A stretch of DNA of 64,000 nucleotides from Inquilinus sp. Marseille-Q2685 (GTDB lineage Bacteria; Pseudomonadota; Alphaproteobacteria; DSM-16000; Inquilinaceae). The notes under the pieces are model-generated. The model ran no database searches. It was given only the letters and a program-made list of their open reading frames with translations, and was not told the origin of the DNA. Location: contig NZ_CAKAKL010000002.1 of assembly GCF_916619195.1 (NCBI RefSeq), forward strand, positions 1,242,001-1,306,000. The letters run 5' to 3'. A program made the position numbers and the translations under genes. Shown here piece after piece: positions 1-64,000 of the stretch (positions within the stretch are counted from its first letter, which is position 1; every line of letters begins with the position of its first letter).

Positions 1-1
1 C

Positions 2-916
2 CGCCGGCTCTGCGCCGAGGGCATGGTCGGAGAGGTGTGGGTGTCGGGCCCCTGCGTCGCGCAGGGATACTGGCGTCGTCCCGATGTCACGGCCCAGACC
101 TTCGGCGCGCGCTTGGCGGATGGGCGGGGGCCGCTCCTGCGGACGGGGGACCTCGGCGTCATTATCGACGACGAGCTCTACATCACCGGCCGTATCAAGG
201 AGGTCATGATCGTCCGCGGCCGGAACGTCTATCCGCAGGACATCGAGGCCACCGTGCAGCGCGCGCACGACGCGTTCAAGCCGGCGGGCGGAGCGGTGTT
301 CTCCATCGACCGCGAGGACGGCGAGGCGATCGTCGTGGTCCAGGAGATCGAGCGGTCCTGGCTGGCGACGGCGAACCGCGAGGAGCTGGTCGCCCGGATC
401 CGCGACGCCGTCTTCCAGGAGCACGAGCTGGCGGTGGCGGATGTGGTGCTGACCAAGCCCGAGACCGTGCCGAAGACGTCGGCCGGCAAGATCCAGCGCG
501 TGCTGTGCCGCGATCTCTACCAGCGCGGCGAGCTGGATCGGGCGATCCAGGGCCGATCGGTGAAGGCCGCGCCGATCGTCGTGAGGCCGGCAGACGCCGC
601 CGACGCTGCCGTGCCGGCACAAGCGGCGAGTACCGTTCCCGCATTGATCGCGCGGTGGGCGGCAAGCCACGGGTTGCAGATCCCCTCGGCCGGCCAGACC
701 TTCGCCGAGGCCGGCTTCGATTCCGTCAGCGCCGTCGAGCTGATCCATTTCCTCGAGACCGAGCTGGGGCTCGAGCTCGACCAGACCCTGCTGTGGACCT
801 GCACCACGATCGAAGCCCTGTCGCGCCACCTGGCCGCGCTGCGGGCCCCCGAGGCCCCGGCCGGAGCCAAGCCGTCCGCGCCGGCGCAGCCGATCGCGGA
901 CTCGGCCAACTGGTAG
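2..916 (+). CDS. Fatty-acyl-AMP ligase (FAAL), C-terminal part, with fused acyl carrier domain; 5' end outside window
   Basis: The frame is open from base 2, so this is the 3' part of a longer gene. The visible part has the adenylate-forming C-terminal fold: LRTGDLG near residue 54, then GRIKEVMIVRGRNVYPQDIE, which is typical of FadD32-like fatty-acyl-AMP ligases, and the TSAGKIQR lysine motif. A carrier domain follows, with the phosphopantetheine serine in GFDSVSAVEL (visible residue 241). Members of this family activate a fatty acid as acyl-AMP and pass it to a carrier protein. The stop lies 38 bases before the ATG of the polyketide synthase, so this enzyme probably loads that synthase. The N-terminal ATP-binding part cannot be seen. 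Confidence 0.85.
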   Translation, partial: RRLCAEGMVGEVWVSGPCVAQGYWRRPDVTAQTFGARLADGRGPLLRTGDLGVIIDDELYITGRIKEVMIVRGRNVYPQDIEATVQRAHDAFKPAGGAVFSIDREDGEAIVVVQEIERSWLATANREELVARIRDAVFQEHELAVADVVLTKPETVPKTSAGKIQRVLCRDLYQRGELDRAIQGRSVKAAPIVVRPADAADAAVPAQAASTVPALIARWAASHGLQIPSAGQTFAEAGFDSVSAVELIHFLETELGLELDQTLLWTCTTIEALSRHLAALRAPEAPAGAKPSAPAQPIADSANW

Positions 917-954
917 CGGGGCCCAAGGTGCAGGCTGAACTGGAAGCAAGGCCG

Positions 955-4818
<3,864 letters not shown>

Positions 4819-4835
4819 CGGGAGAGGACGGACGA

Positions 4836-6158
4836 ATGCAGAAGTTTCAGAATGTCGCGCCCCCTCACCTGGGATTTGGCGGACTCGACGCCGACCTGAC
4901 GGATGAGGAACGCGATCTTCAGCGGAAGATCCGGAGCTTCGCGCTCGGCGTGATGCGCCCCGCCGCCGCCAGGCTGGATCCGATGGCGGCGGCCGAAGTG
5001 ATTGCCCAGGACTCGCCTCTCTGGGAGTACCTGGCGCGCTTCGACGATCTCGGCATCAACCCGGCCTGGCTGGCGAAGCTCGGACCGCAGCGTCTCAAGC
5101 GCATGCTGCCGCTCGTGTTCGAGGAGCTGGCTTATGGCGACGCCGGGCTCGCCGTCGCGGCTTTCACCTCGAAGATGCCGGCGGCGATCGCCGCGACCAC
5201 CGGCGACCCGGAGCTGGTCGAGCGATTCAGCCCGCTGCGAGGCTGCTGGATCGCGATCCTGGCGGACAGGGGATCGGACGCCATCGACCATGCCGGGTTC
5301 GAGCTGGTGAAGGGCGCCCGGCAGTCGGAGGGCAGCCTGCGCGCGGTGGTGCAAGGGTCGGAGGTGATCCTGAACGGGGTGTCCTCCGACTGGATCTCCT
5401 GCGCTCCGATCGCGGAATGCGCCCTGGTCCATTGCCCCGCGGATTACGGCGGCGGGATCGCGAGGCCGGATGGCGGGGTGTCCGGCATCGCCATCCTGGT
5501 TCCGTTCGACCTGTCGGGGATCGAGCGAGGGCCGCCGGTCGAGAAGATCGGCCAGCGCACGCTGCCGACCGGCCACGTCCGGTTCACCGATGTCCGGGTC
5601 CCTGCCCGATACATCGTCCGCGGCCGGGACGAGTTCTATGCCTCGTTCGCCGGGACGCACACCTCCGGCGCCATGAACGTCGCCGCCATCGCCGGCGGCA
5701 TCGCCAAGGCGGCCTTCGACTCCGCCCTGCAATATGCCCGGTCGCGCGAACAGGGCGGGGCGAAGCTGATCGCGCATCAGCATGTGAGATGGCGGCTGTG
5801 GGAGATGTGGCGGAAGCTCGAGATCTGCCGCGCCTCCGTCCGTCGCGGCGTGGCCTACAACTTCTCCGAGCAGGGGCCGCATCTTCTCGCCTCCATCACC
5901 GCCAAGACGACGGCGACCCAGACCGCCTTCGAGCTGGCGATGGAGGCGATCCAGATCTTCGGCGCCAATGGGCTGTCGCGGGACTACATCGTCGAGCGGA
6001 TGCTGCGCGACATCACGGTCTGCCTGATTCAGGGAGGCGAGAACCATTCCCTTGGTCTTCAGGGCGGGAACTGGCTGCTGCATTCCCTGAACGCCGACGG
6101 GATCATTGAGCCGGCGATCGGGCAAGCAACCGCGGCGGTGGCGTCCCATGGTGGATGA
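4836..6158 (+). CDS. Acyl-CoA (or acyl-carrier) dehydrogenase family flavoprotein
   Basis: 440 residues in three-part acyl-CoA dehydrogenase layout: helical N domain, central beta domain and a C-terminal helical domain with SGAMNVAAIAGGIAKAAFD and ending in IFGANGLSRDYIVERMLRD. The family uses FAD to make an alpha-beta double bond in acyl thioesters. In FAAL/PKS operons such enzymes often act on carrier-bound acyl chains, and that is the likely role here (inferred from neighbours). ATG 4836 is chosen because GGAGAGGA lies 7 bases upstream; a GTG at 4815 overlapping the PKS stop is also in frame. This is the last gene of the biosynthetic operon visible here. Confidence 0.85.
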   Translation: MQKFQNVAPPHLGFGGLDADLTDEERDLQRKIRSFALGVMRPAAARLDPMAAAEVIAQDSPLWEYLARFDDLGINPAWLAKLGPQRLKRMLPLVFEELAYGDAGLAVAAFTSKMPAAIAATTGDPELVERFSPLRGCWIAILADRGSDAIDHAGFELVKGARQSEGSLRAVVQGSEVILNGVSSDWISCAPIAECALVHCPADYGGGIARPDGGVSGIAILVPFDLSGIERGPPVEKIGQRTLPTGHVRFTDVRVPARYIVRGRDEFYASFAGTHTSGAMNVAAIAGGIAKAAFDSALQYARSREQGGAKLIAHQHVRWRLWEMWRKLEICRASVRRGVAYNFSEQGPHLLASITAKTTATQTAFELAMEAIQIFGANGLSRDYIVERMLRDITVCLIQGGENHSLGLQGGNWLLHSLNADGIIEPAIGQATAAVASHGG

Positions 6159-6629
6159 AAATGAGAACTATGCCTTTGTCATCATGCCATGACGCCGCGC
6201 GCCGCTCCCGACATCGTCGCCATCAGCTCTCGTCGATGCCAAGAGCTGCGATCCGCGAGAGAGATCCGTGCTTCACCCGTGATCGCCCTTGAGTCCGCCT
6301 GGTCGGGAGCCTCGCAAACCGGCCGCACGAGAGGTATCCGTCGCATCGAGCTCGACGCCTTCGATCTCCGGCTGTCCGCCGGGAACCGGGATATGCCGCC
6401 GAAGAGCCCGCCCTCGACCCGGGGACATTCTGCGGCCGCTGATGCTTGCCCGGGAGAATCGGTCGATCGAGTAGGTCCCAGGTCCGATTTTGCAACAAAA
6501 TCGCCACAATATCAGCAGCCAGACCCAGCGGAATTCCTGACTCCGACTGCGATCCTATCTGGTGGCTTGCCAAAGGCGGCCGATCTGGCGACAAGTTGAG
6601 CAGCTTTCGATGCAGTCGGAGCCGTCGTC
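6159..6629 (+). other. 471-bp non-coding region upstream of vgrG copy 1
   Basis: I see no convincing gene in 6159-6529; the short ORFs on both strands have no recognisable protein. Around 6467-6495 there is patchy similarity to the sequence just after the second PAAR gene (18004-18038), including a shared tttttgcaac-like stretch, so this may be the worn end of an older cassette. The last 100 bases (6530-6629) are identical to 18070-18169 in front of vgrG copy 3 and contain the inverted repeat described separately. Confidence 0.5.
6541..6629 (+). promoter_or_regulatory. Leader with long-range stem that covers the vgrG ribosome binding site
   Basis: CTCCGACTGC at 6541-6550 is perfectly complementary to GCAGTCGGAG at 6612-6621. 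The second arm contains the only good Shine-Dalgarno (GGAG, 6618-6621), 8 bases before ATG 6630. A transcript folded this way would hide the ribosome binding site behind a 61-nt loop. The same leader occurs at 18081-18169. Whether RNA folds like this in the cell is inference. Confidence 0.45.
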
Positions 6630-7517
6630 ATGGGGGGTTACGATTACGTCGGTTCGTTGACGCAGGCCGGTCGGCTGCTGACGATCGACACGCCGCTGGG
6701 CCAGGATGTCCTGCTGCTGGAACGGATGCAGGGGCACGAAGCGCTGTGCGACCTGTTCGAGTTCCGGCTGCATGTGCGCTCGAAGCGCCAGGACATCACG
6801 CCGGACGAGATGGTCGGCCTGCCGCTGTCCTGGACCCTGGAGCTGCCCGGCGGCGCGCGGCGCAGCTGGTCCGGCGTGGTCGGCTCGATCGAGGCGGGGC
6901 ATGCGGTCGGCGACGGCATGCGCGCCTATACCGTCACCGCCAGGCCCTGGCTGTGGCTGTTCTCGCATACCTCCGACTGCCGCATCTTCCAGCATCAGAC
7001 GACGCAGCAGATCCTCGAGACCATCTTCGGCGAGGCCGGCATCCGCGACTATGACTTCGGCGCCGTCACCGGGCCGAAGGAGCCGCGCGGCTACTGCGTC
7101 CAGTACAACGAGACCGACCTGAACTTCGCCTTCCGGCTGCTGGAGGAGGAAGGGTGGTGCTGGTGGTTCCGCCACGAGGCCGGCCAGGACGGCAGCGCGG
7201 GCCGCCACGTGCTGGTCGTCGCCGACAGCCCGCGCGCCTTCGCCCCGGGCGAGGAGCCGCGGCTGCGCTACACCACGACCAATGTCGACCTGAACGACGT
7301 CACGGTCTGGACCCGGCGCTGGGCCTTCAAGCCGGGCGCGGTGGCGGAATCGGACTGGAACTTCGAGACGCCGCGGCAGGACCTGACGCGGGCGCAGCCG
7401 ACGGTCAACCCGATCAGGACGTCGAAGCCGTTCGAGATGTACCGCTGGGGCGGCCGGTTCCTGGAGAAGGGCCGGGCCGACCGACCACATCACCCGGCGG
7501 CGCATGGAGGTGCATGA
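6630..7517 (+). CDS. vgrG: VgrG copy 1, N-terminal (gp27-like) part, cut off by a 4-nt duplication
   Basis: 295 residues with the usual VgrG N-terminal start, including the GQDVLLLERMQGHEAL and FGEAGIRDYDF region, ending in FLEKGRAD before the frame is lost. VgrG trimers form the puncturing tip of the T6SS; the N-terminal half corresponds to phage gp27. The 4-mer CCGA is duplicated at 7477-7484. Removing one copy would join the reading frame smoothly to the ORF at 7504, giving ADHITRRRMEVHEA, as in intact VgrGs. As it stands the ORF ends after about 15 off-frame residues at TGA 7515-7517, overlapping the next ORF by 14 bases. GGAG 8 bases upstream supports the start. Confidence 0.8.
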   Translation: MGGYDYVGSLTQAGRLLTIDTPLGQDVLLLERMQGHEALCDLFEFRLHVRSKRQDITPDEMVGLPLSWTLELPGGARRSWSGVVGSIEAGHAVGDGMRAYTVTARPWLWLFSHTSDCRIFQHQTTQQILETIFGEAGIRDYDFGAVTGPKEPRGYCVQYNETDLNFAFRLLEEEGWCWWFRHEAGQDGSAGRHVLVVADSPRAFAPGEEPRLRYTTTNVDLNDVTVWTRRWAFKPGAVAESDWNFETPRQDLTRAQPTVNPIRTSKPFEMYRWGGRFLEKGRADRPHHPAAHGGA

Positions 7518-9162
7518 GGCGGCCTTCGACACGGTCGCGGCCGAGAGCGGCAACCGCCGCGTCGCCCCGGGCCAGGGCTTCACCCTCTACGGCCACCCGA
7601 TCGCGGCCGAGAACGGCGACTACACCGTGGTCTCGGTCGACCACGAGGCCAAGGACCCGACCTACGCCCCCGATGCGGCGACCGAAGGGCCGAGCTACGC
7701 CAACCGCTTCACCGCGATGCCGGCGAACAAGCCCTTCGTGCCGGAGCAGAAGACCCCGCATCCGAAGATCGAGGGGGTGCAGACCGCGACCGTGGTCGGC
7801 CCGCCGGGCGAGGAGATCTGGATCGACCAGTACGGCCGCATCCAGGTGGCCTTCCACTGGGACCGCTACGCCAGGCGCCGCGACAGCGACAGCTGCTGGA
7901 TCCAGGTCTGCCACGCCGTCTCCGGCCCCAATCACGGCCTGCAGGTCAAGCCGCGCATCGGCATGACCGCCTTCATCACCTATGTCGACGGCGACCCGGA
8001 CAAGCCGCTGTGCATCGGCACCGCGCCGAACCCGGACAACATGGTCTCCTATGCCTTCCCCGACAACAAGACGCGCTCGACCTGGCGCTCGCTGTCGCAC
8101 AAGGCCCAGGGCTATGTCGGCAACAACGAGATCTCGATGGAGGACGACGCCGGCCGGGAGAACCTGTTCCTCCACGCCCAGAAGGACCACACGGTCAAGG
8201 TCCGCCACAACCACGTCAAGCGGGTCGACAACGACAAGGTCGAGAGCATCGGCGCCAGCAAGGCGATCAACGTCGCTGCCAACCACAAGGAGGAGATCGG
8301 CGGCTCGATGAACCTGACCGTCGGCGGCGCCGGCGGCGGCGCCCTCGGCCTCCTGGCCAACGTCGCCGGGCTCGCCGGCTCCTCGGCCGGGCTGATCGCC
8401 CAGGCGACCTCGATCGCCGAGCGCGGCGGCGCCTTCAAGGGCGGCGACGCAGGCGGGAGCGGAAGTCAGCCGCCGCTGGCCATGAACATCCAGGCCCCCT
8501 CCTCCGCCGGGGGCGGCGGCTCGGGCGGAGGCGGCATCGCCGGGCTCGCCGGCAGCCTGGCCGCCCGCGCCCTGGCCGCGACCCCGGCGCTGATGCAGAG
8601 CTTCGCCGGCATGATCGGCGGCTCGGCGCTCGGCTTCCTCTCCGGTCCCGCCCTCGGCGCGCTGTCGGGGCTGGTGGCCGGCCCCAGCACGCGCCGGGAC
8701 GCCGGCGCCGCGCTGCAGGCCTCGGGCACCGGCCTCGGCGCCTCGGTCAACCAGCTGTTCTCCCTCCCCGGCATGATGAACACCGTGGTCGGCAGCTTCA
8801 AGTCCGACACCGTCGGCATCGCCCGCCACGAACAGGTCGGCGTCGCCAAGACCCTCAATGTCGGACAGGCCTATGTCGTCAAGGTCGGCACCGAGATGCG
8901 CACCAAGGTCGGGGAGACCGTGGACCTCTTCTCGGGCCAAAAGATCGTCCATCGGACCAAGCAGCACTTCACGGCGGCCCAGGAGAAGATTCTGCTATCG
9001 GCACCGGGCGGGTCGATCGAGATCAACGAGAGCGGCATCGTCATCAAGGGGCTGAAGGTGGAGATCAGAGGCAATTCGATCGACTTCTCCTCGGGCGGCC
9101 CGGGCAAGGGAACCGACCTGGCCTTCAGCGAGGAGTGTCCGGCCCAGAAGCCCAAGCCATGA
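7504..9162 (+). CDS. vgrG: VgrG copy 1, C-terminal (gp5-like OB and spike) part
   Basis: 552 residues: end of the gp27-like domain, the OB-fold core (GEEIWIDQYGRIQVAFHWDR, DSCWIQVCHAVSG) and a beta-prism. An unusual Gly/Ala-rich hydrophobic insert of about 140 residues (about 275-415) interrupts the prism. The tip tail is charged. The ATG at 7504 has no good ribosome binding site but lies inside the end of the upstream ORF, so coupled re-initiation is possible. The tail (about residue 460 on) is shared with copy 2 but not copy 3. The stop overlaps the DUF4123 start (ATGA). Confidence 0.85.
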   Translation: MEVHEAAFDTVAAESGNRRVAPGQGFTLYGHPIAAENGDYTVVSVDHEAKDPTYAPDAATEGPSYANRFTAMPANKPFVPEQKTPHPKIEGVQTATVVGPPGEEIWIDQYGRIQVAFHWDRYARRRDSDSCWIQVCHAVSGPNHGLQVKPRIGMTAFITYVDGDPDKPLCIGTAPNPDNMVSYAFPDNKTRSTWRSLSHKAQGYVGNNEISMEDDAGRENLFLHAQKDHTVKVRHNHVKRVDNDKVESIGASKAINVAANHKEEIGGSMNLTVGGAGGGALGLLANVAGLAGSSAGLIAQATSIAERGGAFKGGDAGGSGSQPPLAMNIQAPSSAGGGGSGGGGIAGLAGSLAARALAATPALMQSFAGMIGGSALGFLSGPALGALSGLVAGPSTRRDAGAALQASGTGLGASVNQLFSLPGMMNTVVGSFKSDTVGIARHEQVGVAKTLNVGQAYVVKVGTEMRTKVGETVDLFSGQKIVHRTKQHFTAAQEKILLSAPGGSIEINESGIVIKGLKVEIRGNSIDFSSGGPGKGTDLAFSEECPAQKPKP

Positions 9163-10199
9163 TGAAGCAGGCAGTTCTCGATTTCCTCGAAGCCGAGCGC
9201 GCCGCCGCCGGCGACGGGGCCAGGCTCCATGTCATCGCCGATTGCAGCCGCGACCGGAACATCCGGACGCTGCTGCAGGCCTTGGCCGAGGAGAGCGCGT
9301 GCCTGTACCAGGGCGAGGCGCTTGCGGAATACGGCGACGAAGCGCCCTGGCTGGCGACGGCCGGCCCGCATGCTGAGCTGTGGACCTGGCTGATCGAGGA
9401 AGGTCTGGGCAAGCGCTGGGGCGTGTTCATCGTCTCGACGCAACCCTTTCAGGCGCTGCGCTCTCATCTGCGGAAATTCGTCAAGATCCAGACCACCGAC
9501 GGCGCGTCGCTGTTCTTCCGTTTCTTCGATCCCCAGGTGCTCTCCGGCCAGATCCGCGTGTTCTCCAAGGAGCAGCGCGAGCGCTTCTACACCGGCATCG
9601 CGACCATCGGCTTCGAGATTGGGGACGAGGCCTTCCTGGCAGCCAGCCTGGTGCCCGATGGGCGCCTGCATTGGCGCAGCGTGACGGAACCCGGCGCCGA
9701 AGCGGCCATCGGCAAGGAGGGCTATGCCACCCTTCCCGCCGTCGATCTGGCGGGATCCGCGGCGCGGCCGGCCTTCGTGTTCACGCGCGAGCAGATGGAG
9801 TTGCCGGTCCTGATCAACCGGCCGCTGCTGATCGAGTATCTGATCGAATATCTGGAGGACGATTTCCGGGCTCGGATGAATCTCTATCCGAAGGGCTATC
9901 TGCACCTGATGATCGCCCACAGCGCCCAGCTGGCGATCGAGACCTTCAAGATCCATGACCTGGCGCATATCAAGCTTTTCGCCGGCCTGATGTGGCGCAT
10001 CGCTCCTGGCTTCCACAAGGAGCCGCGAATCAACGCCGTCCTGCGGCGGACGGATGTGCCGGCCCGAGACCGCTTCGACCGGATCCTGCAGCCGGACTTC
10101 GCCGACGCCTGGGCGCAGGCGACCGATCTGCGGGGGTTCCGGCACTGGCTTCCATTCGAGGAGGCTGGGTTCACGGACCAAGATTTCGATAAGGAATAG
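9159..10199 (+). CDS. DUF4123 effector-loading adaptor, cassette 1 (Tap/TEC-like)
   Basis: 346 residues. DUF4123 proteins are T6SS adaptor chaperones that dock a specific effector on its VgrG. Seen here: the N-terminal DUF4123 region with the FFRFFDPQVL motif, a helical C-terminal half, and position directly between vgrG and the toxin. The first about 90 residues are almost identical to the cassette 2 adaptor (14557-15585), after which the two diverge strongly. That fits an N-terminal VgrG-facing part and a variable effector-facing part (inference). The start ATG overlaps the vgrG stop. Confidence 0.85.
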   Translation: MMKQAVLDFLEAERAAAGDGARLHVIADCSRDRNIRTLLQALAEESACLYQGEALAEYGDEAPWLATAGPHAELWTWLIEEGLGKRWGVFIVSTQPFQALRSHLRKFVKIQTTDGASLFFRFFDPQVLSGQIRVFSKEQRERFYTGIATIGFEIGDEAFLAASLVPDGRLHWRSVTEPGAEAAIGKEGYATLPAVDLAGSAARPAFVFTREQMELPVLINRPLLIEYLIEYLEDDFRARMNLYPKGYLHLMIAHSAQLAIETFKIHDLAHIKLFAGLMWRIAPGFHKEPRINAVLRRTDVPARDRFDRILQPDFADAWAQATDLRGFRHWLPFEEAGFTDQDFDKE

Positions 10200-10204
10200 C
10201 CATC

Positions 10205-11137
10205 ATGGAGGAATTCCAGAAGAGTTTCAACAGTAACCTGTCCGCAGAACTCAAGAAGTTCGCTGCAGAGAATTGGAAGATTCTGCCGGATATTACAGGT
10301 CTTGTTGATCCGTCGCCTGCCTCCAACATCGCATCCGGCTTGATTGGCCTAGGGGGATTTGGGGTCGCCCTATGGAATCTCGATCTCGGTGGCATGGGCG
10401 AGTCGGCCATCGATGTCGCTGGCGCGGCAGCATCGTATATTCCGGGCGTCGACGTCGCGCATCTGATGCGGAAGCTGCACAATCTCGGCCCGGCCGGCGT
10501 CAGAGCTGCCAGGTTGGTGGAGAAGGTCGGCTCCAGCTTCGACAACATCGCCGACGGCCAGGCCCAGTTCATGGAGTACATGGGCAAGGACGCGATGATC
10601 AAGGCGCGTGCCGACGCCCTGAAGAAGGCCCAGGAAGAGGCCATGAAGGCCCGCAAGGGACATCCGAACTGCAAGGAATGCAGGGAGGATATGAAGGGCA
10701 AGATGCAGTTGCCGCAGAATGGCGGCACCTGGAAGGACGCGAACGGAAGACCGCTGAAGGAAGCCCCGGCGGACGGGTCGGGAACCTTCACCTTCGATCA
10801 GCCCCAACCGTTGCCCGACGGCATGAAGGGACCGGACGGGAAGACGACCGTCGACAGCATCAGCTTCAAAGGCGGCGAACCAGACTTCAGTGCCTATACC
10901 TATCCCGGCGGCCGCTACCAATTGGATTCGATGACAGGATCGACGAAGCAGGATAAGCCCGCATTGGATGCGTTGATGAGAAGCAATGGCGCAGAGCCTC
11001 CGAATCCTCGAAATTGGGTCGCTCATCATTTCAATGATGGTTCCGTGGGCTATGTTCCCAAGTCGATCCACGACAGAGCGCTCGGCGGCGCCAGCCATAC
11101 CGGAGGTAATTCTCTGCTCAATTCTCCGGTGTTTTAG
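10205..11137 (+). CDS. T6SS effector 1, HNH/Endo VII-type nuclease toxin
   Basis: 310 residues, no signal peptide. Residues about 45-95 are Gly/Ala-rich and hydrophobic, as in toxin translocation regions. A Cys pair follows (NCKEC, about residues 157-161). The C terminus has V-A-H-H (His274, His275), then GYVPKSIHD (His289) and SHTGGN (His298). This is the spacing of HNH/Endo VII toxins of the WHH/LHH type, which cleave DNA, with Ala in place of the Trp/Leu before HH. It is preceded by a DUF4123 adaptor and followed 9 bases later by a SUKH immunity gene. DNase activity is inferred from the motif. Effector 2 (15582-16451) is a divergent paralogue. Confidence 0.75.
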   Translation: MEEFQKSFNSNLSAELKKFAAENWKILPDITGLVDPSPASNIASGLIGLGGFGVALWNLDLGGMGESAIDVAGAAASYIPGVDVAHLMRKLHNLGPAGVRAARLVEKVGSSFDNIADGQAQFMEYMGKDAMIKARADALKKAQEEAMKARKGHPNCKECREDMKGKMQLPQNGGTWKDANGRPLKEAPADGSGTFTFDQPQPLPDGMKGPDGKTTVDSISFKGGEPDFSAYTYPGGRYQLDSMTGSTKQDKPALDALMRSNGAEPPNPRNWVAHHFNDGSVGYVPKSIHDRALGGASHTGGNSLLNSPVF

Positions 11138-11146
11138 GAGGAGCCA

Positions 11147-11728
11147 ATGACTTTCGATCTGAATGTCGTCAACCCACGGTTGGTCGAGGTGTGGGAGCGC
11201 ACGCGCACGCAGCGACCGGAATATGTTCGGATAAACACCACACCCCTGGAGGAAATAGAAAAGGATTGCAACAATAAATTTCCAGAAGATTATTGGAGCT
11301 TTATGAACCAATATGGATCCATATCTCTAGATTTGGGAAATGTAAATTCATGCATAGTTCAATATTCTATAGGCGGATCCATCCGAAAAGATTGGCAGTG
11401 GATCTACGGGATAGCAGACAGTGATTTTGTTTTAGAGTATTATACGAAATTATCACGACCCCATATACATTATGCGGATCTAGGACCAATGATTCCGCCA
11501 AAAACTGTTCCTATCGGATACACTGCAGACGGAGATGAATTTTACCTCATGGATCTGTCCGACGAAAAATACGGCAGGATCTGGCACAAGGGGGAAGGTA
11601 CCCGCGCCACCTGGGGCACCGAGGGCAACACGATCCTGGGCTTCGTCGCGCCGAGCTTCACGGAATTCGTCGCCGGGCTGATGACCAAGGACGAGGCCGA
11701 GCGCAAGCTCGCCCAGGAAGGCCGGTGA
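11147..11728 (+). CDS. SUKH (SMI1/KNR4) family immunity protein 1
   Basis: 193 residues. FPEDYWSFMNQYGSISLDLG in the first third and a late aromatic/acidic region are typical of SUKH immunity proteins, which bind and block nuclease toxins. AGGAGG ends 6 bases before the ATG. Bases about 11215-11560 are clearly AT-richer than the flanks, whereas the last about 50 codons return to high GC and resemble the end of immunity 2 (ATWGTE, SFTEF, AG). The gene therefore looks like an imported variable part joined to a resident 3' end. Its partner should be the toxin just upstream. Confidence 0.75.
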   Translation: MTFDLNVVNPRLVEVWERTRTQRPEYVRINTTPLEEIEKDCNNKFPEDYWSFMNQYGSISLDLGNVNSCIVQYSIGGSIRKDWQWIYGIADSDFVLEYYTKLSRPHIHYADLGPMIPPKTVPIGYTADGDEFYLMDLSDEKYGRIWHKGEGTRATWGTEGNTILGFVAPSFTEFVAGLMTKDEAERKLAQEGR

Positions 11729-12414
11729 GGCTCGACTTCGCCGCCGCCATCCAGCGCATCGAAGCCTGCGCCGACAGGGTCATCGAGACGTCGATCGAGA
11801 ATTGGCCCGAGGGCCTCGCCGACCACGCCTTGGCCCGTCCACTGGCGTCGCTATGGATCGCGCCCCGCGACCTCGAGGCCGTCCTGTCGCACAGCCCGCC
11901 CTATCGCCGGTTCCGGGGCTGGAGCGCTGAACGCGACATCACGCATCTGCCCCGGGTCGGGACGGAGACGATCGACGGAGACCGGAGCCTGTTCCTGAAG
12001 CTGGGCCCTTGCAGTTGGCACGAACGGTGGGGGCTCGGGGTCGTGTCGTGGGGGACGTTGGCGGCACACGGCTTCGACACGGTGCTGCGCAACGTGACCG
12101 ACCGCATGGCCGTCATCCTCCATGCCTTCGTCACGCGGGGAGAAGGGGCGTATCTCCACCTCTTCCCCTTCATAGATCTCTCCGCGGCCCGCGAATACCG
12201 GGTGCTGGTGCGAAACGGCGTCGCCCGGCTTCAGCACGTCAAGCACCATGAGCAGCCGGCGGATGCGGTGGGCCGTCCGGAAAGCGGCAGCCGGATTGTC
12301 GAGACGGCCCACTGGTTGGTTTCGACCTACCGCCTGAAGGATTGCCTGCTCGATCTGGCGAGCACCGGGCGCGGGCAGGAGATCCGTATCATCGAGATCA
12401 ACCCGGTTGTATGA
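11725..12414 (+). CDS. CDC123-like ATP-grasp protein (R2K clade), cassette 1
   Basis: 229 residues; GTG start overlaps the immunity stop. The order of motifs matches the CDC123/D123 family: FLKLGPCSW (Lys92), a central basic helix, REYRVLVR (Glu157-Arg159) and a terminal IIEINP (Glu224, Asn226). Eukaryotic CDC123 is an eIF2 assembly factor with an ATP-grasp fold. Burroughs, Zhang and Aravind described bacterial members linked to T6SS toxins and predicted protein-tagging ligase activity. A second copy occupies the same place in cassette 2. A role in modifying or handling the toxin, spike or immunity protein is inference. Confidence 0.65.
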   Translation: MRLDFAAAIQRIEACADRVIETSIENWPEGLADHALARPLASLWIAPRDLEAVLSHSPPYRRFRGWSAERDITHLPRVGTETIDGDRSLFLKLGPCSWHERWGLGVVSWGTLAAHGFDTVLRNVTDRMAVILHAFVTRGEGAYLHLFPFIDLSAAREYRVLVRNGVARLQHVKHHEQPADAVGRPESGSRIVETAHWLVSTYRLKDCLLDLASTGRGQEIRIIEINPVV

Positions 12415-12453
12415 ACGTATTTGCTTGTCTGCCGAACGGAAAGGGGTTCGCCA

Positions 12454-12747
12454 ATGTCGGGACGACCGATCGCACTCGTCGGTCACCACCACATCTGCCC
12501 GGCGGCCGAAGGATCGAAGCCGCATGTCGGCGGCCCGATCGCGCAGCCGCAGCAGAGCTTCGTTCGCTTCAACGGCGTCCCGATCGCGGTGCGCGGTGAC
12601 AAATGCACCTGCATCGGCCCCCTCGACACCATCACCGGAGGGTCCGGCCTTGTCCGCATCAACGGCAAGGCCGTGGCCAGGATCGACGATGCGACCGCGC
12701 ATGGCGGCCGCATCGTCCAGGGCGTGCCGTCGATCAAGACGGACTGA
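12454..12747 (+). CDS. PAAR-domain spike-tip protein 1
   Basis: 97 residues, the usual size of a lone PAAR protein, which caps the VgrG spike. Seen: GHHHICP near the start, DKCTC in the middle, and the RINGK then DDATAHGG beta-turn repeats. ATG 12454 has AAGGGG about 8 bases upstream. It is almost identical to PAAR 2 (17723-18016). Directly after its stop the DNA jumps into the middle of vgrG copy 2 at 12749, so the end of this gene borders a deletion junction. Confidence 0.9.
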   Translation: MSGRPIALVGHHHICPAAEGSKPHVGGPIAQPQQSFVRFNGVPIAVRGDKCTCIGPLDTITGGSGLVRINGKAVARIDDATAHGGRIVQGVPSIKTD

Positions 12748-12748
12748 A

Positions 12749-12915
12749 CGGACTGGAACTTCGAGACGCCGCGGCAGGACCTGACGCGGGCGCAGCCGAC
12801 GGTCAACCCGATCAGGACGTCGAAGCCGTTCGAGATGTACCGCTGGGGCGGCCGGTTCCTGGAGAAGGGCCGGGCCGACCGACCACATCACCCGGCGGCG
12901 CATGGAGGTGCATGA
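12749..12915 (+). pseudogene. VgrG copy 2, remnant of N-terminal part (5' deleted)
   Basis: From 12749 on, the sequence matches 7351 onward of copy 1, but about 720 bases of vgrG 5' coding sequence and its leader are missing. Upstream is the stop of PAAR 1. The short repeat cggactg flanks the joint (12741-12756), consistent with recombination at microhomology. The CCGA duplication is present at 12875-12882. There is no start codon for the N-terminal frame. Confidence 0.85.
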
Positions 12916-14560
12916 GGCGGCCTTCGACACGGTCGCGGCCGAGAGCGGCAACCGCCGCGTCGCCCCGGGCCAGGGCTTCACCCTCTACGGCCACCCGATC
13001 GCGGCCGAGAACGGCGACTACACCGTGGTCTCGGTCGACCACGAGGCCAAGGACCCGACCTACGCCCCCGATGCGGCGACCGAAGGGCCGAGCTACGCCA
13101 ACCGCTTCACCGCGATGCCGGCGAACAAGCCCTTCGTGCCGGAGCAGAAGACCCCGCATCCGAAGATCGAGGGGGTGCAGACCGCGACCGTGGTCGGCCC
13201 GCCGGGCGAGGAGATCTGGATCGACCAGTACGGCCGCATCCAGGTGGCCTTCCACTGGGACCGCTACGCCAGGCGCCGCGACGGCGACAGCTGCTGGATC
13301 CAGGTCTGCCACGCCGTCTCCGGCCCCAATCACGGCCTGCAGGTCAAGCCGCGCATCGGCATGACCGCCTTCATCACCTATGTCGACGGCGACCCGGACA
13401 AGCCGCTGTGCATCGGCACCGCGCCGAACCCGGACAACATGGTCTCCTATGCCTTCCCCGACAACAAGACGCGCTCGACCTGGCGCTCGCTGTCGCACAA
13501 GGCCCAGGGCTATGTCGGCAACAACGAGATCTCGATGGAGGACGACGCCGGCCGGGAGAACCTGTTCCTCCACGCCCAGAAGGACCACACGGTCAAGGTC
13601 CGCCACAACCACGTCAAGCGGGTCGACAACGACAAGGTCGAGAGCATCGGCGCCAGCAAGGCGATCAACGTCGCCGCCAACCACAAGGAGGAGATCGGCG
13701 GTTCGATGAACCTGACCGTCGGCGGCGCCGGCGGGGGCGCCCTCGGCCTCCTGGCCAACGTCGCCGGGCTCGCCGGCTCCTCGGCCGGGCTGATCGCCCA
13801 GGCGACCTCGATCGCCGAGCGCGGCGGCGCCTTCAAGGGCGGCGACGCAGGCGGGAGCGGAAGCCAGCCGCCGCTGGCCATGAACATCCAGCCCCCCTCC
13901 TCCGCCGGGGGCGGCGGCTCGGGCGGAGGCGGCATCGCCGGGCTCGCCGGCAGCCTGGCCGCCGGCGCCCTGGCCGCGACTCCGGCGCTGATGCAGAGCT
14001 TCGCCGGGATGATCGGCGGCTCGGCGCTCGGCTTCCTCTCCGGTCCCGCCCTCGGCGCGCTGTCGGGGCTGGTGGCCGGCCCCAGCACGCGCCGGGACGC
14101 CGGCGCCGCGCTGCAGGTCTCGGGCACCGGCCTTGGCGCCTCGGTCAACCAGCTGTTCTCCCTCCCCGGCATGATGAACACCGTGGTCGGCAGCTTCAAG
14201 TCCGACACCGTCGGCATCGCCCGCCACGAACAGGTCGGCGTCGCCAAGACCCTCAATGTCGGACAGGCCTATGTCGTCAAGGTGGGCACCGAGATGCGCA
14301 CCAAGGTCGGGGAGACCGTGGACCTCTTCTCGGGCCAAAAGATCGTCCATCGGACCAAGCAGCACTTCACGGCGGCCCAGGAGAAGATCCTGCTATCGGC
14401 ACCGGGCGGGTCGATCGAGATCAACGAGAGCGGCATCGTCATCAAGGGGCTGAAGGTGGAGATCAAAGGCAATTCGATCGACTTCTCCTCGGGCGGCCCA
14501 GGCAAGGGAACCGACCTGGCCTTCAGCGAGGAGTGTCCAGTCCGGAAGCCCAAGCCATGA
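12902..14560 (+). CDS. vgrG: VgrG copy 2, C-terminal (gp5-like) part
   Basis: 552 residues, nearly identical to the copy 1 ORF. I see only a few amino-acid changes, such as Ser/Gly in the OB core, Ala/Pro and Arg/Gly in the Gly-rich insert, Arg/Lys near the tail, and a changed last-but-three pair. The reading frame is intact although the N-terminal half is gone, so translation would have to be coupled to PAAR 1 or start on its own. It overlaps the DUF4123 gene by ATGA. It could be a functional spike piece or a donor for recombination with another vgrG. Confidence 0.75.
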   Translation: MEVHEAAFDTVAAESGNRRVAPGQGFTLYGHPIAAENGDYTVVSVDHEAKDPTYAPDAATEGPSYANRFTAMPANKPFVPEQKTPHPKIEGVQTATVVGPPGEEIWIDQYGRIQVAFHWDRYARRRDGDSCWIQVCHAVSGPNHGLQVKPRIGMTAFITYVDGDPDKPLCIGTAPNPDNMVSYAFPDNKTRSTWRSLSHKAQGYVGNNEISMEDDAGRENLFLHAQKDHTVKVRHNHVKRVDNDKVESIGASKAINVAANHKEEIGGSMNLTVGGAGGGALGLLANVAGLAGSSAGLIAQATSIAERGGAFKGGDAGGSGSQPPLAMNIQPPSSAGGGGSGGGGIAGLAGSLAAGALAATPALMQSFAGMIGGSALGFLSGPALGALSGLVAGPSTRRDAGAALQVSGTGLGASVNQLFSLPGMMNTVVGSFKSDTVGIARHEQVGVAKTLNVGQAYVVKVGTEMRTKVGETVDLFSGQKIVHRTKQHFTAAQEKILLSAPGGSIEINESGIVIKGLKVEIKGNSIDFSSGGPGKGTDLAFSEECPVRKPKP

Positions 14561-15585
14561 TGCAGCAGGCGGTTCTCGATTTCCTCGAAGCCGAGCGCGC
14601 GGCAGTCGGCGACGGGACGGCCCGGCTCTACGTCGTCGCCGACTGTGGCCGCGACCGCAATATCCGGACGCTGCTGCAGGCCTTGGCCGAGGAGAGCGCG
14701 TGCCTGTACCAGGGCGAGGCGCTTGCGGAATACGGCGACGAAGCGCCCTGGCTGGCGACGGCCGGCCCGCATGCTGAGCTGTGGACCTGGCTGATCGAGG
14801 AAGGGCTGGGCCAGCGCTGGGGCGTGTTCCTGGCGTCCCGCCGGGATTTCGATGCGGTCCGCCGGCATCTGCGCCGCTTCGTGAAGATCCGGACCTGGGA
14901 AAACCAGTTGGTCTTCTTCCGCTTCTTCGATCCCTTCGTCTGGAACAGTCAGGTCGGCTTCTTCTCGGAGGAGCAGCGGCGCCACCTGTTCGACGGCATC
15001 GACCTGTCTCTGACGGAATTGGGCGACAAGGGCTTCATGCGCCTAAGGCTGGAGGCGGATGCACGCTTTGCCTCCCGCATCATCGAGCCGAAGCCGGAGG
15101 GCGGGCTCGAAACCACGGACAGGCTGCAGAGCCTGCCGGGCATCGACCTGACCAACTCCGGCATTCGGCCCTATCTCACGCTAGCGCGCGAGCAGATGGA
15201 AGCACCGTTGCTGTTCAACCGGCCAATGCTGATCGAACATGTGCTCGATCATCTGCGCCCGGATCATCGGCAACGCATGTCCTTCTTTCCGGAAGGGGCG
15301 CTGCGCTCGATGATCAATCGCGGCGTCGAGCTGGCGTTCTCCTACGGCATCACCGATCTGGCCCATATCAGGCTGTTCTGCGACCTGATGTGGCGCATGG
15401 CGCCCGGCTTCCACCGGCAGCAGCAGATCAATGCCGTACTGCGGCGCACCGATTTGCCGGCCGGGCGCCGGTTCGACATTCTGGCGGACGACCGCTATGC
15501 CGACGCCTGGGTCGAAGCCGAGGGGCTGCGCGATTTCAAAGACTGGTTCCCCAACCTGCCGCGCCCCCCGGAGACAAGACCGTGA
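14557..15585 (+). CDS. DUF4123 effector-loading adaptor, cassette 2
   Basis: 342 residues. The first about 90 residues are nearly identical to the cassette 1 adaptor, then only family-level similarity remains, with FFRFFDP, a conserved DLAHI segment, GFH and LRRTD in both. DUF4123 proteins load a cognate effector onto VgrG. The start ATG overlaps the vgrG stop and the stop overlaps the effector GTG (GTGA), so vgrG, adaptor and effector are probably translated together. Confidence 0.85.
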   Translation: MMQQAVLDFLEAERAAVGDGTARLYVVADCGRDRNIRTLLQALAEESACLYQGEALAEYGDEAPWLATAGPHAELWTWLIEEGLGQRWGVFLASRRDFDAVRRHLRRFVKIRTWENQLVFFRFFDPFVWNSQVGFFSEEQRRHLFDGIDLSLTELGDKGFMRLRLEADARFASRIIEPKPEGGLETTDRLQSLPGIDLTNSGIRPYLTLAREQMEAPLLFNRPMLIEHVLDHLRPDHRQRMSFFPEGALRSMINRGVELAFSYGITDLAHIRLFCDLMWRMAPGFHRQQQINAVLRRTDLPAGRRFDILADDRYADAWVEAEGLRDFKDWFPNLPRPPETRP

Positions 15586-16451
15586 GCGACGAGTTCAATC
15601 GCCTGGGCCAGCAGGAACTCAAGAACGACATCTGGACAAAGGCCAAGGAGATCGCGGTCGAGAACCCGGAGATCATCACCGATGTGACCGGCATTTTCGA
15701 TCCCACACCGATTTCCGACGGGATCTCCACCGCCGCCGCCTTGTGGAAGGGAGACTGGATCGGCGCCGGCCTGTCCGCCGTCTCGATGGTCCCCTATCTC
15801 GGTGACGCCATCGGCAAGTCGGGGAAATTCGCCCGCTATGGCGCGAAGGGCGAGAAGATCGCCGATCTGGTCGGCGGCCTGATGGCCAAGGCGCTGAAGG
15901 GCGCCGACGCGCAGCGCCAGTTTTTGCAATGGCTGTCGCCACAGAAGATCGACGAGTTGCGCAAGCAGGCCATGGCCAAGGTCCGCGAGGCCATGCTGAA
16001 GGCTCGTCAGAAGGTTCCGAACTGCAAGGAATGCGAGGAGTTCAAGGGCAAACTGCAGATGCCCAAGAAGGGAGAGAAGGGTCAGTGGAACACGCCGGAC
16101 GGCGAAGCTCCACTGAGCGGGAGTGGCAAATTCCAGTTCAACGAGCCGGTGAAGCTGCCGGACGGCCGGACGGTCGATCATATCGAATACCGCGACGGCT
16201 TTCCCGTCTTCGACAACTATGTCGAAGGCCAAAAGCATACATTGGATGTCGTAAGCGGGAACGTGGACAAAGATCTCTCTCAATTGCGACGCCAATTTCC
16301 AGATACGGAAATCCCCGATCTTGATGATTTTGTTTTGCATCACTTTGAGGACGGGCAGGTTGGGTTTGTCCCGAGAGCAATTCATGATAAAGCGGACACC
16401 GGTGTAGCCCATGCGGGCGGCAACTCGATCATCAACTCGGACCTGTTTTGA
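15582..16451 (+). CDS. T6SS effector 2, HNH/Endo VII LHH-type nuclease toxin
   Basis: 289 residues; GTG start overlapping the adaptor stop. It has a short helical N terminus, a Gly/Ala segment (about 45-70) and a Cys pair NCKEC. The C-terminal nuclease motif is LHH (His253, His254), GFVPRAIHD (His268) and AHAGGN (His277). The LHH spacing matches Endo VII-type toxins. It parallels effector 1 in design, but most residues differ, so the two probably need different immunity proteins. A SUKH gene follows after 10 bases with an AGGAGG site. DNase activity is inferred. Confidence 0.78.
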   Translation: MSDEFNRLGQQELKNDIWTKAKEIAVENPEIITDVTGIFDPTPISDGISTAAALWKGDWIGAGLSAVSMVPYLGDAIGKSGKFARYGAKGEKIADLVGGLMAKALKGADAQRQFLQWLSPQKIDELRKQAMAKVREAMLKARQKVPNCKECEEFKGKLQMPKKGEKGQWNTPDGEAPLSGSGKFQFNEPVKLPDGRTVDHIEYRDGFPVFDNYVEGQKHTLDVVSGNVDKDLSQLRRQFPDTEIPDLDDFVLHHFEDGQVGFVPRAIHDKADTGVAHAGGNSIINSDLF

Positions 16452-16461
16452 GGAGGAAACA

Positions 16462-17007
16462 ATGGACTTGGCGAGCATCAATCCTCGTCTGGCAGCAGTC
16501 GCCACACAGCAACCCAACGCCAAGCAGGCTGCCGACGCGATATCGAATCTGGAGGCTCAAGTCGGACTCCCCCTGCCAGCCGAGTATTCAGATTTTCTCA
16601 AGAATTATGGAGCACTGAAGATTCAAAACACTGATCTCGGATGGTTTGTCGTCACCTTTTTGGCGGGCGATCAGAAGATTGTGCAATCCGGCTATTTTGG
16701 CGGCTTCACCAATGCGGACCGGATCGTGGACCGGTACAGGAAATTCATTGATCCATCCAAGCATGAAGACGGCGTCGAGAATCTGATTCCGAAAACCATG
16801 ATTCCGATCGGCGTCAATGCCGGAACGGATTACGTCCTCCTAGACCTCTCCGCCGAGCGGTCGGGCTGGGTGTGGCAATGGCCGGAGCAATATGCCACCT
16901 GGGGCACGGAGGAGAACAACCGGATGGGCCTGATCGCCCGCAGCTTCACCGAGTTCCTGGCCGGCATTCGGACCGAGGACGAGGTCGAAGCGGCGCTTCG
17001 ACGATAA
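16462..17007 (+). CDS. SUKH family immunity protein 2
   Basis: 181 residues with LPAEYSDFLKNYGAL, the SUKH hallmark, and an acidic, aromatic second half. AGGAGG lies 6 bases before ATG 16462. The C-terminal stretch (YATWGTEE, then ARSFTEFLAG) resembles immunity 1, while the middle is different. It is expected to neutralise effector 2. Bases about 16560-16760 are less GC-rich than the neighbours, suggesting horizontal origin of the specificity part. Confidence 0.75.
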   Translation: MDLASINPRLAAVATQQPNAKQAADAISNLEAQVGLPLPAEYSDFLKNYGALKIQNTDLGWFVVTFLAGDQKIVQSGYFGGFTNADRIVDRYRKFIDPSKHEDGVENLIPKTMIPIGVNAGTDYVLLDLSAERSGWVWQWPEQYATWGTEENNRMGLIARSFTEFLAGIRTEDEVEAALRR

Positions 17008-17027
17008 TCAGCGCTCCCGGAGATCCC

Positions 17028-17726
17028 GTGCCCCTCGATCCGACCAGGCTTGTGCCCGCCATACGGCGCGATGCGGAGCTGATCGCCTCGACCTCTTTCG
17101 AGGCCTGGCCCGAGGCCGCGCAGGCGGCGGCGCTCGCAGAGCCTCTCGTGTCCTTGCGCCTGTCGCCTTCAGACCTGGATCGGCTCCTCCGGCACAACAC
17201 GTCCTACCGGACACGCTATGGGATCGCCGCCGCCCCAGCGGTCGACGATCTGGCGGCCCGCCTCTCTGCCGTCGTCCCCGCGGTGACTATCTTCCCGAAG
17301 CTGGGGCCGCTGAGTTGGAAGGAGACGCCCTGGCTGGCACGCCTCGACGGTGCGGCGGCAGGGCTATGGAGCGGCGTACTGCTGCGCTCAGCGACCGATC
17401 GGATGGCGCTGGTACTGGAGGCCTGGCTGACACTGGAGCAGTCGGCCTTTCTGCACCTCTTTCCCCATCTCGATCTCGCCGGCGCAGCGGAAATCCGCTT
17501 CGCCGTGAGGGGCGGGACGATCCGTCCGGTCCGGCGCCGGGATGGTGGCGATCATCTTGCGCTCTTCAGCGGATCAGATGCCCAAGATTTCGTCCGATCG
17601 CTGGTCGCCCGCACGTCGCTCGACCGTGTCTTCGTCGATGTGATCGACCGCGGTGCAGGCAATCTTCGCATCGTCGACATCAACCCGATTCTCGATGATC
17701 GCCGCCGTCTCGGGAGGGCTGCATGA
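17028..17726 (+). CDS. CDC123-like ATP-grasp protein (R2K clade), cassette 2
   Basis: 232 residues with the same motif order as the cassette 1 copy: FPKLGPLSWKE with two lysines (Lys91, Lys98), EIRFAVR (Glu155-Arg157) and IVDINP (Asp217, Asn219). The two-lysine feature fits the name R2K given to this clade. GTG 17028 follows a weak CGGAGA. The paralogues share layout but are strongly diverged, unlike the PAAR and vgrG genes beside them, so they seem to evolve with the toxin-immunity pair. Function is inferred from fold motifs and position. Confidence 0.65.
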   Translation: MPLDPTRLVPAIRRDAELIASTSFEAWPEAAQAAALAEPLVSLRLSPSDLDRLLRHNTSYRTRYGIAAAPAVDDLAARLSAVVPAVTIFPKLGPLSWKETPWLARLDGAAAGLWSGVLLRSATDRMALVLEAWLTLEQSAFLHLFPHLDLAGAAEIRFAVRGGTIRPVRRRDGGDHLALFSGSDAQDFVRSLVARTSLDRVFVDVIDRGAGNLRIVDINPILDDRRRLGRAA

Positions 17727-18016
17727 CCGGACGACCGATCGCGCTCGTCGGCCACCACCACATCTGCCCGGCGGCCGAAGGGTCGAAGCCGCATATCGGC
17801 GGCCCGATCGCGCAGCCGCAGCAGAGTTTCGTGCGTTTCAACGGCGTCCCGGTCGCGGTGCGTGGTGACAAATGCACCTGCGTAGGGCCCTTCGACACCA
17901 TCACCGGGGGCTCCAGACTGGTCCGCATCAACGGCAAGCCCGTGGCCAGGATCGACGATGCGACCGCGCATGGCGGCCGCATCGTCCAGGGCGTGCCGTC
18001 GATCAAGGCTGAATAG
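17723..18016 (+). CDS. PAAR-domain spike-tip protein 2
   Basis: 97 residues, near-identical to PAAR 1 with a few changes (for example Val/Ile and Pro/Ala substitutions). Its ATG overlaps the stop of the CDC123-like gene. GHHHICP, DKCTC and DDATAHGG are all present, so it should fold as a complete PAAR cone that sharpens the spike. About 50 bases of unlike sequence separate its end from the repeated leader of vgrG copy 3. Confidence 0.9.
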   Translation: MTGRPIALVGHHHICPAAEGSKPHIGGPIAQPQQSFVRFNGVPVAVRGDKCTCVGPFDTITGGSRLVRINGKPVARIDDATAHGGRIVQGVPSIKAE

Positions 18017-18080
18017 GTCGGCGGTCCCTTTTTGCAACATGACGGTCTCAATCGATGTCCGCCCTCGGTGGAATTCCTGA

Positions 18081-18169
18081 CTCCGACTGCGATCCTATCT
18101 GGTGGCTTGCCAAAGGCGGCCGATCTGGCGACAAGTTGAGCAGCTTTCGATGCAGTCGGAGCCGTCGTC
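18081..18169 (+). promoter_or_regulatory. Second copy of the RBS-covering leader, before vgrG copy 3
   Basis: Identical to 6541-6629. The arms are 18081-18090 and 18152-18161, and the second arm again contains the GGAG used for ATG 18170. The identity reflects recent duplication, so it is not independent evidence for function. Confidence 0.4.
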
Positions 18170-19057
18170 ATGGGGGGTTACGATTACGTCGGTTCGTTGA
18201 CGCAGGCCGGTCGGCTGCTGACGATCGACACGCCGCTGGGCCAGGATGTCCTGCTGCTGGAACGGATGCAGGGGCACGAAGCGCTGTGCGACCTGTTCGA
18301 GTTCCGGCTGCATGTGCGCTCGAAGCGCCAGGACATCACGCCGGACGAGATGGTCGGCCTGCCGCTGTCCTGGACCCTGGAGCTGCCCAGCGGCGCGCGG
18401 CGCAGCTGGTCCGGCGTGGTCGGCTCGATCGAGGCGGGGCATGCGGTCGGCGACGGCATGCGCGCCTATACCGTCACCGCCAGGCCCTGGCTGTGGCTGT
18501 TCTCGCATACCTCCGACTGCCGCATCTTCCAGCATCAGACGACGCAGCAGATCCTCGAGACCATCTTCGGCGAGGCCGGCATCCGCGACTATGACTTCGG
18601 CGCCGTCACCGGGCCGAAGGAGCCGCGCGGCTACTGCGTCCAGTACAACGAGACCGACCTGAACTTCGCCTTCCGGCTGCTGGAGGAGGAAGGGTGGTGC
18701 TGGTGGTTCCGCCACGAGGCCGGCCAGGACGGCAGGGCGGGCCGCCAGTGACTGCTCGTCGCCGACAGCCCGCGGGCCTTCGCGCAGGGCGAGGAGCCGC
18801 GGCTGCGCTACACCACGACCAATGTCGACCTGAACGACGTCACGGTCTGGACCCGGCGCTGGGCCTTCAAGCCGGGCGCGGTGGCGGAATCGGACTGGAA
18901 CTTCGAGACGCCGCGGCAGGACCTGACGCGGGCGCAGCCGACGGTCAACCCGATCAGGACGTCGAAGCCGTTCGAGATGTACCGCTGGGGCGGCCGGTTC
19001 CTGGAGAAGGGCCGGGCCGACCGACCACATCACCCGGCGGCGCATGGAGGTGCATGA
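18170..19057 (+). pseudogene. VgrG copy 3, N-terminal part with in-frame stop and the shared frameshift
   Basis: Same sequence as 6630-7517 except for a few changes. At 18746-18754 CAC GTG CTG of copy 1 has become CAG TGA CTG, looking like loss of a C and gain of an A. The ORF therefore ends at 18751 after 193 residues although the frame is kept downstream. The CCGA duplication is also present (19017-19024). A complete gp27-like domain cannot be made from this copy. Confidence 0.85.
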
Positions 19058-20567
19058 GGCGGCCTTCGACACGGTCGCGGCCGAGAGCGGCAACCGCCGC
19101 GTCGCCCCGGGCCAGGGCTTCACCCTCTACGGCCACCCGATCGCGGCCGAGAACGGCGACTACACCGTGGTCTCGGTCGACCACGAGGCCAAGGACCCGA
19201 CCTACGCCCCCGATGCGGCGACCGAAGGGCCGAGCTACGCCAACCGCTTCACCGCGATGCCGGCGAACAAGCCCTTCGTGCCGGAGCAGAAGACCCCGCA
19301 TCCGAAGATCGAGGGGGTGCAGACCGCGACCGTGGTCGGCCCGCCGGGCGAGGAGATCTGGATCGACCAGTACGGCCGCATCCAGGTGGCCTTCCACTGG
19401 GACCGCTACGCCAGGCGCCGCGACGGCGACAGCTGCTGGATCCAGGTCTGCCACGCCGTCTCCGGCCCCAATCACGGCCTGCAGGTCAAGCCGCGCATCG
19501 GCATGACCGCCTTCATCACCTATGTCGACGGCGACCCGGACAAGCCGCTGTGCATCGGCACCGCGCCGAACCCGGACAACATGGTCTCCTATGCCTTCCC
19601 CGACAACAAGACGCGCTCGACCTGGCGCTCGCTGTCGCACAAGGCCCAGGGCTATGTCGGCAACAACGAGATCTCGATGGAGGACGACGCCGGCCGGGAG
19701 AACCTGTTCCTCCACGCCCAGAAGGACCACACGGTCAAGGTCCGCCACAACCACGTCAAGCGGGTCGACAACGACAAGGTCGAGAGCATCGGCGCCAGCA
19801 AGGCGATCAACGTCGCTGCCAACCACAAGGAGGAGATCGGCGGCTCGATGAACCTGACCGTCGGCGGCGCCGGCGGCGGCGCCCTCGGCCTCCTGGCCAA
19901 CGTCGCCGGGCTCGCCGGCTCCTCGGCCGGGCTGATCGCCCAGGCGACCTCGATCGCCGAGCGCGGCGGCGCCTTCAAGGGCGGCGACGCAGGCGGGAGC
20001 GGAAGTCAGCCGCCGCTGGCCATGAACATCCAGGCCCCCTCCTCCGCCGGGGGCGGCGGCTCGGGCGGAGGCGGCATCGCCGGGCTCGCCGGCAGCCTGG
20101 CCGCCGGCGCCCTGGCCGCGACCCCGGCGCTGATGCAGAGCTTCGCCGGCATGATCGGCGGCTCGGCGCTCGGCTTCCTCTCCGGTCCCGCCCTCGGCGC
20201 GCTGTCGGGGCTGGTGGCCGGCCCCAGCACGCGCCGGGACGCCGGCGCCGCGCTGCAGGCCTCGGGCACCGGCCTCGGCGCCTCGGTCAACCAGCTGTTC
20301 TCCCTGCCCGGCATGATGAACACCGTCGTCGGCTCCTTCAAATCCGACACCGTCGGCATCGCCCGCCACGAACAGGTCGGCGTCGCCAAGACCCTCAATG
20401 TCGGACAGGCCTATGTCGTCAAGGTCGGCGAGGAGTTCGTCCTCGAGGTCGGCAAGTCGAAGATGACCCTCCGGGCCGATGGCTCGATCCGGATCCTCGG
20501 CGACAACCTGAACATCACCATGAGCGGGCCGGTTCAGATCAACGGCAAGACGATCGACCTGAACTGA
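19044..20567 (+). CDS. vgrG: VgrG copy 3, C-terminal part with a different tip
   Basis: 507 residues. It is near-identical to the copy 1 ORF up to about residue 458 (VGQAYVVKVG), including the Gly/Ala insert. From 20428 the tail is replaced by a shorter beta-strand end (EEFVLEVGKSKMTLRADGS to TIDLN). The swap coincides with a change of adaptor downstream, from DUF4123 to DUF2169. The last residues of VgrG are where cargo adaptors dock in known systems, so the tail probably sets adaptor choice (inference). Confidence 0.85.
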   Translation: MEVHEAAFDTVAAESGNRRVAPGQGFTLYGHPIAAENGDYTVVSVDHEAKDPTYAPDAATEGPSYANRFTAMPANKPFVPEQKTPHPKIEGVQTATVVGPPGEEIWIDQYGRIQVAFHWDRYARRRDGDSCWIQVCHAVSGPNHGLQVKPRIGMTAFITYVDGDPDKPLCIGTAPNPDNMVSYAFPDNKTRSTWRSLSHKAQGYVGNNEISMEDDAGRENLFLHAQKDHTVKVRHNHVKRVDNDKVESIGASKAINVAANHKEEIGGSMNLTVGGAGGGALGLLANVAGLAGSSAGLIAQATSIAERGGAFKGGDAGGSGSQPPLAMNIQAPSSAGGGGSGGGGIAGLAGSLAAGALAATPALMQSFAGMIGGSALGFLSGPALGALSGLVAGPSTRRDAGAALQASGTGLGASVNQLFSLPGMMNTVVGSFKSDTVGIARHEQVGVAKTLNVGQAYVVKVGEEFVLEVGKSKMTLRADGSIRILGDNLNITMSGPVQINGKTIDLN

Positions 20568-20577
20568 GCGCCGGCGC

Positions 20578-21657
20578 ATGGAATTCCGCAACCACACGCC
20601 GTTTCCCGGCTTGGCGTTCAAGCAGTACAACGCGCGTTCGGAACTGAACGGCGTCCTGGCGCTGCGCGGCACCTTCGACATCCGTCCCGGCGAAGCGCTG
20701 ACGGCGTCGGCCAGCCAGAGGCCGTTCCTGCTCAAGGACGAGTATGCCGGGGAAGGCCAGCGCGCCCACCTGCTGCGTCAGGCCGACTTCGTTCCGTTCA
20801 AGCCCGGCACGGACGTGACGGTGCTGGCCCGCGCCTATGCGCCCTCCGGCGAGCCGCAGCCTTCGTGGCTGGCCGGAATCAAGGTCGGGGACCGGCAGAA
20901 GCTGCTCCGGGTCCATGGCCCTCGTCACTGGCAGCCTGACGGGGACGGCTGGCGCATGGGCGAAGCCGCCCCGGCATCCGAAGTGCCGCTCAGCTACTAT
21001 CTCGCCTATGGCGGCCCGGTCCCCAAGGCGGCCGAGGATGACAGGCCGCAGGACTGCTGCCGCTTCAATCCACTCGGTCCCGGATTGCTGGATCCAAAGC
21101 TGAGCCCGAAGGACCGGCCACTGCCGGCGCCGCGGATCGAGGCGGCGGACGAGCCGGTCACGGAATGGCACGAGGCATATCAGCCGCAGGGTCTGGCCCC
21201 GATCGCGCCTTGGTGGCGGTTCCGGGAACAGTATACCGGCACCTATGACGAGACCTGGCTGGCGACCCGGCACCCGTTCCTTCCGCCGGATTTCGACTAC
21301 CGCTTCTACAACTGCGCCCATCCCGACTTGGTGTTCACACCGTGGCTGCACGGTGACGAAGAGATTCGGTTAGCCAATCTCTTCCGCGCCGCGCCGCTCT
21401 TGCCGTTCCGCCTGCCGGGGCTGCGGCTGGTCTGCGTGGTGCACCGGAAGACCGGCGAGACCGAGATCCTCGCGATGCCGCTCGACGGCGTCCACCTCGA
21501 TCTCATCCACACCCCGCCGCATGTGACCCTGACTTGGCGCGTGGGCTTCGCGTGGCGCGAGGGCGTGCGAACCGTCGAGGCCCATGTGCTGGGACCGGCC
21601 GGGCGAAAACCCGCAGGCGACCGGCAGCCCGTTCCGGCGGAGGTGCGTCGTGATTGA
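20578..21657 (+). CDS. DUF2169 adaptor protein
   Basis: 359 residues. The start (FRNHTPFPGLAF), the LRGTFDIRPG segment, YLAYGGPVP and FRFYNCAHPD are characteristic of DUF2169, a family found between vgrG and PAAR/DUF4150 effectors and described as effector chaperone/adaptor. It begins 10 bases after vgrG copy 3. The GTG-led ORF at 21650 overlaps its last codons. It should help load the DUF4150 effector onto the spike. Confidence 0.85.
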   Translation: MEFRNHTPFPGLAFKQYNARSELNGVLALRGTFDIRPGEALTASASQRPFLLKDEYAGEGQRAHLLRQADFVPFKPGTDVTVLARAYAPSGEPQPSWLAGIKVGDRQKLLRVHGPRHWQPDGDGWRMGEAAPASEVPLSYYLAYGGPVPKAAEDDRPQDCCRFNPLGPGLLDPKLSPKDRPLPAPRIEAADEPVTEWHEAYQPQGLAPIAPWWRFREQYTGTYDETWLATRHPFLPPDFDYRFYNCAHPDLVFTPWLHGDEEIRLANLFRAAPLLPFRLPGLRLVCVVHRKTGETEILAMPLDGVHLDLIHTPPHVTLTWRVGFAWREGVRTVEAHVLGPAGRKPAGDRQPVPAEVRRD

Positions 21658-21835
21658 CAGCCGCGGATCATATCCGGTCGACGTCGGGAGCATGCCACCG
21701 GAGGTGGCGGCCCGGTATGGTTCGCTGATCGATCGGTTCCAGGCCCTGTCTCGAGCCAGCGACTGGACCCCCGCCGTCGCCATCCTGGCCGAGGCGGACG
21801 AACTGGGCAAACCCTATCGGGTGGGCGACACCGAA
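21650..21835 (+). pseudogene. Probable N-terminal segment of the DUF4150 effector in another frame
   Basis: From GTG 21650 a frame with strong third-position GC bias runs for about 60 residues, with features such as PPEVAARYGSLIDRF and AVAILAEADELGKPYRV. After about 21830 the bias moves to the frame of the effector ORF, where residues PKEAIRDSSKPIV lie upstream of its only possible start, GTG 21912. A single-base frameshift between about 21815 and 21840 would unite the two into one protein of about 550 residues. I do not recognise a domain in this segment. Confidence 0.5.
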
Positions 21836-21911
21836 GACGGAGGAGCCCCCGCCGCAGGCACAGTGGACGACGACGCCGAAGGAGGCGATCCGCGACTCCT
21901 CAAAGCCGATC

Positions 21912-23315
21912 GTGCTGTCGCTGACACCGGATGTCTGCAAGACCCCGGTCGGCTCCTCCACCCCGCCGATCCCCTACTCGGTCTACGCCCTTCCAGGCGA
22001 GGACGAGAAGACGACGCCGACCGTATTCTTCACCGGCGAGCGCGCCTTCGTGCTGCGCTCGAACACCACCTGCACCCATGGCGACGAACCAGGATCGGCC
22101 AAGGGCATCAAGTCGGGAACCGTGGGAGACATCGCCGAACCGCTGGACCATTCGAGAACCGTGCGGGCGGAGGGGCAGCCGGTCATCCGACGTGAAGACC
22201 GGTTCTATCTGAACCGCGGGAACACGTTCGGCGAAGCCCAGATGGCGGGCGACAACACCACCTATGGCAACGGTGGCAACAGGGCCGACACGCGCGGCGC
22301 CGGCGAGCGGTTCGCCGACGGCTTCACTGAGAATGCGAGCGAGACCTGGGAGGGCGCGAAGAAGGTCGGGTCGGACGCCTTGGAGGGGGCGAAAAGCATC
22401 GCCTCCGATCTGTGGAACGATCCGCTGGGGACGTTGAGTTCGGCCGGGGAGAGCGTCGTGGGCGGCGTCACCGGGGCGGCCCAGTGGACCGGCGAGGTCG
22501 GCCAGAACCTGTGGAACGACCCAGGCGGCACTCTGGGCCGCGGCTGGGAGAACACGCAGAACGCGGCCGGCGCGGTCTGGCATGGCGTCTCCGATCCTTA
22601 TGTCCAGGCCTATCGGGAAGGCGGGGTGGCACAGGCGCTGGGCCACGGCACCTTCGACGTGGTCAGGCTCGGGGTCGAGGCCCTGGCGACGAAGGGGGCG
22701 ATCACCGTGGCCGGCAAGGCCGCCACCGCGGCCGGCGTCGCCCGCAAGGTCGGCGCGGCCGAAGGGGCGGCCGCCGGCGCAGTCGACGCGGCAGAGGATG
22801 TCGTGCCGGCCGCCCGAAAGGCGGAGCAAGCGACGGAGGAGATCGAGCGGGCGACACCTGATGAGAATGTCAGAATTTCAGCCCCTTTGAGGGGCAAGGA
22901 AATCGAACTCGTGAATATGAAAAAGCAGAAAATAAATTACAAGAAAAGATCGCCCGAGGACACCAAAAAACTCAGAGACGAATTCAATACCAGCGAGAGA
23001 CGGAGCTTCTTGCAAAACATTGGCTCTGATCCAGATAAAATAGAGACGCTTCGGCAAGCAGGCCTATCAGATTCTGATATTCAGAAGATCGCATCTGGCA
23101 GAGTCCCTGACGGCTATCAAGTTCACCATAAACTCCCGCTTGATGACGGAGGAACAAACTCGTTTGAAAATCTAGTTCTTATAAAGAACGATCCTTTCCA
23201 TAAAGCTCTTACCAACCTACAGAACGGGCTGACTAGAAATCTAGCTCCAGGCGATTCAATTACTGTAAACTGGCCAACTCCAGACGGGTTCGTCTATCCA
23301 ACAGGAGGACAGTAG
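21912..23315 (+). CDS. T6SS effector 3: DUF4150 PAAR-like domain, hydrophobic middle, HNH nuclease end
   Basis: 467 residues as read from GTG 21912. The N-terminal about 115 residues are DUF4150, a PAAR-like tip (LSLTPDVCKTPVG, GDEPGSAKGIKSGTVGD, LNRGNTFGE). A Gly/Ala/Trp-rich segment follows with repeated LWNDP. The C terminus is an HNH nuclease: VHHKLPLDDGG (His405, His406), NSFENLVLI and PFHKAL (His430). Bases 22860-23315 are AT-rich compared with the first two thirds, the usual sign of a swapped toxin tail. The true N terminus may lie in another frame at 21650. A SUKH gene follows one base after the stop. Confidence 0.8.
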   Translation: MLSLTPDVCKTPVGSSTPPIPYSVYALPGEDEKTTPTVFFTGERAFVLRSNTTCTHGDEPGSAKGIKSGTVGDIAEPLDHSRTVRAEGQPVIRREDRFYLNRGNTFGEAQMAGDNTTYGNGGNRADTRGAGERFADGFTENASETWEGAKKVGSDALEGAKSIASDLWNDPLGTLSSAGESVVGGVTGAAQWTGEVGQNLWNDPGGTLGRGWENTQNAAGAVWHGVSDPYVQAYREGGVAQALGHGTFDVVRLGVEALATKGAITVAGKAATAAGVARKVGAAEGAAAGAVDAAEDVVPAARKAEQATEEIERATPDENVRISAPLRGKEIELVNMKKQKINYKKRSPEDTKKLRDEFNTSERRSFLQNIGSDPDKIETLRQAGLSDSDIQKIASGRVPDGYQVHHKLPLDDGGTNSFENLVLIKNDPFHKALTNLQNGLTRNLAPGDSITVNWPTPDGFVYPTGGQ

Positions 23316-23316
23316 A

Positions 23317-23769
23317 ATGGAAGATCTAGCCAAGCTTCTAAATCAGATCAAAGCCGAACGAGTAAAGTGGGGCGACCACACTCCTTCTGGAGCAAGCGAA
23401 GAGTGCTTGTCTAGGATTTCCGGACAAATCTCTCAAGAGTTCGGATATATGCTGGATCCAGGGCATCTAAATTTTTTTCGGCTATGCGATGGCCTTGATA
23501 ACAATGGCTATCTTATATATAGCTCCGGTTGCAACAGTGAAGCAAATGTAGAAGATCTAATTTCCGCCAATCGCGCATGGCACGAGGATTCTGAAAAGAA
23601 AATTTACACTTTCATCGCAGAAAGTGGAGATTCTTTATTCTGCCACAATAATAATAGAGGAATATATTGCATGCTAGATCGGTATTCTTTAGATGAATAC
23701 GAAGAATATGACAGCGCGGAGGAATTGTTGCGTTCCGTCCTAAAGAAAATGATCGATGAGCGAACTTAG
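23317..23769 (+). CDS. SUKH/YrhA-like immunity protein 3
   Basis: 150 residues, AT-rich. The pattern LNFFRLCDGLDNNGYLIYS, then an acidic NRAWHEDSEKK helix and a C-terminal YDSAEELLRSVL segment fits the YrhA type of SUKH immunity proteins. GGAGG lies about 10 bases before ATG 23317, almost touching the effector stop. It should protect against the HNH toxin upstream. Base composition matches the toxin tail, so both probably arrived together. Confidence 0.7.
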   Translation: MEDLAKLLNQIKAERVKWGDHTPSGASEECLSRISGQISQEFGYMLDPGHLNFFRLCDGLDNNGYLIYSSGCNSEANVEDLISANRAWHEDSEKKIYTFIAESGDSLFCHNNNRGIYCMLDRYSLDEYEEYDSAEELLRSVLKKMIDERT

Positions 23770-24000
23770 CGTACAACAAAGAAATATTGTCTTAAGCCGA
23801 GCGAATGCAATGCGTAGGTCGTTCCGGAGAACATATGAGCGTCGAGCTAAAGCACTGCAAATATGGCAAAGATGAGCGGTTTGCACAAAGATCTGGCGTA
23901 TGCGATCAAGAACTACCGCTTTGTGTATGGTCCCTTCAATACCGCCAGAGACGGGTCTACTCCTTCCAGGTACCTTCCACCACTTGAGTAGAGGCAAGAA
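23770..24000 (+). other. AT-rich spacer with possible toxin-tail relic
   Basis: 231 bases between two immunity genes. The only reading of interest is the small ORF at 23863-23991, listed separately. The rest has no recognisable coding or structural signal. Confidence 0.4.
23863..23991 (+). CDS. Small ORF, possible leftover C-terminal toxin tail
   Basis: 42 residues beginning MAKMSGLHKDLAYAIKNYRF and ending in YLPPLE just before the immunity-like gene at 24001. No good ribosome binding site is visible, and the stop-free frame starts at 23851. Orphan toxin ends followed by their immunity genes are common at polymorphic toxin loci, which is why I record it; I do not recognise the family. It could also be chance. 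Confidence 0.3.
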   Translation: MAKMSGLHKDLAYAIKNYRFVYGPFNTARDGSTPSRYLPPLE

Positions 24001-24441
24001 ATGAGCCACAGACCCGAGCTGGACAGAGATCTATCGCGAAGGATTGATGCCCTTCTTAAGGAATCTGGAGAAAAGAATCGTTCCGGGGACACTTGGTCCT
24101 CGATTGAAATCGCACTCAGGGCTTGGGACATTATACCCGAATCGAAGGAAGATTGGGATTTTTATCCACAGACGATAGCGGCCAGTTTGGTCAAAAAATA
24201 TGCTCTACAAAAAGATATAGATCACCTAAGGAGATGGATTGATATAACATACACTGCGTATGACGATACTGAGCGCACCAATCATTTTGTCATGATGCTA
24301 GAAGGCTCATCTTTATTGGATGCTGGCCTCGATCGTGAGGCGATGGACGTATTTAGAAAGATATACGAGCGCTTTGGCGCAGAAGGATTCAGGGGCGATC
24401 AGAAAAAATATCTCGATTTATACTTGAAGGAAAAATCTTGA
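24001..24441 (+). CDS. TPR-like orphan immunity protein
   Basis: 146 residues, AT-rich. It starts with a charged helix (LDRDLSRRIDALLKESG), then ALRAWDIIPESKEDWDFYP, a helical middle, and ends with KKYLDLYLKEKS. This arrangement is typical of helical-repeat immunity proteins in toxin arrays. No full toxin precedes it, so it probably gives protection against toxins of competitors or of a lost cassette (inference). Confidence 0.5.
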   Translation: MSHRPELDRDLSRRIDALLKESGEKNRSGDTWSSIEIALRAWDIIPESKEDWDFYPQTIAASLVKKYALQKDIDHLRRWIDITYTAYDDTERTNHFVMMLEGSSLLDAGLDREAMDVFRKIYERFGAEGFRGDQKKYLDLYLKEKS

Positions 24442-24578
24442 TGGCGCCGGAAGAGCACTTGTCGGAGCAAGTCCATAACTATATATCTCATATTTCGAGA
24501 ATCCTCGCTCAGTTCGACGCCTTCCAGCTCGCACGCGTCGGGGTCGAGGGGGCAGAGCCTGTGCGCCCCATCGGCTGA
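24441..24578 (+). CDS. Small ORF of unknown function
   Basis: 45 residues from ATG 24441, overlapping the previous stop (TGATG). It begins MAPEEHLSEQVHNYISH and ends in VRPIG. The first half is AT-rich and the second half GC-rich, suggesting a joint between imported and resident DNA. I do not recognise it. It may be a gene remnant rather than a functional protein. Confidence 0.3.
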   Translation: MAPEEHLSEQVHNYISHISRILAQFDAFQLARVGVEGAEPVRPIG

Positions 24579-24601
24579 GGCCCGACCGGCGAGGAGACGA
24601 G

Positions 24602-25069
24602 ATGTCAGCCGTCGATACCACCATTCAACTGATTCTCGATTCCGGGGAATCGTATCGTCCAGGAAGCGGCGCCACGGATGACATGCTTTTTGCATTCGAG
24701 GGCAGATTGGGCGTGAAATTCCCGCCTTCCTACAGGCACTTTCTTGCAAGGATGGGCACGCTCAGCTTTATGGGTCACCAATTTTACGGCATCACGAAGA
24801 GCGGCCTTAACGCACAGTCAATTCCATGCGTTCTATGGGCTACCGAGCGCTCTCGCGAAAAAGGTCACATCACGGACTCGATGTTGCGCATCAAGATGTC
24901 CGGTCACGGCCCGTTCTATGTGATTGATCTGTCGCAGACAGATGCCGAGGGAGAAGGACCCGTCCTGGAATTGCCGGTTCAGGGAATATCCGGCGGGTCG
25001 GAGAAGATAGCCGACGATTTCGGAAGCTTCTTCCTCGATGAAATCACCTCTGCTTTGGCAGACCGCTAG
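24602..25069 (+). CDS. SUKH family orphan immunity protein 4
   Basis: 155 residues. The core GVKFPPSYRHFLARMGTLSF is the SUKH start motif, followed by GHGPFYVIDL and an acidic C-terminal helix (DDFGSFFLDEI). GAGGAGAC precedes the ATG. No toxin lies directly upstream, so it is either an orphan or the partner of a deleted effector. Its sequence differs clearly from the three other SUKH proteins in the window. Confidence 0.6.
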   Translation: MSAVDTTIQLILDSGESYRPGSGATDDMLFAFEGRLGVKFPPSYRHFLARMGTLSFMGHQFYGITKSGLNAQSIPCVLWATERSREKGHITDSMLRIKMSGHGPFYVIDLSQTDAEGEGPVLELPVQGISGGSEKIADDFGSFFLDEITSALADR

Positions 25070-25130
25070 GCCGGATGGCCATGCCGGAGACTGCAAAAAC
25101 AGCGTAGCAACACAAGCCGCCGCCCACATG

Positions 25131-25193
25131 GACGATGCGACCGCGCATGGCGGCCGCATCGTCCAGGGAGTCTCCTTGATCGGAGCCAGTTGA
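25131..25193 (+). pseudogene. Remnant of the 3' end of a PAAR gene
   Basis: From 25131, 38 bases are identical to the PAAR 1 and 2 genes (compare 17958-17995), giving DDATAHGGRIVQGV in frame, followed by a short changed end and TGA at 25191. The first three quarters of the gene are missing. This shows that cassette 3, like 1 and 2, once ended in a PAAR gene. Confidence 0.85.
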
Positions 25194-25212
25194 ACCGACC
25201 GGTGATTCCGGC

Positions 25213-25230
25213 CGGCGGCTCACGCCGCCG
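25213..25230. terminator. GC hairpin between convergent genes
   Basis: CGGCGGC, a 4-base loop and GCCGCCG form a perfect 7-bp stem. The loop holds the stop codon of the minus-strand gene at 25220. There is no T run on either side, so termination is possible but not assured. Confidence 0.35.
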
Positions 25231-25759
25231 CCGCCACCCGGTCTTCCTCGCGCAGCGTCACCGCGATCACCGCCAGCGCGGCCAGCAGGCGGGCGCCGGC
25301 CGGCCGCTGCGATTCGGCCGAATCGGACGGGCTCCGCGCCGGGCGGCCGCCGCCGAGGGCGACCGACCGGATCTCCGCCCCGTCGGTGCCGGGAATCAGC
25401 CGCGTCAGGGCCGCGTCGAACAGGCGCGACGGCCGCAGCCCCCCGCTGCCGCCGCTCTCCTCCGCCCCGGCCAGCCGGTCGCGGGCGATGCGGCAGGCCT
25501 GGACCGCCAGCGCCTCGTCCTGCGCCGGCGAGGCCGAGGAGGCGGCCGGCCCGGACGGGAGCCGCCAGGCGAGCCGGCTGCGGAAGCCGGGCAGCGACGG
25601 CCCGAGCTCGGAGACGGCCCATTCCAGCAGCATGGCCTGGCGCTGGCGCCGCAGCGTCGCCGCCGCCGTGCCGGCGGCATCGGCCGCGGCGCCGAAGGCC
25701 GGCCCGTCGAGCTCGCGCAGAACCGCTCGGACCAGCTCGATCATCTGATCAGCACGCAT
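25220..25759 (-). CDS. Hypothetical protein in the hcp operon
   Basis: 179 residues from ATG 25759 (a TTG at 25774 is also in frame). The protein is Ala/Arg-rich and helical, beginning MRADQMIELVRAVLREL, with a low-complexity middle and an Ala/Val-rich end (LLAALAVIAVTL) that could be a membrane-tending helix. It lies 11 bases after the putative lipoprotein and probably shares its transcript. I do not recognise a family. GC bias in this frame supports that it is real. Confidence 0.55.
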   Translation of the reverse strand: MRADQMIELVRAVLRELDGPAFGAAADAAGTAAATLRRQRQAMLLEWAVSELGPSLPGFRSRLAWRLPSGPAASSASPAQDEALAVQACRIARDRLAGAEESGGSGGLRPSRLFDAALTRLIPGTDGAEIRSVALGGGRPARSPSDSAESQRPAGARLLAALAVIAVTLREEDRVAAAA

Positions 25760-25770
25760 GGTCGTCACCC

Positions 25771-26565
25771 TCAACTGACGGGAATGGAAGGCACCGGGGC
25801 GGGATTCGGCGCGGCCGGTGCCGGAATCGGGTTCGGCGCGGCGACCGGGGCTTCCTGCACCAGCGGCCGCGACGCCGGGATCCGGCTCACATCGACATCC
25901 GGGGACAACCCGATGGCCGGCGCCGGAACCTGATTCGACGCCGCCGGCGCCGGAACCGGGCTCGGGCTCGGCGCGGCAGCGCCCTCCCCCTGCGGCAGCG
26001 GCCGCGACGCGCGGATCCGGCTCATGTCGATATCCGGGGACAGCCCGGCGCGCGCCTGCAGCGTCGGCGCCGCCACCGGCTCGGCCTCGCCGATGGTGTT
26101 GACCAGGCCGGAGACCGAGACGATCAGGCCGCTCAGATCGTTGATGGTCGAGGCCTGCTCGGGCACCGTGGCGGCATTCCGGCTGGTCGACACGCGGGTC
26201 CGGCCGAGGGCCAGGCTGACCTGGCGTTCGGCCTTCTGCAGCTCAGCATACTGATCCGGATTCACGCGGCGGCCGCCCTGGTCGTCCAGGCTGGCCCTGG
26301 TCGCGACGATCTGCTGCTTCAGCTGCGTCAGCCGCTGCCGCATGGTTTCGACCGTGCGGTCGAGCGTGAGGCGCGAGGTTTCCGTCTTGCGGGCCAGGGC
26401 CTCGGCCGACAGCGGCGCCTCGGCGACCAGCGTCGGGGCCGGTGCCGCGGGCTCCGGCCCCTTGGCATAGCCCGGAAACACCTTCTGATCGGGGATCTCC
26501 TGGCCGCAGGCCGCCGCCAGCAGGGACAGCGCCAATGCGGTGACCGGAGGTTTGATCGGCATCAT
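25771..26565 (-). CDS. Putative lipoprotein with coiled coil and proline-rich tail
   Basis: 264 residues. Signal peptide ending LLAAAC with a likely lipidated Cys20, then DQKVFPGYAKG, a coiled-coil-like helix (about 60-110) and a long Pro/Ala tail. The tail contains two copies of a motif of the form GLSPD-[IV]-D-x-SRI-x-ASRPL. ATG 26565 follows AAAGG at 8 bases. It lies between hcp and an unknown gene, so a role in the T6SS envelope part is plausible, but similarity to TagQ or TssJ cannot be claimed. The residue at -3 of the lipobox is Ala, slightly unusual. Confidence 0.6.
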   Translation of the reverse strand: MMPIKPPVTALALSLLAAACGQEIPDQKVFPGYAKGPEPAAPAPTLVAEAPLSAEALARKTETSRLTLDRTVETMRQRLTQLKQQIVATRASLDDQGGRRVNPDQYAELQKAERQVSLALGRTRVSTSRNAATVPEQASTINDLSGLIVSVSGLVNTIGEAEPVAAPTLQARAGLSPDIDMSRIRASRPLPQGEGAAAPSPSPVPAPAASNQVPAPAIGLSPDVDVSRIPASRPLVQEAPVAAPNPIPAPAAPNPAPVPSIPVS

Positions 26566-26593
26566 CGGCAGCACCTTTCGCGAATGGGGAACG

Positions 26594-26620
26594 GGCCGGG
26601 ACCCGCGACGGGTCCCGGCC
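26594..26620 (-). terminator. Strong hairpin just downstream of hcp
   Basis: GGCCGGGACCC, a 5-base loop and GGGTCCCGGCC make a perfect 11-bp stem 23 bases after the hcp stop. No U run follows on the minus strand. It may act as a partial terminator or protect the hcp mRNA 3' end, so that much more Hcp than lipoprotein is made (inference). Confidence 0.55.
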
Positions 26621-26643
26621 GGCCAATCACCCTCGCCGTCCCG

Positions 26644-27120
26644 TCACCCGCGCAGCGTGGTGCCGACGTCGTAGCTCGCCACTTGGTTGCTGACGGGCTT
26701 ATGGTTCTCGTCATAGGTGGTGTACTTCAGATCCACCTTGGTGAAGTTCAGCGTGATCTCCTCCACCGGGCGGTCGCCCGTGGTGTTGATCTGGTAGCCG
26801 CTGACCAGCGCGTTGGTCAGCTTGTACTCCATGTAGGTGCTGCCCGGGCTGCCGGTGGTGACCAGGTGGATGGTCACGGCCTTGCCCTGGTTGCCGGTGG
26901 CGGCGGCCTCGAACAGCTTCAGGGACGCGCCGTCCATCGCCTTGGTCAGGCGGATCTCACCGATCACCGGCTCGGAAGCCTCGCGGTTCTGGGAGGATCC
27001 GGACGGCGTGGAGACGGCCCGGTGGACGCCCCAGTTCAACGACGCCACATCCATCCACTTCTTGTGGTTCTCCTGCGTGGCATCGCCCTGGATGCCATCG
27101 ATCTGAACGTAGATCGCCAT
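26644..27120 (-). CDS. hcp: Hcp, T6SS tube protein
   Basis: 158 residues, the normal Hcp size. It starts MAIYVQIDGIQGDAT, has HKKWMDVASLNWGVHR, a SEPVIGEIRLTKAMDGAS segment and VEEITLNFTKVDLKY, all typical of the Hcp1 family. Hexamers stack into the inner tube that carries effectors. AGGAGACG upstream of the ATG is a good ribosome site. It is transcribed away from the main T6SS locus, from a shared upstream region, and is followed by a strong hairpin. Confidence 0.95.
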   Translation of the reverse strand: MAIYVQIDGIQGDATQENHKKWMDVASLNWGVHRAVSTPSGSSQNREASEPVIGEIRLTKAMDGASLKLFEAAATGNQGKAVTIHLVTTGSPGSTYMEYKLTNALVSGYQINTTGDRPVEEITLNFTKVDLKYTTYDENHKPVSNQVASYDVGTTLRG

Positions 27121-27470
27121 GGTCCCTCACGTCTCCTTTCTTAGGAAATTAGATGCGAACGGCATCACCGGTACAGGGATCCGGCTCTGTCACGAGGGGC
27201 CCCGGCAATCCAGAGCACCCCGGTCCATGAAGTTCCTTGGAATGCCTTCCCAAATCACAGACGATTGCTGTCATGCCCAGACACTACCCGCCCGAACAGC
27301 TATAATCTGCGGGCGCCCTCTGACACATCAGCGTCACATTTCAATCCAGATCCCCCAGGGTGACTCAAGCCCGCTCGAGACACATGCATCTATACACAGG
27401 ATTATGGAATCTGGAAGGCGAAAGACATTTATCGCATAATCGATATTAGCAAGCTCGAAGGAGGTCCTCG
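27121..27470. promoter_or_regulatory. 350-bp divergent intergenic region between hcp and the T6SS locus
   Basis: No convincing gene. The region is less GC-rich than its surroundings and must contain the promoters for hcp (-) and for the gene at 27471 (+). A TATAAT occurs at 27301-27306 and AT-rich stretches at 27390-27450, but I see no -35 box at a proper distance and no -24/-12 element with correct spacing. Confidence 0.5.
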
Positions 27471-27980
27471 GTGCGGTTTTGTCGGACAATTGTCGCGCTG
27501 GCGGCGGGCGCAACCCTGCCTCTCGGCGCCATTTCGGCCCAGCAGCCCGAGTCGCCGCTGCCGCCGCCCAATGCGGAGGCGCCCCCCTATTATAAGAAGC
27601 TCTCTCTCGAGGGCGACTTCAGAACAGACCCTTTTCCCATCGGTGTCGTCGCCGGCGGCCGTTACTCCGTCTCCCGCATGGGCCGCGACTGCATCGGCAA
27701 CATCACCGCCGAGCGCCCCGACGTGACGGTCGAGTTCAAGGACGGGAAGCGCCCCCTCACCCTCTATGCCGCCGCCGGGTCGGACACCGCGCTCCTCGTC
27801 CACACCCCGGGCGGAAAGTGGCTGTGCGCGGACGACACCACCGATGGCGGCATGAACCCGGCGCTGACCTTCGACCATCCCGAGAACGGCATCTATGCCG
27901 TCTGGGTCGCCGCGGTCGACACCTCCAGCCGTCCGGTCCCGGCGGTGCTGGCGATCAGCGAATTTCCCCCATCCTGGTGA
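27471..27980 (+). CDS. Exported protein of unknown function
   Basis: 169 residues with a signal peptide (about 1-23, cleavage after ISA), then a Pro-rich linker and a beta-rich domain (VAGGRYSVSRMGRDCIGN, LYAAAGSDTALLVHTPGGKW, GIYAVWVAAVD) that recalls PPC-like beta sandwiches of secreted proteins. GTG 27471 is preceded by GAAGGAGG. It is the first gene before tssA, so its periplasmic product could serve the T6SS, but the link is only positional. Confidence 0.65.
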   Translation: MRFCRTIVALAAGATLPLGAISAQQPESPLPPPNAEAPPYYKKLSLEGDFRTDPFPIGVVAGGRYSVSRMGRDCIGNITAERPDVTVEFKDGKRPLTLYAAAGSDTALLVHTPGGKWLCADDTTDGGMNPALTFDHPENGIYAVWVAAVDTSSRPVPAVLAISEFPPSW

Positions 27981-28127
27981 CATGCATGGCCGGGCGGATC
28001 ATTTCCCTATTATGACCAAGTGACGCTTCGCGGCTCCCACACGCTAGGATATGCCGCTATGCTCAAGAGAATCCCGGCCCATGATAAGACAGATTTGTGA
28101 CACGATCGGCATTAAGCGAGCAGCCCG

Positions 28128-29258
28128 GTGCAAACTCCTGAGGTCGTGAACATCCAGACGCTGCTGGCGCCCGTCCCGGGGTCGAGCCCGACCGGGACGG
28201 ATCCGCGGTCGGACATGTCGTCCGTCGCCGCGTTCCAGCGGCTTCGGGACTTGCGGGCGCAGGCCCGGGCGCAGGAGCGCGCGGCCGATGCCGAGGAGGA
28301 CGCGGCGCAGCCGACGGCGGAGTGGCGCCAGATCGTCGCCGCCGCCGGCGAGATCCTGGCGGGGCAGTCGAAGGATCTCGAGGTCGCCGCCATGATGGTG
28401 GAGGGGCTGACGCGGCTGCACGGCTATGCCGGGCTGCGCGACGGCTTCCGGCTGCTGCACGCCCTGGTCGAGCGGCACTGGGACGGCCTGCACCCCGCCC
28501 CCGACGAGGACGGCCTCGCGACCCGCCTGCGCCCGATCACCGGGCTGAACGGCGAAGGCGCCGAGGGCACGCTGATCCAGCCCATCCGGAAGATTCCGCT
28601 GATCCGGGGGCAGCAGGCCGACTATGCGCTGTGGCAGATCATGCAGGCGGGCGAGGTCGCCACGCTGGACGACGACCGGCGGCAGCAGCGCCTGGCGGCC
28701 GGGGCCCAGGATCTCGACGCGGTCACCGCCGCGGCCCAGGCGATGGACGCGACGGAGGTGTCGACCACGCTCGCCGATATCGTCGGCGCCCAGGACGCCT
28801 TCCTGCAGCTGTGCCACAGCCTGGACCAGCTGTGCGGCGCCGAGTCCCCGCCGACATCGAACATCCGCAACGTGCTGGAGGCGGCCCGCGACGCCCTGTT
28901 CCTGGCCCTCGGCGACCGCGGCCAGTCCTTGCGGCAGGCGCTCGGCGGGTCGGCGGGCTCTTCCGCCGCGGCGCCGCCGGCGCCGCGCCCCCAGCCCAAC
29001 GGGTCCGGGCCGGATGCGTCCCCCGCGGCGCCCCCCGCCGACGGGATCCGCGACCGCGAGGACGCGCTTCGCCTGGTCGAGCAGGCGGCCGCCTGGTTCC
29101 GCCGGGTGGAGCCCCAGGCGCCGATTTCCTACACGCTGCAGGAGGCGGTGCGCCGGGCCCGCCTGCCGCTGCCCGATCTGATCGACGAGCTGATCCGGGA
29201 CGATGCCGCCCGGGGTGATTTTCTGGTGGTCGCCGGCATCAGGTCCCGCGGCGCGTAA
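28128..29258 (+). CDS. tssA: TssA, T6SS baseplate/sheath assembly protein
   Basis: 376 residues with the ImpA N-terminal domain: LLAPVPGSSPTGTDPR at the start, then DLEVAAMMVEGLTRLHGYAGLRDGF and WDGLHPAPDEDG, all diagnostic. The C-terminal part is helical after a Pro/Ala linker and ends in a short conserved helix pair. TssA caps the growing sheath and tube. The start could be GTG 28128 or GTG 28146; neither has a strong ribosome site. It precedes tssB by about 50 bases. Confidence 0.9.
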   Translation: MQTPEVVNIQTLLAPVPGSSPTGTDPRSDMSSVAAFQRLRDLRAQARAQERAADAEEDAAQPTAEWRQIVAAAGEILAGQSKDLEVAAMMVEGLTRLHGYAGLRDGFRLLHALVERHWDGLHPAPDEDGLATRLRPITGLNGEGAEGTLIQPIRKIPLIRGQQADYALWQIMQAGEVATLDDDRRQQRLAAGAQDLDAVTAAAQAMDATEVSTTLADIVGAQDAFLQLCHSLDQLCGAESPPTSNIRNVLEAARDALFLALGDRGQSLRQALGGSAGSSAAAPPAPRPQPNGSGPDASPAAPPADGIRDREDALRLVEQAAAWFRRVEPQAPISYTLQEAVRRARLPLPDLIDELIRDDAARGDFLVVAGIRSRGA

Positions 29259-29312
29259 GGCCGCGGCCGTGCGTCTCGGGAGCAACGCATTGAACAAGAC
29301 GAGGTCGAGGTG

Positions 29313-29846
29313 ATGATGTCCAGCATTCACGACAAGCTCGAGCGTGTCCGCAAGCCGCGCGTCCACATCACCTACCAGGTCGAGACCGAAGGCGCGGTCA
29401 TCGAGAAGGAGCTGCCGTTCGTGGTCGGCGTCCTCGGCGATTTCTCCGGGGACCCGACCCAGCCGCTGGCGCCGCTGCGCGAGCGCAAATTCGTGCAAAT
29501 CGATCGCGACAACTTCAACGACGTCATGGCGCGGATCGCGCCGGGCCTCAACCTCCGGGTCGAGAACACGCTGAAGGACGACGGCACCGAATTCTCCGTC
29601 AACCTGGCGTTCAAGTCGCTCGACGACTTCGAGCCGGCCGCGGTCGTCCAGCAGGTCGAGCCGCTGCGCAAGCTGATGGAGACCCGGAACCGGCTGCGCG
29701 ACCTGATGACCAAGATCGACCGCTCCGAGGATCTCGAAGCCCTGCTCGAGCAGGTGCTGCAGAACAAGGAGCAGCTGTCCCGGCTCTCGCACGAGCTCGG
29801 CACCCAGGACGTGCCCCCCGCGGGCGACGGCGGAACCAAGGAGTAA
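29313..29846 (+). CDS. tssB: TssB (VipA), small sheath subunit
   Basis: 177 residues. [31 protein letters not shown] and [14 protein letters not shown] are the TssB family core, with the C-terminal helix that interlocks with TssC. Two ATGs (29313, 29316) follow GAGGTCGAGG; either may start the protein. TssB and TssC form the contractile sheath around the Hcp tube. tssC1 starts 5 bases after the stop. Confidence 0.95.
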
Positions 29847-29851
29847 GGGCC

Positions 29852-31351
29852 ATGGCCGTGGAAAAATCCCAGACCCAGACCGCCGGCCGGACCGTCGAGA
29901 CGACGACCTCGCTGCTCGACCAGGCGATCTCGGCCACGCGGCAGACCGAGCCCGAGCGCGCCCAGGAGCTGCTGCGCACCCTGACGGAAGAGGCGCTGAA
30001 GGGCACGGTCACCTATGACCGCAACCTGACCGCGACGCTGAACCGGGCGATCAAGGTGATCGACGAGCAGCTCTCCCGCCAGCTGTCGGCGATCATGCAT
30101 CACGAGAAGTTCAGGCAGCTCGAGGGCTCCTGGCGCGGGCTGCATCACCTGGTCAGCAACACGGAGACGAGCGCCATGCTCAAGATCCGTGTCATGAACG
30201 TCTCGAAGCGCGAGCTGTACCGCGACCTGAACAAGGCGGTGGAGTTCGACCAGAGCCAGATCTTCAAGAAGATCTACGAAAGCGAGTTCGGCACCCCCGG
30301 CGGCGAGCCCTATGGCGCGCTGATCGGCGACTACGAATTCTCGAACCACCCCGAGGATGTCGAGCTGCTGCAGCATATCAGCCAGGTCTCGGCGGCCGCC
30401 TTCGCCCCCTTCGTCTCGGCGGCGGCCCCGGCCCTCTTCGGCTTCAGCGACTTCACCGAGCTGTCGCGGCCGCGCGACCTGGAGAAGATCTTCGAGGCCC
30501 AGGAATACGCGAAGTGGCGCAGCTTCCGCGACAGCGAGGACAGCCGCTTCGTCACCCTGACCATGCCCCGGGCCCTGGCCCGGCTGCCCTATGGCGACAG
30601 CACCCGCCGGATCGACGAGTTCGACTTCGAGGAGGCGCCGATCGACGCCGACGGCACCCGCCGCGCGATGGCGCATGACCATTACTGCTGGATGAACGCG
30701 GCCTATGTGATGGGCGCGCGGCTGACCGACGCCTTCGCCCGGTTCGGCTGGTGCACCGCCATCCGCGGCGCCGAGGGCGGCGGCAAGGTCGAGGGGCTGC
30801 CGTTCCACACCTTCGTCAGCGACGACGGCGATCCCGATCACAAGTGCCCGACCGAGATCGGCATCACCGACCGCCGCGAAGCCGAGCTGTCGCGCCTCGG
30901 CTTCCTGCCGCTCTGCCACTACAAGAACACCGACTACGCGGTGTTCTTCGGCGCCCAGAGCACGCAGAAGCCGAAGAAGTACGACCGGCCGGAGGCGACG
31001 GCGAACGCCGCCATCTCGGCCCGCCTGCCCTACATGATGGCCACGTCGCGCTTCGCCCACTACCTGAAGGTGATGGCGCGGGACAAGGTCGGCTCCTTCC
31101 TCGAGGCGGAGGATTGCGAGGCCTGGCTCAACCGCTGGATCATGAACTACGTCAACAACAACAAGGATGCGAGCCAGGAAATGAAGGCCCGCTATCCGCT
31201 GGCGGAGGCCAAGATCTCGGTCAAGGAGATCCCGGGCTCGCCCGGTGCCTACAACGCTGTCGCCTGGCTGCGGCCCTGGCTGCAGATGGAGGAGCTCACC
31301 ACCTCGCTGCGCATGGTGGCGCGCATCCCGAACGCCGGCGGCAACGGTTGA
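29852..31351 (+). CDS. tssC: TssC1 (VipB/ImpC), large sheath subunit
   Basis: 499 residues, full family length. Characteristic segments include [44 protein letters not shown], a central [17 protein letters not shown] and a C-terminal [20 protein letters not shown]. It pairs with TssB to build the sheath that contracts to push the tube out. A second TssC-like gene follows directly. Confidence 0.96.
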
Positions 31352-31361
31352 TCCCGGCCCG

Positions 31362-32891
31362 ATGCCGGAAGGAGCCATGGGGCACGCCGGCCTGAGGCCG
31401 GAGCTGATCGACCGCATCTTCGCCGGCGGGGGGTGGGACGCTGCCGACGGGGCCGGGCCCGTCGTCTCGTTCCTGGCCGAGCCCCGCCCGGCGGAGGCGC
31501 TCAGCCTATGGTTCGGGCGAGCGGAGGCTGCGCGCCTGCTGCGCGACCGCCGGGCGCTGCGCGCGGCGATCGACCGCGACATCGCCGGAATCGACGCCCT
31601 GATCTCGGCGCAGCTCGACGTCATCCTGCACGCGCCCAGGCTGCAGCAGCTCGAGGCGAACTGGCGGGGCGTCGCCTATCTGGTCGACGGCGCCGCCGGT
31701 ACCGCTGCCAAGATCCGCCTGCTGGATATAGGCTGGACGGAGGTTTGCCGCGATCTCGAGCGGGCGATCGAGTTCGACCAGAGCCAGTTGTTCCAGAAGA
31801 TCTACGAGCAGGAGTTCGGGACGCCCGGTGGCGAGCCGTTCGGCGTCTTGGTGGGCGCCTACGAAATGCGGCACGCGCCGGCGCCAGGCCACCCGACCGA
31901 CGATGTCGCGGGGCTGCGGGGCATGGCGCAGATCGCCGCGGCCGCCTTTGCGCCATTCATCGCCGGGGCGCATCCGACGCTGCTGGGCGTCAGCAGCTTT
32001 GCCGAGCTGGGCCAGCCGATCGAGCTTTCGCACGGCTTTCGCGCCCCCGACTACGCCCGCTGGCACGCGCTGCGGGACACCGAGGAGGCCCGGTTCCTCG
32101 GCCTCACCGCCCCCCGGATCCTGATGCGGCTCCCCTGGGCCGATGACGGCAGCCGGGCCGACGGCTTCTGCTATCGCGAGGACGTCTCCGCCCCCGACCT
32201 CTCCGGTTATTGCTGGGCTCCCGCGGCCTTCGCCTTCGCCGGCACGCTGATCCGCGCCTTCGACCAGTTCGGCTGGTTCGCCGAAATCCGCGGCGCCGCC
32301 GCGCAGGGCGGCAGCGGCGGGCTGGTGACGGACCTGCCCAGCATGTCCTTCGGCACCGACCGCCCTGGAATCGGCTACAAGATCGCTCTCGACGTCGAAC
32401 TGCCCGATGCGATCGAAAAGGACCTGACCGATCTCGGCATTGTCGTCCTGTCCCGCGCGCGGGACACGCCCCATGCCGTGTTCCACGGCAACCCGTCCCT
32501 GCAGCGGCCGCGGGGCGACAGCCGGCAGCCGGCGGCGACCGCCAATGCCCGGTTGTCGGCCATGCTGCAATACATCTTCTGCATCAGCCGCTTCGCGCAC
32601 TACGTCAAGGTGATCGGCCGCGACCGCATCGGCGCCTTCCAGACCGTCGAGGACTGCCAGGAATTCCTGCGCCGCTGGCTGCTCGGCTACTCGGTCGCCA
32701 GCGACACCGCCACCAGCGAGCAGCGCGCCCGCTATCCGCTGCGCGAGGTCGACGTCTCGGTGCGCGAGCTGCCCGGGCGACCGGGCCTGTATGGCTGCGT
32801 CATCCACCTGCGGCCGCATTTCCAGTTGGACCAGGTGGCGTCGAGCTTCCGCCTGGTCACCGAAATCGCCCATGCCGGCCAGGCCGCATGA
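31362..32891 (+). CDS. Second TssC-like protein (TssC2/ImpD type)
   Basis: 509 residues, clearly homologous to TssC1: ANWRGVAYLVDGAAG, IEFDQSQLFQKIYEQEFGTP, RFAHYVKVIGRDRIGAF and YPLREVDVSVRELPGRPG. It has an extra N-terminal segment (AGGGWDAADG, acidic/aromatic) and overall divergence of about half the residues by eye. Loci of the imp type often carry such a pair (ImpC, ImpD). Its exact job is unclear; it may be an accessory sheath or baseplate protein. The start could be ATG 31362 or 31377. Confidence 0.88.
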   Translation: MPEGAMGHAGLRPELIDRIFAGGGWDAADGAGPVVSFLAEPRPAEALSLWFGRAEAARLLRDRRALRAAIDRDIAGIDALISAQLDVILHAPRLQQLEANWRGVAYLVDGAAGTAAKIRLLDIGWTEVCRDLERAIEFDQSQLFQKIYEQEFGTPGGEPFGVLVGAYEMRHAPAPGHPTDDVAGLRGMAQIAAAAFAPFIAGAHPTLLGVSSFAELGQPIELSHGFRAPDYARWHALRDTEEARFLGLTAPRILMRLPWADDGSRADGFCYREDVSAPDLSGYCWAPAAFAFAGTLIRAFDQFGWFAEIRGAAAQGGSGGLVTDLPSMSFGTDRPGIGYKIALDVELPDAIEKDLTDLGIVVLSRARDTPHAVFHGNPSLQRPRGDSRQPAATANARLSAMLQYIFCISRFAHYVKVIGRDRIGAFQTVEDCQEFLRRWLLGYSVASDTATSEQRARYPLREVDVSVRELPGRPGLYGCVIHLRPHFQLDQVASSFRLVTEIAHAGQAA

Positions 32892-32931
32892 TGCCGCCGG
32901 CCGGGTCGAGGAAACGAGTCGAGGATCCGAC

Positions 32932-33732
32932 ATGACCACTGCGACCGAGCATTTCCAGGCCGGCCGCCTGGCCGAGGCCCTCGCCGCCGCCCTGGCCGAG
33001 GTGAAGGCCGCCCCCGGCGCCACGGCCAAGCGGGTCTTCCTGGCGGAGCTGCTGTGCTTTGCCGGCGACTTCGAGCGGGCCGACCGCCAGCTCGACGTCG
33101 TCGGCGACCAGGACCCCGGGGCGGCGCTGGGTTTGGCCCTGTTCCGCCAGCTGATCCGTGCCGCCCAGGCCCGGGCCGAGCATTTCACCGCCGGGCGTCT
33201 GCCGGAATTCCTGGATCCGCCGGCCCCGCATCTGCAGCGCCTGCTCGAGGCGGGGCTGGCCCTGCGCGACGGGCAGGGCGCCGAGGCCGGCCGCCTCGCC
33301 GCCGAGGCGGAGGCCCTGCGGCCACCCTGCCCCGGTCGCCTGGATGGGGCCGAGATCGACGACCTGCGGGACATCGACGACCTCGTCGCGCCGGTTTTCG
33401 AGGTGCTGACCAGCACCGGGAAATACTATTGGGTGCCGATGGAGCGCGTCGCCGCGATCGAGTTCCATGCGCCGGAGCGGCGGCGGGACCTGCTGTGGCG
33501 GCGCGTCTCGATCACCGTCCGGGACGGCCCGGAGGGCGATGTCTACCTGCCGGTGCTGTATGCCGGCGCCGCCGACGGTGCCGATGACGGCGCCAGGCTG
33601 GGCCGGGTTACGGAATGGCAGGGCGGGGACGGCACCCCGGCTCTCGGCATCGGGCAGCGCTGCTGGCTGGCGGGCGAGGCGGCGGTGCCGATCCTGCAGG
33701 CCGGCCGGTTCGAAGCCCGGCCGGCCGCCTGA
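32932..33732 (+). CDS. tagJ: TagJ/ImpE (SciE), sheath accessory protein
   Basis: 266 residues. The N-terminal tetratricopeptide-like helices (FQAGRLAEALAAALAEV, FLAELLCFAGDFERADRQLD) and the C-terminal domain with GKYYWVPMERVAAIEFH and RRDLLWRR are diagnostic of the SciE/ImpE/TagJ family. TagJ binds TssB at the sheath end in systems that carry it and marks one ClpV-recycling subtype. ATG 32932 is preceded by GAGG. Position between tssC2 and tssE is usual. Confidence 0.9.
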   Translation: MTTATEHFQAGRLAEALAAALAEVKAAPGATAKRVFLAELLCFAGDFERADRQLDVVGDQDPGAALGLALFRQLIRAAQARAEHFTAGRLPEFLDPPAPHLQRLLEAGLALRDGQGAEAGRLAAEAEALRPPCPGRLDGAEIDDLRDIDDLVAPVFEVLTSTGKYYWVPMERVAAIEFHAPERRRDLLWRRVSITVRDGPEGDVYLPVLYAGAADGADDGARLGRVTEWQGGDGTPALGIGQRCWLAGEAAVPILQAGRFEARPAA

Positions 33733-33748
33733 GGCCGCGGAGCAGCGC

Positions 33749-34243
33749 ATGGCCAAGGATGACGGCGCCCTCCTGCTCTCGGTGCTCGACCGGCTGCTCG
33801 CGGACGAGGCGGAACCGGCCATGCGCGGCGGCGTGCCGCGCGCGGCCCGGTCCCTGGCGGATATCCGCAACGGGGTCAGGCGCGACCTGGAGAACCTGCT
33901 GAACACGCGGGCGCGGCCGATCGCCTGGCCGGACGCCTGGGACGAGCTCCGCTCCGCCCTGACCGGCTATGGCCTGCCGGATTTCACCGCCCTGTCCATG
34001 ACCTCCGCCGAAGACCGCGAGCGCTTCCGCGCGGTGATCGAGGCGACCATCCGGCGGTTCGAGCCGAGGTTCCGCTCCGTCACCGTCCGCCTGCTCGACA
34101 ACGCCGAGGGGCTGGACCGCACGCTGCGGCTGCGGATCGACGCACTGATGCATGCCGAACCGTCGCCGGAGCCGATGACCTTCGATTCGGTGCTCGAACC
34201 GGTGAGCCGCAGCTTCTCGGTGACCTCGCGCAGCCATGGCTGA
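33749..34243 (+). CDS. tssE: TssE, gp25-like baseplate protein
   Basis: 164 residues with SLADIRNGVRRDLENLLNTR and LTGYGLPDFTALSMTS, the classical TssE/gp25 motifs, and FEPRFRSVTVRLLDN. TssE starts sheath polymerisation in the baseplate wedge with TssF and TssG. Its end overlaps the tssF start by 8 bases, so the two are translationally linked. Confidence 0.95.
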   Translation: MAKDDGALLLSVLDRLLADEAEPAMRGGVPRAARSLADIRNGVRRDLENLLNTRARPIAWPDAWDELRSALTGYGLPDFTALSMTSAEDRERFRAVIEATIRRFEPRFRSVTVRLLDNAEGLDRTLRLRIDALMHAEPSPEPMTFDSVLEPVSRSFSVTSRSHG

Positions 34244-36047
34244 AGACCTTCTCGCCCATTATCAGCGCGAGCTGACCTATATCCGCCGCCTGGCCGGCGA
34301 GTTCGCCGACGCGCATCCGAAGATCGCCGGGCGGCTGCGGCTGAGCGGCGACGCCACGGACGATCCCTTCGTCGCCCGCCTGATCGAGGCCTTCGCCTAT
34401 CTCAACGCGCGGATCCGGACCAAGCTCGACGACGACTTCCCGGAGCTGACGGATGCGCTGATCGGGGTGCTCTACCCGCACTATGCGGCGCCGATCCCGT
34501 CGATGGCGATCGCGCGGTTCGACTGCCGGTCGGACATGCGGGGCGCCTATCGCGTGCCGCAAGGGACCGAGGTCAGCACCGAGACCGTGGACGGCGAGGC
34601 CTGCCAGTTCCGGACCGGATACCCGCTGACCCTCTGGCCGATCGCGCTGGACACGGTCGCCTTCGGCGCCAGGCCGATGGCGGCGCCGCCCAACCCGCGG
34701 GCGGCGGGCGCCACCGCGATCCTGCGCATCGGCCTACGCTGCCTGAACGAGGCGGCGACCTTCTCCTCGCTCGGCATCGAGACGCTGCGCTTCCACCTGC
34801 CGGGCCCGGCGCAGCAGGCGCTGCCGCTCTACGAGCTGATCCACAACGACTGCCTGTCGATCGCGGTGGCCGACGGCCCGACCGATCCCAACCCTGCGAT
34901 CCTGCCGGCCGAGGCGATCAAGCCGGTCGGCTTCGATCCCGGGGAGGGGCTGCTGCCCTATCCGGCCCGGTCGCATCTCGGCTATCGGCTGCTGACCGAA
35001 TACTTCGCCTTCCCCGAGAAGTTCCTGTTCTTCGATCTCGAAGGGCTGGAAGCCAAGACGCTGCTCGACGCCGGCCGGCGGATCGAGATCTTCTTCTATC
35101 TGCGCCGCGGCTCGCCCGATCTGGAGCGCAGCGTCGGCACGGAATCCCTGGCGCTCGGCTGCACCCCGATCGTCAACCTCTTCCCCCTGCGGGCCGAGCC
35201 GATCACGGTGAGCCAGGCCACGACCGAATATCGCGTGGTCCCAGACTCCCGGCGGCCGACGGCGACCGAGGTCTATGCGATCGAACAGGTCGAGAGCTCG
35301 GACGACCGCGGCCAGGTGACCACCTTCGAGCCGTTCTACGCGCTCCGGCACGCCGGCGGCCGGCGGGCCTATTGGCATGCCGCGCGCCGCCCCGGCAGGC
35401 AGGGCGAGGCCGGAACGGAGGTCTTCCTGACCCTGGTCGACGAGGCCTTCGACCCGGCATCGTCGCCCAAGACGACGCTGTCGATCGACATCCTGTGCCT
35501 GAACCGGGACCTGCCGAGCCGCCTGCCCTTCGGCGGCGGCCATCCGCATCTGAGCGCGGCGGATACGTCCCCCGCGATCGACCGGGTCGCCTGCCTGACG
35601 CCGCCGACGCCGACGCTGCGCCCGGCCTTGGGCAAGCGCGGCCGCTGGCGGCTGGTCTCGCATCTCGCGCTCAACCACCTGTCGCTGACCGACGACACGG
35701 AGGGCATCGAGGCACTGCGCGAGATCCTGAAGCTCTACGATTTCCGGGATTCGCCGGAGACGCGGGCCGTGATCGACAGCCTGCTGAAGGTTTCCGGTCG
35801 CCGCGGTTCGGCGCGGCTGCCGGGCGACGCGCTCGGCGGCTTCGCCCGGGGCGTCGACGTGACCGTCGAGTTCGACGGCGAACGCTTCACCGCCGCCGGC
35901 CTCTACCTCTTCGCCTCGGTGCTGGAGCGCTTCCTCGGCCTTTATTGCAGCATCAATTCCTTCTCGCGGCTGACCGCCGTCATCCGTGGCCGCTCGCAGC
36001 CCCTGCGGCGCTGGCCGCCGCGGGCGGGGGAGACGGTGCTGCTGTGA
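34236..36047 (+). CDS. tssF: TssF, baseplate wedge protein
   Basis: 603 residues, normal length. The start LLAHYQRELTYIRRLAGEFA followed by HPKIAGRLRLSG and VARLIEAFAYLNARIRTKLDDDFPE (about residues 25-70) is the family signature. TssF with TssG and TssE forms the baseplate wedges around VgrG. The stop overlaps the tssG GTG start. Confidence 0.96.
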   Translation: MAEDLLAHYQRELTYIRRLAGEFADAHPKIAGRLRLSGDATDDPFVARLIEAFAYLNARIRTKLDDDFPELTDALIGVLYPHYAAPIPSMAIARFDCRSDMRGAYRVPQGTEVSTETVDGEACQFRTGYPLTLWPIALDTVAFGARPMAAPPNPRAAGATAILRIGLRCLNEAATFSSLGIETLRFHLPGPAQQALPLYELIHNDCLSIAVADGPTDPNPAILPAEAIKPVGFDPGEGLLPYPARSHLGYRLLTEYFAFPEKFLFFDLEGLEAKTLLDAGRRIEIFFYLRRGSPDLERSVGTESLALGCTPIVNLFPLRAEPITVSQATTEYRVVPDSRRPTATEVYAIEQVESSDDRGQVTTFEPFYALRHAGGRRAYWHAARRPGRQGEAGTEVFLTLVDEAFDPASSPKTTLSIDILCLNRDLPSRLPFGGGHPHLSAADTSPAIDRVACLTPPTPTLRPALGKRGRWRLVSHLALNHLSLTDDTEGIEALREILKLYDFRDSPETRAVIDSLLKVSGRRGSARLPGDALGGFARGVDVTVEFDGERFTAAGLYLFASVLERFLGLYCSINSFSRLTAVIRGRSQPLRRWPPRAGETVLL

Positions 36048-37078
36048 TCGACCGCCTGACCCGAAAACCCTGGAGCGTCGAGGCCTTTCAGGCCATCCGC
36101 CTGCTCGAGACCGTGGCCCGGAAGCGGGATCCGGGGCAAGACGGTCGCGGCCGCCCGATCGGCGAGGATCTGCCCCCATCCGGCGAGGCCGTGCGGCTGA
36201 CGGGCACCACCTCCCTCGCCTTTCCGGCCGGCTCCGTCGCCCGGTTCGACCCGCCCGCTCCGGAGGAGGGCGGGCCGCCCCGGTTGGCCATCACCCTGTT
36301 CGGGCTGACCGGCCCGTCCGGCGTCCTGCCCAGCCACCTGACGGCCGAGGTCAGCCGCGCGGCCCGCCAGAAGCGTCCGGCGCTGAATGCGTTCCTCGAT
36401 CTGTTCCAGCATCGGCTCGCCTCCTTCTTCTATCGCGCCTGGGCGAAGTACCGGCTGCCGATCGCTTATGAACGGGCGGGCGGCGCCGGGGACGGGATCT
36501 CCGATGCCCTGCGCGCCCTTGTCGGCCTGGGCACGCCGCACCTGCAGCGGCGCCTCGCGGTCGATGACGAGGCGATCATCCACTATGCGGGGCATTTCGC
36601 CCGCTGGCCGCGGTCCGCGGCGGCGCTCGAGGCCCTGCTGGGCGATTATCTCGGCCTGCCCGTGGCCGTGAAGCCGTTCGAGGGCGCCTGGCTGGCCCTG
36701 CCGCAGGAGGAACGCAGCATCCTGCCGACCGCGGCCTCGCCGGACGGCCAGTTCTGCCGGCTCGGGGTCGACGCCGTCGCCGGCGAGCGGGTGTGGGACC
36801 GGCGCGGCAAGTTCCAGATCCGGGTCGGCCCCGTATCCTGGGCGCGCTTCCAGACCCTGCTCCCGGGATCGGACGAGGTCCGCCGCCTGGCCGAGCTGAC
36901 CCGCCTCTATGTCGGGCCCGGCCTCAGCTTCAACCTGCGCGTCGTGCTTGATCGCAGGGAGGTGCCCGAACCGCGGCTCGGCCCCGAGGCGTCACGGCTC
37001 GGCTGGACCAGCTGGGCCGTGTCGCAGCCGCCGCCTTCCGACCTGTCCGACGCCGTCTTCGAGCTGGACGATATCTGA
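36044..37078 (+). CDS. tssG: TssG, baseplate wedge protein
   Basis: 344 residues from GTG 36044, which overlaps the tssF stop (GTGA). Typical TssG stretches: FQAIRLLE, LAFPAGSVA, LTGPSGVLPSHLTAEV, and FLDLFQHRLASFFYRAWAKYR. The C-terminal part has GQFCRLGVDAVAGERVWDR, also in the family. It acts with TssE, TssF and TssK in the baseplate. Confidence 0.95.
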   Translation: MIDRLTRKPWSVEAFQAIRLLETVARKRDPGQDGRGRPIGEDLPPSGEAVRLTGTTSLAFPAGSVARFDPPAPEEGGPPRLAITLFGLTGPSGVLPSHLTAEVSRAARQKRPALNAFLDLFQHRLASFFYRAWAKYRLPIAYERAGGAGDGISDALRALVGLGTPHLQRRLAVDDEAIIHYAGHFARWPRSAAALEALLGDYLGLPVAVKPFEGAWLALPQEERSILPTAASPDGQFCRLGVDAVAGERVWDRRGKFQIRVGPVSWARFQTLLPGSDEVRRLAELTRLYVGPGLSFNLRVVLDRREVPEPRLGPEASRLGWTSWAVSQPPPSDLSDAVFELDDI

Positions 37079-37115
37079 TCACCGCCGCACCGACCGACCG
37101 CAACACGAGCCCCGC

Positions 37116-39791
37116 ATGGCCGCCATCGATCTGAAATCCCTCGTCGGCAAGCTGAATGCGCCATGCCGCCGCGCCCTCGAAGGCGCTGCCGGCCTGACCC
37201 TGTCGCGATCACAGTTCAACGTCGAGATCGAGCACTGGCTGGCCAAGCTGCTCGAGGACGAGCGGTCCGACCTTGCGGCCTGCCTGCGCCACTACGAGAT
37301 CGCGGTCGAGCGGGTCGCGGCCGAGCTGGCCCGCGCCCTCGACCGGCTCAAGACCGGAAACGCCCATCCACCGGCCCTGTCGCCGTCCGTGGTCTCGCTT
37401 GGCCGCGAGGCCTGGCTCCTCGCCACGCTCGAATACGGCGAGGGGCAGATCCGCTCCGGGCATCTCCTGGTGGCTCTGCTGTCCGACGAGACGCTCGGCC
37501 AGCATGCGCGCGCGGCGTCGCCCTCTCTCTCCCGCATCCCGCCCGACGAGCTGCGCCGCAGGCTGGCCAGCATCACGGCGGCCTCGTCCGAGGCCGAGAG
37601 CGTCGAGCCGACGGCGCGCGCCGAGGGCGCCGCCCCCCGGTCGGCCGGTGCAGGACGGACCGAGGCGCTGGACCGCTACACGATCGACCTGACCGAGCGC
37701 GCCCGCACCGGCCGGCTCGACCCGGTGCTCGGCCGCGACGGCGAGATCCGGCAGGTCATCGACATCCTGACGCGGCGGCGGCAGAACAACCCGATCCTCA
37801 CCGGCGAGGCCGGGGTGGGCAAGACCGCCGTGGTCGAAGGCTTCGCCTTGCGGATCGCCGCCGGCGATGTCCCGGAGGATCTGCGCAACGTCTCGCTGCG
37901 CACGCTCGACCTCGGCCTGCTGCAGGCCGGCGCCGGGGTGAAGGGAGAATTCGAGAACCGCCTGAAATCGGTGATCGAGGAGGTGCAGGCGAGCCCGCGT
38001 CCGATCATCCTGTTCATCGACGAGGCGCACACCCTGATCGGGGCCGGCGGCCAGGCCGGGCAAGGCGATGCCGCCAACCTGCTGAAGCCGGCCCTGGCCC
38101 GCGGCGAGCTGCGGACCGTCGCCGCCACCACCTGGTCCGAGTACAAGAAGTATTTCGAGAAGGATGCGGCTCTGACCCGCCGCTTCCAGGTGGTGAAGGT
38201 CGAAGAGCCGGGCGAGGCGGCCGCAATCGACATGATGCGCGGCGTCGTCCCGATGCTGGAGGCGCATCACGGCGTCCGGATCCTGGACGAGGCGGTCGCT
38301 GACTGCGTCCGGCTGTCCCACCGCTACGTCGCCGGCCGCCAGCTGCCCGACAAGTCGATGAGCCTGCTCGACACCGCCTGCGCCCGCGTGGCCATGGCCC
38401 AGGCCGCGACGCCCGAGGCGATCGAGGAGCGCCGGCGCCGGATCGAGCGGCTGGAGGCCGAGATCGCCATCCTGCGGCGCGAGGAGGCGACGGGCGGCGA
38501 GTCGGGGCGCATCGCCGATCTGCAGGCGCTGCGCGACCAGGCCGCGGCCGAGCACGAGGCGATGCGGAGCCGCTGGGAGGAGGAGCGCGGCCTGGTCGAC
38601 CGGATCCGAGGGTTGCGCGACCGGATCGAGGCGGCCCAGGGCCTTGGCCCCGCGGCGGACGGGTCGGAGGCATCGCCTCCGTCCAATGCCGTCGAGGACG
38701 TCGCGGCGCTGCGCGCCGACTACGCCGAGGCCCGCCGGGCCCTGCGCGAGCTGCAGGGCGAGACGCCGCTGATCCCGGTCGAGGTCGACGCCCAGGCGGT
38801 CGCCGAGGTGGTGGCGAATTGGACGGGCATCCCGGTCGGCCGGATGGTGTCCGACGAGATTCGGTCGATCCTGGCGCTGGAGGACAGGCTGCGCGAGCGC
38901 GTCGTCGGCCAGAACCATGCCCTGGAGGCGGTGGCCCGGGCCATCCGCACCGCCCGCGCCAAGCTGACGGATCCACGCAAGCCGATCGGCGTGTTCCTGT
39001 TCCTCGGCCCCTCCGGCGTCGGCAAGACCGAGACCGCCCTGGCCCTGGCCGATCTGCTGTATGGCGGCGAGCAGAACCTGACGGTCATCAACATGTCGGA
39101 GTTCAAGGAGGAGCATAAGGTCTCGCTCCTGCTCGGGTCGCCGCCCGGCTATGTCGGCTACGGCGAGGGCGGGGTGCTGACAGAAGCGGTGCGCCGGCGC
39201 CCCTATTCCGTCGTGCTGCTGGACGAGCTGGAGAAGGCCCATCCCGGCGTCCAGGACATATTCTACCAGGTGTTCGACAAGGGCATGCTGCGGGACGGCG
39301 AGGGCCGGGACATCGACTTCAAGAACACCGTGATCATCCTGACCTCGAATGTCGGCACCGATCTTGTCGCCAAGCTCTGCGCCGATCCCGACACCGCCCC
39401 GGCGCCCGCCGACCTTGCCGCGGCGCTTCGCCCGGAGTTGCTGAAGACCTTCAAGCCGGCCTTCCTCGGCCGCCTGTCGGTGGTCCCCTTCCTGCCGCTG
39501 GACGAGGACACGATGCGCGGCATCGCCCGGCTGCAGCTCGAACGGATCCGGCGGCGCATCGCGGAATCCTACGGTGCGGGCTTCAGCTATGACGACAGCC
39601 TGGTGGACGAGCTTCGAGCCCGCGCGACCGAAAGCGAGAGCGGCGCCCGGGCCATCGAGCAGATCCTGGCGAACACGCTTCTGCCCGAGCTGGCCGCCGA
39701 GTGTCTCGCCCGCATGGCGGATTCCGCTCCTGTCCAGGACGTGAGCGTATCCGTCGACTCCCACGGCGCGATTCAATATCGTGTCTCATAG
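37116..39791 (+). CDS. tssH: TssH (ClpV), sheath-recycling AAA+ ATPase
   Basis: 891 residues. N-terminal Clp repeat domain, first AAA+ module with Walker A GEAGVGKT (about residue 230) and Walker B ILFIDEAHTL, a coiled-coil middle domain (about 430-540), and second AAA+ module with Walker A GPSGVGKTE (about 630) and Walker B VVLLDELEKAHPGV. ClpV unfolds contracted TssC so the sheath can be reused. The ATG follows tssG by 37 bases. All nucleotide-binding motifs are intact. Confidence 0.96.
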   Translation: MAAIDLKSLVGKLNAPCRRALEGAAGLTLSRSQFNVEIEHWLAKLLEDERSDLAACLRHYEIAVERVAAELARALDRLKTGNAHPPALSPSVVSLGREAWLLATLEYGEGQIRSGHLLVALLSDETLGQHARAASPSLSRIPPDELRRRLASITAASSEAESVEPTARAEGAAPRSAGAGRTEALDRYTIDLTERARTGRLDPVLGRDGEIRQVIDILTRRRQNNPILTGEAGVGKTAVVEGFALRIAAGDVPEDLRNVSLRTLDLGLLQAGAGVKGEFENRLKSVIEEVQASPRPIILFIDEAHTLIGAGGQAGQGDAANLLKPALARGELRTVAATTWSEYKKYFEKDAALTRRFQVVKVEEPGEAAAIDMMRGVVPMLEAHHGVRILDEAVADCVRLSHRYVAGRQLPDKSMSLLDTACARVAMAQAATPEAIEERRRRIERLEAEIAILRREEATGGESGRIADLQALRDQAAAEHEAMRSRWEEERGLVDRIRGLRDRIEAAQGLGPAADGSEASPPSNAVEDVAALRADYAEARRALRELQGETPLIPVEVDAQAVAEVVANWTGIPVGRMVSDEIRSILALEDRLRERVVGQNHALEAVARAIRTARAKLTDPRKPIGVFLFLGPSGVGKTETALALADLLYGGEQNLTVINMSEFKEEHKVSLLLGSPPGYVGYGEGGVLTEAVRRRPYSVVLLDELEKAHPGVQDIFYQVFDKGMLRDGEGRDIDFKNTVIILTSNVGTDLVAKLCADPDTAPAPADLAAALRPELLKTFKPAFLGRLSVVPFLPLDEDTMRGIARLQLERIRRRIAESYGAGFSYDDSLVDELRARATESESGARAIEQILANTLLPELAAECLARMADSAPVQDVSVSVDSHGAIQYRVS

Positions 39792-39839
39792 CCCGGTCAG
39801 GACTGTGCTCCCCCGCACCTTCGCCCGAGTTTCTCGGCC

Positions 39840-41174
39840 ATGAAGCTCATCCTCGACCTCACCACCGGCGGTTCCGGCCTGTCCGGGAGCGACGCCACCA
39901 GGACCCTCGATCGTTGCGGCCTTACCCTGGGCCGCGGCCAGGACAATGATTGGGTGCTGGAGGACGGTTCGCGGTTCGTCTCGAAGAACCACTGCCTGAT
40001 CGACTATGTCGACGGGCACTATGTGCTGTTCGACCTGTCGACCAACGGCACCTTCGTCAACGGCGCGGCGACTCCGGTCGGCCGGTCCGGCAGCGTCGTG
40101 CTGTCCGACGGGGACCGGATCGCGGTCGGCGACTACCATTTCCTGGTCCGCCTGTCCGGCGCGGACGCCCCGGCAGCCAGCCATTCGATCGATATCGACG
40201 ATCCCATGGCCCTGCCCTTCGGCGTCGACACGGGGAGCGGCCCGAGGTTGCCCCCCCACCGGCCCGAGGAGACGGGGTGGCCGCCCCTGTCCGCACCGTC
40301 CCAGCGTTCCCCCTTCGAAGCCACATCCGATGACGGCTGGGCCCGTCCCGCCGAGCCCGACCATATCCCGGCGCAGCATGTGGCCATCCGGCCTCCCGCG
40401 CCGCAGTTCCGGGAAATTCCGGAGGACTGGGCCGAGGAGAGCCCGGCGCCGGCGGCAAGGCCTGCGCCCGTCCGGCCGATCCCGCGGGACTGGCATGACA
40501 CGCCGGCACCGCCCTCCCCGCCCGCGCCGCCGCAGCCGGATCCGGCGCCTCCGCCCCCCGAGGCGCGGCCGCCCGCGCCCGCCGGCGCCGATCCCCTGCG
40601 CCCGATCCTCGAGGCGGCCGGCCTGGATCCCGAGCAGTTTCCGGCGGAGCGCGGCGAGGAGCTGGCACGCATGATCGGCCAGATCCTCCGCACCAGCGTG
40701 CGCGGCCTGCTCGAAGCGCTGGATGCGCGGTCGTCGCTGAAGACGGAGTTCCGGATCGAACGGACGGCGATCCAGCCGCGCAACAACAACCCGCTGAAGT
40801 TTGCCACGACGGTGGAGGAAGCGCTTGCCGCGATCCTGTCGCCGCCGCTTCCCGCCTTCGCCAAGGGGGCGGATGCGGTGGAGGAGGGGTTCCGCGATCT
40901 TCGCCGGCATCAGATCGGCACCATCGGCGGCATGGAGGCGGCGCTGCGGCATCTGCTCGACAGGCTGTCGCCGGATGCGGTGGCGGAAGCCGCGGGCGGC
41001 GCCTCCGGCGGGCTGGGTGCGGTGCTGCCGGCCACACGCAAGGCCCGGCTCTGGGATGCCTATGTCGCCCTGCACCGGCAGATGTCCGAGCGCGCCTCCG
41101 AGAATGTGCGGGATCTGTTCGGCAAATCCTTCGCCGAAGGATACGAGCGTCTGAGCGATCCTGTGCAGAAGTAA
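39840..41174 (+). CDS. fha: Fha (TagH), FHA-domain T6SS activator
   Basis: 444 residues. The N-terminal FHA domain has LGRGQDNDW, SKNHCLIDY and STNGTFVNG (about 30-80), which read phospho-threonine. A Pro-rich linker (about 130-245) follows, then the T6SS-type C-terminal TagH region (RGLLEALDARSSLKTEF, NNPLKFA, DLFGKSFAEGYERL). In the threonine phosphorylation pathway the kinase PpkA activates Fha and the phosphatase PppA resets it; both partners are encoded at 48932-51243. Confidence 0.92.
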   Translation: MKLILDLTTGGSGLSGSDATRTLDRCGLTLGRGQDNDWVLEDGSRFVSKNHCLIDYVDGHYVLFDLSTNGTFVNGAATPVGRSGSVVLSDGDRIAVGDYHFLVRLSGADAPAASHSIDIDDPMALPFGVDTGSGPRLPPHRPEETGWPPLSAPSQRSPFEATSDDGWARPAEPDHIPAQHVAIRPPAPQFREIPEDWAEESPAPAARPAPVRPIPRDWHDTPAPPSPPAPPQPDPAPPPPEARPPAPAGADPLRPILEAAGLDPEQFPAERGEELARMIGQILRTSVRGLLEALDARSSLKTEFRIERTAIQPRNNNPLKFATTVEEALAAILSPPLPAFAKGADAVEEGFRDLRRHQIGTIGGMEAALRHLLDRLSPDAVAEAAGGASGGLGAVLPATRKARLWDAYVALHRQMSERASENVRDLFGKSFAEGYERLSDPVQK

Positions 41175-41342
41175 TCGCAAGAAATTCGTACAGGATCAGT
41201 AACTGTGCCGAACGCGCACCCGTAATGAGGATGTAACGCATGCCGGCTATGGACAGAAGGGCGGGTTTTTTCCGCGGTCTGGCATCAGGACCAAACGCCT
41301 GATACACAGGACGGCAATGCTATTGGGCTGATGGGATAGGAG
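41175..41342 (+). promoter_or_regulatory. 168-bp gap between fha and tssJ
   Basis: The largest gap inside the T6SS locus. It holds a run of six T (about 41265-41270) and an inverted repeat ATCAGG / CCTGAT (41284-41289 and 41298-41303, 8-base loop). It could contain a second promoter for tssJKLM and the genes after it, or an operator. No clear -35/-10 pair was identified. Confidence 0.35.
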
Positions 41343-41837
41343 ATGCGCTTGCAGAGGTTGATCGCGCTGATGGGCGTCGCTGCGCTGCTGGCGGGATGTG
41401 GGACCGCTGGGGCGATCAGCGACATGGTCGACCGGACGCTCGGCTTCAAGCCGGGGGACACGACGATCACCGTCGAGGCCGCGGCCAATGTGAATCCCGA
41501 CGCCTCGGGTCGCCCGTCGCCGATCCTGGTCCGGATCTACCAGCTCAAATCAGGGGCGGCGCTGGAGCAGGCCGACTATTTCAAGCTGACCGAGAATCCC
41601 CAGGCCGTGCTCGGCGACACGCTGATCGGCAGCGAGCAGATGCTGCTGACGCCGGGCAACAGCCGGACGCTGTCGGTGCAGCTCGACCCCGCCGCCCGCC
41701 AGATCGGGGTGGTGGCGGGCTTCCGCGACATCGACCGGGCCCGGTGGCGCGCCGTGGAAAGCATCGATCCCGGCGATGTCGACGAGGTGACGATCCGTGT
41801 CGGCGCCTCCGACATCTCGATCAAGGTCGAGGACTAG
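41343..41837 (+). CDS. tssJ: TssJ, outer-membrane lipoprotein of the T6SS membrane complex
   Basis: 164 residues. Signal peptide with perfect lipobox LAGC (Cys19), followed by the TssJ beta-sandwich: TTITVEAAANVNPD, PSPILVRIYQLKSG, FFKLT-like YFKLTENPQAVLG, and ARQIGVVAGFRDIDRARWR. TssJ anchors TssM to the outer membrane. AGGAG ends a few bases before the ATG. tssK follows after 5 bases. Confidence 0.93.
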   Translation: MRLQRLIALMGVAALLAGCGTAGAISDMVDRTLGFKPGDTTITVEAAANVNPDASGRPSPILVRIYQLKSGAALEQADYFKLTENPQAVLGDTLIGSEQMLLTPGNSRTLSVQLDPAARQIGVVAGFRDIDRARWRAVESIDPGDVDEVTIRVGASDISIKVED

Positions 41838-41842
41838 ACGGA

Positions 41843-43183
41843 ATGGGCTGGGACAACAAGGTCGTCTGGGCGGAGGGGATGTTTCTCCGCACCCATCATT
41901 TCCAGCAATTCGACCGCTATGTCGAGAAGCTGGTGCGTGCCCGCGTCGCCGGCCTCCATCCCTATGGCTGGGGCATCCGCGAGCTGCGGATCAATCGCGA
42001 CCTGCTGGGCACCGGCAAGTTCGCCGTCGCGGCGGTGTCGGGGGTGCTGGAGGACGGCACGCCGTTCGCGGTGCCGGAGGATGCCGACCATCCGCCGCCC
42101 CTGACGGTGCCGGAGAGCACCAGGAACGCCATCGTCTACCTGGCGGTGCCGGTCCGGCAGCCGGGGAACCCGGACATCGACCACGGCGACGCCAACGCGA
42201 CGGCGCGCTACGCGACCGCGGAGTTCGAGGCGACGGACGCGAACGCCTTCTCCGCGGCCGTGGCCTCCCTGCAGGTGGCCCGGCTGAAGCTGCGCTACCT
42301 GCTCGAGACCGACGACCGGTCGGGCTATGTCTGCCTCGGCCTCGCGCGCATCGTCGAGGTCCGGGCCGACCGCTCCATCGTCCTCGACGACCGGTACATC
42401 CCGCCATGCCTGGCCCATGACGCCTCGGCCGCCCTGTCCGGCTACGCCGCCGAGCTGGTCGGGCTGCTGCACCATCGCGGCGAGGCCCTGGCCGGCCGGG
42501 TCAACGCTTCCGACGCCCGCGGCGTGGCCGAGGTGGCGGATTTCCTGCTGCTGCAGCTGGTTAACCGCGCCGAGCCCCTCTTCGCCCATGTTGCCGCCGC
42601 CGCCGGCATCCATCCGGAGCGGCTCTATGCCGCCATGCTCGAGTTGGCGGGAGAGGTCGCGACCTTCACCGGCCGAGACAAGCGGCCCGTGGCCTTCCCG
42701 CCCTATCGCCACGACGATCTGCAGTCCTGCTTCCAGGCGGTGATGATCGAGCTGCGCCAGGCGCTGTCCGCGGTGCTCGAGCAGAGCGCCGTTCCGATTC
42801 CGCTCGAGGAGCGGCGCTACGGCATCCGCGTCGCCTCGATCCATGACCGGACGCTGCTCGACCAGGCCGCCTTCATCCTCGCGGTTCGCGCCGACGTCCC
42901 GGCCGAGGCGGTGCGTCGGCACTTCCCGTCGCAGATCAAGATCGGGCCGGTGGAGCAGATCCGGAACCTGGTCAATGCAGCGCTGCCGGGCATCACCATC
43001 CGGCCGCTGCCGGTGGCGCCGCGCCAGCTGCCCTACCATCCGGGTGTGATCTATTTCGAGATGGACCGGAACAGCCGGCACTGGACCGAACTCAAGACCT
43101 CCGGCGGCATGGCGGTCCATGTGGCAGGCGAGTACCCGAACCTGCAGCTCGAATGCTGGGCCATCAAGGCGCAACGAGGATAG
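41843..43183 (+). CDS. tssK: TssK, baseplate-membrane connector
   Basis: 446 residues. The start WDNKVVWAEGMFLRTHHFQQ is the family hallmark, and the later segments RYIPPC, LLQLVNRAEPLFAH, FAYRHDDL-like PPYRHDDLQSCF and VYFEMD-like IYFEMDRNSRHW also match. TssK trimers join the baseplate to TssL and TssM. It is positioned between tssJ and tssL as usual. Confidence 0.95.
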   Translation: MGWDNKVVWAEGMFLRTHHFQQFDRYVEKLVRARVAGLHPYGWGIRELRINRDLLGTGKFAVAAVSGVLEDGTPFAVPEDADHPPPLTVPESTRNAIVYLAVPVRQPGNPDIDHGDANATARYATAEFEATDANAFSAAVASLQVARLKLRYLLETDDRSGYVCLGLARIVEVRADRSIVLDDRYIPPCLAHDASAALSGYAAELVGLLHHRGEALAGRVNASDARGVAEVADFLLLQLVNRAEPLFAHVAAAAGIHPERLYAAMLELAGEVATFTGRDKRPVAFPPYRHDDLQSCFQAVMIELRQALSAVLEQSAVPIPLEERRYGIRVASIHDRTLLDQAAFILAVRADVPAEAVRRHFPSQIKIGPVEQIRNLVNAALPGITIRPLPVAPRQLPYHPGVIYFEMDRNSRHWTELKTSGGMAVHVAGEYPNLQLECWAIKAQRG

Positions 43184-43186
43184 CCG

Positions 43187-44596
43187 ATGGTCGATGACGA
43201 TCCGTTCGCCGACCCGCAGGATGCCGACCGCACCGTGATCCGGCCGCGCCCCGGCGGCGCGCGCCCCGCGGCAGTGGTCACCGGCGGCATCCCGGGTGGG
43301 GACGGAGAGAAGACGCTGGTGCCGCGCGCGGCCCCGCCGCCCCGCCCCCGCCTCGCGGCTGGCGTGGCGATGCCGGAACTCGACGGCGCGACGCCCATCG
43401 CGCCGACCGGGGTGAATAAGGTCATCCAGGCGGCGACGCCCCTGTTCGCCCTCGCGGTGCGGCTGAAGAACCGGGCCGTGCATCGCGACGTGCCGCTGCT
43501 GCGCGAGCGTGTCATCGCCGAGATCCGCGCCTTCGAGCGATCCGCACTGGCCACCGGCGCCACGGCCGACGCGATCCGGGCGGCCCGCTACGGGCTCTGC
43601 GCCACCATCGACGATCTCGTCCTGAACACGCCCTGGGGTAGCCAGAGCGTGTGGACCAAGCAGTCGATGGTCTCGACCTTCTATAACGAGACCTGGGGCG
43701 GCGAACGCTTCTTCGACATTCTAGACCATCTGATGAAGGACCCGGAGCGGGCGCTCGACATCCTCGAGCTGTTCTATGTCTGCCTGGCGCTGGGCTTCGA
43801 AGGACGCTACCGGATCGATCCTCGCGGACCGGCCCGGCTGACGGAAACCCGGGAATCCCTCTACATCGCCATCCGGCGGCGGCGCGATCACCGCGAGCGC
43901 GCGCTGTCGCCGCATTGGGTCGGTGTCGCCCCGACCGGGCGCCGGCTGTCACGCCTGGTCCCGCTCTGGGTCATCGGCGCCGCGGCCGGCGCGATTCTGC
44001 TTGGGGCGTTCTTCGCCTACCAATGGCTGCTGGACGAGACGCTGCAGCCGGTGATGGCGGCAGCCGCCCAGGTGCCGCCGGTCGGCCCGGTGGTGATCGA
44101 GCGGCCGGCGCCGGTCGAACCCCCGCCGCCGCCCCAGATCGTCGAGGAGAGCTCGGGCAGCCGCCTCAAGCGCTTTCTCGAGCCGGAGATCCGCGAGGGA
44201 CTGGTCACCGTCATCGAGGATCCGCAGAGCACCCGGGTCCGGATCAACGGCAACGGGCTCTTCGCCTCGGCCAGCGACACGGTGATCGACAACCGCAAGC
44301 CGATCCTGATCCGCATCGGCGACGCGCTGAAGACCGAGCCGGGCCAGGTCGTGGTCGAGGGACACACCGACAATCAGCCGATCCGGAACCTGCGCTTCCC
44401 GTCGAACTGGCAGCTGTCCCTGGCCCGGGCCGAATCGGTGCGGCGGATCCTGGCGGAGCGGGTTCAGGACGATGCCCGCTTCTCGGTCGAGGCGAAGGCG
44501 GACACGGTCCCGCTGGTTCCGAACGACACCGCCGACGGCCGGGCCCAGAACCGGCGGATCGAGGTGGTCCTCCTCAAGCCCACGAAGGGCGGCTGA
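43187..44596 (+). CDS. tssL: TssL (DotU) with C-terminal OmpA-like peptidoglycan-binding domain
   Basis: 469 residues. The N-terminal cytoplasmic DotU part includes ARYGLCATIDDLVLNTPWG and FYNETWGGERFFDIL, a single membrane helix follows (about 258-280), then a Pro-rich linker and an OmpA domain with VVVEGHTDNQPIRN, NWQLSLARAESVRRIL and QNRRIEVVLL. The Asp in GHTDN and Arg in NRRIE are the usual diaminopimelate contacts. It is an extended TssL that holds the peptidoglycan without a separate TagL. Confidence 0.94.
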   Translation: MVDDDPFADPQDADRTVIRPRPGGARPAAVVTGGIPGGDGEKTLVPRAAPPPRPRLAAGVAMPELDGATPIAPTGVNKVIQAATPLFALAVRLKNRAVHRDVPLLRERVIAEIRAFERSALATGATADAIRAARYGLCATIDDLVLNTPWGSQSVWTKQSMVSTFYNETWGGERFFDILDHLMKDPERALDILELFYVCLALGFEGRYRIDPRGPARLTETRESLYIAIRRRRDHRERALSPHWVGVAPTGRRLSRLVPLWVIGAAAGAILLGAFFAYQWLLDETLQPVMAAAAQVPPVGPVVIERPAPVEPPPPPQIVEESSGSRLKRFLEPEIREGLVTVIEDPQSTRVRINGNGLFASASDTVIDNRKPILIRIGDALKTEPGQVVVEGHTDNQPIRNLRFPSNWQLSLARAESVRRILAERVQDDARFSVEAKADTVPLVPNDTADGRAQNRRIEVVLLKPTKGG

Positions 44597-44619
44597 CGCC
44601 GTGCGGACGAAGACAACCG

Positions 44620-47600
44620 ATGCGTAAGATCGTCTCCATCCTGACGGCCCGCTGGTTCGTCTCCCTGGTCGGCGTGCTCCTGCTGTCGACGATCATCTGG
44701 TTCGTCGGCCCGCTGATCGCGGTGGCGGAGGTGCGGCCGCTCGAGGACGCCCTGGTCCGCGTCGTCGTCATCGCCGCGATGCTGGTGCTCTGGGCCCTGG
44801 CAATCGCCTGGTCCGCCGTGCGCAGCCAGCGGGCGAACGCGAAGCTGGTCGACGAGGTCTCGGCGGACAACGCCGCCGCCCCGGAAGACACGGCGGATGA
44901 CGAGATCGAGGCGATCCGCGGCCGGCTGTCCGAGGCGCTCGCGGTCCTGCGCAAGACGCGTCTCGGCCGCAGGGGCCGCCGCCGCTGGCTCTACGAGCTG
45001 CCCTGGTACGTCCTGATCGGCCCGCCCGGCGCCGGCAAAACGACGGCGCTGCTGAACTCGGGCATCGATTTCCCGCTCGCCGACCGCACCGGCCAGGGCC
45101 AGGACGCCATTCGCGGCATCGGCGGCACCCGGAACTGCGACTGGTGGTTCACCAACGAGGCGGTACTGATTGATACCGCCGGCCGCTACACCACCCAGGA
45201 CAGCCATGCCGCGCGCGACGCCGCGGCCTGGAAGGGCTTTCTCGGGCTGCTCAAGCGGAACCGCCCGCGCCAGCCGATCAACGGTGCGATCGTCTGCGTC
45301 AGCATCTCCGACGTGGCGCTGATGCCGGACAGCGAGCGGCTGGCCCATGCCCGCGCCGTCCGCCAGCGACTGCAGGAACTGACGGATGAGCTCGGGGTCC
45401 GCTTCCCGATCTACGTGCTGTTCACCAAGGCCGACCTCCTGGCCGGCTTCTCGGAGTTCTTCGACAATCTCGTCCGGGAGGAGCGCGAGCAGGTCTGGGG
45501 CGTTACCTTCGCTTTCGACGAGGGCAAGGACGAGACCGGCGTCGTCCCGGGCTTCCTGCGCGAGTTCGACCTGCTGGTCGACCGGCTCAACGACCGCGTC
45601 ATCGAGCGGCTGCACCAGGAGCCGGACATCCAGCACCGCAGCCTGGTCTATGGCTTCCCGGCCCAGGTCGCCTCGATGCGCGACGCACTGCACGAGTTCC
45701 TGACCGAGGCGTTCCGCCCCAGCCGGTACGACGCCAGGCCGCTGCTGCGAGGCGTCTATCTCACCAGCGGCACCCAGGAGGGAACGCCCTTCGACCGGCT
45801 GATGGGGGCGATGGCCCGGTCCTTCGGGCTGGATCGCCAGCAAATGGCGGCCGCGCACGGCCGGGGCCGCAGCTATTTCCTGACCGACCTGCTGCGCAAG
45901 GTGGTCTTTGCCGAGGCCGACATCGTCTCGACCAATCCGCGGCTGGAGCGCCGTCTGCGCTGGCTCCGCTGGGGCGCGACGGCGGCCGCCGCAGTGGTCG
46001 TGGTCGCCCTGATCGCGGCCTGGACCGTCAGCTACCTCGGCAACCGGGCGCTGATCGCATCGGCCCAGGAAGGTCTCGACAGCTATGCCGCGAAGCTCGG
46101 CGACACCAGGGGGCCGGTCCGAGACGCCGACCTCGGTCCGGTATTGCCTGCCCTCGACGCCCTGCGCGCCGCGCCGACAGGCTATGAGCGGCAGGACGAC
46201 CCGGCGCCGTGGACGCTGGGCTTCGGCCTGTGGCAGGGCGATACCCTCTCACAGGGCACCGTCCAGGCCTATCGGCACGCCCTGAACACTGTCCTCCTGC
46301 CGCGTCTGGTGTTGCGGCTGGAGGATATCCTGCGCAACGTGCAGCAGCCCTCCGACCTCGCCTATGTCGCGCTGAAGAGTTATCTGATGCTCGGCGGCAA
46401 GGCGCCGGAGGTGGACAGCGCCACCATCCTGCAATGGCTGCGCATCGATCTCGCACAGCGCTATCCCGGAGAGCAGAACGCCCTCCTCCGCCAGTCCGTC
46501 GAGGCCCACACGGCTGCCCTGCTCGAGCGCCCCCTGGCCGGGATCGGGATCGACGGCCGGCTGGTCGAGCGGGTCCGTGGGATCATTGCGGCCACGCCGG
46601 CGGCACAGCGCGCCTATACGCTGCTCTCCGCCAGCCCCGATGCCGCCGCCCTGCCGGTCTGGTCCGTGAGTGACCATGGGGGGCCCGAGACCCCGCGTGT
46701 CCTGGTCCGGGCCTCGAACAAGAGTCTCGGCGAGGGCGTGCCGGGGATCTTCACCTATCGCGGCTTCCACGACGTGGTCTTGACGGAGGTCGAGGACGCG
46801 GCCCGCCTCGTAGCCTCGGACCGCTGGGTGACCGATCCGCAGGCGGCGGTGGGCGTGCCTGACGATGCCGCCGTGGCCCGGATCGCCGGCGACGCGCTGC
46901 AGCTCTACTACAACGACTACATCTCGGCCTGGAACGCCCTGCTGGCCGATATCCGCGTGGTCCCGTTCGAAAGCCGGGAGCACGCGGTGGAGGTGCTGAA
47001 CATCCTGTCCGGCCCCGGCTCACCTCTGGCCGCGATCCTGCGCGGGGCGGCGCAGGAGACCGCGTTGACCAAGGAGGCCCCGGCCGCCGGGGGCCAGGTG
47101 GCGCCCGAACTGAGCGCCGGCCAGAAGCAGGCGGCCAATGTCGCCGCCGCCCAGGCCGAGACCGTGGCGCAGAACCGTTTGGGCATGAGCGGCCGGATCG
47201 CCTCGCTGCTCGCGCAGGACTATGCCCGGACGCGCCTCGGCGGCGGCACCGCCGCGCCGTCGTCGGACTCAGCCCCGCTGCCAGGGGCCTATGTGGAGGA
47301 GCGGTTCCGCGACTTGCATGCCTTCGTCGAAGGCCCGAACGGTGCCGCAGCGCCGCTCGACGACATGATCCGGACGCTGGCCGACATCTATCGCCAGATG
47401 AACCGCAGCGCCATGACACCGGGCGCCGCCGGAGCTGCCGCCAACGCCGAGCTGGGGGCTCTGGCGCAGCAGCTCACCGCCTCGGCGGGGCGCGCGCCGG
47501 AGGCGATGCGCGGCTGGGCCGAGCAGATCGCCCAGGCCACCTCCAACGTCACCATCGGCGGCGCCCGGCAGACGCTGAACGCCGACTGGAACACCACCGG

Positions 47601-48270
47601 CCGGCCGCTGTGCCAGTCGGCGCTGGCCGGACGCTATCCCCTCGCCCGCGGCGCCCGGCAGGACGTGAAGCTGGACGATTTCGCGCGGCTGTTCGCCCCC
47701 GGCGGGCTGATCGACGGCTTCTTCTCCAGCAACCTGGCCCAGTATGCCGACACCTCCCGCACCCCCTGGCGCTGGGCCCGGCTGAACAATGTCGATCTCG
47801 GCATCGCCGACAGCACGCTGGCGCAGTTCGAGAAGGCGGCAAGGATCCGCGATGCGTTCTTCCCGCAGGGCGGGACGCAGCCCAGCATCGGCTTCGAGAT
47901 CGAGCCCGTCGACCTGTCGCCCGAGGCGGCCAGCGTGACGCTGGATATCAATGGCCAGACGGTTTCCTACGACCATGGCCCGGTGCGCCCGGTGTCGATG
48001 CGCTGGCCGGGCACCGGGGCCAGCCAGGTCCGCGTTTCCTTCACCGCGGTCGACGGCTCGCCGAGCGGAGGCATCACCCTGGACGGCCCCTGGGCCCTGT
48101 TCCGGCTGGTCGACCGGTCGCGGATCGCCGGCGCCTCGGCCAGCGACCGCTTCCGCCTGACCGTCAGCGAGGGCAAGGACAGCGCCACTTTCGAGATCCG
48201 CACCGCCAGCGTCCTCAACCCCTTCACGCTGCCGCAGCTGAGGGAGTTCCAATGTCCGCAGGCCTTCTGA
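44620..48270 (+). CDS. tssM: TssM (IcmF), inner-membrane NTPase-like scaffold
   Basis: 1216 residues. Two N-terminal membrane helices (about 10-35 and 45-65), Walker A GPPGAGKTT (about residue 134) and VLIDTAGRY, a third helix (about 455-475), then the IcmF-related periplasmic domain and C-terminal beta domain that binds TssJ. Some TssMs have lost the ATP site; this one keeps it. It overlaps tagF by 19 bases. A short paralogue of its periplasmic half lies at 56827-58131. Confidence 0.95.
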   Translation: MRKIVSILTARWFVSLVGVLLLSTIIWFVGPLIAVAEVRPLEDALVRVVVIAAMLVLWALAIAWSAVRSQRANAKLVDEVSADNAAAPEDTADDEIEAIRGRLSEALAVLRKTRLGRRGRRRWLYELPWYVLIGPPGAGKTTALLNSGIDFPLADRTGQGQDAIRGIGGTRNCDWWFTNEAVLIDTAGRYTTQDSHAARDAAAWKGFLGLLKRNRPRQPINGAIVCVSISDVALMPDSERLAHARAVRQRLQELTDELGVRFPIYVLFTKADLLAGFSEFFDNLVREEREQVWGVTFAFDEGKDETGVVPGFLREFDLLVDRLNDRVIERLHQEPDIQHRSLVYGFPAQVASMRDALHEFLTEAFRPSRYDARPLLRGVYLTSGTQEGTPFDRLMGAMARSFGLDRQQMAAAHGRGRSYFLTDLLRKVVFAEADIVSTNPRLERRLRWLRWGATAAAAVVVVALIAAWTVSYLGNRALIASAQEGLDSYAAKLGDTRGPVRDADLGPVLPALDALRAAPTGYERQDDPAPWTLGFGLWQGDTLSQGTVQAYRHALNTVLLPRLVLRLEDILRNVQQPSDLAYVALKSYLMLGGKAPEVDSATILQWLRIDLAQRYPGEQNALLRQSVEAHTAALLERPLAGIGIDGRLVERVRGIIAATPAAQRAYTLLSASPDAAALPVWSVSDHGGPETPRVLVRASNKSLGEGVPGIFTYRGFHDVVLTEVEDAARLVASDRWVTDPQAAVGVPDDAAVARIAGDALQLYYNDYISAWNALLADIRVVPFESREHAVEVLNILSGPGSPLAAILRGAAQETALTKEAPAAGGQVAPELSAGQKQAANVAAAQAETVAQNRLGMSGRIASLLAQDYARTRLGGGTAAPSSDSAPLPGAYVEERFRDLHAFVEGPNGAAAPLDDMIRTLADIYRQMNRSAMTPGAAGAAANAELGALAQQLTASAGRAPEAMRGWAEQIAQATSNVTIGGARQTLNADWNTTGRPLCQSALAGRYPLARGARQDVKLDDFARLFAPGGLIDGFFSSNLAQYADTSRTPWRWARLNNVDLGIADSTLAQFEKAARIRDAFFPQGGTQPSIGFEIEPVDLSPEAASVTLDINGQTVSYDHGPVRPVSMRWPGTGASQVRVSFTAVDGSPSGGITLDGPWALFRLVDRSRIAGASASDRFRLTVSEGKDSATFEIRTASVLNPFTLPQLREFQCPQAF

Positions 48271-48935
48271 TCCCAGGGGCCGAGGGGCCCGGCATCTTCG
48301 GCAAGCTGCCCTGGCTCGGCGACTTCGTCACCCGCCGGCTGCCCCGCAGCTTCGTCGATCCCTGGGACGACTGGCTGCAGCGCGGCATGGCGGCGACGCG
48401 CGACGCGCTCGGCGAGACGTGGCTGGACAGCTTCCTGACGGCGCCGGTCTGGCGCTTCCTGTTGCCGGCGGGCAGCGCCGGCCCCGCGATGGCGGGGCTT
48501 CTCATGCCCAGCGTGGACCGGGTCGGGCGGTACTTTCCCCTCACCCTGGCCTCGCCGCTCGAGGCAGATCCGGGGCCGGAGGCTCCGCTGCGCGCCGCCG
48601 CATGGTTCGATGTGCTGGAGCGGACCGCGCTCGCCGCGCTCGACGACGCCACGACACCCGAAGCGTGGGAAGCTGCGGTCGAGGCGCTCGGCGCCCCGCC
48701 GCTGACGGAGGAGGAACCGGCCGAGATCGGCGAAGGCTGGCGGGGCGTGCCGCTGTCCTCGGCCGACGGGCTGGGCATCGCTGCGCTGCGCCTGGATACG
48801 GCGGCGGCCCGGGCCCGCTTTTGGACCGGCCCGGCCGCGGAGGGCTGGTACCTCGCCGGCGACGGGCTGCCGCCGCCCCAAGCCTGGCCGCGGGCGTTCA
48901 TGACGGCGCGCTTCGCCATGGAGCCGGCCCGGTGA
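48252..48935 (+). CDS. tagF: TagF, T6SS accessory protein
   Basis: 227 residues. GIFGKLPWLGDFVTRRLPRSFVDPWDDWLQ is the TagF signature at the N terminus (about 13-43), with GLLMPSVDRVGRYFPLTL following. In Pseudomonas TagF represses T6SS firing post-translationally. Here it overlaps tssM at its start and pppA at its end, in agreement with a role alongside the phosphorylation switch. Confidence 0.93.
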   Translation: MSAGLLIPGAEGPGIFGKLPWLGDFVTRRLPRSFVDPWDDWLQRGMAATRDALGETWLDSFLTAPVWRFLLPAGSAGPAMAGLLMPSVDRVGRYFPLTLASPLEADPGPEAPLRAAAWFDVLERTALAALDDATTPEAWEAAVEALGAPPLTEEEPAEIGEGWRGVPLSSADGLGIAALRLDTAAARARFWTGPAAEGWYLAGDGLPPPQAWPRAFMTARFAMEPAR

Positions 48936-49699
48936 GGCGCTTGCAGTTCCGATCCGCCGGCCGCACCGATGCGGGCGCGGTGCGGCACCACAATGAGGAC
49001 GCGTTCCTGTCCAGGCCGGAGATCGGCCTGTGGGCGGTGGCCGACGGCATGGGCGGCCATCGGCGCGGCGACCAGGCCAGCCGGATGATCGTCGAGGCCC
49101 TGGATCGGGTGCAGGCTCCCGAATCCGGAGCCGCCTTCATGAGCGACGTCCACGCCCGGCTCTCCGAGGTCCACGGCGCCCTGCGGCAGGAGGCGGCACA
49201 GGCCGGCGGGACGATCGGGTCGACCGCCATCGTGCTGCTGATCCATGCCGGCCGTTTCGTCTGCCTGTGGGCCGGCGACAGCCGGCTCTACCTGCTGCGC
49301 GACCGGCAGCTATGGCAGATCACGCGAGATCACTCCTATGTCCAGGAGCTCGTCGACAGCGGCGTGCTGTCGCCGGAGGCGGCCCTTCACCATCCCCAGT
49401 CCAACGTGATCACCCGGGCGGTGGGGGCGTCGGACATCCTGGAGCTGGAGATGGAGCGGAGTGTCGTGCTGCCGGGTGACGTCTTCCTGCTGTGCAGCGA
49501 CGGGCTGACCCGGGTCGTCTCCGAGGGCGAGATCGCCAATCTGCTCGACGCCATGCCACCCGATCAGGCGGCGAACGGGCTGGTCGACCTGGCGCTCGGC
49601 CGCGGAGCGCCCGACAACGTCACCGTCGTGATCCTGGCCTGCGAGGACGACGAGGAGCGCACCGTGCCGCCGCGCCGGCCGAACGGAGGGTGGTCGTGA
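48932..49699 (+). CDS. pppA: PppA, PP2C-type Ser/Thr phosphatase
   Basis: 255 residues from GTG 48932 overlapping the tagF stop. All metal-binding PP2C motifs are present: RTDAG (Asp13), NEDAF (Glu22-Asp23), ADGMGGH (Asp38), WAGDSRLYLLR, CSDGLTRVV and GAPDNVTVVIL. It should remove phosphate from Fha and turn the T6SS down. The kinase gene follows with a GTGA overlap, giving a coupled writer-eraser pair. Confidence 0.94.
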   Translation: MRRLQFRSAGRTDAGAVRHHNEDAFLSRPEIGLWAVADGMGGHRRGDQASRMIVEALDRVQAPESGAAFMSDVHARLSEVHGALRQEAAQAGGTIGSTAIVLLIHAGRFVCLWAGDSRLYLLRDRQLWQITRDHSYVQELVDSGVLSPEAALHHPQSNVITRAVGASDILELEMERSVVLPGDVFLLCSDGLTRVVSEGEIANLLDAMPPDQAANGLVDLALGRGAPDNVTVVILACEDDEERTVPPRRPNGGWS

Positions 49700-51243
49700 G
49701 CGCCGGGCCCGAGCGCCGGCCCGAGGACCCGGTCTCGCCCGCCGGGGCGGCCGACCGCGAGGCGCAGCCGCCGCGGACGCCGAGATCGGCCGCCGAGCTG
49801 TCGCCCGGCGAGACCGTGCTGTTCACGTATCGCATCGTCCGGCTGATCAGCCGCGGCGGCATGGGCGAGATCTACGAGGCCGAGCACATCGACCAGCGGA
49901 CGCGGCACGCCATCAAGATCATCCTGCCGGAGCTGATGGGCGACGAGGCGATCGTCACCCTGTTCCTGCGCGAGGCCGACGCGCTGCGCAAGATCCGGCA
50001 CGCCGCGATCGTCGGCTATGACGGGCTGTTCCGCGACGAGTCGAGACGCCTCCACCTGGTCATGGCGTATGTGGACGGCCCCTCCCTGAGCGAGAGGCTG
50101 CGCGACGGGCCGTTGACGCCGGAGGAGGTCGCCGCCCTGCGCGACCGTCTCGCCTCCGGCCTTGCCGAAGCGCATGACCTCGGCATCTGCCACCGCGACC
50201 TGTCCCCCGACAATATCCTGCTCGAGCACGGCCGGCTCGGCGGCGCCAAGCTGATCGATTTCGGCATCGCCAAACTTGTCGACCCCGACGCCCAGACCGT
50301 GGTCGGCAGCGCCTTCGCCGGCAAATTCTCCTGGGCGTCGCCGGAGCAGGTCGGGCTGTTCGGCGCCCAGGTCGATTCCCGGTCCGACATCTACAGCCTG
50401 GGGCTCGTGCTCGCCGCCGCCGCCCGGGGCCGGCCGCTCGAGATGGGCCGGTCGATGATGGCGGTCGTCAACGCCCGCCGCAGCATTCCGCAGCTCGACG
50501 GCGTGCCGCCGAGCCTCGCCCCCCAGATCGCGCGGATGCTCGAGCCCGACCCGCTCGACCGGCCGCAATCGATGCGGGACCTCGTCGGCACGGCCGCTTC
50601 CGCCCCGGGACCGGCCCCCTCGGCCAGGACGCCGCGGCGCCGGATCGCCACGATCGCCGTCGTGCTTTGCTTCGTCCTGGCCGCGGCCGCCGGCGGCCTG
50701 GGGTGGCAATGGCGCACGACCGCAGTCCCGCCCTCAACGCCGCAACCCCAGCAGCCGACGCCGTCGGCGGCCGCGTCCGGGCCCGCCATCGAGACGGCGC
50801 CGTCGGAACCGGCGCGCCCCGAACCGGTACAGCCGAAACCGGTACAGCCGGAACCGGCGCAGCCAGACTCGGAAGCCCCGGCCGCAGCAGGAGCCGCGAT
50901 CCGCGTGGATCCGGCTCCGCCCCTGGACCGGCAGCAATTGCCGCGGCTCCTGGACCTGCCTGCGCGCGATCTGTACCTGGCCGGACGCCGCTTCCTGCTG
51001 GAGAAGCGCGACGCCGACACCGCCCTCGTCCTGTGGGAAGAGGCAGCGCGGCGCGGCAGCGGCGAGGCCGCGCTCGGCATCGCCCGCTTCTACGACCCGG
51101 CCTCCTGGGACCAGGGGCCCCATCCCTTCACCGCGCCGAACCCCGCCAGGGCCCGCGAGTTCTACTCGACCGCCCTGGAACGGGGGATGGAGGAAGCCCG
51201 GCCGCGCCTTCAGGCCCTCGGCAATGCAGGTTCCGAACCATGA
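49696..51243 (+). CDS. ppkA: PpkA-like Ser/Thr kinase with membrane helix and Sel1-like end
   Basis: 515 residues. Kinase domain about 45-300 with the Gly loop ISRGGMGEIYEA, Lys74, HRDLSPDNILL (Asp168, Asn173) and DFG (Asp188). A single membrane helix lies at about 314-336, then a Pro/Glu/Gln repeat (PEPVQPKPVQPEP) and a short Sel1/TPR-like helical domain. In Pseudomonas PpkA the periplasmic end is a vWA domain; here vWA is encoded separately by the next gene. The kinase should phosphorylate Fha after an envelope signal. Confidence 0.9.
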   Translation: MSAGPERRPEDPVSPAGAADREAQPPRTPRSAAELSPGETVLFTYRIVRLISRGGMGEIYEAEHIDQRTRHAIKIILPELMGDEAIVTLFLREADALRKIRHAAIVGYDGLFRDESRRLHLVMAYVDGPSLSERLRDGPLTPEEVAALRDRLASGLAEAHDLGICHRDLSPDNILLEHGRLGGAKLIDFGIAKLVDPDAQTVVGSAFAGKFSWASPEQVGLFGAQVDSRSDIYSLGLVLAAAARGRPLEMGRSMMAVVNARRSIPQLDGVPPSLAPQIARMLEPDPLDRPQSMRDLVGTAASAPGPAPSARTPRRRIATIAVVLCFVLAAAAGGLGWQWRTTAVPPSTPQPQQPTPSAAASGPAIETAPSEPARPEPVQPKPVQPEPAQPDSEAPAAAGAAIRVDPAPPLDRQQLPRLLDLPARDLYLAGRRFLLEKRDADTALVLWEEAARRGSGEAALGIARFYDPASWDQGPHPFTAPNPARAREFYSTALERGMEEARPRLQALGNAGSEP

Positions 51244-53258
51244 TCCGACTGGCTCTCCTGGCCCGCATCCTCGCGGTCGGGCTGTCGACGGCGGTCTTCG
51301 CCGGCGCGGCCATGGCGCAAACTCCGTCTCCCGTGCCGGCGGACACCCGGACGCCGCTGCTGATGCCGGGGACCACGAGCCTGTGGCAGCGTGTGCTCAC
51401 CCGGCCGGGCGCGAAGGCCGCGCCCGAGCCGGGCGGATCCTCGGCCGGCCCCGAGATCCCGGCCCTGTCCGTGCTGTTCGTCTATGGCCGGATGAAGAGC
51501 GGGGACGCCGACTGGATCGAGGTCGGTACGACGCCGGCCGGGCGGACGCTGGGCTGGATCCCAGCCGCGGAGGCGATCGACTGGAAGCAGACGATGGTCG
51601 TCCTCTTCACCAATCCGGTGAACCGCGACCGTGCCCTGTTCTTCAAGGACGCCGATCCGCTGCTCACGCTGATGGAGTCGCCCGATGCCGGCGGCCGGGC
51701 CGCGACGCTGCGCCAGGCCGCCGAAAGCCGCGCCCTGCCTGCGGACAGCCCGGTGACGGCGATCGAGCCGCCGACCTGGATCGATCCGGCCAAGAATTTC
51801 TACCTGCTGCCGATCCTGAACTGGACTGATGGCTACTTCGCCAGCGGCTTCTCGGGGCTCGCTCTCGAGGTCGCGGCGACATCGCTGCAGGAGAAGCCCG
51901 ACCAGCCCGGCCCGGCCAAGCCCGATCCCGAGACCGCGGCCAGGCTGCTGGAAGGCTACCGCGCCGGCGTCGTCTTCGTCGTCGACACCACGATCTCGAT
52001 GCAGCCCTATGTCGAACGCACCCGCGCCACCATCGAGGCGCTGACCGCCAAGCTCGCCGCGTCCGAGGAGGGCGACCGGCTCAGCTTCGGCTTGATCGGC
52101 TACCGCGACGTGATGCCGGACGGCACGCCCGACGGCTATATCACCAAGGTGTTCGCGACCCTGGCGGATGGGCACGACCGGGCGTCGTTCCTCGGGCGCC
52201 TCGACGCCGCTGCGGCCTCGACGGCGAACAATCTCGACTTCCGCGAGGATTCCCTGGCCGGGTTGAAGTCCGCGCTCGACGAGATCGACTGGACCGGCGT
52301 CGCCGGCCGGTTCGTCGTGCTGGTGACCGACGCCAGCCCGCGGCGCGCCAGCGACCCCTATTCCGCGACCCATCTCGATCCGGACCAGCTGCGCCTCCTC
52401 GCCCAGTCCAAGGGCGCGGCGCTGATGGTGATCCATCTGAAGACCCCGGCCGGCAAGGCCGACCATCAGGCCGCCGAAGACGCCTACACGCCGATGACCG
52501 CCTATCCGAACATCGGCAGCCTCTATTTCCCGGTCGAAGGCGGCGACGTCCGGACTTTCGGCATGGTGATCGACCGGATCTCGGAGACCATCCTCCGGCA
52601 GATGGATACCGGCGCCAAGGCTGAGGACGCGAACGGGGCGATCTCCGCCGCGGCATCCTCCCCGAACCAGGCGGCAGAGGCGACCGAGAGCACCTTCGCC
52701 CGCGCCGGCCTCGTCGGCCGCGCCATGCAGCTCGCCTATCTCGGGCGGATGGAGGGAAACCAGCCGCCCCGCCTGTTCTCGGCCTGGGTGTCCGACCGCG
52801 ACATCGCCAACCCGGCGCGCAAGACGCTCGATGTCCGGGTCCTGATCACCCGGAACCAGTTGTCGGATCTGCAGGCGACGCTGAAGGCGATCATCGACGC
52901 CGGCGAGTCGACCCGAATGGCGCCGAACGACTTCTTCCGCCAGCTGCGCAGCGCCGCCGCCACCATGGCCCGGCGGCCGGAGGGCGTGGGCAGCGAGAAC
53001 GCCCGCCGGCTGGCCGATCTCGGTCTGATCGGCGAATACCTCGAGGGCCTGCCCTATCGCAGCCGGATCATGGAGCTGAGCGAGGATGACTGGCTGTCCT
53101 GGAGCTTCGGCCAACAGCGTCAGTTCCTCGACGATCTCGAGGCCAAGGTCTCGCTGTATCGGCAGATCTACGACAACACCGATCAGTGGATCGCCCTCGA
53201 CGGCGACCGCAGTGGCGGCGATGCCGTCTCTCCGATTCCGCTCGACGCCCTGCCATGA
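51240..53258 (+). CDS. Exported vWA-domain protein, likely periplasmic partner of PpkA
   Basis: 672 residues with a signal peptide (cleavage after AMA, about residue 26), an SH3-like region (IEVGTTPAGRTLGWIP) and a von Willebrand A domain starting VVFVVDTTISM (Asp249; DxTxS form of the MIDAS), continuing with GLIGYRD and VLVTDASPRR. It resembles the periplasmic half of Pseudomonas PpkA. ATG overlaps the kinase stop. It is inferred to sense or relay an envelope signal to the kinase. Confidence 0.82.
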   Translation: MIRLALLARILAVGLSTAVFAGAAMAQTPSPVPADTRTPLLMPGTTSLWQRVLTRPGAKAAPEPGGSSAGPEIPALSVLFVYGRMKSGDADWIEVGTTPAGRTLGWIPAAEAIDWKQTMVVLFTNPVNRDRALFFKDADPLLTLMESPDAGGRAATLRQAAESRALPADSPVTAIEPPTWIDPAKNFYLLPILNWTDGYFASGFSGLALEVAATSLQEKPDQPGPAKPDPETAARLLEGYRAGVVFVVDTTISMQPYVERTRATIEALTAKLAASEEGDRLSFGLIGYRDVMPDGTPDGYITKVFATLADGHDRASFLGRLDAAAASTANNLDFREDSLAGLKSALDEIDWTGVAGRFVVLVTDASPRRASDPYSATHLDPDQLRLLAQSKGAALMVIHLKTPAGKADHQAAEDAYTPMTAYPNIGSLYFPVEGGDVRTFGMVIDRISETILRQMDTGAKAEDANGAISAAASSPNQAAEATESTFARAGLVGRAMQLAYLGRMEGNQPPRLFSAWVSDRDIANPARKTLDVRVLITRNQLSDLQATLKAIIDAGESTRMAPNDFFRQLRSAAATMARRPEGVGSENARRLADLGLIGEYLEGLPYRSRIMELSEDDWLSWSFGQQRQFLDDLEAKVSLYRQIYDNTDQWIALDGDRSGGDAVSPIPLDALP

Positions 53259-53989
53259 ACGTCCTGGCGCCTCCGCCGGTCTATGCCCTGCGCGACGTGA
53301 TGCTGCGCCGCGGCGGCCGGGCCGCCGCCTTCGAGCTGCATGTCAGCAACCTCGTCGTCCAGCGTGGCGAGATCTGGTTCCTGACGGGTCAGTCCGGCTC
53401 CGGCAAGTCGACCCTGCTGGACCTGCTGGGAGGCACCCTGGCCCCCGACAGCGCCGCCGCCTTTCATCTGGCCGGGGGGGCAGGCTCGCCGATCGACCTG
53501 GCCCTGCTCTGGCGCCGCCGGCGGCACGACGCCCTCGCGGCGCTGCGGGCCAACAGCATCGGCTATGTACTGCAGACCGGCGGGCTTTTGCCCTATCTCA
53601 CGGTCGGGGAGAACATCGCCCTGACCGCCCGCGTCGCCGGCCGGCACGACCCGGAGCATCTGCGCACCCTGGCGCGCCGGCTCGGCCTCGGGCGGCTGCT
53701 CGATGTCCAGCCGCGCCGCCTGTCGGTCGGCGAGCGGCAGCGCGTGGCCATCGCCCGCGCCCTCGCCCATCGCCCCGACATCCTGCTGGCAGACGAACCC
53801 ACGGCGTCGCTCGACCCGCCCACGGCGGAGCAGGTGTTCGGCCTGATGATCGACACCGTCCAGCAGTTGAAGACCACGGCCATCATCGCCTCGCATGACT
53901 GGGCCAGGGCCGAGGCCGGCGGATACCGGACCTTCGGCCATGCCCTGCGGCGCGAGCAGGATGCCGTGCGCGCCTATTTCTGGACCTGA
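53255..53989 (+). CDS. tagT: TagT-like ABC transporter ATPase
   Basis: 244 residues. Walker A GQSGSGKST (about 48-56), a Q-loop LQTGGLLPYL, signature LSVGERQRVAIARAL and Walker B ILLADEPTASLD, plus a late His switch in ASHDWARA. LolD/MacB-like size. With tagS and tagR it forms the envelope signalling branch known in Pseudomonas as TagQRST, upstream of PpkA. ATG overlaps the vWA stop. Confidence 0.87.
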   Translation: MNVLAPPPVYALRDVMLRRGGRAAAFELHVSNLVVQRGEIWFLTGQSGSGKSTLLDLLGGTLAPDSAAAFHLAGGAGSPIDLALLWRRRRHDALAALRANSIGYVLQTGGLLPYLTVGENIALTARVAGRHDPEHLRTLARRLGLGRLLDVQPRRLSVGERQRVAIARALAHRPDILLADEPTASLDPPTAEQVFGLMIDTVQQLKTTAIIASHDWARAEAGGYRTFGHALRREQDAVRAYFWT

Positions 53990-53997
53990 GGCCGATC

Positions 53998-55209
53998 GTG
54001 GGACGGATCGCGCTCGCGGCGCGCCTCGCCACCCGGGATTTCGGCCATGACTGGCGGATCGTGCTGTGCCAGGTGCTCGGCCTCACGGCGGTGCTAGCAC
54101 CGCTGCTGGTGCTGTTCGGGATGCGTTTCGGCCTGATCGACACCCTGGCCCAGCGGTTGATCGAGGATCCGCGCAACCGCGAGATCGTGCCGGCCGGCAG
54201 CGGCCGCTTCGACGCCGCCTTCTTCCGGGACCTGGCCGGACAGGACGGGATCGCCTTCATCGTGCCCGCGACGCGCTCGATCGCCGCCAGCTTCACCCGT
54301 CTGCGCAAGGAAGATGGCGGCCGCCCCCTCTCCGGCGTCGCGCTGCTGCCGTCGGGGCCGGGCGACCCGCTGCTCGCCGGCAACGCGCCGCCGGCCGGGG
54401 ATGCGGTCGTGCTCGGCCGCCGGCTGGCCGACAGCCTCGGCACGGCCGCGGGCGACCGGCTCACCGCCGAGATCACGCGGCAGCGCGACGGCCGCATCGA
54501 GGCGCAGCGCCTGACCCTCACCGTCTCCGGCATCACCGACGCCCCGATCGCGCCGTCCGACGCCCTGCTGGCCCCGCTGGACCTTCTCACCGCCACCGAG
54601 GACTGGCGGGACGGTCTTGGCGTCGGCAGCCGGGGCTGGGCCGGCGCCCCGCCACCGGCCACGGACCGCGTGTTCGCGCGGTTCCGCCTCTACGCCCGCT
54701 CGATCTACGACGTCGCCGCGATCGAGGCGTCGCTCAAGGAACGCGGCGTGGAGGTCCGCACCGCCTCCGCCGACATCGCGCAGATGCAGCTGCTGGACCG
54801 AAATCTCGGCATCGCCTTCTGGCTGATCGCCGGCTGCGGCGCGCTCGGTTATCTGGTCTCCCTCGCCGCCAGCCTGCGCGCCCATGTCGAGCGCAAGCGG
54901 CGGGATCTGGCGATGCTGCGCCTGATCGGGCTGCCGACCCGGTCCCTGGTCGCCTTCCCGGTGGTGCAGGCCGTGCTGATCGCGGTGCTCGGCGTCGCCC
55001 TCGCCGGCATCGTCTTCCAGGGCGCCGCCACCGCACTCAACGCCATCTTTGCAGGCAGCCTGCAGCCCGGCGAGCGCATCTGCCGGCTGCTGCTGGCCCA
55101 TTTCGGCATCGCCACGGCGGCGACGATCCTGGCCGCGCTGCTGTCGGCAAGCTGGGGCGGCCTGCTCGCCGCCCGCATCCAACCCTCCGAAGGACTTCGC
55201 GATGTCTGA
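53998..55209 (+). CDS. tagS: TagS-like FtsX-type permease
   Basis: 403 residues: an N-terminal membrane helix (about 20-40), a large periplasmic domain (about 45-265) and three C-terminal helices (about 268-290, 315-345, 365-390) with the cytoplasmic ERKRRDLAMLRLIGLPTR motif of FtsX/MacB permeases. It starts GTG 53998, 8 bases after tagT. It pairs with TagT. Its end overlaps the tagR start by 8 bases. Confidence 0.85.
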   Translation: MGRIALAARLATRDFGHDWRIVLCQVLGLTAVLAPLLVLFGMRFGLIDTLAQRLIEDPRNREIVPAGSGRFDAAFFRDLAGQDGIAFIVPATRSIAASFTRLRKEDGGRPLSGVALLPSGPGDPLLAGNAPPAGDAVVLGRRLADSLGTAAGDRLTAEITRQRDGRIEAQRLTLTVSGITDAPIAPSDALLAPLDLLTATEDWRDGLGVGSRGWAGAPPPATDRVFARFRLYARSIYDVAAIEASLKERGVEVRTASADIAQMQLLDRNLGIAFWLIAGCGALGYLVSLAASLRAHVERKRRDLAMLRLIGLPTRSLVAFPVVQAVLIAVLGVALAGIVFQGAATALNAIFAGSLQPGERICRLLLAHFGIATAATILAALLSASWGGLLAARIQPSEGLRDV

Positions 55210-56830
55210 CCGCTCCGCCCGGCGCCTGCGAGCCGCGCTTCTGGGACTCGCGGCCTGCCTGGCGGTCGCCGGGCCGGGCCGGGCGGCCGAGCCCATCACC
55301 TGGCCCGAGGAGTCCTACAACCCGTCGCCCGCGCCAGGCGACATCGTCCTGCCCTTGCCCTGCGGGGGCGCCATGACGTTCCGGCGCATCGATCTGCCCT
55401 CCGCCGGCGTCCTCGACGATGTCCGGGTCCAGCTCGGCGACGCCCAGCCGGAGCTGGGCTTCCTCAGCGACCGCCGCTTCGAGGTCATCGCCGGTTCCTT
55501 CTCCGATGCGGCGACTCCGGGCGTCCGCTACTTCCTGATGGGCAAGTACGAGGTCACTCGCGCGCAGTGGGATGCACTGGCCGGCGGGGACTGCCCGAAC
55601 CCGACGATGCGGACGCGGCTGCCGCAGACCGAGATCACCTGGTTCGATGCCGTGGCTTTCGGCCGACGCTATTCCGAATGGCTGATCACCCATGCTCGCG
55701 ACGTGCTGCCGTCGGAATCGGGCACCCCCGGCTTCGTGCGCCTGCCGACCGAGGATGAATGGGAATATGCCGCGCGCGGCGGCATGGCGGTCTCCTCGGA
55801 AGCCTTCCTCGCCTCCCGGTTCCCGATGTCGAGCGGCATTCCGGCCGAGTATCTCTGGTACCAGGGCACCGGCTCCGCGGAAGGCAAGCTGCATCCGGTC
55901 GGCCTGCTCAAGCCCAATCCGCTGGGTCTGCACGACGTGCTCGGCAATGCGTCGGAGATGATGTTCGAGCCGTTCCGGCTGAACCGGCGCGGCCGGCTGC
56001 ACGGCCAAGCCGGCGGCTTCATCGTCCGCGGCGGCGATTTCACCATGCCGCTCGACCAGATCCGCTCCGGCATGCGCGTCGAGATGCCGTACTACGCCGG
56101 CGGCAGCGGCAAGGCCACCGAAACCCGCCAGCTCGGGCTTCGCCTGGCGGTGGCCGCGCCGGTCATCACCTCGCCCGAGCGTCTGGCGGAGATCGAGCGC
56201 GAATGGCAGGCGATGCCGTCGTCGACCGAGAGCCCGGCGAACGCCCGGCGCGAGGACGCGGCCCTGAGCACGCTGGATCGCCTGGCCGACGAGGCCGGAG
56301 ACGAGGCCGTCAAGACCGAACTGCGCGGCGTCGGGCAGTCGATCCGGGAAGCCCTGGTGGACCGCAACGACGCCCGGAACCGGACGGTGCGGTCGCTGGT
56401 CAATGTCGGCGCTCTTCTCGGCAACAAGCTGCGCACCGATCAGCAGCGGCTGCTGGCCGTGAATCAGGCGATCGAGCAAGTGGCACGACCAGCCCTGCGG
56501 CGGCTGCAGGCGCGGCGTCAGGACGCCCCGACCCGCAAGGCGACCGCCGACGCCGAGGCACAGATGCAGCAGATGGAGAAGCAGCGGTCCGGGCTGGAGG
56601 ATACGGTGCGCACCTCGCGCGAGATCTATGTCGACACCGTTCTCAGCACCGCCGGCGACTACTCCGACGAGGTGGTCCAGGCGCAGGTGCCGACGCTGAA
56701 GGCGGAGCTGCACGCCCGCGGCTCCGACTCGCTGCTGCCCTATGTCGACATCTTCGTGCTGCACATGCAGCGGATGCGCGACAACGGCGCCGCCGACCCG
56801 CAGAGCCTCGTCGACGATCTGACGCAATGA
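55202..56830 (+). CDS. tagR: TagR-like SUMF1 (formylglycine-enzyme fold) periplasmic protein
   Basis: 542 residues. Signal peptide (about 1-28), then a SUMF1 fold from about 90 to 325: YFLMGKYEVTRAQWDAL, ITWFDAVAFGRRYSEWL, GFVRLPTEDEWEYAARGG, LGLHDVLGNASEMMFEPF and RGGDF. The rest is a long helical, coiled-coil-like region of about 200 residues, longer than I expect for TagR. In Pseudomonas TagR is a periplasmic activator of PpkA. It is unlikely to be an oxidising formylglycine enzyme, because the C-x-x-x-C pair is not seen. Confidence 0.83.
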   Translation: MSDRSARRLRAALLGLAACLAVAGPGRAAEPITWPEESYNPSPAPGDIVLPLPCGGAMTFRRIDLPSAGVLDDVRVQLGDAQPELGFLSDRRFEVIAGSFSDAATPGVRYFLMGKYEVTRAQWDALAGGDCPNPTMRTRLPQTEITWFDAVAFGRRYSEWLITHARDVLPSESGTPGFVRLPTEDEWEYAARGGMAVSSEAFLASRFPMSSGIPAEYLWYQGTGSAEGKLHPVGLLKPNPLGLHDVLGNASEMMFEPFRLNRRGRLHGQAGGFIVRGGDFTMPLDQIRSGMRVEMPYYAGGSGKATETRQLGLRLAVAAPVITSPERLAEIEREWQAMPSSTESPANARREDAALSTLDRLADEAGDEAVKTELRGVGQSIREALVDRNDARNRTVRSLVNVGALLGNKLRTDQQRLLAVNQAIEQVARPALRRLQARRQDAPTRKATADAEAQMQQMEKQRSGLEDTVRTSREIYVDTVLSTAGDYSDEVVQAQVPTLKAELHARGSDSLLPYVDIFVLHMQRMRDNGAADPQSLVDDLTQ

Positions 56831-58131
56831 CCGGGCGGCGGATATGGATAGCGGTGCTGGGGGGCGGGCTCGCCATCGCGGCCGCTCTCCTCGCCGCCAT
56901 CCACATCGCCAATGCGCGGCTCGCCGGGGAAGCGCGATCGGCGGTCGGGGAGGCCCGCGCCGTCGCGCCCGGCCCTGCCGCGTCGCCGGACGATCCGGCC
57001 GTCGCTCTCGCCGCCCTCGACCGCCTCTCCGCCTCTCCGCTCGCCGGCGGACCGCCAGCCTGGTGGCGACGGGCCGGCCTGAATGCCGGGGACCTCGACG
57101 ATCTCCAGGCCGAGACGCAGCGGCTGGACCGCGACCTGCTGCGCGACGGGCTGCTGGGCCGCCTGGCAGGCCGCATCCTGGAGCGGATCGAGCGTCCGGA
57201 CATCGCGCCCGAGCTCGCCTTCGAGGGGCTGAAGGCGGTCCTTGCCCTCGGCGACGCGGACGCTCCGCGGCAGGACGACCTGATCCGCCTCTGGGCCACG
57301 ATCGACTGGTCGATGACCGAGCCCTCCCCCGACCGGCGCGAAAGGCTGGCGCGCCAGCTGGACCGGGCCCTGGCTGCGGAACCGCGCCTCCTGCCTGCGG
57401 TGGATGCCGCGGCGATCGACCGGGTCAGGGCCCGCCTCCGGCAGACGCCGCTCGCGGTCCGGGCCTATGCCGCGATCCGGAGCTCCGAGGCGGCCCAGGC
57501 TCTGCCGCCGTTCCGCGCAGATCTCGTCCTCGGTGCCGACGGCTGGCCGCTGACCCGCCGCTCCGGAGCCTCCCTCGCCACGCCGATCCCCGGCCTGCTC
57601 ACGGCGGACGGGTTCCACCGGGTGATGGCGCCGGCCCTGGCCGATCTGTCCGGCGCGCTGCAGGCCGATGCCTGGGTGCTGGGCGATAGCGGACGGCCCG
57701 AGACGGTCGGGCGCACGCTCGCCGCAACCGTGCTCGGCCTTTACCTCGACGACACGGCCAGGGCCTGGGACAGCCTTCTGGACGATCTCGAGGTCACGCT
57801 GCCCGGGGCCGACCCCGGCAGCGCAGGCCGGGTCATCGACGCTCTGACCCGGTCGCCCGGACCGCTCCTGCGCCTCGCCCTCGCCGCACGCCAAGCCACG
57901 CTGTTCGACCGGGCGAGCGGTGCGGACGCAGTGCGGCTTTCGGCCCTGGCCGAGGCCGTCGGCGGCACCAGGCCGTGGACGGCGATCGATCGTCGCTACG
58001 CCTGGCTTCTCGGGGGTGACGGCCGGGATCTGCCTGGCTTCGGGGTGCTGATCGACGCGGCGCAGCCGCTGATCGATTCGGCCGGCGGCCTGCCGGGCGA
58101 CGCGCCGCCATCGGCCTCGCCGCTCGACTGA
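56827..58131 (+). CDS. Short TssM-like (IcmF-related domain) protein without NTPase domain
   Basis: 434 residues with one N-terminal membrane helix (about 5-28). It parallels the periplasmic part of TssM of this locus in order: a VRARLRQTPLAVRAYAAI segment like TssM VRGIIAATPAAQRAYTLL, then IPGLLTADGFHRVM like TssM VPGIFTYRGFHDVV, then LYLDDTARAWDSLLDDL like LYYNDYISAWNALLADI. There is no Walker motif and no C-terminal beta domain. It could join the membrane complex or compete with TssM (inference). ATG overlaps the tagR stop. Confidence 0.72.
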   Translation: MTGRRIWIAVLGGGLAIAAALLAAIHIANARLAGEARSAVGEARAVAPGPAASPDDPAVALAALDRLSASPLAGGPPAWWRRAGLNAGDLDDLQAETQRLDRDLLRDGLLGRLAGRILERIERPDIAPELAFEGLKAVLALGDADAPRQDDLIRLWATIDWSMTEPSPDRRERLARQLDRALAAEPRLLPAVDAAAIDRVRARLRQTPLAVRAYAAIRSSEAAQALPPFRADLVLGADGWPLTRRSGASLATPIPGLLTADGFHRVMAPALADLSGALQADAWVLGDSGRPETVGRTLAATVLGLYLDDTARAWDSLLDDLEVTLPGADPGSAGRVIDALTRSPGPLLRLALAARQATLFDRASGADAVRLSALAEAVGGTRPWTAIDRRYAWLLGGDGRDLPGFGVLIDAAQPLIDSAGGLPGDAPPSASPLD

Positions 58132-59630
58132 TGGCGGAGGTGGCCCCCCGGCCGGGCGCGGATCCACGCGCCGCCTGCGATGCCGGCATCGCCGGGGCGC
58201 CGCACAGGCTGTGCCGGCCTGAGATCGGGCTCTGGGCGCTGGCCGTGCCGGGAAGCGAGACGGCGGAGAGTCGCGACGAGGCAGCCGCCGTCCTGGGGGA
58301 TCTTGCGGCGCTCCCGGACGGGCTGAGCCGGGCGGAGGTGGCTCGGGCCGTTCGCCGGCGGATCGAGCGGGAAGCGCTCCGGTCCGGTCACCGGCAGCAA
58401 TCCCGCCGGCGCCCCGAAGGCGTGTCCATCCTGGCCGCGATCGTCAGCCCGCCGCATACGATGTGCGTCCGGACTGGCGTGGGCCGACTCTATCGCCTCG
58501 GGCCGGACGGCCTCACCGCCATCGGCTTCGAGGGGCGGTCCCGGTCCGCGGACAACGCGCTCCAGCCGGAGGTGACGCGGATTCACCTGGAAGCCGGAGA
58601 CCGGCTGGTCCTGGCCTCCTGTGATCTGTCGGCCGACATGATGCGGCCGGTCGATGCGGCCCTCCTCCGCGAGCCGCCCGACACCGCCGCCCGGCGATTG
58701 GCCGCGCACGCCGCCGAGGCGGGGGAGCGTCTACCGGCTGTGCTCGTGCTGGCCGCGCGGACCGTCGCGAAGGCCGCCTCGTCGCAGCCGGTGTCGCCGT
58801 CGCGCGATCGATCGCCGGCAGGCGGGCGCGCCCGCCCGGCCGGACGGGCCCCGCTGCCGCTCCTCCTGGGGGTCGGGGCCTTGGCGGTGCTCACGGCTCT
58901 GGCGGTTGGCCTGGCGCTGTCGCACCGGCCCGGGCCACCGCCGGCAGAGCCGCCCGCTCCGGTTCCCACGGCCGACCCGGACCTTGCGGCGCTCGGCCTG
59001 TCATCGGCCGATATCGGGGCCGCCGATCGGCGTCTGGCGCAGACCGTGCGCCTGGCCGTGGCAGTCAACGCGATCGACCGTGCCCTGGACCGGCTCGACC
59101 TGCCGCCCGCAGCCGGCTCCGCCCCGATCGCCGATCCGTTCTCGCCCGCCGCGCTCGACGCCCATGCTCGCCTCCTGGCAGCGCGCCTGCCGGGGCTGCC
59201 CCTGGCGCCGCCCCTGCGCATCGAGTATCAGAAATCGAGCCCTTTCGGCGTGCGCGTCCATCCGATCACCGGCCTGACGATGATGCACACCGGCGTCGAT
59301 CTCGTCGCCCCCGCGGGAACGCCGATCTTCGCCACCGGCGCCGGCCGTGTCCTGCGGTCGGGCCCCGCCGGCGGCTACGGGAACATGGTGGAGGTCCAGC
59401 ATGCCGACGGGCTGGTCACCCGCTATGCGCATATGCAGTCCCTCGCGGTCGGCGTGGGCGATCCGGTCGCGGTGGGGACCGTCGTCGGCACCCTCGGCTC
59501 GACGGGCGAATCGACCGGCCCCCATCTTCACTATGAGGTCCGGCGCGGCGATATCCCGGTCGACCCGATGCCCTTCCTCGAGGCCGGCCAGGCCCTGAAG
59601 GCGGCCCTGCTGGTGGCGTTCCGGAAGTGA
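58131..59630 (+). CDS. Degenerate PP2C domain fused through a membrane helix to an M23 peptidase
   Basis: 499 residues. Residues about 10-210 follow the layout of PppA (RPEIGLWALA, a GVGRLYRL strand where PppA has GDSRLYLL, LEAGDRLVLASCDLS where PppA has GDVFLLCSDGLT), but every metal-binding residue is missing. A membrane helix lies at 241-264. The periplasmic end is an M23/LytM peptidase: FGVRVHP, HTGVD (His386, Asp390), YAHM (His434) and HLHYE (His465, His467), with all zinc and catalytic positions intact. It is the last gene of the locus and could cut peptidoglycan to let the secretion complex through, controlled by the cytoplasmic pseudophosphatase (inference). Confidence 0.85.
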   Translation: MAEVAPRPGADPRAACDAGIAGAPHRLCRPEIGLWALAVPGSETAESRDEAAAVLGDLAALPDGLSRAEVARAVRRRIEREALRSGHRQQSRRRPEGVSILAAIVSPPHTMCVRTGVGRLYRLGPDGLTAIGFEGRSRSADNALQPEVTRIHLEAGDRLVLASCDLSADMMRPVDAALLREPPDTAARRLAAHAAEAGERLPAVLVLAARTVAKAASSQPVSPSRDRSPAGGRARPAGRAPLPLLLGVGALAVLTALAVGLALSHRPGPPPAEPPAPVPTADPDLAALGLSSADIGAADRRLAQTVRLAVAVNAIDRALDRLDLPPAAGSAPIADPFSPAALDAHARLLAARLPGLPLAPPLRIEYQKSSPFGVRVHPITGLTMMHTGVDLVAPAGTPIFATGAGRVLRSGPAGGYGNMVEVQHADGLVTRYAHMQSLAVGVGDPVAVGTVVGTLGSTGESTGPHLHYEVRRGDIPVDPMPFLEAGQALKAALLVAFRK

Positions 59631-59655
59631 CGGCGTCGCGTCCGCCCGAGCGAGG

Positions 59656-59671
59656 CCATGCGGCCGCATGG
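59656..59671. terminator. 16-bp perfect palindrome after the T6SS locus
   Basis: CCATGCGGCCGCATGG reads the same on both strands and lies 26 bases after the last T6SS stop. There is no T run. It may be a processing or termination hairpin, or a protein binding site. Confidence 0.3.
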
Positions 59672-59811
59672 ATCCGGCAGCATGATCCCACTCGGACAAT
59701 GTTCATCCAATCCCAAACGAGGCACGGTATCCTCGCATGATGCAGCCGGGACTCACCGGAGATCGGGCCGGATGGAGCGGCACCGGTAATGGAGGGGAAG
59801 GAGGCGAACCG

Positions 59812-60201
59812 ATGATCGCAGTCGAGAGACACAGCATGACCCGGATGATCTTCGGCATCGCAGCCCTGCTCGGGTTTTCGATTGCTCCCTGCGCGCCATC
59901 GCAGGCGGAGATCCTGATCCTGCAGACTGCGGCCGAACGCCAGCCCATCGCCTGCGAGGACCGCGACGTCGTCATTCGCGCCGACGACCAGCGCTACACC
60001 ATTTCAGGCAAGTGCCGTTCGCTCATCCTCGAAGGCGATCGCAACATCGTCTCGATCGGGCTGGCCTCGGGCGCCACGCTGACCGTGTCCGGGTCGCAGA
60101 ACCAGGTGTACTGGACGGAGAGGTCCCAGGCGCCCTCGGTCGTCGACGCGGGCAGCGGCAACCGCATCGAACCGCTCGACGGCGCAAGGCCGCGGCGCTG
60201 A
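59812..60201 (+). CDS. Small exported DUF3060-like protein
   Basis: 129 residues. ATG 59812 follows GGAGG at 8 bases. Signal peptide about 1-33 (cleavage after SQA). The mature part has short repeated beta strands (DVVIRADDQRYTISGKCRS, LILEGDRNIVSIG, LTVSGSQNQVYW), as in DUF3060 proteins, which are predicted beta-helical and have no known function. It is separated from the T6SS locus by about 180 bases and may be an independent unit. Confidence 0.65.
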   Translation: MIAVERHSMTRMIFGIAALLGFSIAPCAPSQAEILILQTAAERQPIACEDRDVVIRADDQRYTISGKCRSLILEGDRNIVSIGLASGATLTVSGSQNQVYWTERSQAPSVVDAGSGNRIEPLDGARPRR

Positions 60202-60560
60202 CGGCTCTGGACGCGGTGATCCGCTTGGCAGGCAGGCTCTCTCCCGGATCCGGATGGAGCACAATGGCTGCATCGCCGAGGAGGAGATCGCCGAAGGCTG
60301 GATCCCCCGCTGCGGCTCACAGCCCGAGACCGTGCTGGTCGAAGTGGAGGTTTAATTGGCTACCTCGCCCTGCACGGCCTGGACCTGCGCGGTCGAGCGG
60401 ATCTGGACACCGGCATCGCTCAGTGGGGACACGACACCATCGGGCCCCATGCAGCCTGGCCGTCATACGGCTTAAGGCCGGCGCTCAACCGCAAGCGACA
60501 ATGACGGCGACGAGCGGCCGCCCAAGGAGGTCGCGATCCGCGAGCACCTCGCCTGTAGGG
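60202..60560. other. 359-bp region between convergent genes, possible gene relics
   Basis: No complete gene. A 33-residue frame at 60254-60355 (EHNGCIAEEEIAEGWIPRCG to VEVEV) and a later frame (about 60359-60503, LDLRGRADLDTGIAQWGHD) have protein-like composition, but neither is recognised. They may be remnants of a decayed gene. No clear terminator is visible between the two convergent genes. Confidence 0.35.
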
Positions 60561-62111
60561 TCATGCCGAGGCCGCCAGTCTGATCACGTTCCAGGACGCA
60601 GGCCCGAGCGTCGCCGCGATCCGTCCGCCCTCCACCCGCACGCCGGTCAGCGCGCGGGGCTGGATCCGGTCCGGCGCCTCTCTGGTGTTGGCCGCGGAGA
60701 GATCGTCGTCGCGCATCTCCAGCGCCTGGTTCAACTCGAGATCGCCGAAGCCGCGCGCGTCGATCTCGACCGGGGCCGATTGGTCGAGGTGGCGATTGAG
60801 GACGAACAGGGTCACGGCCCGGCCGTCCTCGTCATGGACGGCGGCCACCTTGACATAGGGCACCTCCGGCAACGGGAAGGTCAGGTCCGCCGTGCCGCGG
60901 GGGTCGTAATAGGTCGCGGCATAGGTCGGTGAGGCCGCCTGCGCCCGGAGGACCCGGCCGCGGCCGAAATTGCTGAAATGGGCGAAGGGATGGAAGATCG
61001 TCTGCCGCCAGGCCGGGCCGCCGGTCGCCGTCATGATCGGGGCGATGGCGTTCACCAGCTGCGCCAGGCAGGCGCAGCGCACCCGGTCGGCGTGGTTGAG
61101 CAGCGAAATGCAGGCCCCGCCGAAGGCCAGCGCATCCTTCATGGTGTAGACCTCTTCCAGGATCTCGGGCGCCGCCGGCCAGCCGAGCTTGGTCCGGCCT
61201 TCGCCGCGCCGGCGCGTGCGGTACCACACGTTCCATTCGTCGAAGCTGAGCATGATGCGCCTGGAGGAGCGCCGCCGCGCCGCCACGGCGTCGACGATGG
61301 CGACGACCTCGTCGATGAAGGAGTCCATCAGGTCGGGGCTGGCGAGGAAGGCCGGCGTGTCCCCGGCATAGTCGTTGAGATAGGTGTGCAGCGAGATGAA
61401 CTCGACATGCTCGAAACAGTGCTCGAGCACCGTGTCCTCCCACGCGCCGAAGGTCGGCATGGTGCGGCCCGACGAGCCGCAGGCGGCGAGCTCGATCGTC
61501 GGATCCACCCATTTCATCAGCTTGGCGGCCTCGGTGGCGATCCGGCCGTATTCCTCCGCCGTCTTGGTCCCCATCTGCCAGGCCCCGTCCATCTCGTTGC
61601 CGAGGCACCAGAACTTGACGCCGTGCGGCTCCGGCCAGCCATGGGCCCGGCGCAGATCCGAGAGCTCCGTCCCGCCGGGGAAGTTGCAGTATTCGACCAA
61701 CCGGCGGGCGGCATCGCCGTCGCGGGTGCCGAGATTGACCGCCAGCATCGGCTCCAGCCCGGCGGCCCGGCACCAGTCGATGAACTCGTTGGTGCCGAAG
61801 GCGTTGATCTCGGTCGACATCCAGGCGAGGTCGAGCCGTCGCGGGCGCCTGTCGGCCGGCCCGACGCCGTCCTCCCAGTTGTAGCCCGAGACGAAGTTGC
61901 CGCCCGGATACCGGATGATGGTCGGCGCCAGCTCGCGCACCAGTTCGAGCACGTCGGCGCGGAAGCCGCGGGCATCGGCGCGCGGATGCCCCGGCTCGTA
62001 GAGACCGCCATAGACGCAGCGTCCGAGATGCTCGACGAAGGCGCCGAACAGGCGGCGGTCGGTCTCGCCGATGGCGAAGGCACGGTCGATGGAAACCCTG
62101 ACGGTCTGCAT
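60561..62111 (-). CDS. abfA: Alpha-L-arabinofuranosidase, GH51
   Basis: 516 residues, usual bacterial GH51 length. It begins with the small beta domain (RLFGAFVEHLGRCVYGGLYEPGHP) and the barrel, RYPGGNFVSGYNWEDGVGP. The acid/base Glu is in CLGNEMDG and the nucleophile Glu in SFDEWNVWY. The C-terminal beta sandwich carries VTLFVLNRHLDQ. No signal peptide, so it acts in the cytoplasm on imported arabino-oligosaccharides. It is 33 bases downstream of two Opp-type ATPase genes on the same strand, which probably import its substrate. Confidence 0.95.
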   Translation of the reverse strand: MQTVRVSIDRAFAIGETDRRLFGAFVEHLGRCVYGGLYEPGHPRADARGFRADVLELVRELAPTIIRYPGGNFVSGYNWEDGVGPADRRPRRLDLAWMSTEINAFGTNEFIDWCRAAGLEPMLAVNLGTRDGDAARRLVEYCNFPGGTELSDLRRAHGWPEPHGVKFWCLGNEMDGAWQMGTKTAEEYGRIATEAAKLMKWVDPTIELAACGSSGRTMPTFGAWEDTVLEHCFEHVEFISLHTYLNDYAGDTPAFLASPDLMDSFIDEVVAIVDAVAARRRSSRRIMLSFDEWNVWYRTRRRGEGRTKLGWPAAPEILEEVYTMKDALAFGGACISLLNHADRVRCACLAQLVNAIAPIMTATGGPAWRQTIFHPFAHFSNFGRGRVLRAQAASPTYAATYYDPRGTADLTFPLPEVPYVKVAAVHDEDGRAVTLFVLNRHLDQSAPVEIDARGFGDLELNQALEMRDDDLSAANTREAPDRIQPRALTGVRVEGGRIAATLGPASWNVIRLAASA

Positions 62112-62144
62112 GAAGCGCTCCGGGAGAAGAGACGGACGAGATCC

Positions 62145-62990
62145 TCAGGCCGCCGGCTGGGGCCTGGGTGCGGCGGGGAGCTCCTCCCGCCAGGCGTTGC
62201 GGACGGGCAGGACCGCCTGCAGCAGTCGGATGGAATACGGATGGCTCGGGGCGGTGAGCACGGCCCGGGCGGGACCGCCTTCCACCACCCTGCCCTTTTC
62301 CATGATGATGAGGCGGTCGCTGATGGGGTAGGCGGTGGCGAGGGCGTGGGTGATGTAGACGATCGACACGCCGAACGCGTCGCGCAGCGTCGCGAACATG
62401 TTGACGATGGTCATGCGCAGCGACGCGTCGATCATCGACACCGGCTCGTCCGCCACGATCAGCGCCGGCTCGGGCACCAGGGCGCGGGCGATGGCGACGC
62501 GCTGCAGCTGACCGCCGGACATCTCGTGGGGGAAGCGGCCACGGACCTCGGCCAGCGACAGGCCGACCTTGCGCAGCGCGGCGTCCACCCGGGCGTCCAC
62601 CTCGTCGCGCGTCCGCACGCCGCAGAACCGGCGTGCCGCCATGAAGAGATAGCCGTCGAGCCGCTTCAGCGGGTTGAACGCCTCGAAAGGGTTCTGGAAC
62701 ACCGGCTGCACCTCGGCCATGAAGGCCAGCCGGTCGCGGCGGCTGCGGATCGTCGCGAGATCGCGGCCGCGGAACAGGATCGACCCGCCGCTCGGCGCCG
62801 TGCTGTTCAGGATCATGCGGGCCAGGGTCGATTTGCCCGAGCCGGACTCGCCGATGATGGTGAAGACCTCCGGCCGGTCGCTCGCCAGCGAGAAGTCGAC
62901 GCCGTCGACCGCCCGCACGACATGGCGCCCGAACAGGCCGCCGGACCTGAAGCTCTTGCTCGCCTGCCGGACCTCGAGCAGCGTGCTCAT
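62145..62990 (-). CDS. Opp/Dpp-type ABC transporter ATPase (OppF-like)
   Basis: 281 residues. Walker A GESGSGKST, FQNPFEAFNPLKR Q-loop region, signature MSGGQLQRVAIARAL, Walker B LIVADEPVSMIDAS and a late PSHPYSIRLLQAV end. The last Asp/Ser variation (MIDAS) is typical of sugar-linked Opp relatives. The ATG overlaps the stop of the partner ATPase by 4 bases. Opp-like systems next to GH51 genes commonly import plant oligosaccharides (inference from context). Confidence 0.9.
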   Translation of the reverse strand: MSTLLEVRQASKSFRSGGLFGRHVVRAVDGVDFSLASDRPEVFTIIGESGSGKSTLARMILNSTAPSGGSILFRGRDLATIRSRRDRLAFMAEVQPVFQNPFEAFNPLKRLDGYLFMAARRFCGVRTRDEVDARVDAALRKVGLSLAEVRGRFPHEMSGGQLQRVAIARALVPEPALIVADEPVSMIDASLRMTIVNMFATLRDAFGVSIVYITHALATAYPISDRLIIMEKGRVVEGGPARAVLTAPSHPYSIRLLQAVLPVRNAWREELPAAPRPQPAA

Positions 62991-63997
62991 GGCAGAGCCG
63001 TCCCCCCGGCCCGGGCGCTGGCGACGTGGCAGGCGACCCGATGACCCGGCTCGAGCTCCTCGAGCGGCGGCGCCGCCTCGCGGCAGCGCTCCACCGCCAG
63101 GGGACAGCGGGGGTGGAAGCGGCAACCGGCCGGCGGGTCGGCGAGGTTCGGTGGGGCGCCCGGAATGCCGGTCTTCCGGACATCGTCCCCGATCCGGGGC
63201 AGGCTCGAGATGAGATGCGCCGTATAGGGGTGGAGCGGGCGCTGGAAGATCTCGGCGGTCGGCCCCTCCTCCACCAGCCGGCCGGCATACATGATGCCGA
63301 GCCGGTCGGCGAGGTTGGCGTGGACCGCCATGTCGTGGGTGACGAACAGGATGGAGGAGCCCATCTCCTGCTGCACCTCGCGCAGCATGGCCAGCACGCC
63401 CTTCTGGACGACGACGTCGAGGGCGGTCGGCGGCTCGTCGGCGATGATGAATTCCGGCCGGCAGATGGTCGCCAGCGCGATGGTCAGGCGCTGGCGCATG
63501 CCGCCGGACAGCTCATGCGGATAGGCGTCGAGCACCTTGGGGTCGAGGGACAGCCGCCGCAGATGGGCCGAGACCGCGGCGAAGAACGCCTGCCGCGTGT
63601 CGCCGATATGGCGCGCGGCGAAGTCGACGAATGTGTTCCGGATCCGTCGGACCGGATTCAGCACGTTCATCGATCCCTGGGGCACGTAGGACAGGCGGCT
63701 CCAGCGGATGTCGGCGACCTGGGCCGGCGACATCGCGTAGATGTCCCGGCGGCCGTCCGCGAAGGCGAAGGTCACGGTGCCGCCGACGACGTTGAGCGGC
63801 GGCCGGATGGCGCGGGCGATGGTCTTGATCAGCGTGGTCTTGCCGGAGCTGGATTCCCCCGCCAGCCCGTAGATCTCGTTGCGGCGGATGGCGAGGCTGA
63901 CGTCGTCGACGGCGCGCACCTCCCGCGTCACCCCGAAAAACCGCATCTGGTACCAGGCCTTGAGACCCGAGACCTCTAGCAGTGGCGCGGACCTCAT
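62987..63997 (-). CDS. Opp/Dpp-type ABC transporter ATPase (OppD-like)
   Basis: 336 residues. Walker A GESSSGKTT, YVPQGSMNVLNPVRR, signature LSGGMRQRLTIALA, Walker B FIIADEPPTALD, and the C-terminal oligopeptide-type extension HPYTAHLISSLPRI with the CRFHPRCPLAVERC cysteine motif. The start ATG is 3 bases from the window end, so permease and binding-protein genes would lie beyond. It partners with the OppF-like subunit. Confidence 0.9.
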   Translation of the reverse strand: MRSAPLLEVSGLKAWYQMRFFGVTREVRAVDDVSLAIRRNEIYGLAGESSSGKTTLIKTIARAIRPPLNVVGGTVTFAFADGRRDIYAMSPAQVADIRWSRLSYVPQGSMNVLNPVRRIRNTFVDFAARHIGDTRQAFFAAVSAHLRRLSLDPKVLDAYPHELSGGMRQRLTIALATICRPEFIIADEPPTALDVVVQKGVLAMLREVQQEMGSSILFVTHDMAVHANLADRLGIMYAGRLVEEGPTAEIFQRPLHPYTAHLISSLPRIGDDVRKTGIPGAPPNLADPPAGCRFHPRCPLAVERCREAAPPLEELEPGHRVACHVASARAGGTALP

Positions 63998-64000
63998 GCG

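Follow-up and report, generated by a model that had tools for sequence, protein, structure and literature searches.

A degenerate PppA-type phosphatase domain joined to an M23 peptidase beside type VI secretion genes of Inquilinus: a candidate dedicated wall hydrolase

We confirmed that a gene beside the type VI secretion system (T6SS) genes of the window, the whole 64,000-nucleotide stretch of DNA analysed here, joins a degenerate PP2C phosphatase domain, a transmembrane helix, a periplasmic linker and an M23 peptidase in one protein of 499 amino acids (58131..59630, an exact open reading frame; genes are on the plus strand unless stated otherwise). At the level of sequence, its domain make-up, the loss of phosphatase ligands, the intact M23 site, the coupling to neighbouring genes, the T6SS linkage and the occurrence of copies beside two T6SSs are established. 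We propose, with a probability of roughly 0.5, that this protein would be a T6SS-dedicated, inner-membrane-anchored peptidoglycan endopeptidase that opens the producer's wall, docked inside the cell by its pseudo-PppA domain and outside by a short TssM-like partner. No description of the architecture was found in the literature, judged by titles and the starts of abstracts among the matches listed, in a search that lay outside most subscription journals.

The peptidase domain (residues 385-479; 59283..59567) matches PF01551 in Pfam with an E-value of 1.1e-32. The first-pass annotation held that its active site is intact, and this is borne out, with H386, D390, H434, H465 and H467 invariant in the alignment of all seven full-length copies. 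Together these residues make up HxxxD and HxH plus a middle His, which we take to be the zinc-binding and catalytic motif of the M23 family. The nearest solved relatives of this half in a PDB profile search, 3slu and 6muk, are both M23 peptidases, and its dN/dS of 0.13 marks it as better conserved than the phosphatase-like half. Pfam gives M23 only, and no LAS-type peptidase domain of the TagX family in the fusion; a DUF3239 match (E 0.06) fell under its cut-off and was ignored. Hydropathy likewise upholds the expected membrane helix between the halves, as the single peak above 1.6 lies at about residues 241-263 (58851..58919). The N-terminal half is predicted to be cytoplasmic because an Arg-rich stretch precedes this sole peak. 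Between helix and peptidase, invariant alignment columns mark a conserved periplasmic linker of ~100 residues (about 264-365; 58920..59225).

The N-terminal half (about residues 24-210; 58200..58760) gave no PP2C match in Pfam when scanned alone, and profiles were needed to place it. A seven-row profile of fusion residues 1-363, run over the genomes at E<=1e-5 (one run at E<=1e-6), matched 13 distinct proteins besides the fusions themselves; ten are PP2Cs by Pfam, an eleventh is the pppA product of the window, itself a PP2C by domain match, and the remaining two (L096, L097) were assigned after visual inspection of their PP2C motifs. Comparison with eight PP2C proteins in hhalign gave a probability of 99.1 and an E-value of 6.9e-19 over 179 columns, a figure that gains from the choice of rows, six of the eight being matches of the fusion profile. 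A PDB profile search free of that bias returned Ser/Thr phosphatases by name in all six matches at E<=1 (best 6.4e-5), although five of the six look like forms of one protein. These phosphatases are presumably of the PP2C type. Pairwise, the fusion and PppA of the window align in BLASTP at E 0.002 over just 12 residues, the fusion and a Rhodovarius PppA share 35% over 102 columns (E 2.6e-6), and tblastn of the window's PppA against the G002 locus gives 27% over 225 residues (E 5.9e-7). The pairwise likeness is well beyond chance, while the case for full-length homology rests on the profiles, which extend over most of the domain and agree with the earlier assignment of this half to the PppA-type PP2Cs. 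An AlphaFold model from a two-row alignment without PP2Cs places strands and helices in PP2C order at a mean pLDDT of 48, and so does a second model at a pLDDT of 72, for which three of the five alignment rows were themselves PP2Cs.

What separates this domain from PppA is the loss of its catalytic equipment. The ligand aspartates of the NED, DGxGG, SDG and DN motifs are each present in 14/14 PP2Cs and in none of the seven fusions, and the flap of about 30 residues is deleted. Of the fifth ligand, the GDS aspartate found in 14/14 PP2Cs, one fusion of seven (L022) keeps the residue. The domain has a dN/dS of 0.54 compared with 0.15 for PppA, about 3.6 times as high, yet the value is significantly below 1 (p 0.003), and the domain is under mild purifying selection. 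In all seven full-length copies it stays in frame and has invariant positions, and the two T6SS2 copies have lost about 20 further residues. The tree groups the pseudo-PP2Cs as one clade (support 100/100) on a long stem, with no placement among the PP2Cs. PP2C-type proteins regarded as inactive have precedents in TAB1, a kinase regulatory subunit, and PHLPP2 (PMC12002173, PMC3245275). Both count as pseudophosphatases like the fusion's N-terminal domain, but they come from animals, retain part of the metal site and, in those accounts, have no wall-hydrolase part.

The fusion closes a run of accessory genes that follows the T6SS core cluster. By domain matches, the core (26644..48935) comprises hcp (minus strand), tssA, tssB, two tssC, impE/tagJ, tssE, tssF, tssG, clpV, fha (39840..41174), tssJ, tssK, tssL, tssM and tagF. 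Beyond it lie pppA (48929..49699, start approximate), a PP2C gene with all ligands by domain match and alignment; the Ser/Thr kinase gene ppkA (49696..51243, domain match, probable GTG start); and a gene for an exported protein (51240..53258) that was read by eye as vWA-like and whose longer open reading frame had no Pfam match at 0.01. Domain matches then identify an FtsE/LolD-like ABC ATPase (53255..53989) taken as TagT-like, and an FtsX-like permease (53998..55209) whose domain and position in the operon led us to class it as TagS-like. The next gene (55202..56830) encodes a protein with an FGE-sulfatase domain by Pfam, which we take to be the domain of TagR, and was classed as TagR-like on the same grounds. 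With probable starts used, each gene between 49696 and 59630 overlaps the next, the sole gap being 8 bases before the FtsX gene, and the FGE, FtsX-like, ABC and ppkA genes lie together in the window as a TagQRST-like module. The fusion and its short TssM neighbour belong to this module, with PpkA, the vWA-like protein, the FtsE/X-like ABC genes and usually the FGE gene. Its make-up varies: the G001 and G002 stretches yielded no FGE gene, the short TssM there coming straight after FtsX, and gene order differs at the second T6SS locus. Downstream of the fusion, no gene is conserved across the copy-bearing stretches compared.

The first-pass annotation missed the partner encoded immediately upstream, a short TssM-like protein of 434 amino acids (56827..58131) recognised by Pfam, TIGR03348 and hydropathy, with one N-terminal transmembrane helix and an IcmF-related region (PF06761). 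It covers positions 433-806 of the 1168 in TIGR03348 at 151 bits against a cut-off of 388, and does not have the full TssM domain set, which besides the IcmF-related region includes IcmF N-terminal, helical and C2-like domains. In 7/7 copies it lies directly upstream of the fusion, and its stop overlaps a possible fusion start codon, which is TTG in three of the seven.

Eight copies of the fusion were found, seven of them full-length, and among the genomes sampled all belong to the source genus. In the stretches read, five of the eight lie beside core T6SS genes; one, in G002, sits at a contig edge with FtsX, ABC and vWA genes and the end of ppkA; and the other two are on contigs of 6.5 kb (G003) and 3.8 kb (G004), too short for T6SS context. 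With no copy shown elsewhere, the T6SS linkage suggested earlier holds, and a search of other T6SS loci for the same fusion, as had been advised, located it beside a second T6SS in two genomes. These two, G000 and G005, carry two copies each, every copy beside a different, distantly related T6SS, a second occurrence that the first reading had not picked up. Between the two G000 loci, accessory proteins are 57-75% identical compared with 29-58% for core proteins, and the tree places the two full TssMs apart; the accessory set is therefore common to two otherwise unlike T6SSs. The fusion itself, at 48% identity, falls inside the core-protein range. Nor is it obligatory for such loci: no M23 gene was found at E 1e-5 in 12/12 T6SS loci of ten other alphaproteobacterial genomes (three of them, G008, G245 and G287, cut by contig ends), and since the loci of G273 and G048 have the same accessory genes and no M23 gene, T6SSs with this set exist without the fusion. 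We rejected the idea that the module neighbours are T6SS-only genes, as the ABC, FtsX, vWA and FGE set also occurs away from T6SSs. In a plasmid collection the whole fusion had 3547 matching records, but no match spanned 80% of the protein, and all of those listed fell at the M23 end; a search with residues 1-363 alone gave no match at E 0.01.

Several known systems resemble the fusion in part. TagX of Acinetobacter is a membrane-anchored periplasmic hydrolase that is encoded in a T6SS cluster, binds TssM and is required both to export Hcp and to form membrane-complex foci in normal number, according to reports (PMC5061870, PMC10564176) that describe it as a LAS-family L,D-endopeptidase related to phage endolysin (PMC5061870) or as a lytic transglycosylase (PMC10564176). 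It shares with the fusion its genomic setting, anchoring and periplasmic hydrolase domain, but it is of the LAS type, whereas the fusion is an M23 peptidase, and those accounts give it neither a pseudophosphatase nor a short TssM. MltE of EAEC is a housekeeping lytic transglycosylase recruited through TssM and stimulated by the TssM C-terminal domain (PMC10433429), and so exemplifies a wall-cutting enzyme that the T6SS membrane complex takes on through TssM, much as we propose for the fusion. The parallel is indirect, because the stimulating domain is missing from the short TssM, and the fusion would be a dedicated enzyme. FtsEX-EnvC pairs an FtsE/X-like ABC transporter with a LytM/M23-type protein and offers a model for controlling wall hydrolysis from inside the cell; unlike the fusion, EnvC is an activator that serves division rather than secretion, and to our knowledge it is not a membrane-spanning PP2C fusion. 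Finally, alphaproteobacterial TM-coiled coil-M23 proteins share the helix, a similar pre-M23 segment and the M23 domain, and are a possible donor of the C-terminal half, although those read have a shorter part before the helix, a long coiled coil and no pseudo-PP2C.

Taken together, the fusion is most likely a T6SS-dedicated wall hydrolase, parallel in role to TagX and MltE, that would make openings in the cell wall at sites of T6SS assembly. We infer peptidoglycan cleavage, partner binding, the assembly role and the direction of control. The inner-membrane-anchored M23 enzyme would open the producer's own wall at the assembly site of the membrane complex, with cleavage of the D,D type by likeness to MepM/ShyA-class enzymes. 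The dead PppA-type domain, its fold core kept, could act as a cytoplasmic docking module to the T6SS signalling and assembly platform, with PpkA, Fha or TssL as candidate partners, and the co-translated truncated TssM may keep the hydrolase within the TssM ring, or beside it, on the periplasmic side. A fuller scheme, which we put forward tentatively as no more probable than the relic reading considered below, is a transmembrane relay in which the dead domain senses or docks the kinase/Fha platform and gates the periplasmic M23 domain, while the truncated TssM clips that domain to the growing membrane complex. The earlier overall reading, of a peptidoglycan-cutting enzyme controlled from inside by a dead phosphatase, is partly supported. 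Recognition of phospho-Fha or of the kinase by the dead domain would be a putative function, in a domain that has lost its flap and nearly every ligand and evolves at a dN/dS of 0.54 against 0.15 for PppA.

The pseudo-PP2C may instead be a relic, given its dN/dS relative to PppA and the further residue loss in the T6SS2 copies. The protein would then still be a dedicated T6SS wall cutter, with an inert N-terminal anchor and an M23 domain controlled from the periplasm alone by the short TssM and the FtsX-like permease. This is a doubtful but serious possibility: the N-terminal domain evolves fast and erodes next to a better conserved peptidase, and the operon holds an FtsE/X-like ABC pair, FtsEX being described as triggering wall hydrolysis via EnvC in E. 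coli division. On the other hand, the domain has been maintained in frame under constraint, and a plain transmembrane tail would suffice as an anchor. It is improbable that the M23-short TssM pair serves TagQRST-like envelope sensing, trimming or repairing damaged wall and signalling to PpkA with no path-opening for the membrane complex. The fusion does close the ppkA-vWA-ABC-FtsX-FGE operon, the same genes accompany it at the second locus, and TagQRST responds to membrane perturbation (PMC10433429); yet the short TssM derives from a membrane-complex scaffold, and 12/12 vWA-ABC-FtsX loci away from T6SSs had no match to M23 or the short TssM at E 1e-5.

A general growth endopeptidase encoded beside the T6SS by chance seems more improbable still. 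The M23 half does resemble the TM-coiled coil-M23 proteins of family members, and a MepM-like M23 present in G002, G004 and G005 had no counterpart when the window's genome was matched for M23; but six of the eight copies accompany a T6SS or PpkA module and the other two lie on short contigs, the paired copies of G000 and G005 adjoin different T6SSs, and the short TssM and the N-terminal domain are T6SS-type proteins. Least probable by far is an effector aimed at the wall of prey cells, for which an adjacent gene would provide immunity. Effectors of the M23 type have been described next to vgrG (PMC5061870, PMC10763514), and the gene downstream (59737-60201) encodes a small protein with a DUF3060 domain and, probably, an export signal, yet DUF3060 was matched beside L007 and in none of the other copy-bearing stretches searched, M23 is the sole Pfam domain, and a cytoplasmic phosphatase-type domain precedes the membrane helix. 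We set this reading aside on account of the internal helix and the lack of a conserved downstream gene.

Wall cutters are rarely encoded with T6SSs, which is why this fusion matters. Its locus offers a candidate dedicated enzyme, with a dead signalling domain inside and a shortened scaffold partner outside, through which one can directly test the way wall cutting is kept to the site of assembly and a possible control by the threonine-phosphorylation pathway. Were the relay true, wall opening would be licensed solely where and when that pathway starts a T6SS.

The 499-residue product of the open reading frame at window:58131-59630 (hereafter the fusion) belongs, by sequence, to the M23 peptidases. 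A Pfam scan placed an M23 domain at residues 385-479 (E 1.1e-32) as the sole domain over cut-off; the NCBIfam matches were to M23-type proteins, ShyC and MepM first, every one far under its cut-off, and the closest solved structures were the M23 peptidases 3slu and 6muk. As the first-pass annotation had proposed, the domain keeps every zinc and catalytic residue: H386, D390, H434, H465 and H467, which we take to be these residues from the M23 motif, were invariant in all seven full-length copies. The single hydrophobic helix (about residues 241-263) is preceded by an Arg-rich stretch, so by the positive-inside rule the N-terminal half would be cytoplasmic and the M23 domain periplasmic. A MepM-like M23 protein was present in three other genomes of the genus (G002, G004 and G005) and absent among the M23 matches of the genome containing the window (G000).

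The N-terminal half is, as judged from its sequence, a dead PP2C domain, homologous to PP2C phosphatases and failing the ligand test for an active one. The first hint of this kinship was L013 (Rhodovarius), a PppA-type PP2C adjoining T6SS genes. Fusions aside, a profile of residues 1-363 from seven copies (two genome-wide runs at E<=1e-5, a phylum run at E<=1e-6) matched 13 distinct proteins: ten were PP2Cs by Pfam, as was the window's own pppA product, and in the remaining two (L096 and L097) PP2C motifs were recognised by eye. In a set of nine proteins the match split into two collinear segments, at profile positions of about 22-126 and 134-210, and the second segment scored below 10 bits in three of the nine; L084 matched in a single segment. 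Aligned with a PP2C profile by hhalign, the N-domain gave a probability of 99.1% (E 6.9e-19, 179 columns), a figure favoured by the origin of six of the eight PP2C rows in the fusion-profile search. Against all PDB chains its profile gave six matches at E<=1 (best 6.4e-5); each carries the name of a Ser/Thr phosphatase, and five seem to be forms of the same protein. When the fusions were aligned with 14 PP2Cs, four ligand columns held Asp in 14/14 PP2Cs versus 0/7 fusions, and the fifth ligand Asp, in GDS, was kept in one fusion of seven (L022); the window fusion has an Asp one place off the SDG column, and about 30 flap residues are absent from the fusions. The earlier claim of a PP2C-like half that has lost its metal ligands is thus borne out.

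An AlphaFold model of the N-domain reached a mean pLDDT of 48 and a pTM of 0.50 when only the orthologue L007, the first of two fusion copies in G005, was added, and a pLDDT of 72 and a pTM of 0.72 with three PP2C rows added, the latter not being independent of the PP2C claim. Strand and helix order was much alike in both models and fits that of PP2C. The pseudo-PP2C is the fastest-evolving part, with a dN/dS relative to L007 of 0.54 versus 0.13 for M23 and 0.15 for PppA. Its 69.8 changes over 409.8 nonsynonymous sites and 47.2 over 166.2 synonymous sites (Fisher p 0.003) indicate a domain under constraint, but a loose one. The L007 record (NZ_VCCH02000006.1) is titled Mycobacterium sp. KBS0706, yet its T6SS genes are 79-95% identical to those of the Gram-negative window genome, and the name therefore looks wrong.

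The fusion was also correctly placed at the end of a T6SS locus. A full cluster begins with hcp (at 26644 on the minus strand) and ends with tagF; next come pppA, ppkA, a vWA-like gene (exported product, label read by eye), an FtsE/LolD-like ATPase (ABC), an FtsX-like permease, an FGE-domain (TagR-like) gene, a short TssM and the fusion, which closes the run. From ppkA through the fusion the genes overlap, save for 8 bases ahead of the FtsX gene, if probable starts are used. The short TssM (434 residues, one transmembrane region) aligns with the TssM model at positions 433-806 of 1168 and nowhere else. All seven full-length fusions have it immediately upstream, and in each case its stop is overlapped by a possible fusion start codon (TTG in three). 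Its profile, run against 385 genomes of the class at E<=1e-25, found 12 places outside the genus, all in open frames of at least 1158 residues and therefore full TssMs. The short TssMs formed one clade (100/100, stem 1.63) in a 27-row tree; of its eight rows, two represent a single gene.

Other features of the window were observed in passing. Two adjacent, diverged tssC (sheath) genes occur in the one cluster (window:29852-32891), and both kinds were separate matches in 8 of 12 other T6SS loci. Downstream of the fusion, window:59737-60201 encodes a small protein of the DUF3060 type that probably carries an export signal, matched also in L007 and in none of the stretches with other fusion copies. 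Three open reading frames of similar size, at window:7504-9162 (552 residues), 12902-14560 (552) and 19044-20567 (507), are possibly paralogous copies of one gene; antisense frame lengths match in two.

In both G000 and G005 a second fusion copy adjoins a different T6SS. Between the two G000 loci the accessory proteins share 57-75% identity (g27471 57, ppkA 59, short TssM 59, vWA 70, ABC 72, FtsX 74, FGE 75), versus 29-58% for other T6SS proteins (tssA 29, fha 32, tssG 34, tssF 36, tssM 40, tssB 42, tagF 48, tssL 50, tssC 53, clpV 53, tssK 54, pppA 58), ranges that touch; the fusions are 48% identical overall and 75% in the M23 part. The full TssMs of the two loci do not group together in the 27-row tree. 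Gene order differs too, the short TssM and fusion standing ahead of ppkA in the second locus and g27471, in the window, at the cluster's opposite end, while in the G001 and G002 stretches (L042 and L043) no FGE gene was found and FtsX is directly followed by the short TssM. Two distantly related T6SSs are thus accompanied by this accessory set, yet it is no rigid unit. The g27471 product (169 residues, probably exported) has no Pfam match at 0.01 and no NCBIfam match at 0.001; the gene is kept with this T6SS type (window:27471-27980, L039:15902-16300 and the T6SS loci of G273 and G048), and its homologue adjoins ppkA in the second locus.

Eight copies of the fusion were found, seven of full length (two each in G000, in the window and at G000:C3:381277-382581, and in G005; one each in G001, G002 and G003) and one partial, at a contig end in G004. 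A full-length copy is thus present in five of six genus genomes, G004 having only its truncated one, and in 0/11 other family genomes. No further full-length fusion appeared in 385 class genomes, 398 phylum genomes (partly overlapping samples, few candidates being scored per genome) or three genomes of G048's family; a contig search seeded by short exact peptides gave eight loci, with a full-length match in L007 only. No M23 gene was detected at E 1e-5 in 12 control loci, the full-TssM places, from ten other alphaproteobacterial genomes (24 to 40 kb each, those of G008, G245 and G287 ending at contig ends). Therefore, the fusion is an addition to this T6SS type, not a requirement of it. The G273 and G048 loci have the order FGE-FtsX-ABC-vWA-ppkA-pppA, and in G273 the gene after FGE encodes a membrane protein of 170 residues, which is followed by a long frame taken for VgrG. 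The vWA-ABC-FtsX set, related to the T6SS signalling genes, occurred without a T6SS core gene in 12/12 further alphaproteobacterial stretches (L165-L176), with FGE in ten, these being drawn from 19 places after exclusion of G000 and of the T6SS-linked copies in G273 and G048. The set may constitute an independent system for envelope sensing, taken up by T6SSs.

For the fusion itself, anatomy, homology, ligand loss, gene coupling, T6SS linkage and recurrence beside a second T6SS are direct observations. According to published work, wall-cutting enzyme genes are not common in T6SS clusters, TagX being one, and the TssM C-terminal domain stimulates MltE (PMC10433429); TagX is an L,D-endopeptidase required for Hcp export (PMC5061870) that binds TssM, membrane-complex foci numbering 0.4 per cell without it versus 1.0 (PMC10564176); and PpkA binds TssJ, TssM and TssL and gathers T6SS parts (PMC12607579). 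The fusion is not TagX, and the comparison with MltE has a weak point: what the short TssM retains is the first periplasmic part of the full protein, without the MltE-stimulating C-terminal domain. TAB1, a PP2C pseudophosphatase described as a regulatory subunit of a kinase (PMC3245275; PMC12002173), offers a model of how the inner domain might act but is no evidence that it does so. Titles and opening lines of abstracts yielded no description of this architecture, and no paper joining type VI secretion with a pseudophosphatase was found. The role has precedents; of the make-up of the fusion and of its truncated TssM partner there seems to be no earlier description. Its activity, binding and control we infer; our best reading, drawn from the literature on TagX, MltE and PpkA, is that the fusion would be a wall cutter dedicated to the T6SS and recruited to the site of assembly through its dead PppA-type domain on the inside and the truncated TssM on the outside.
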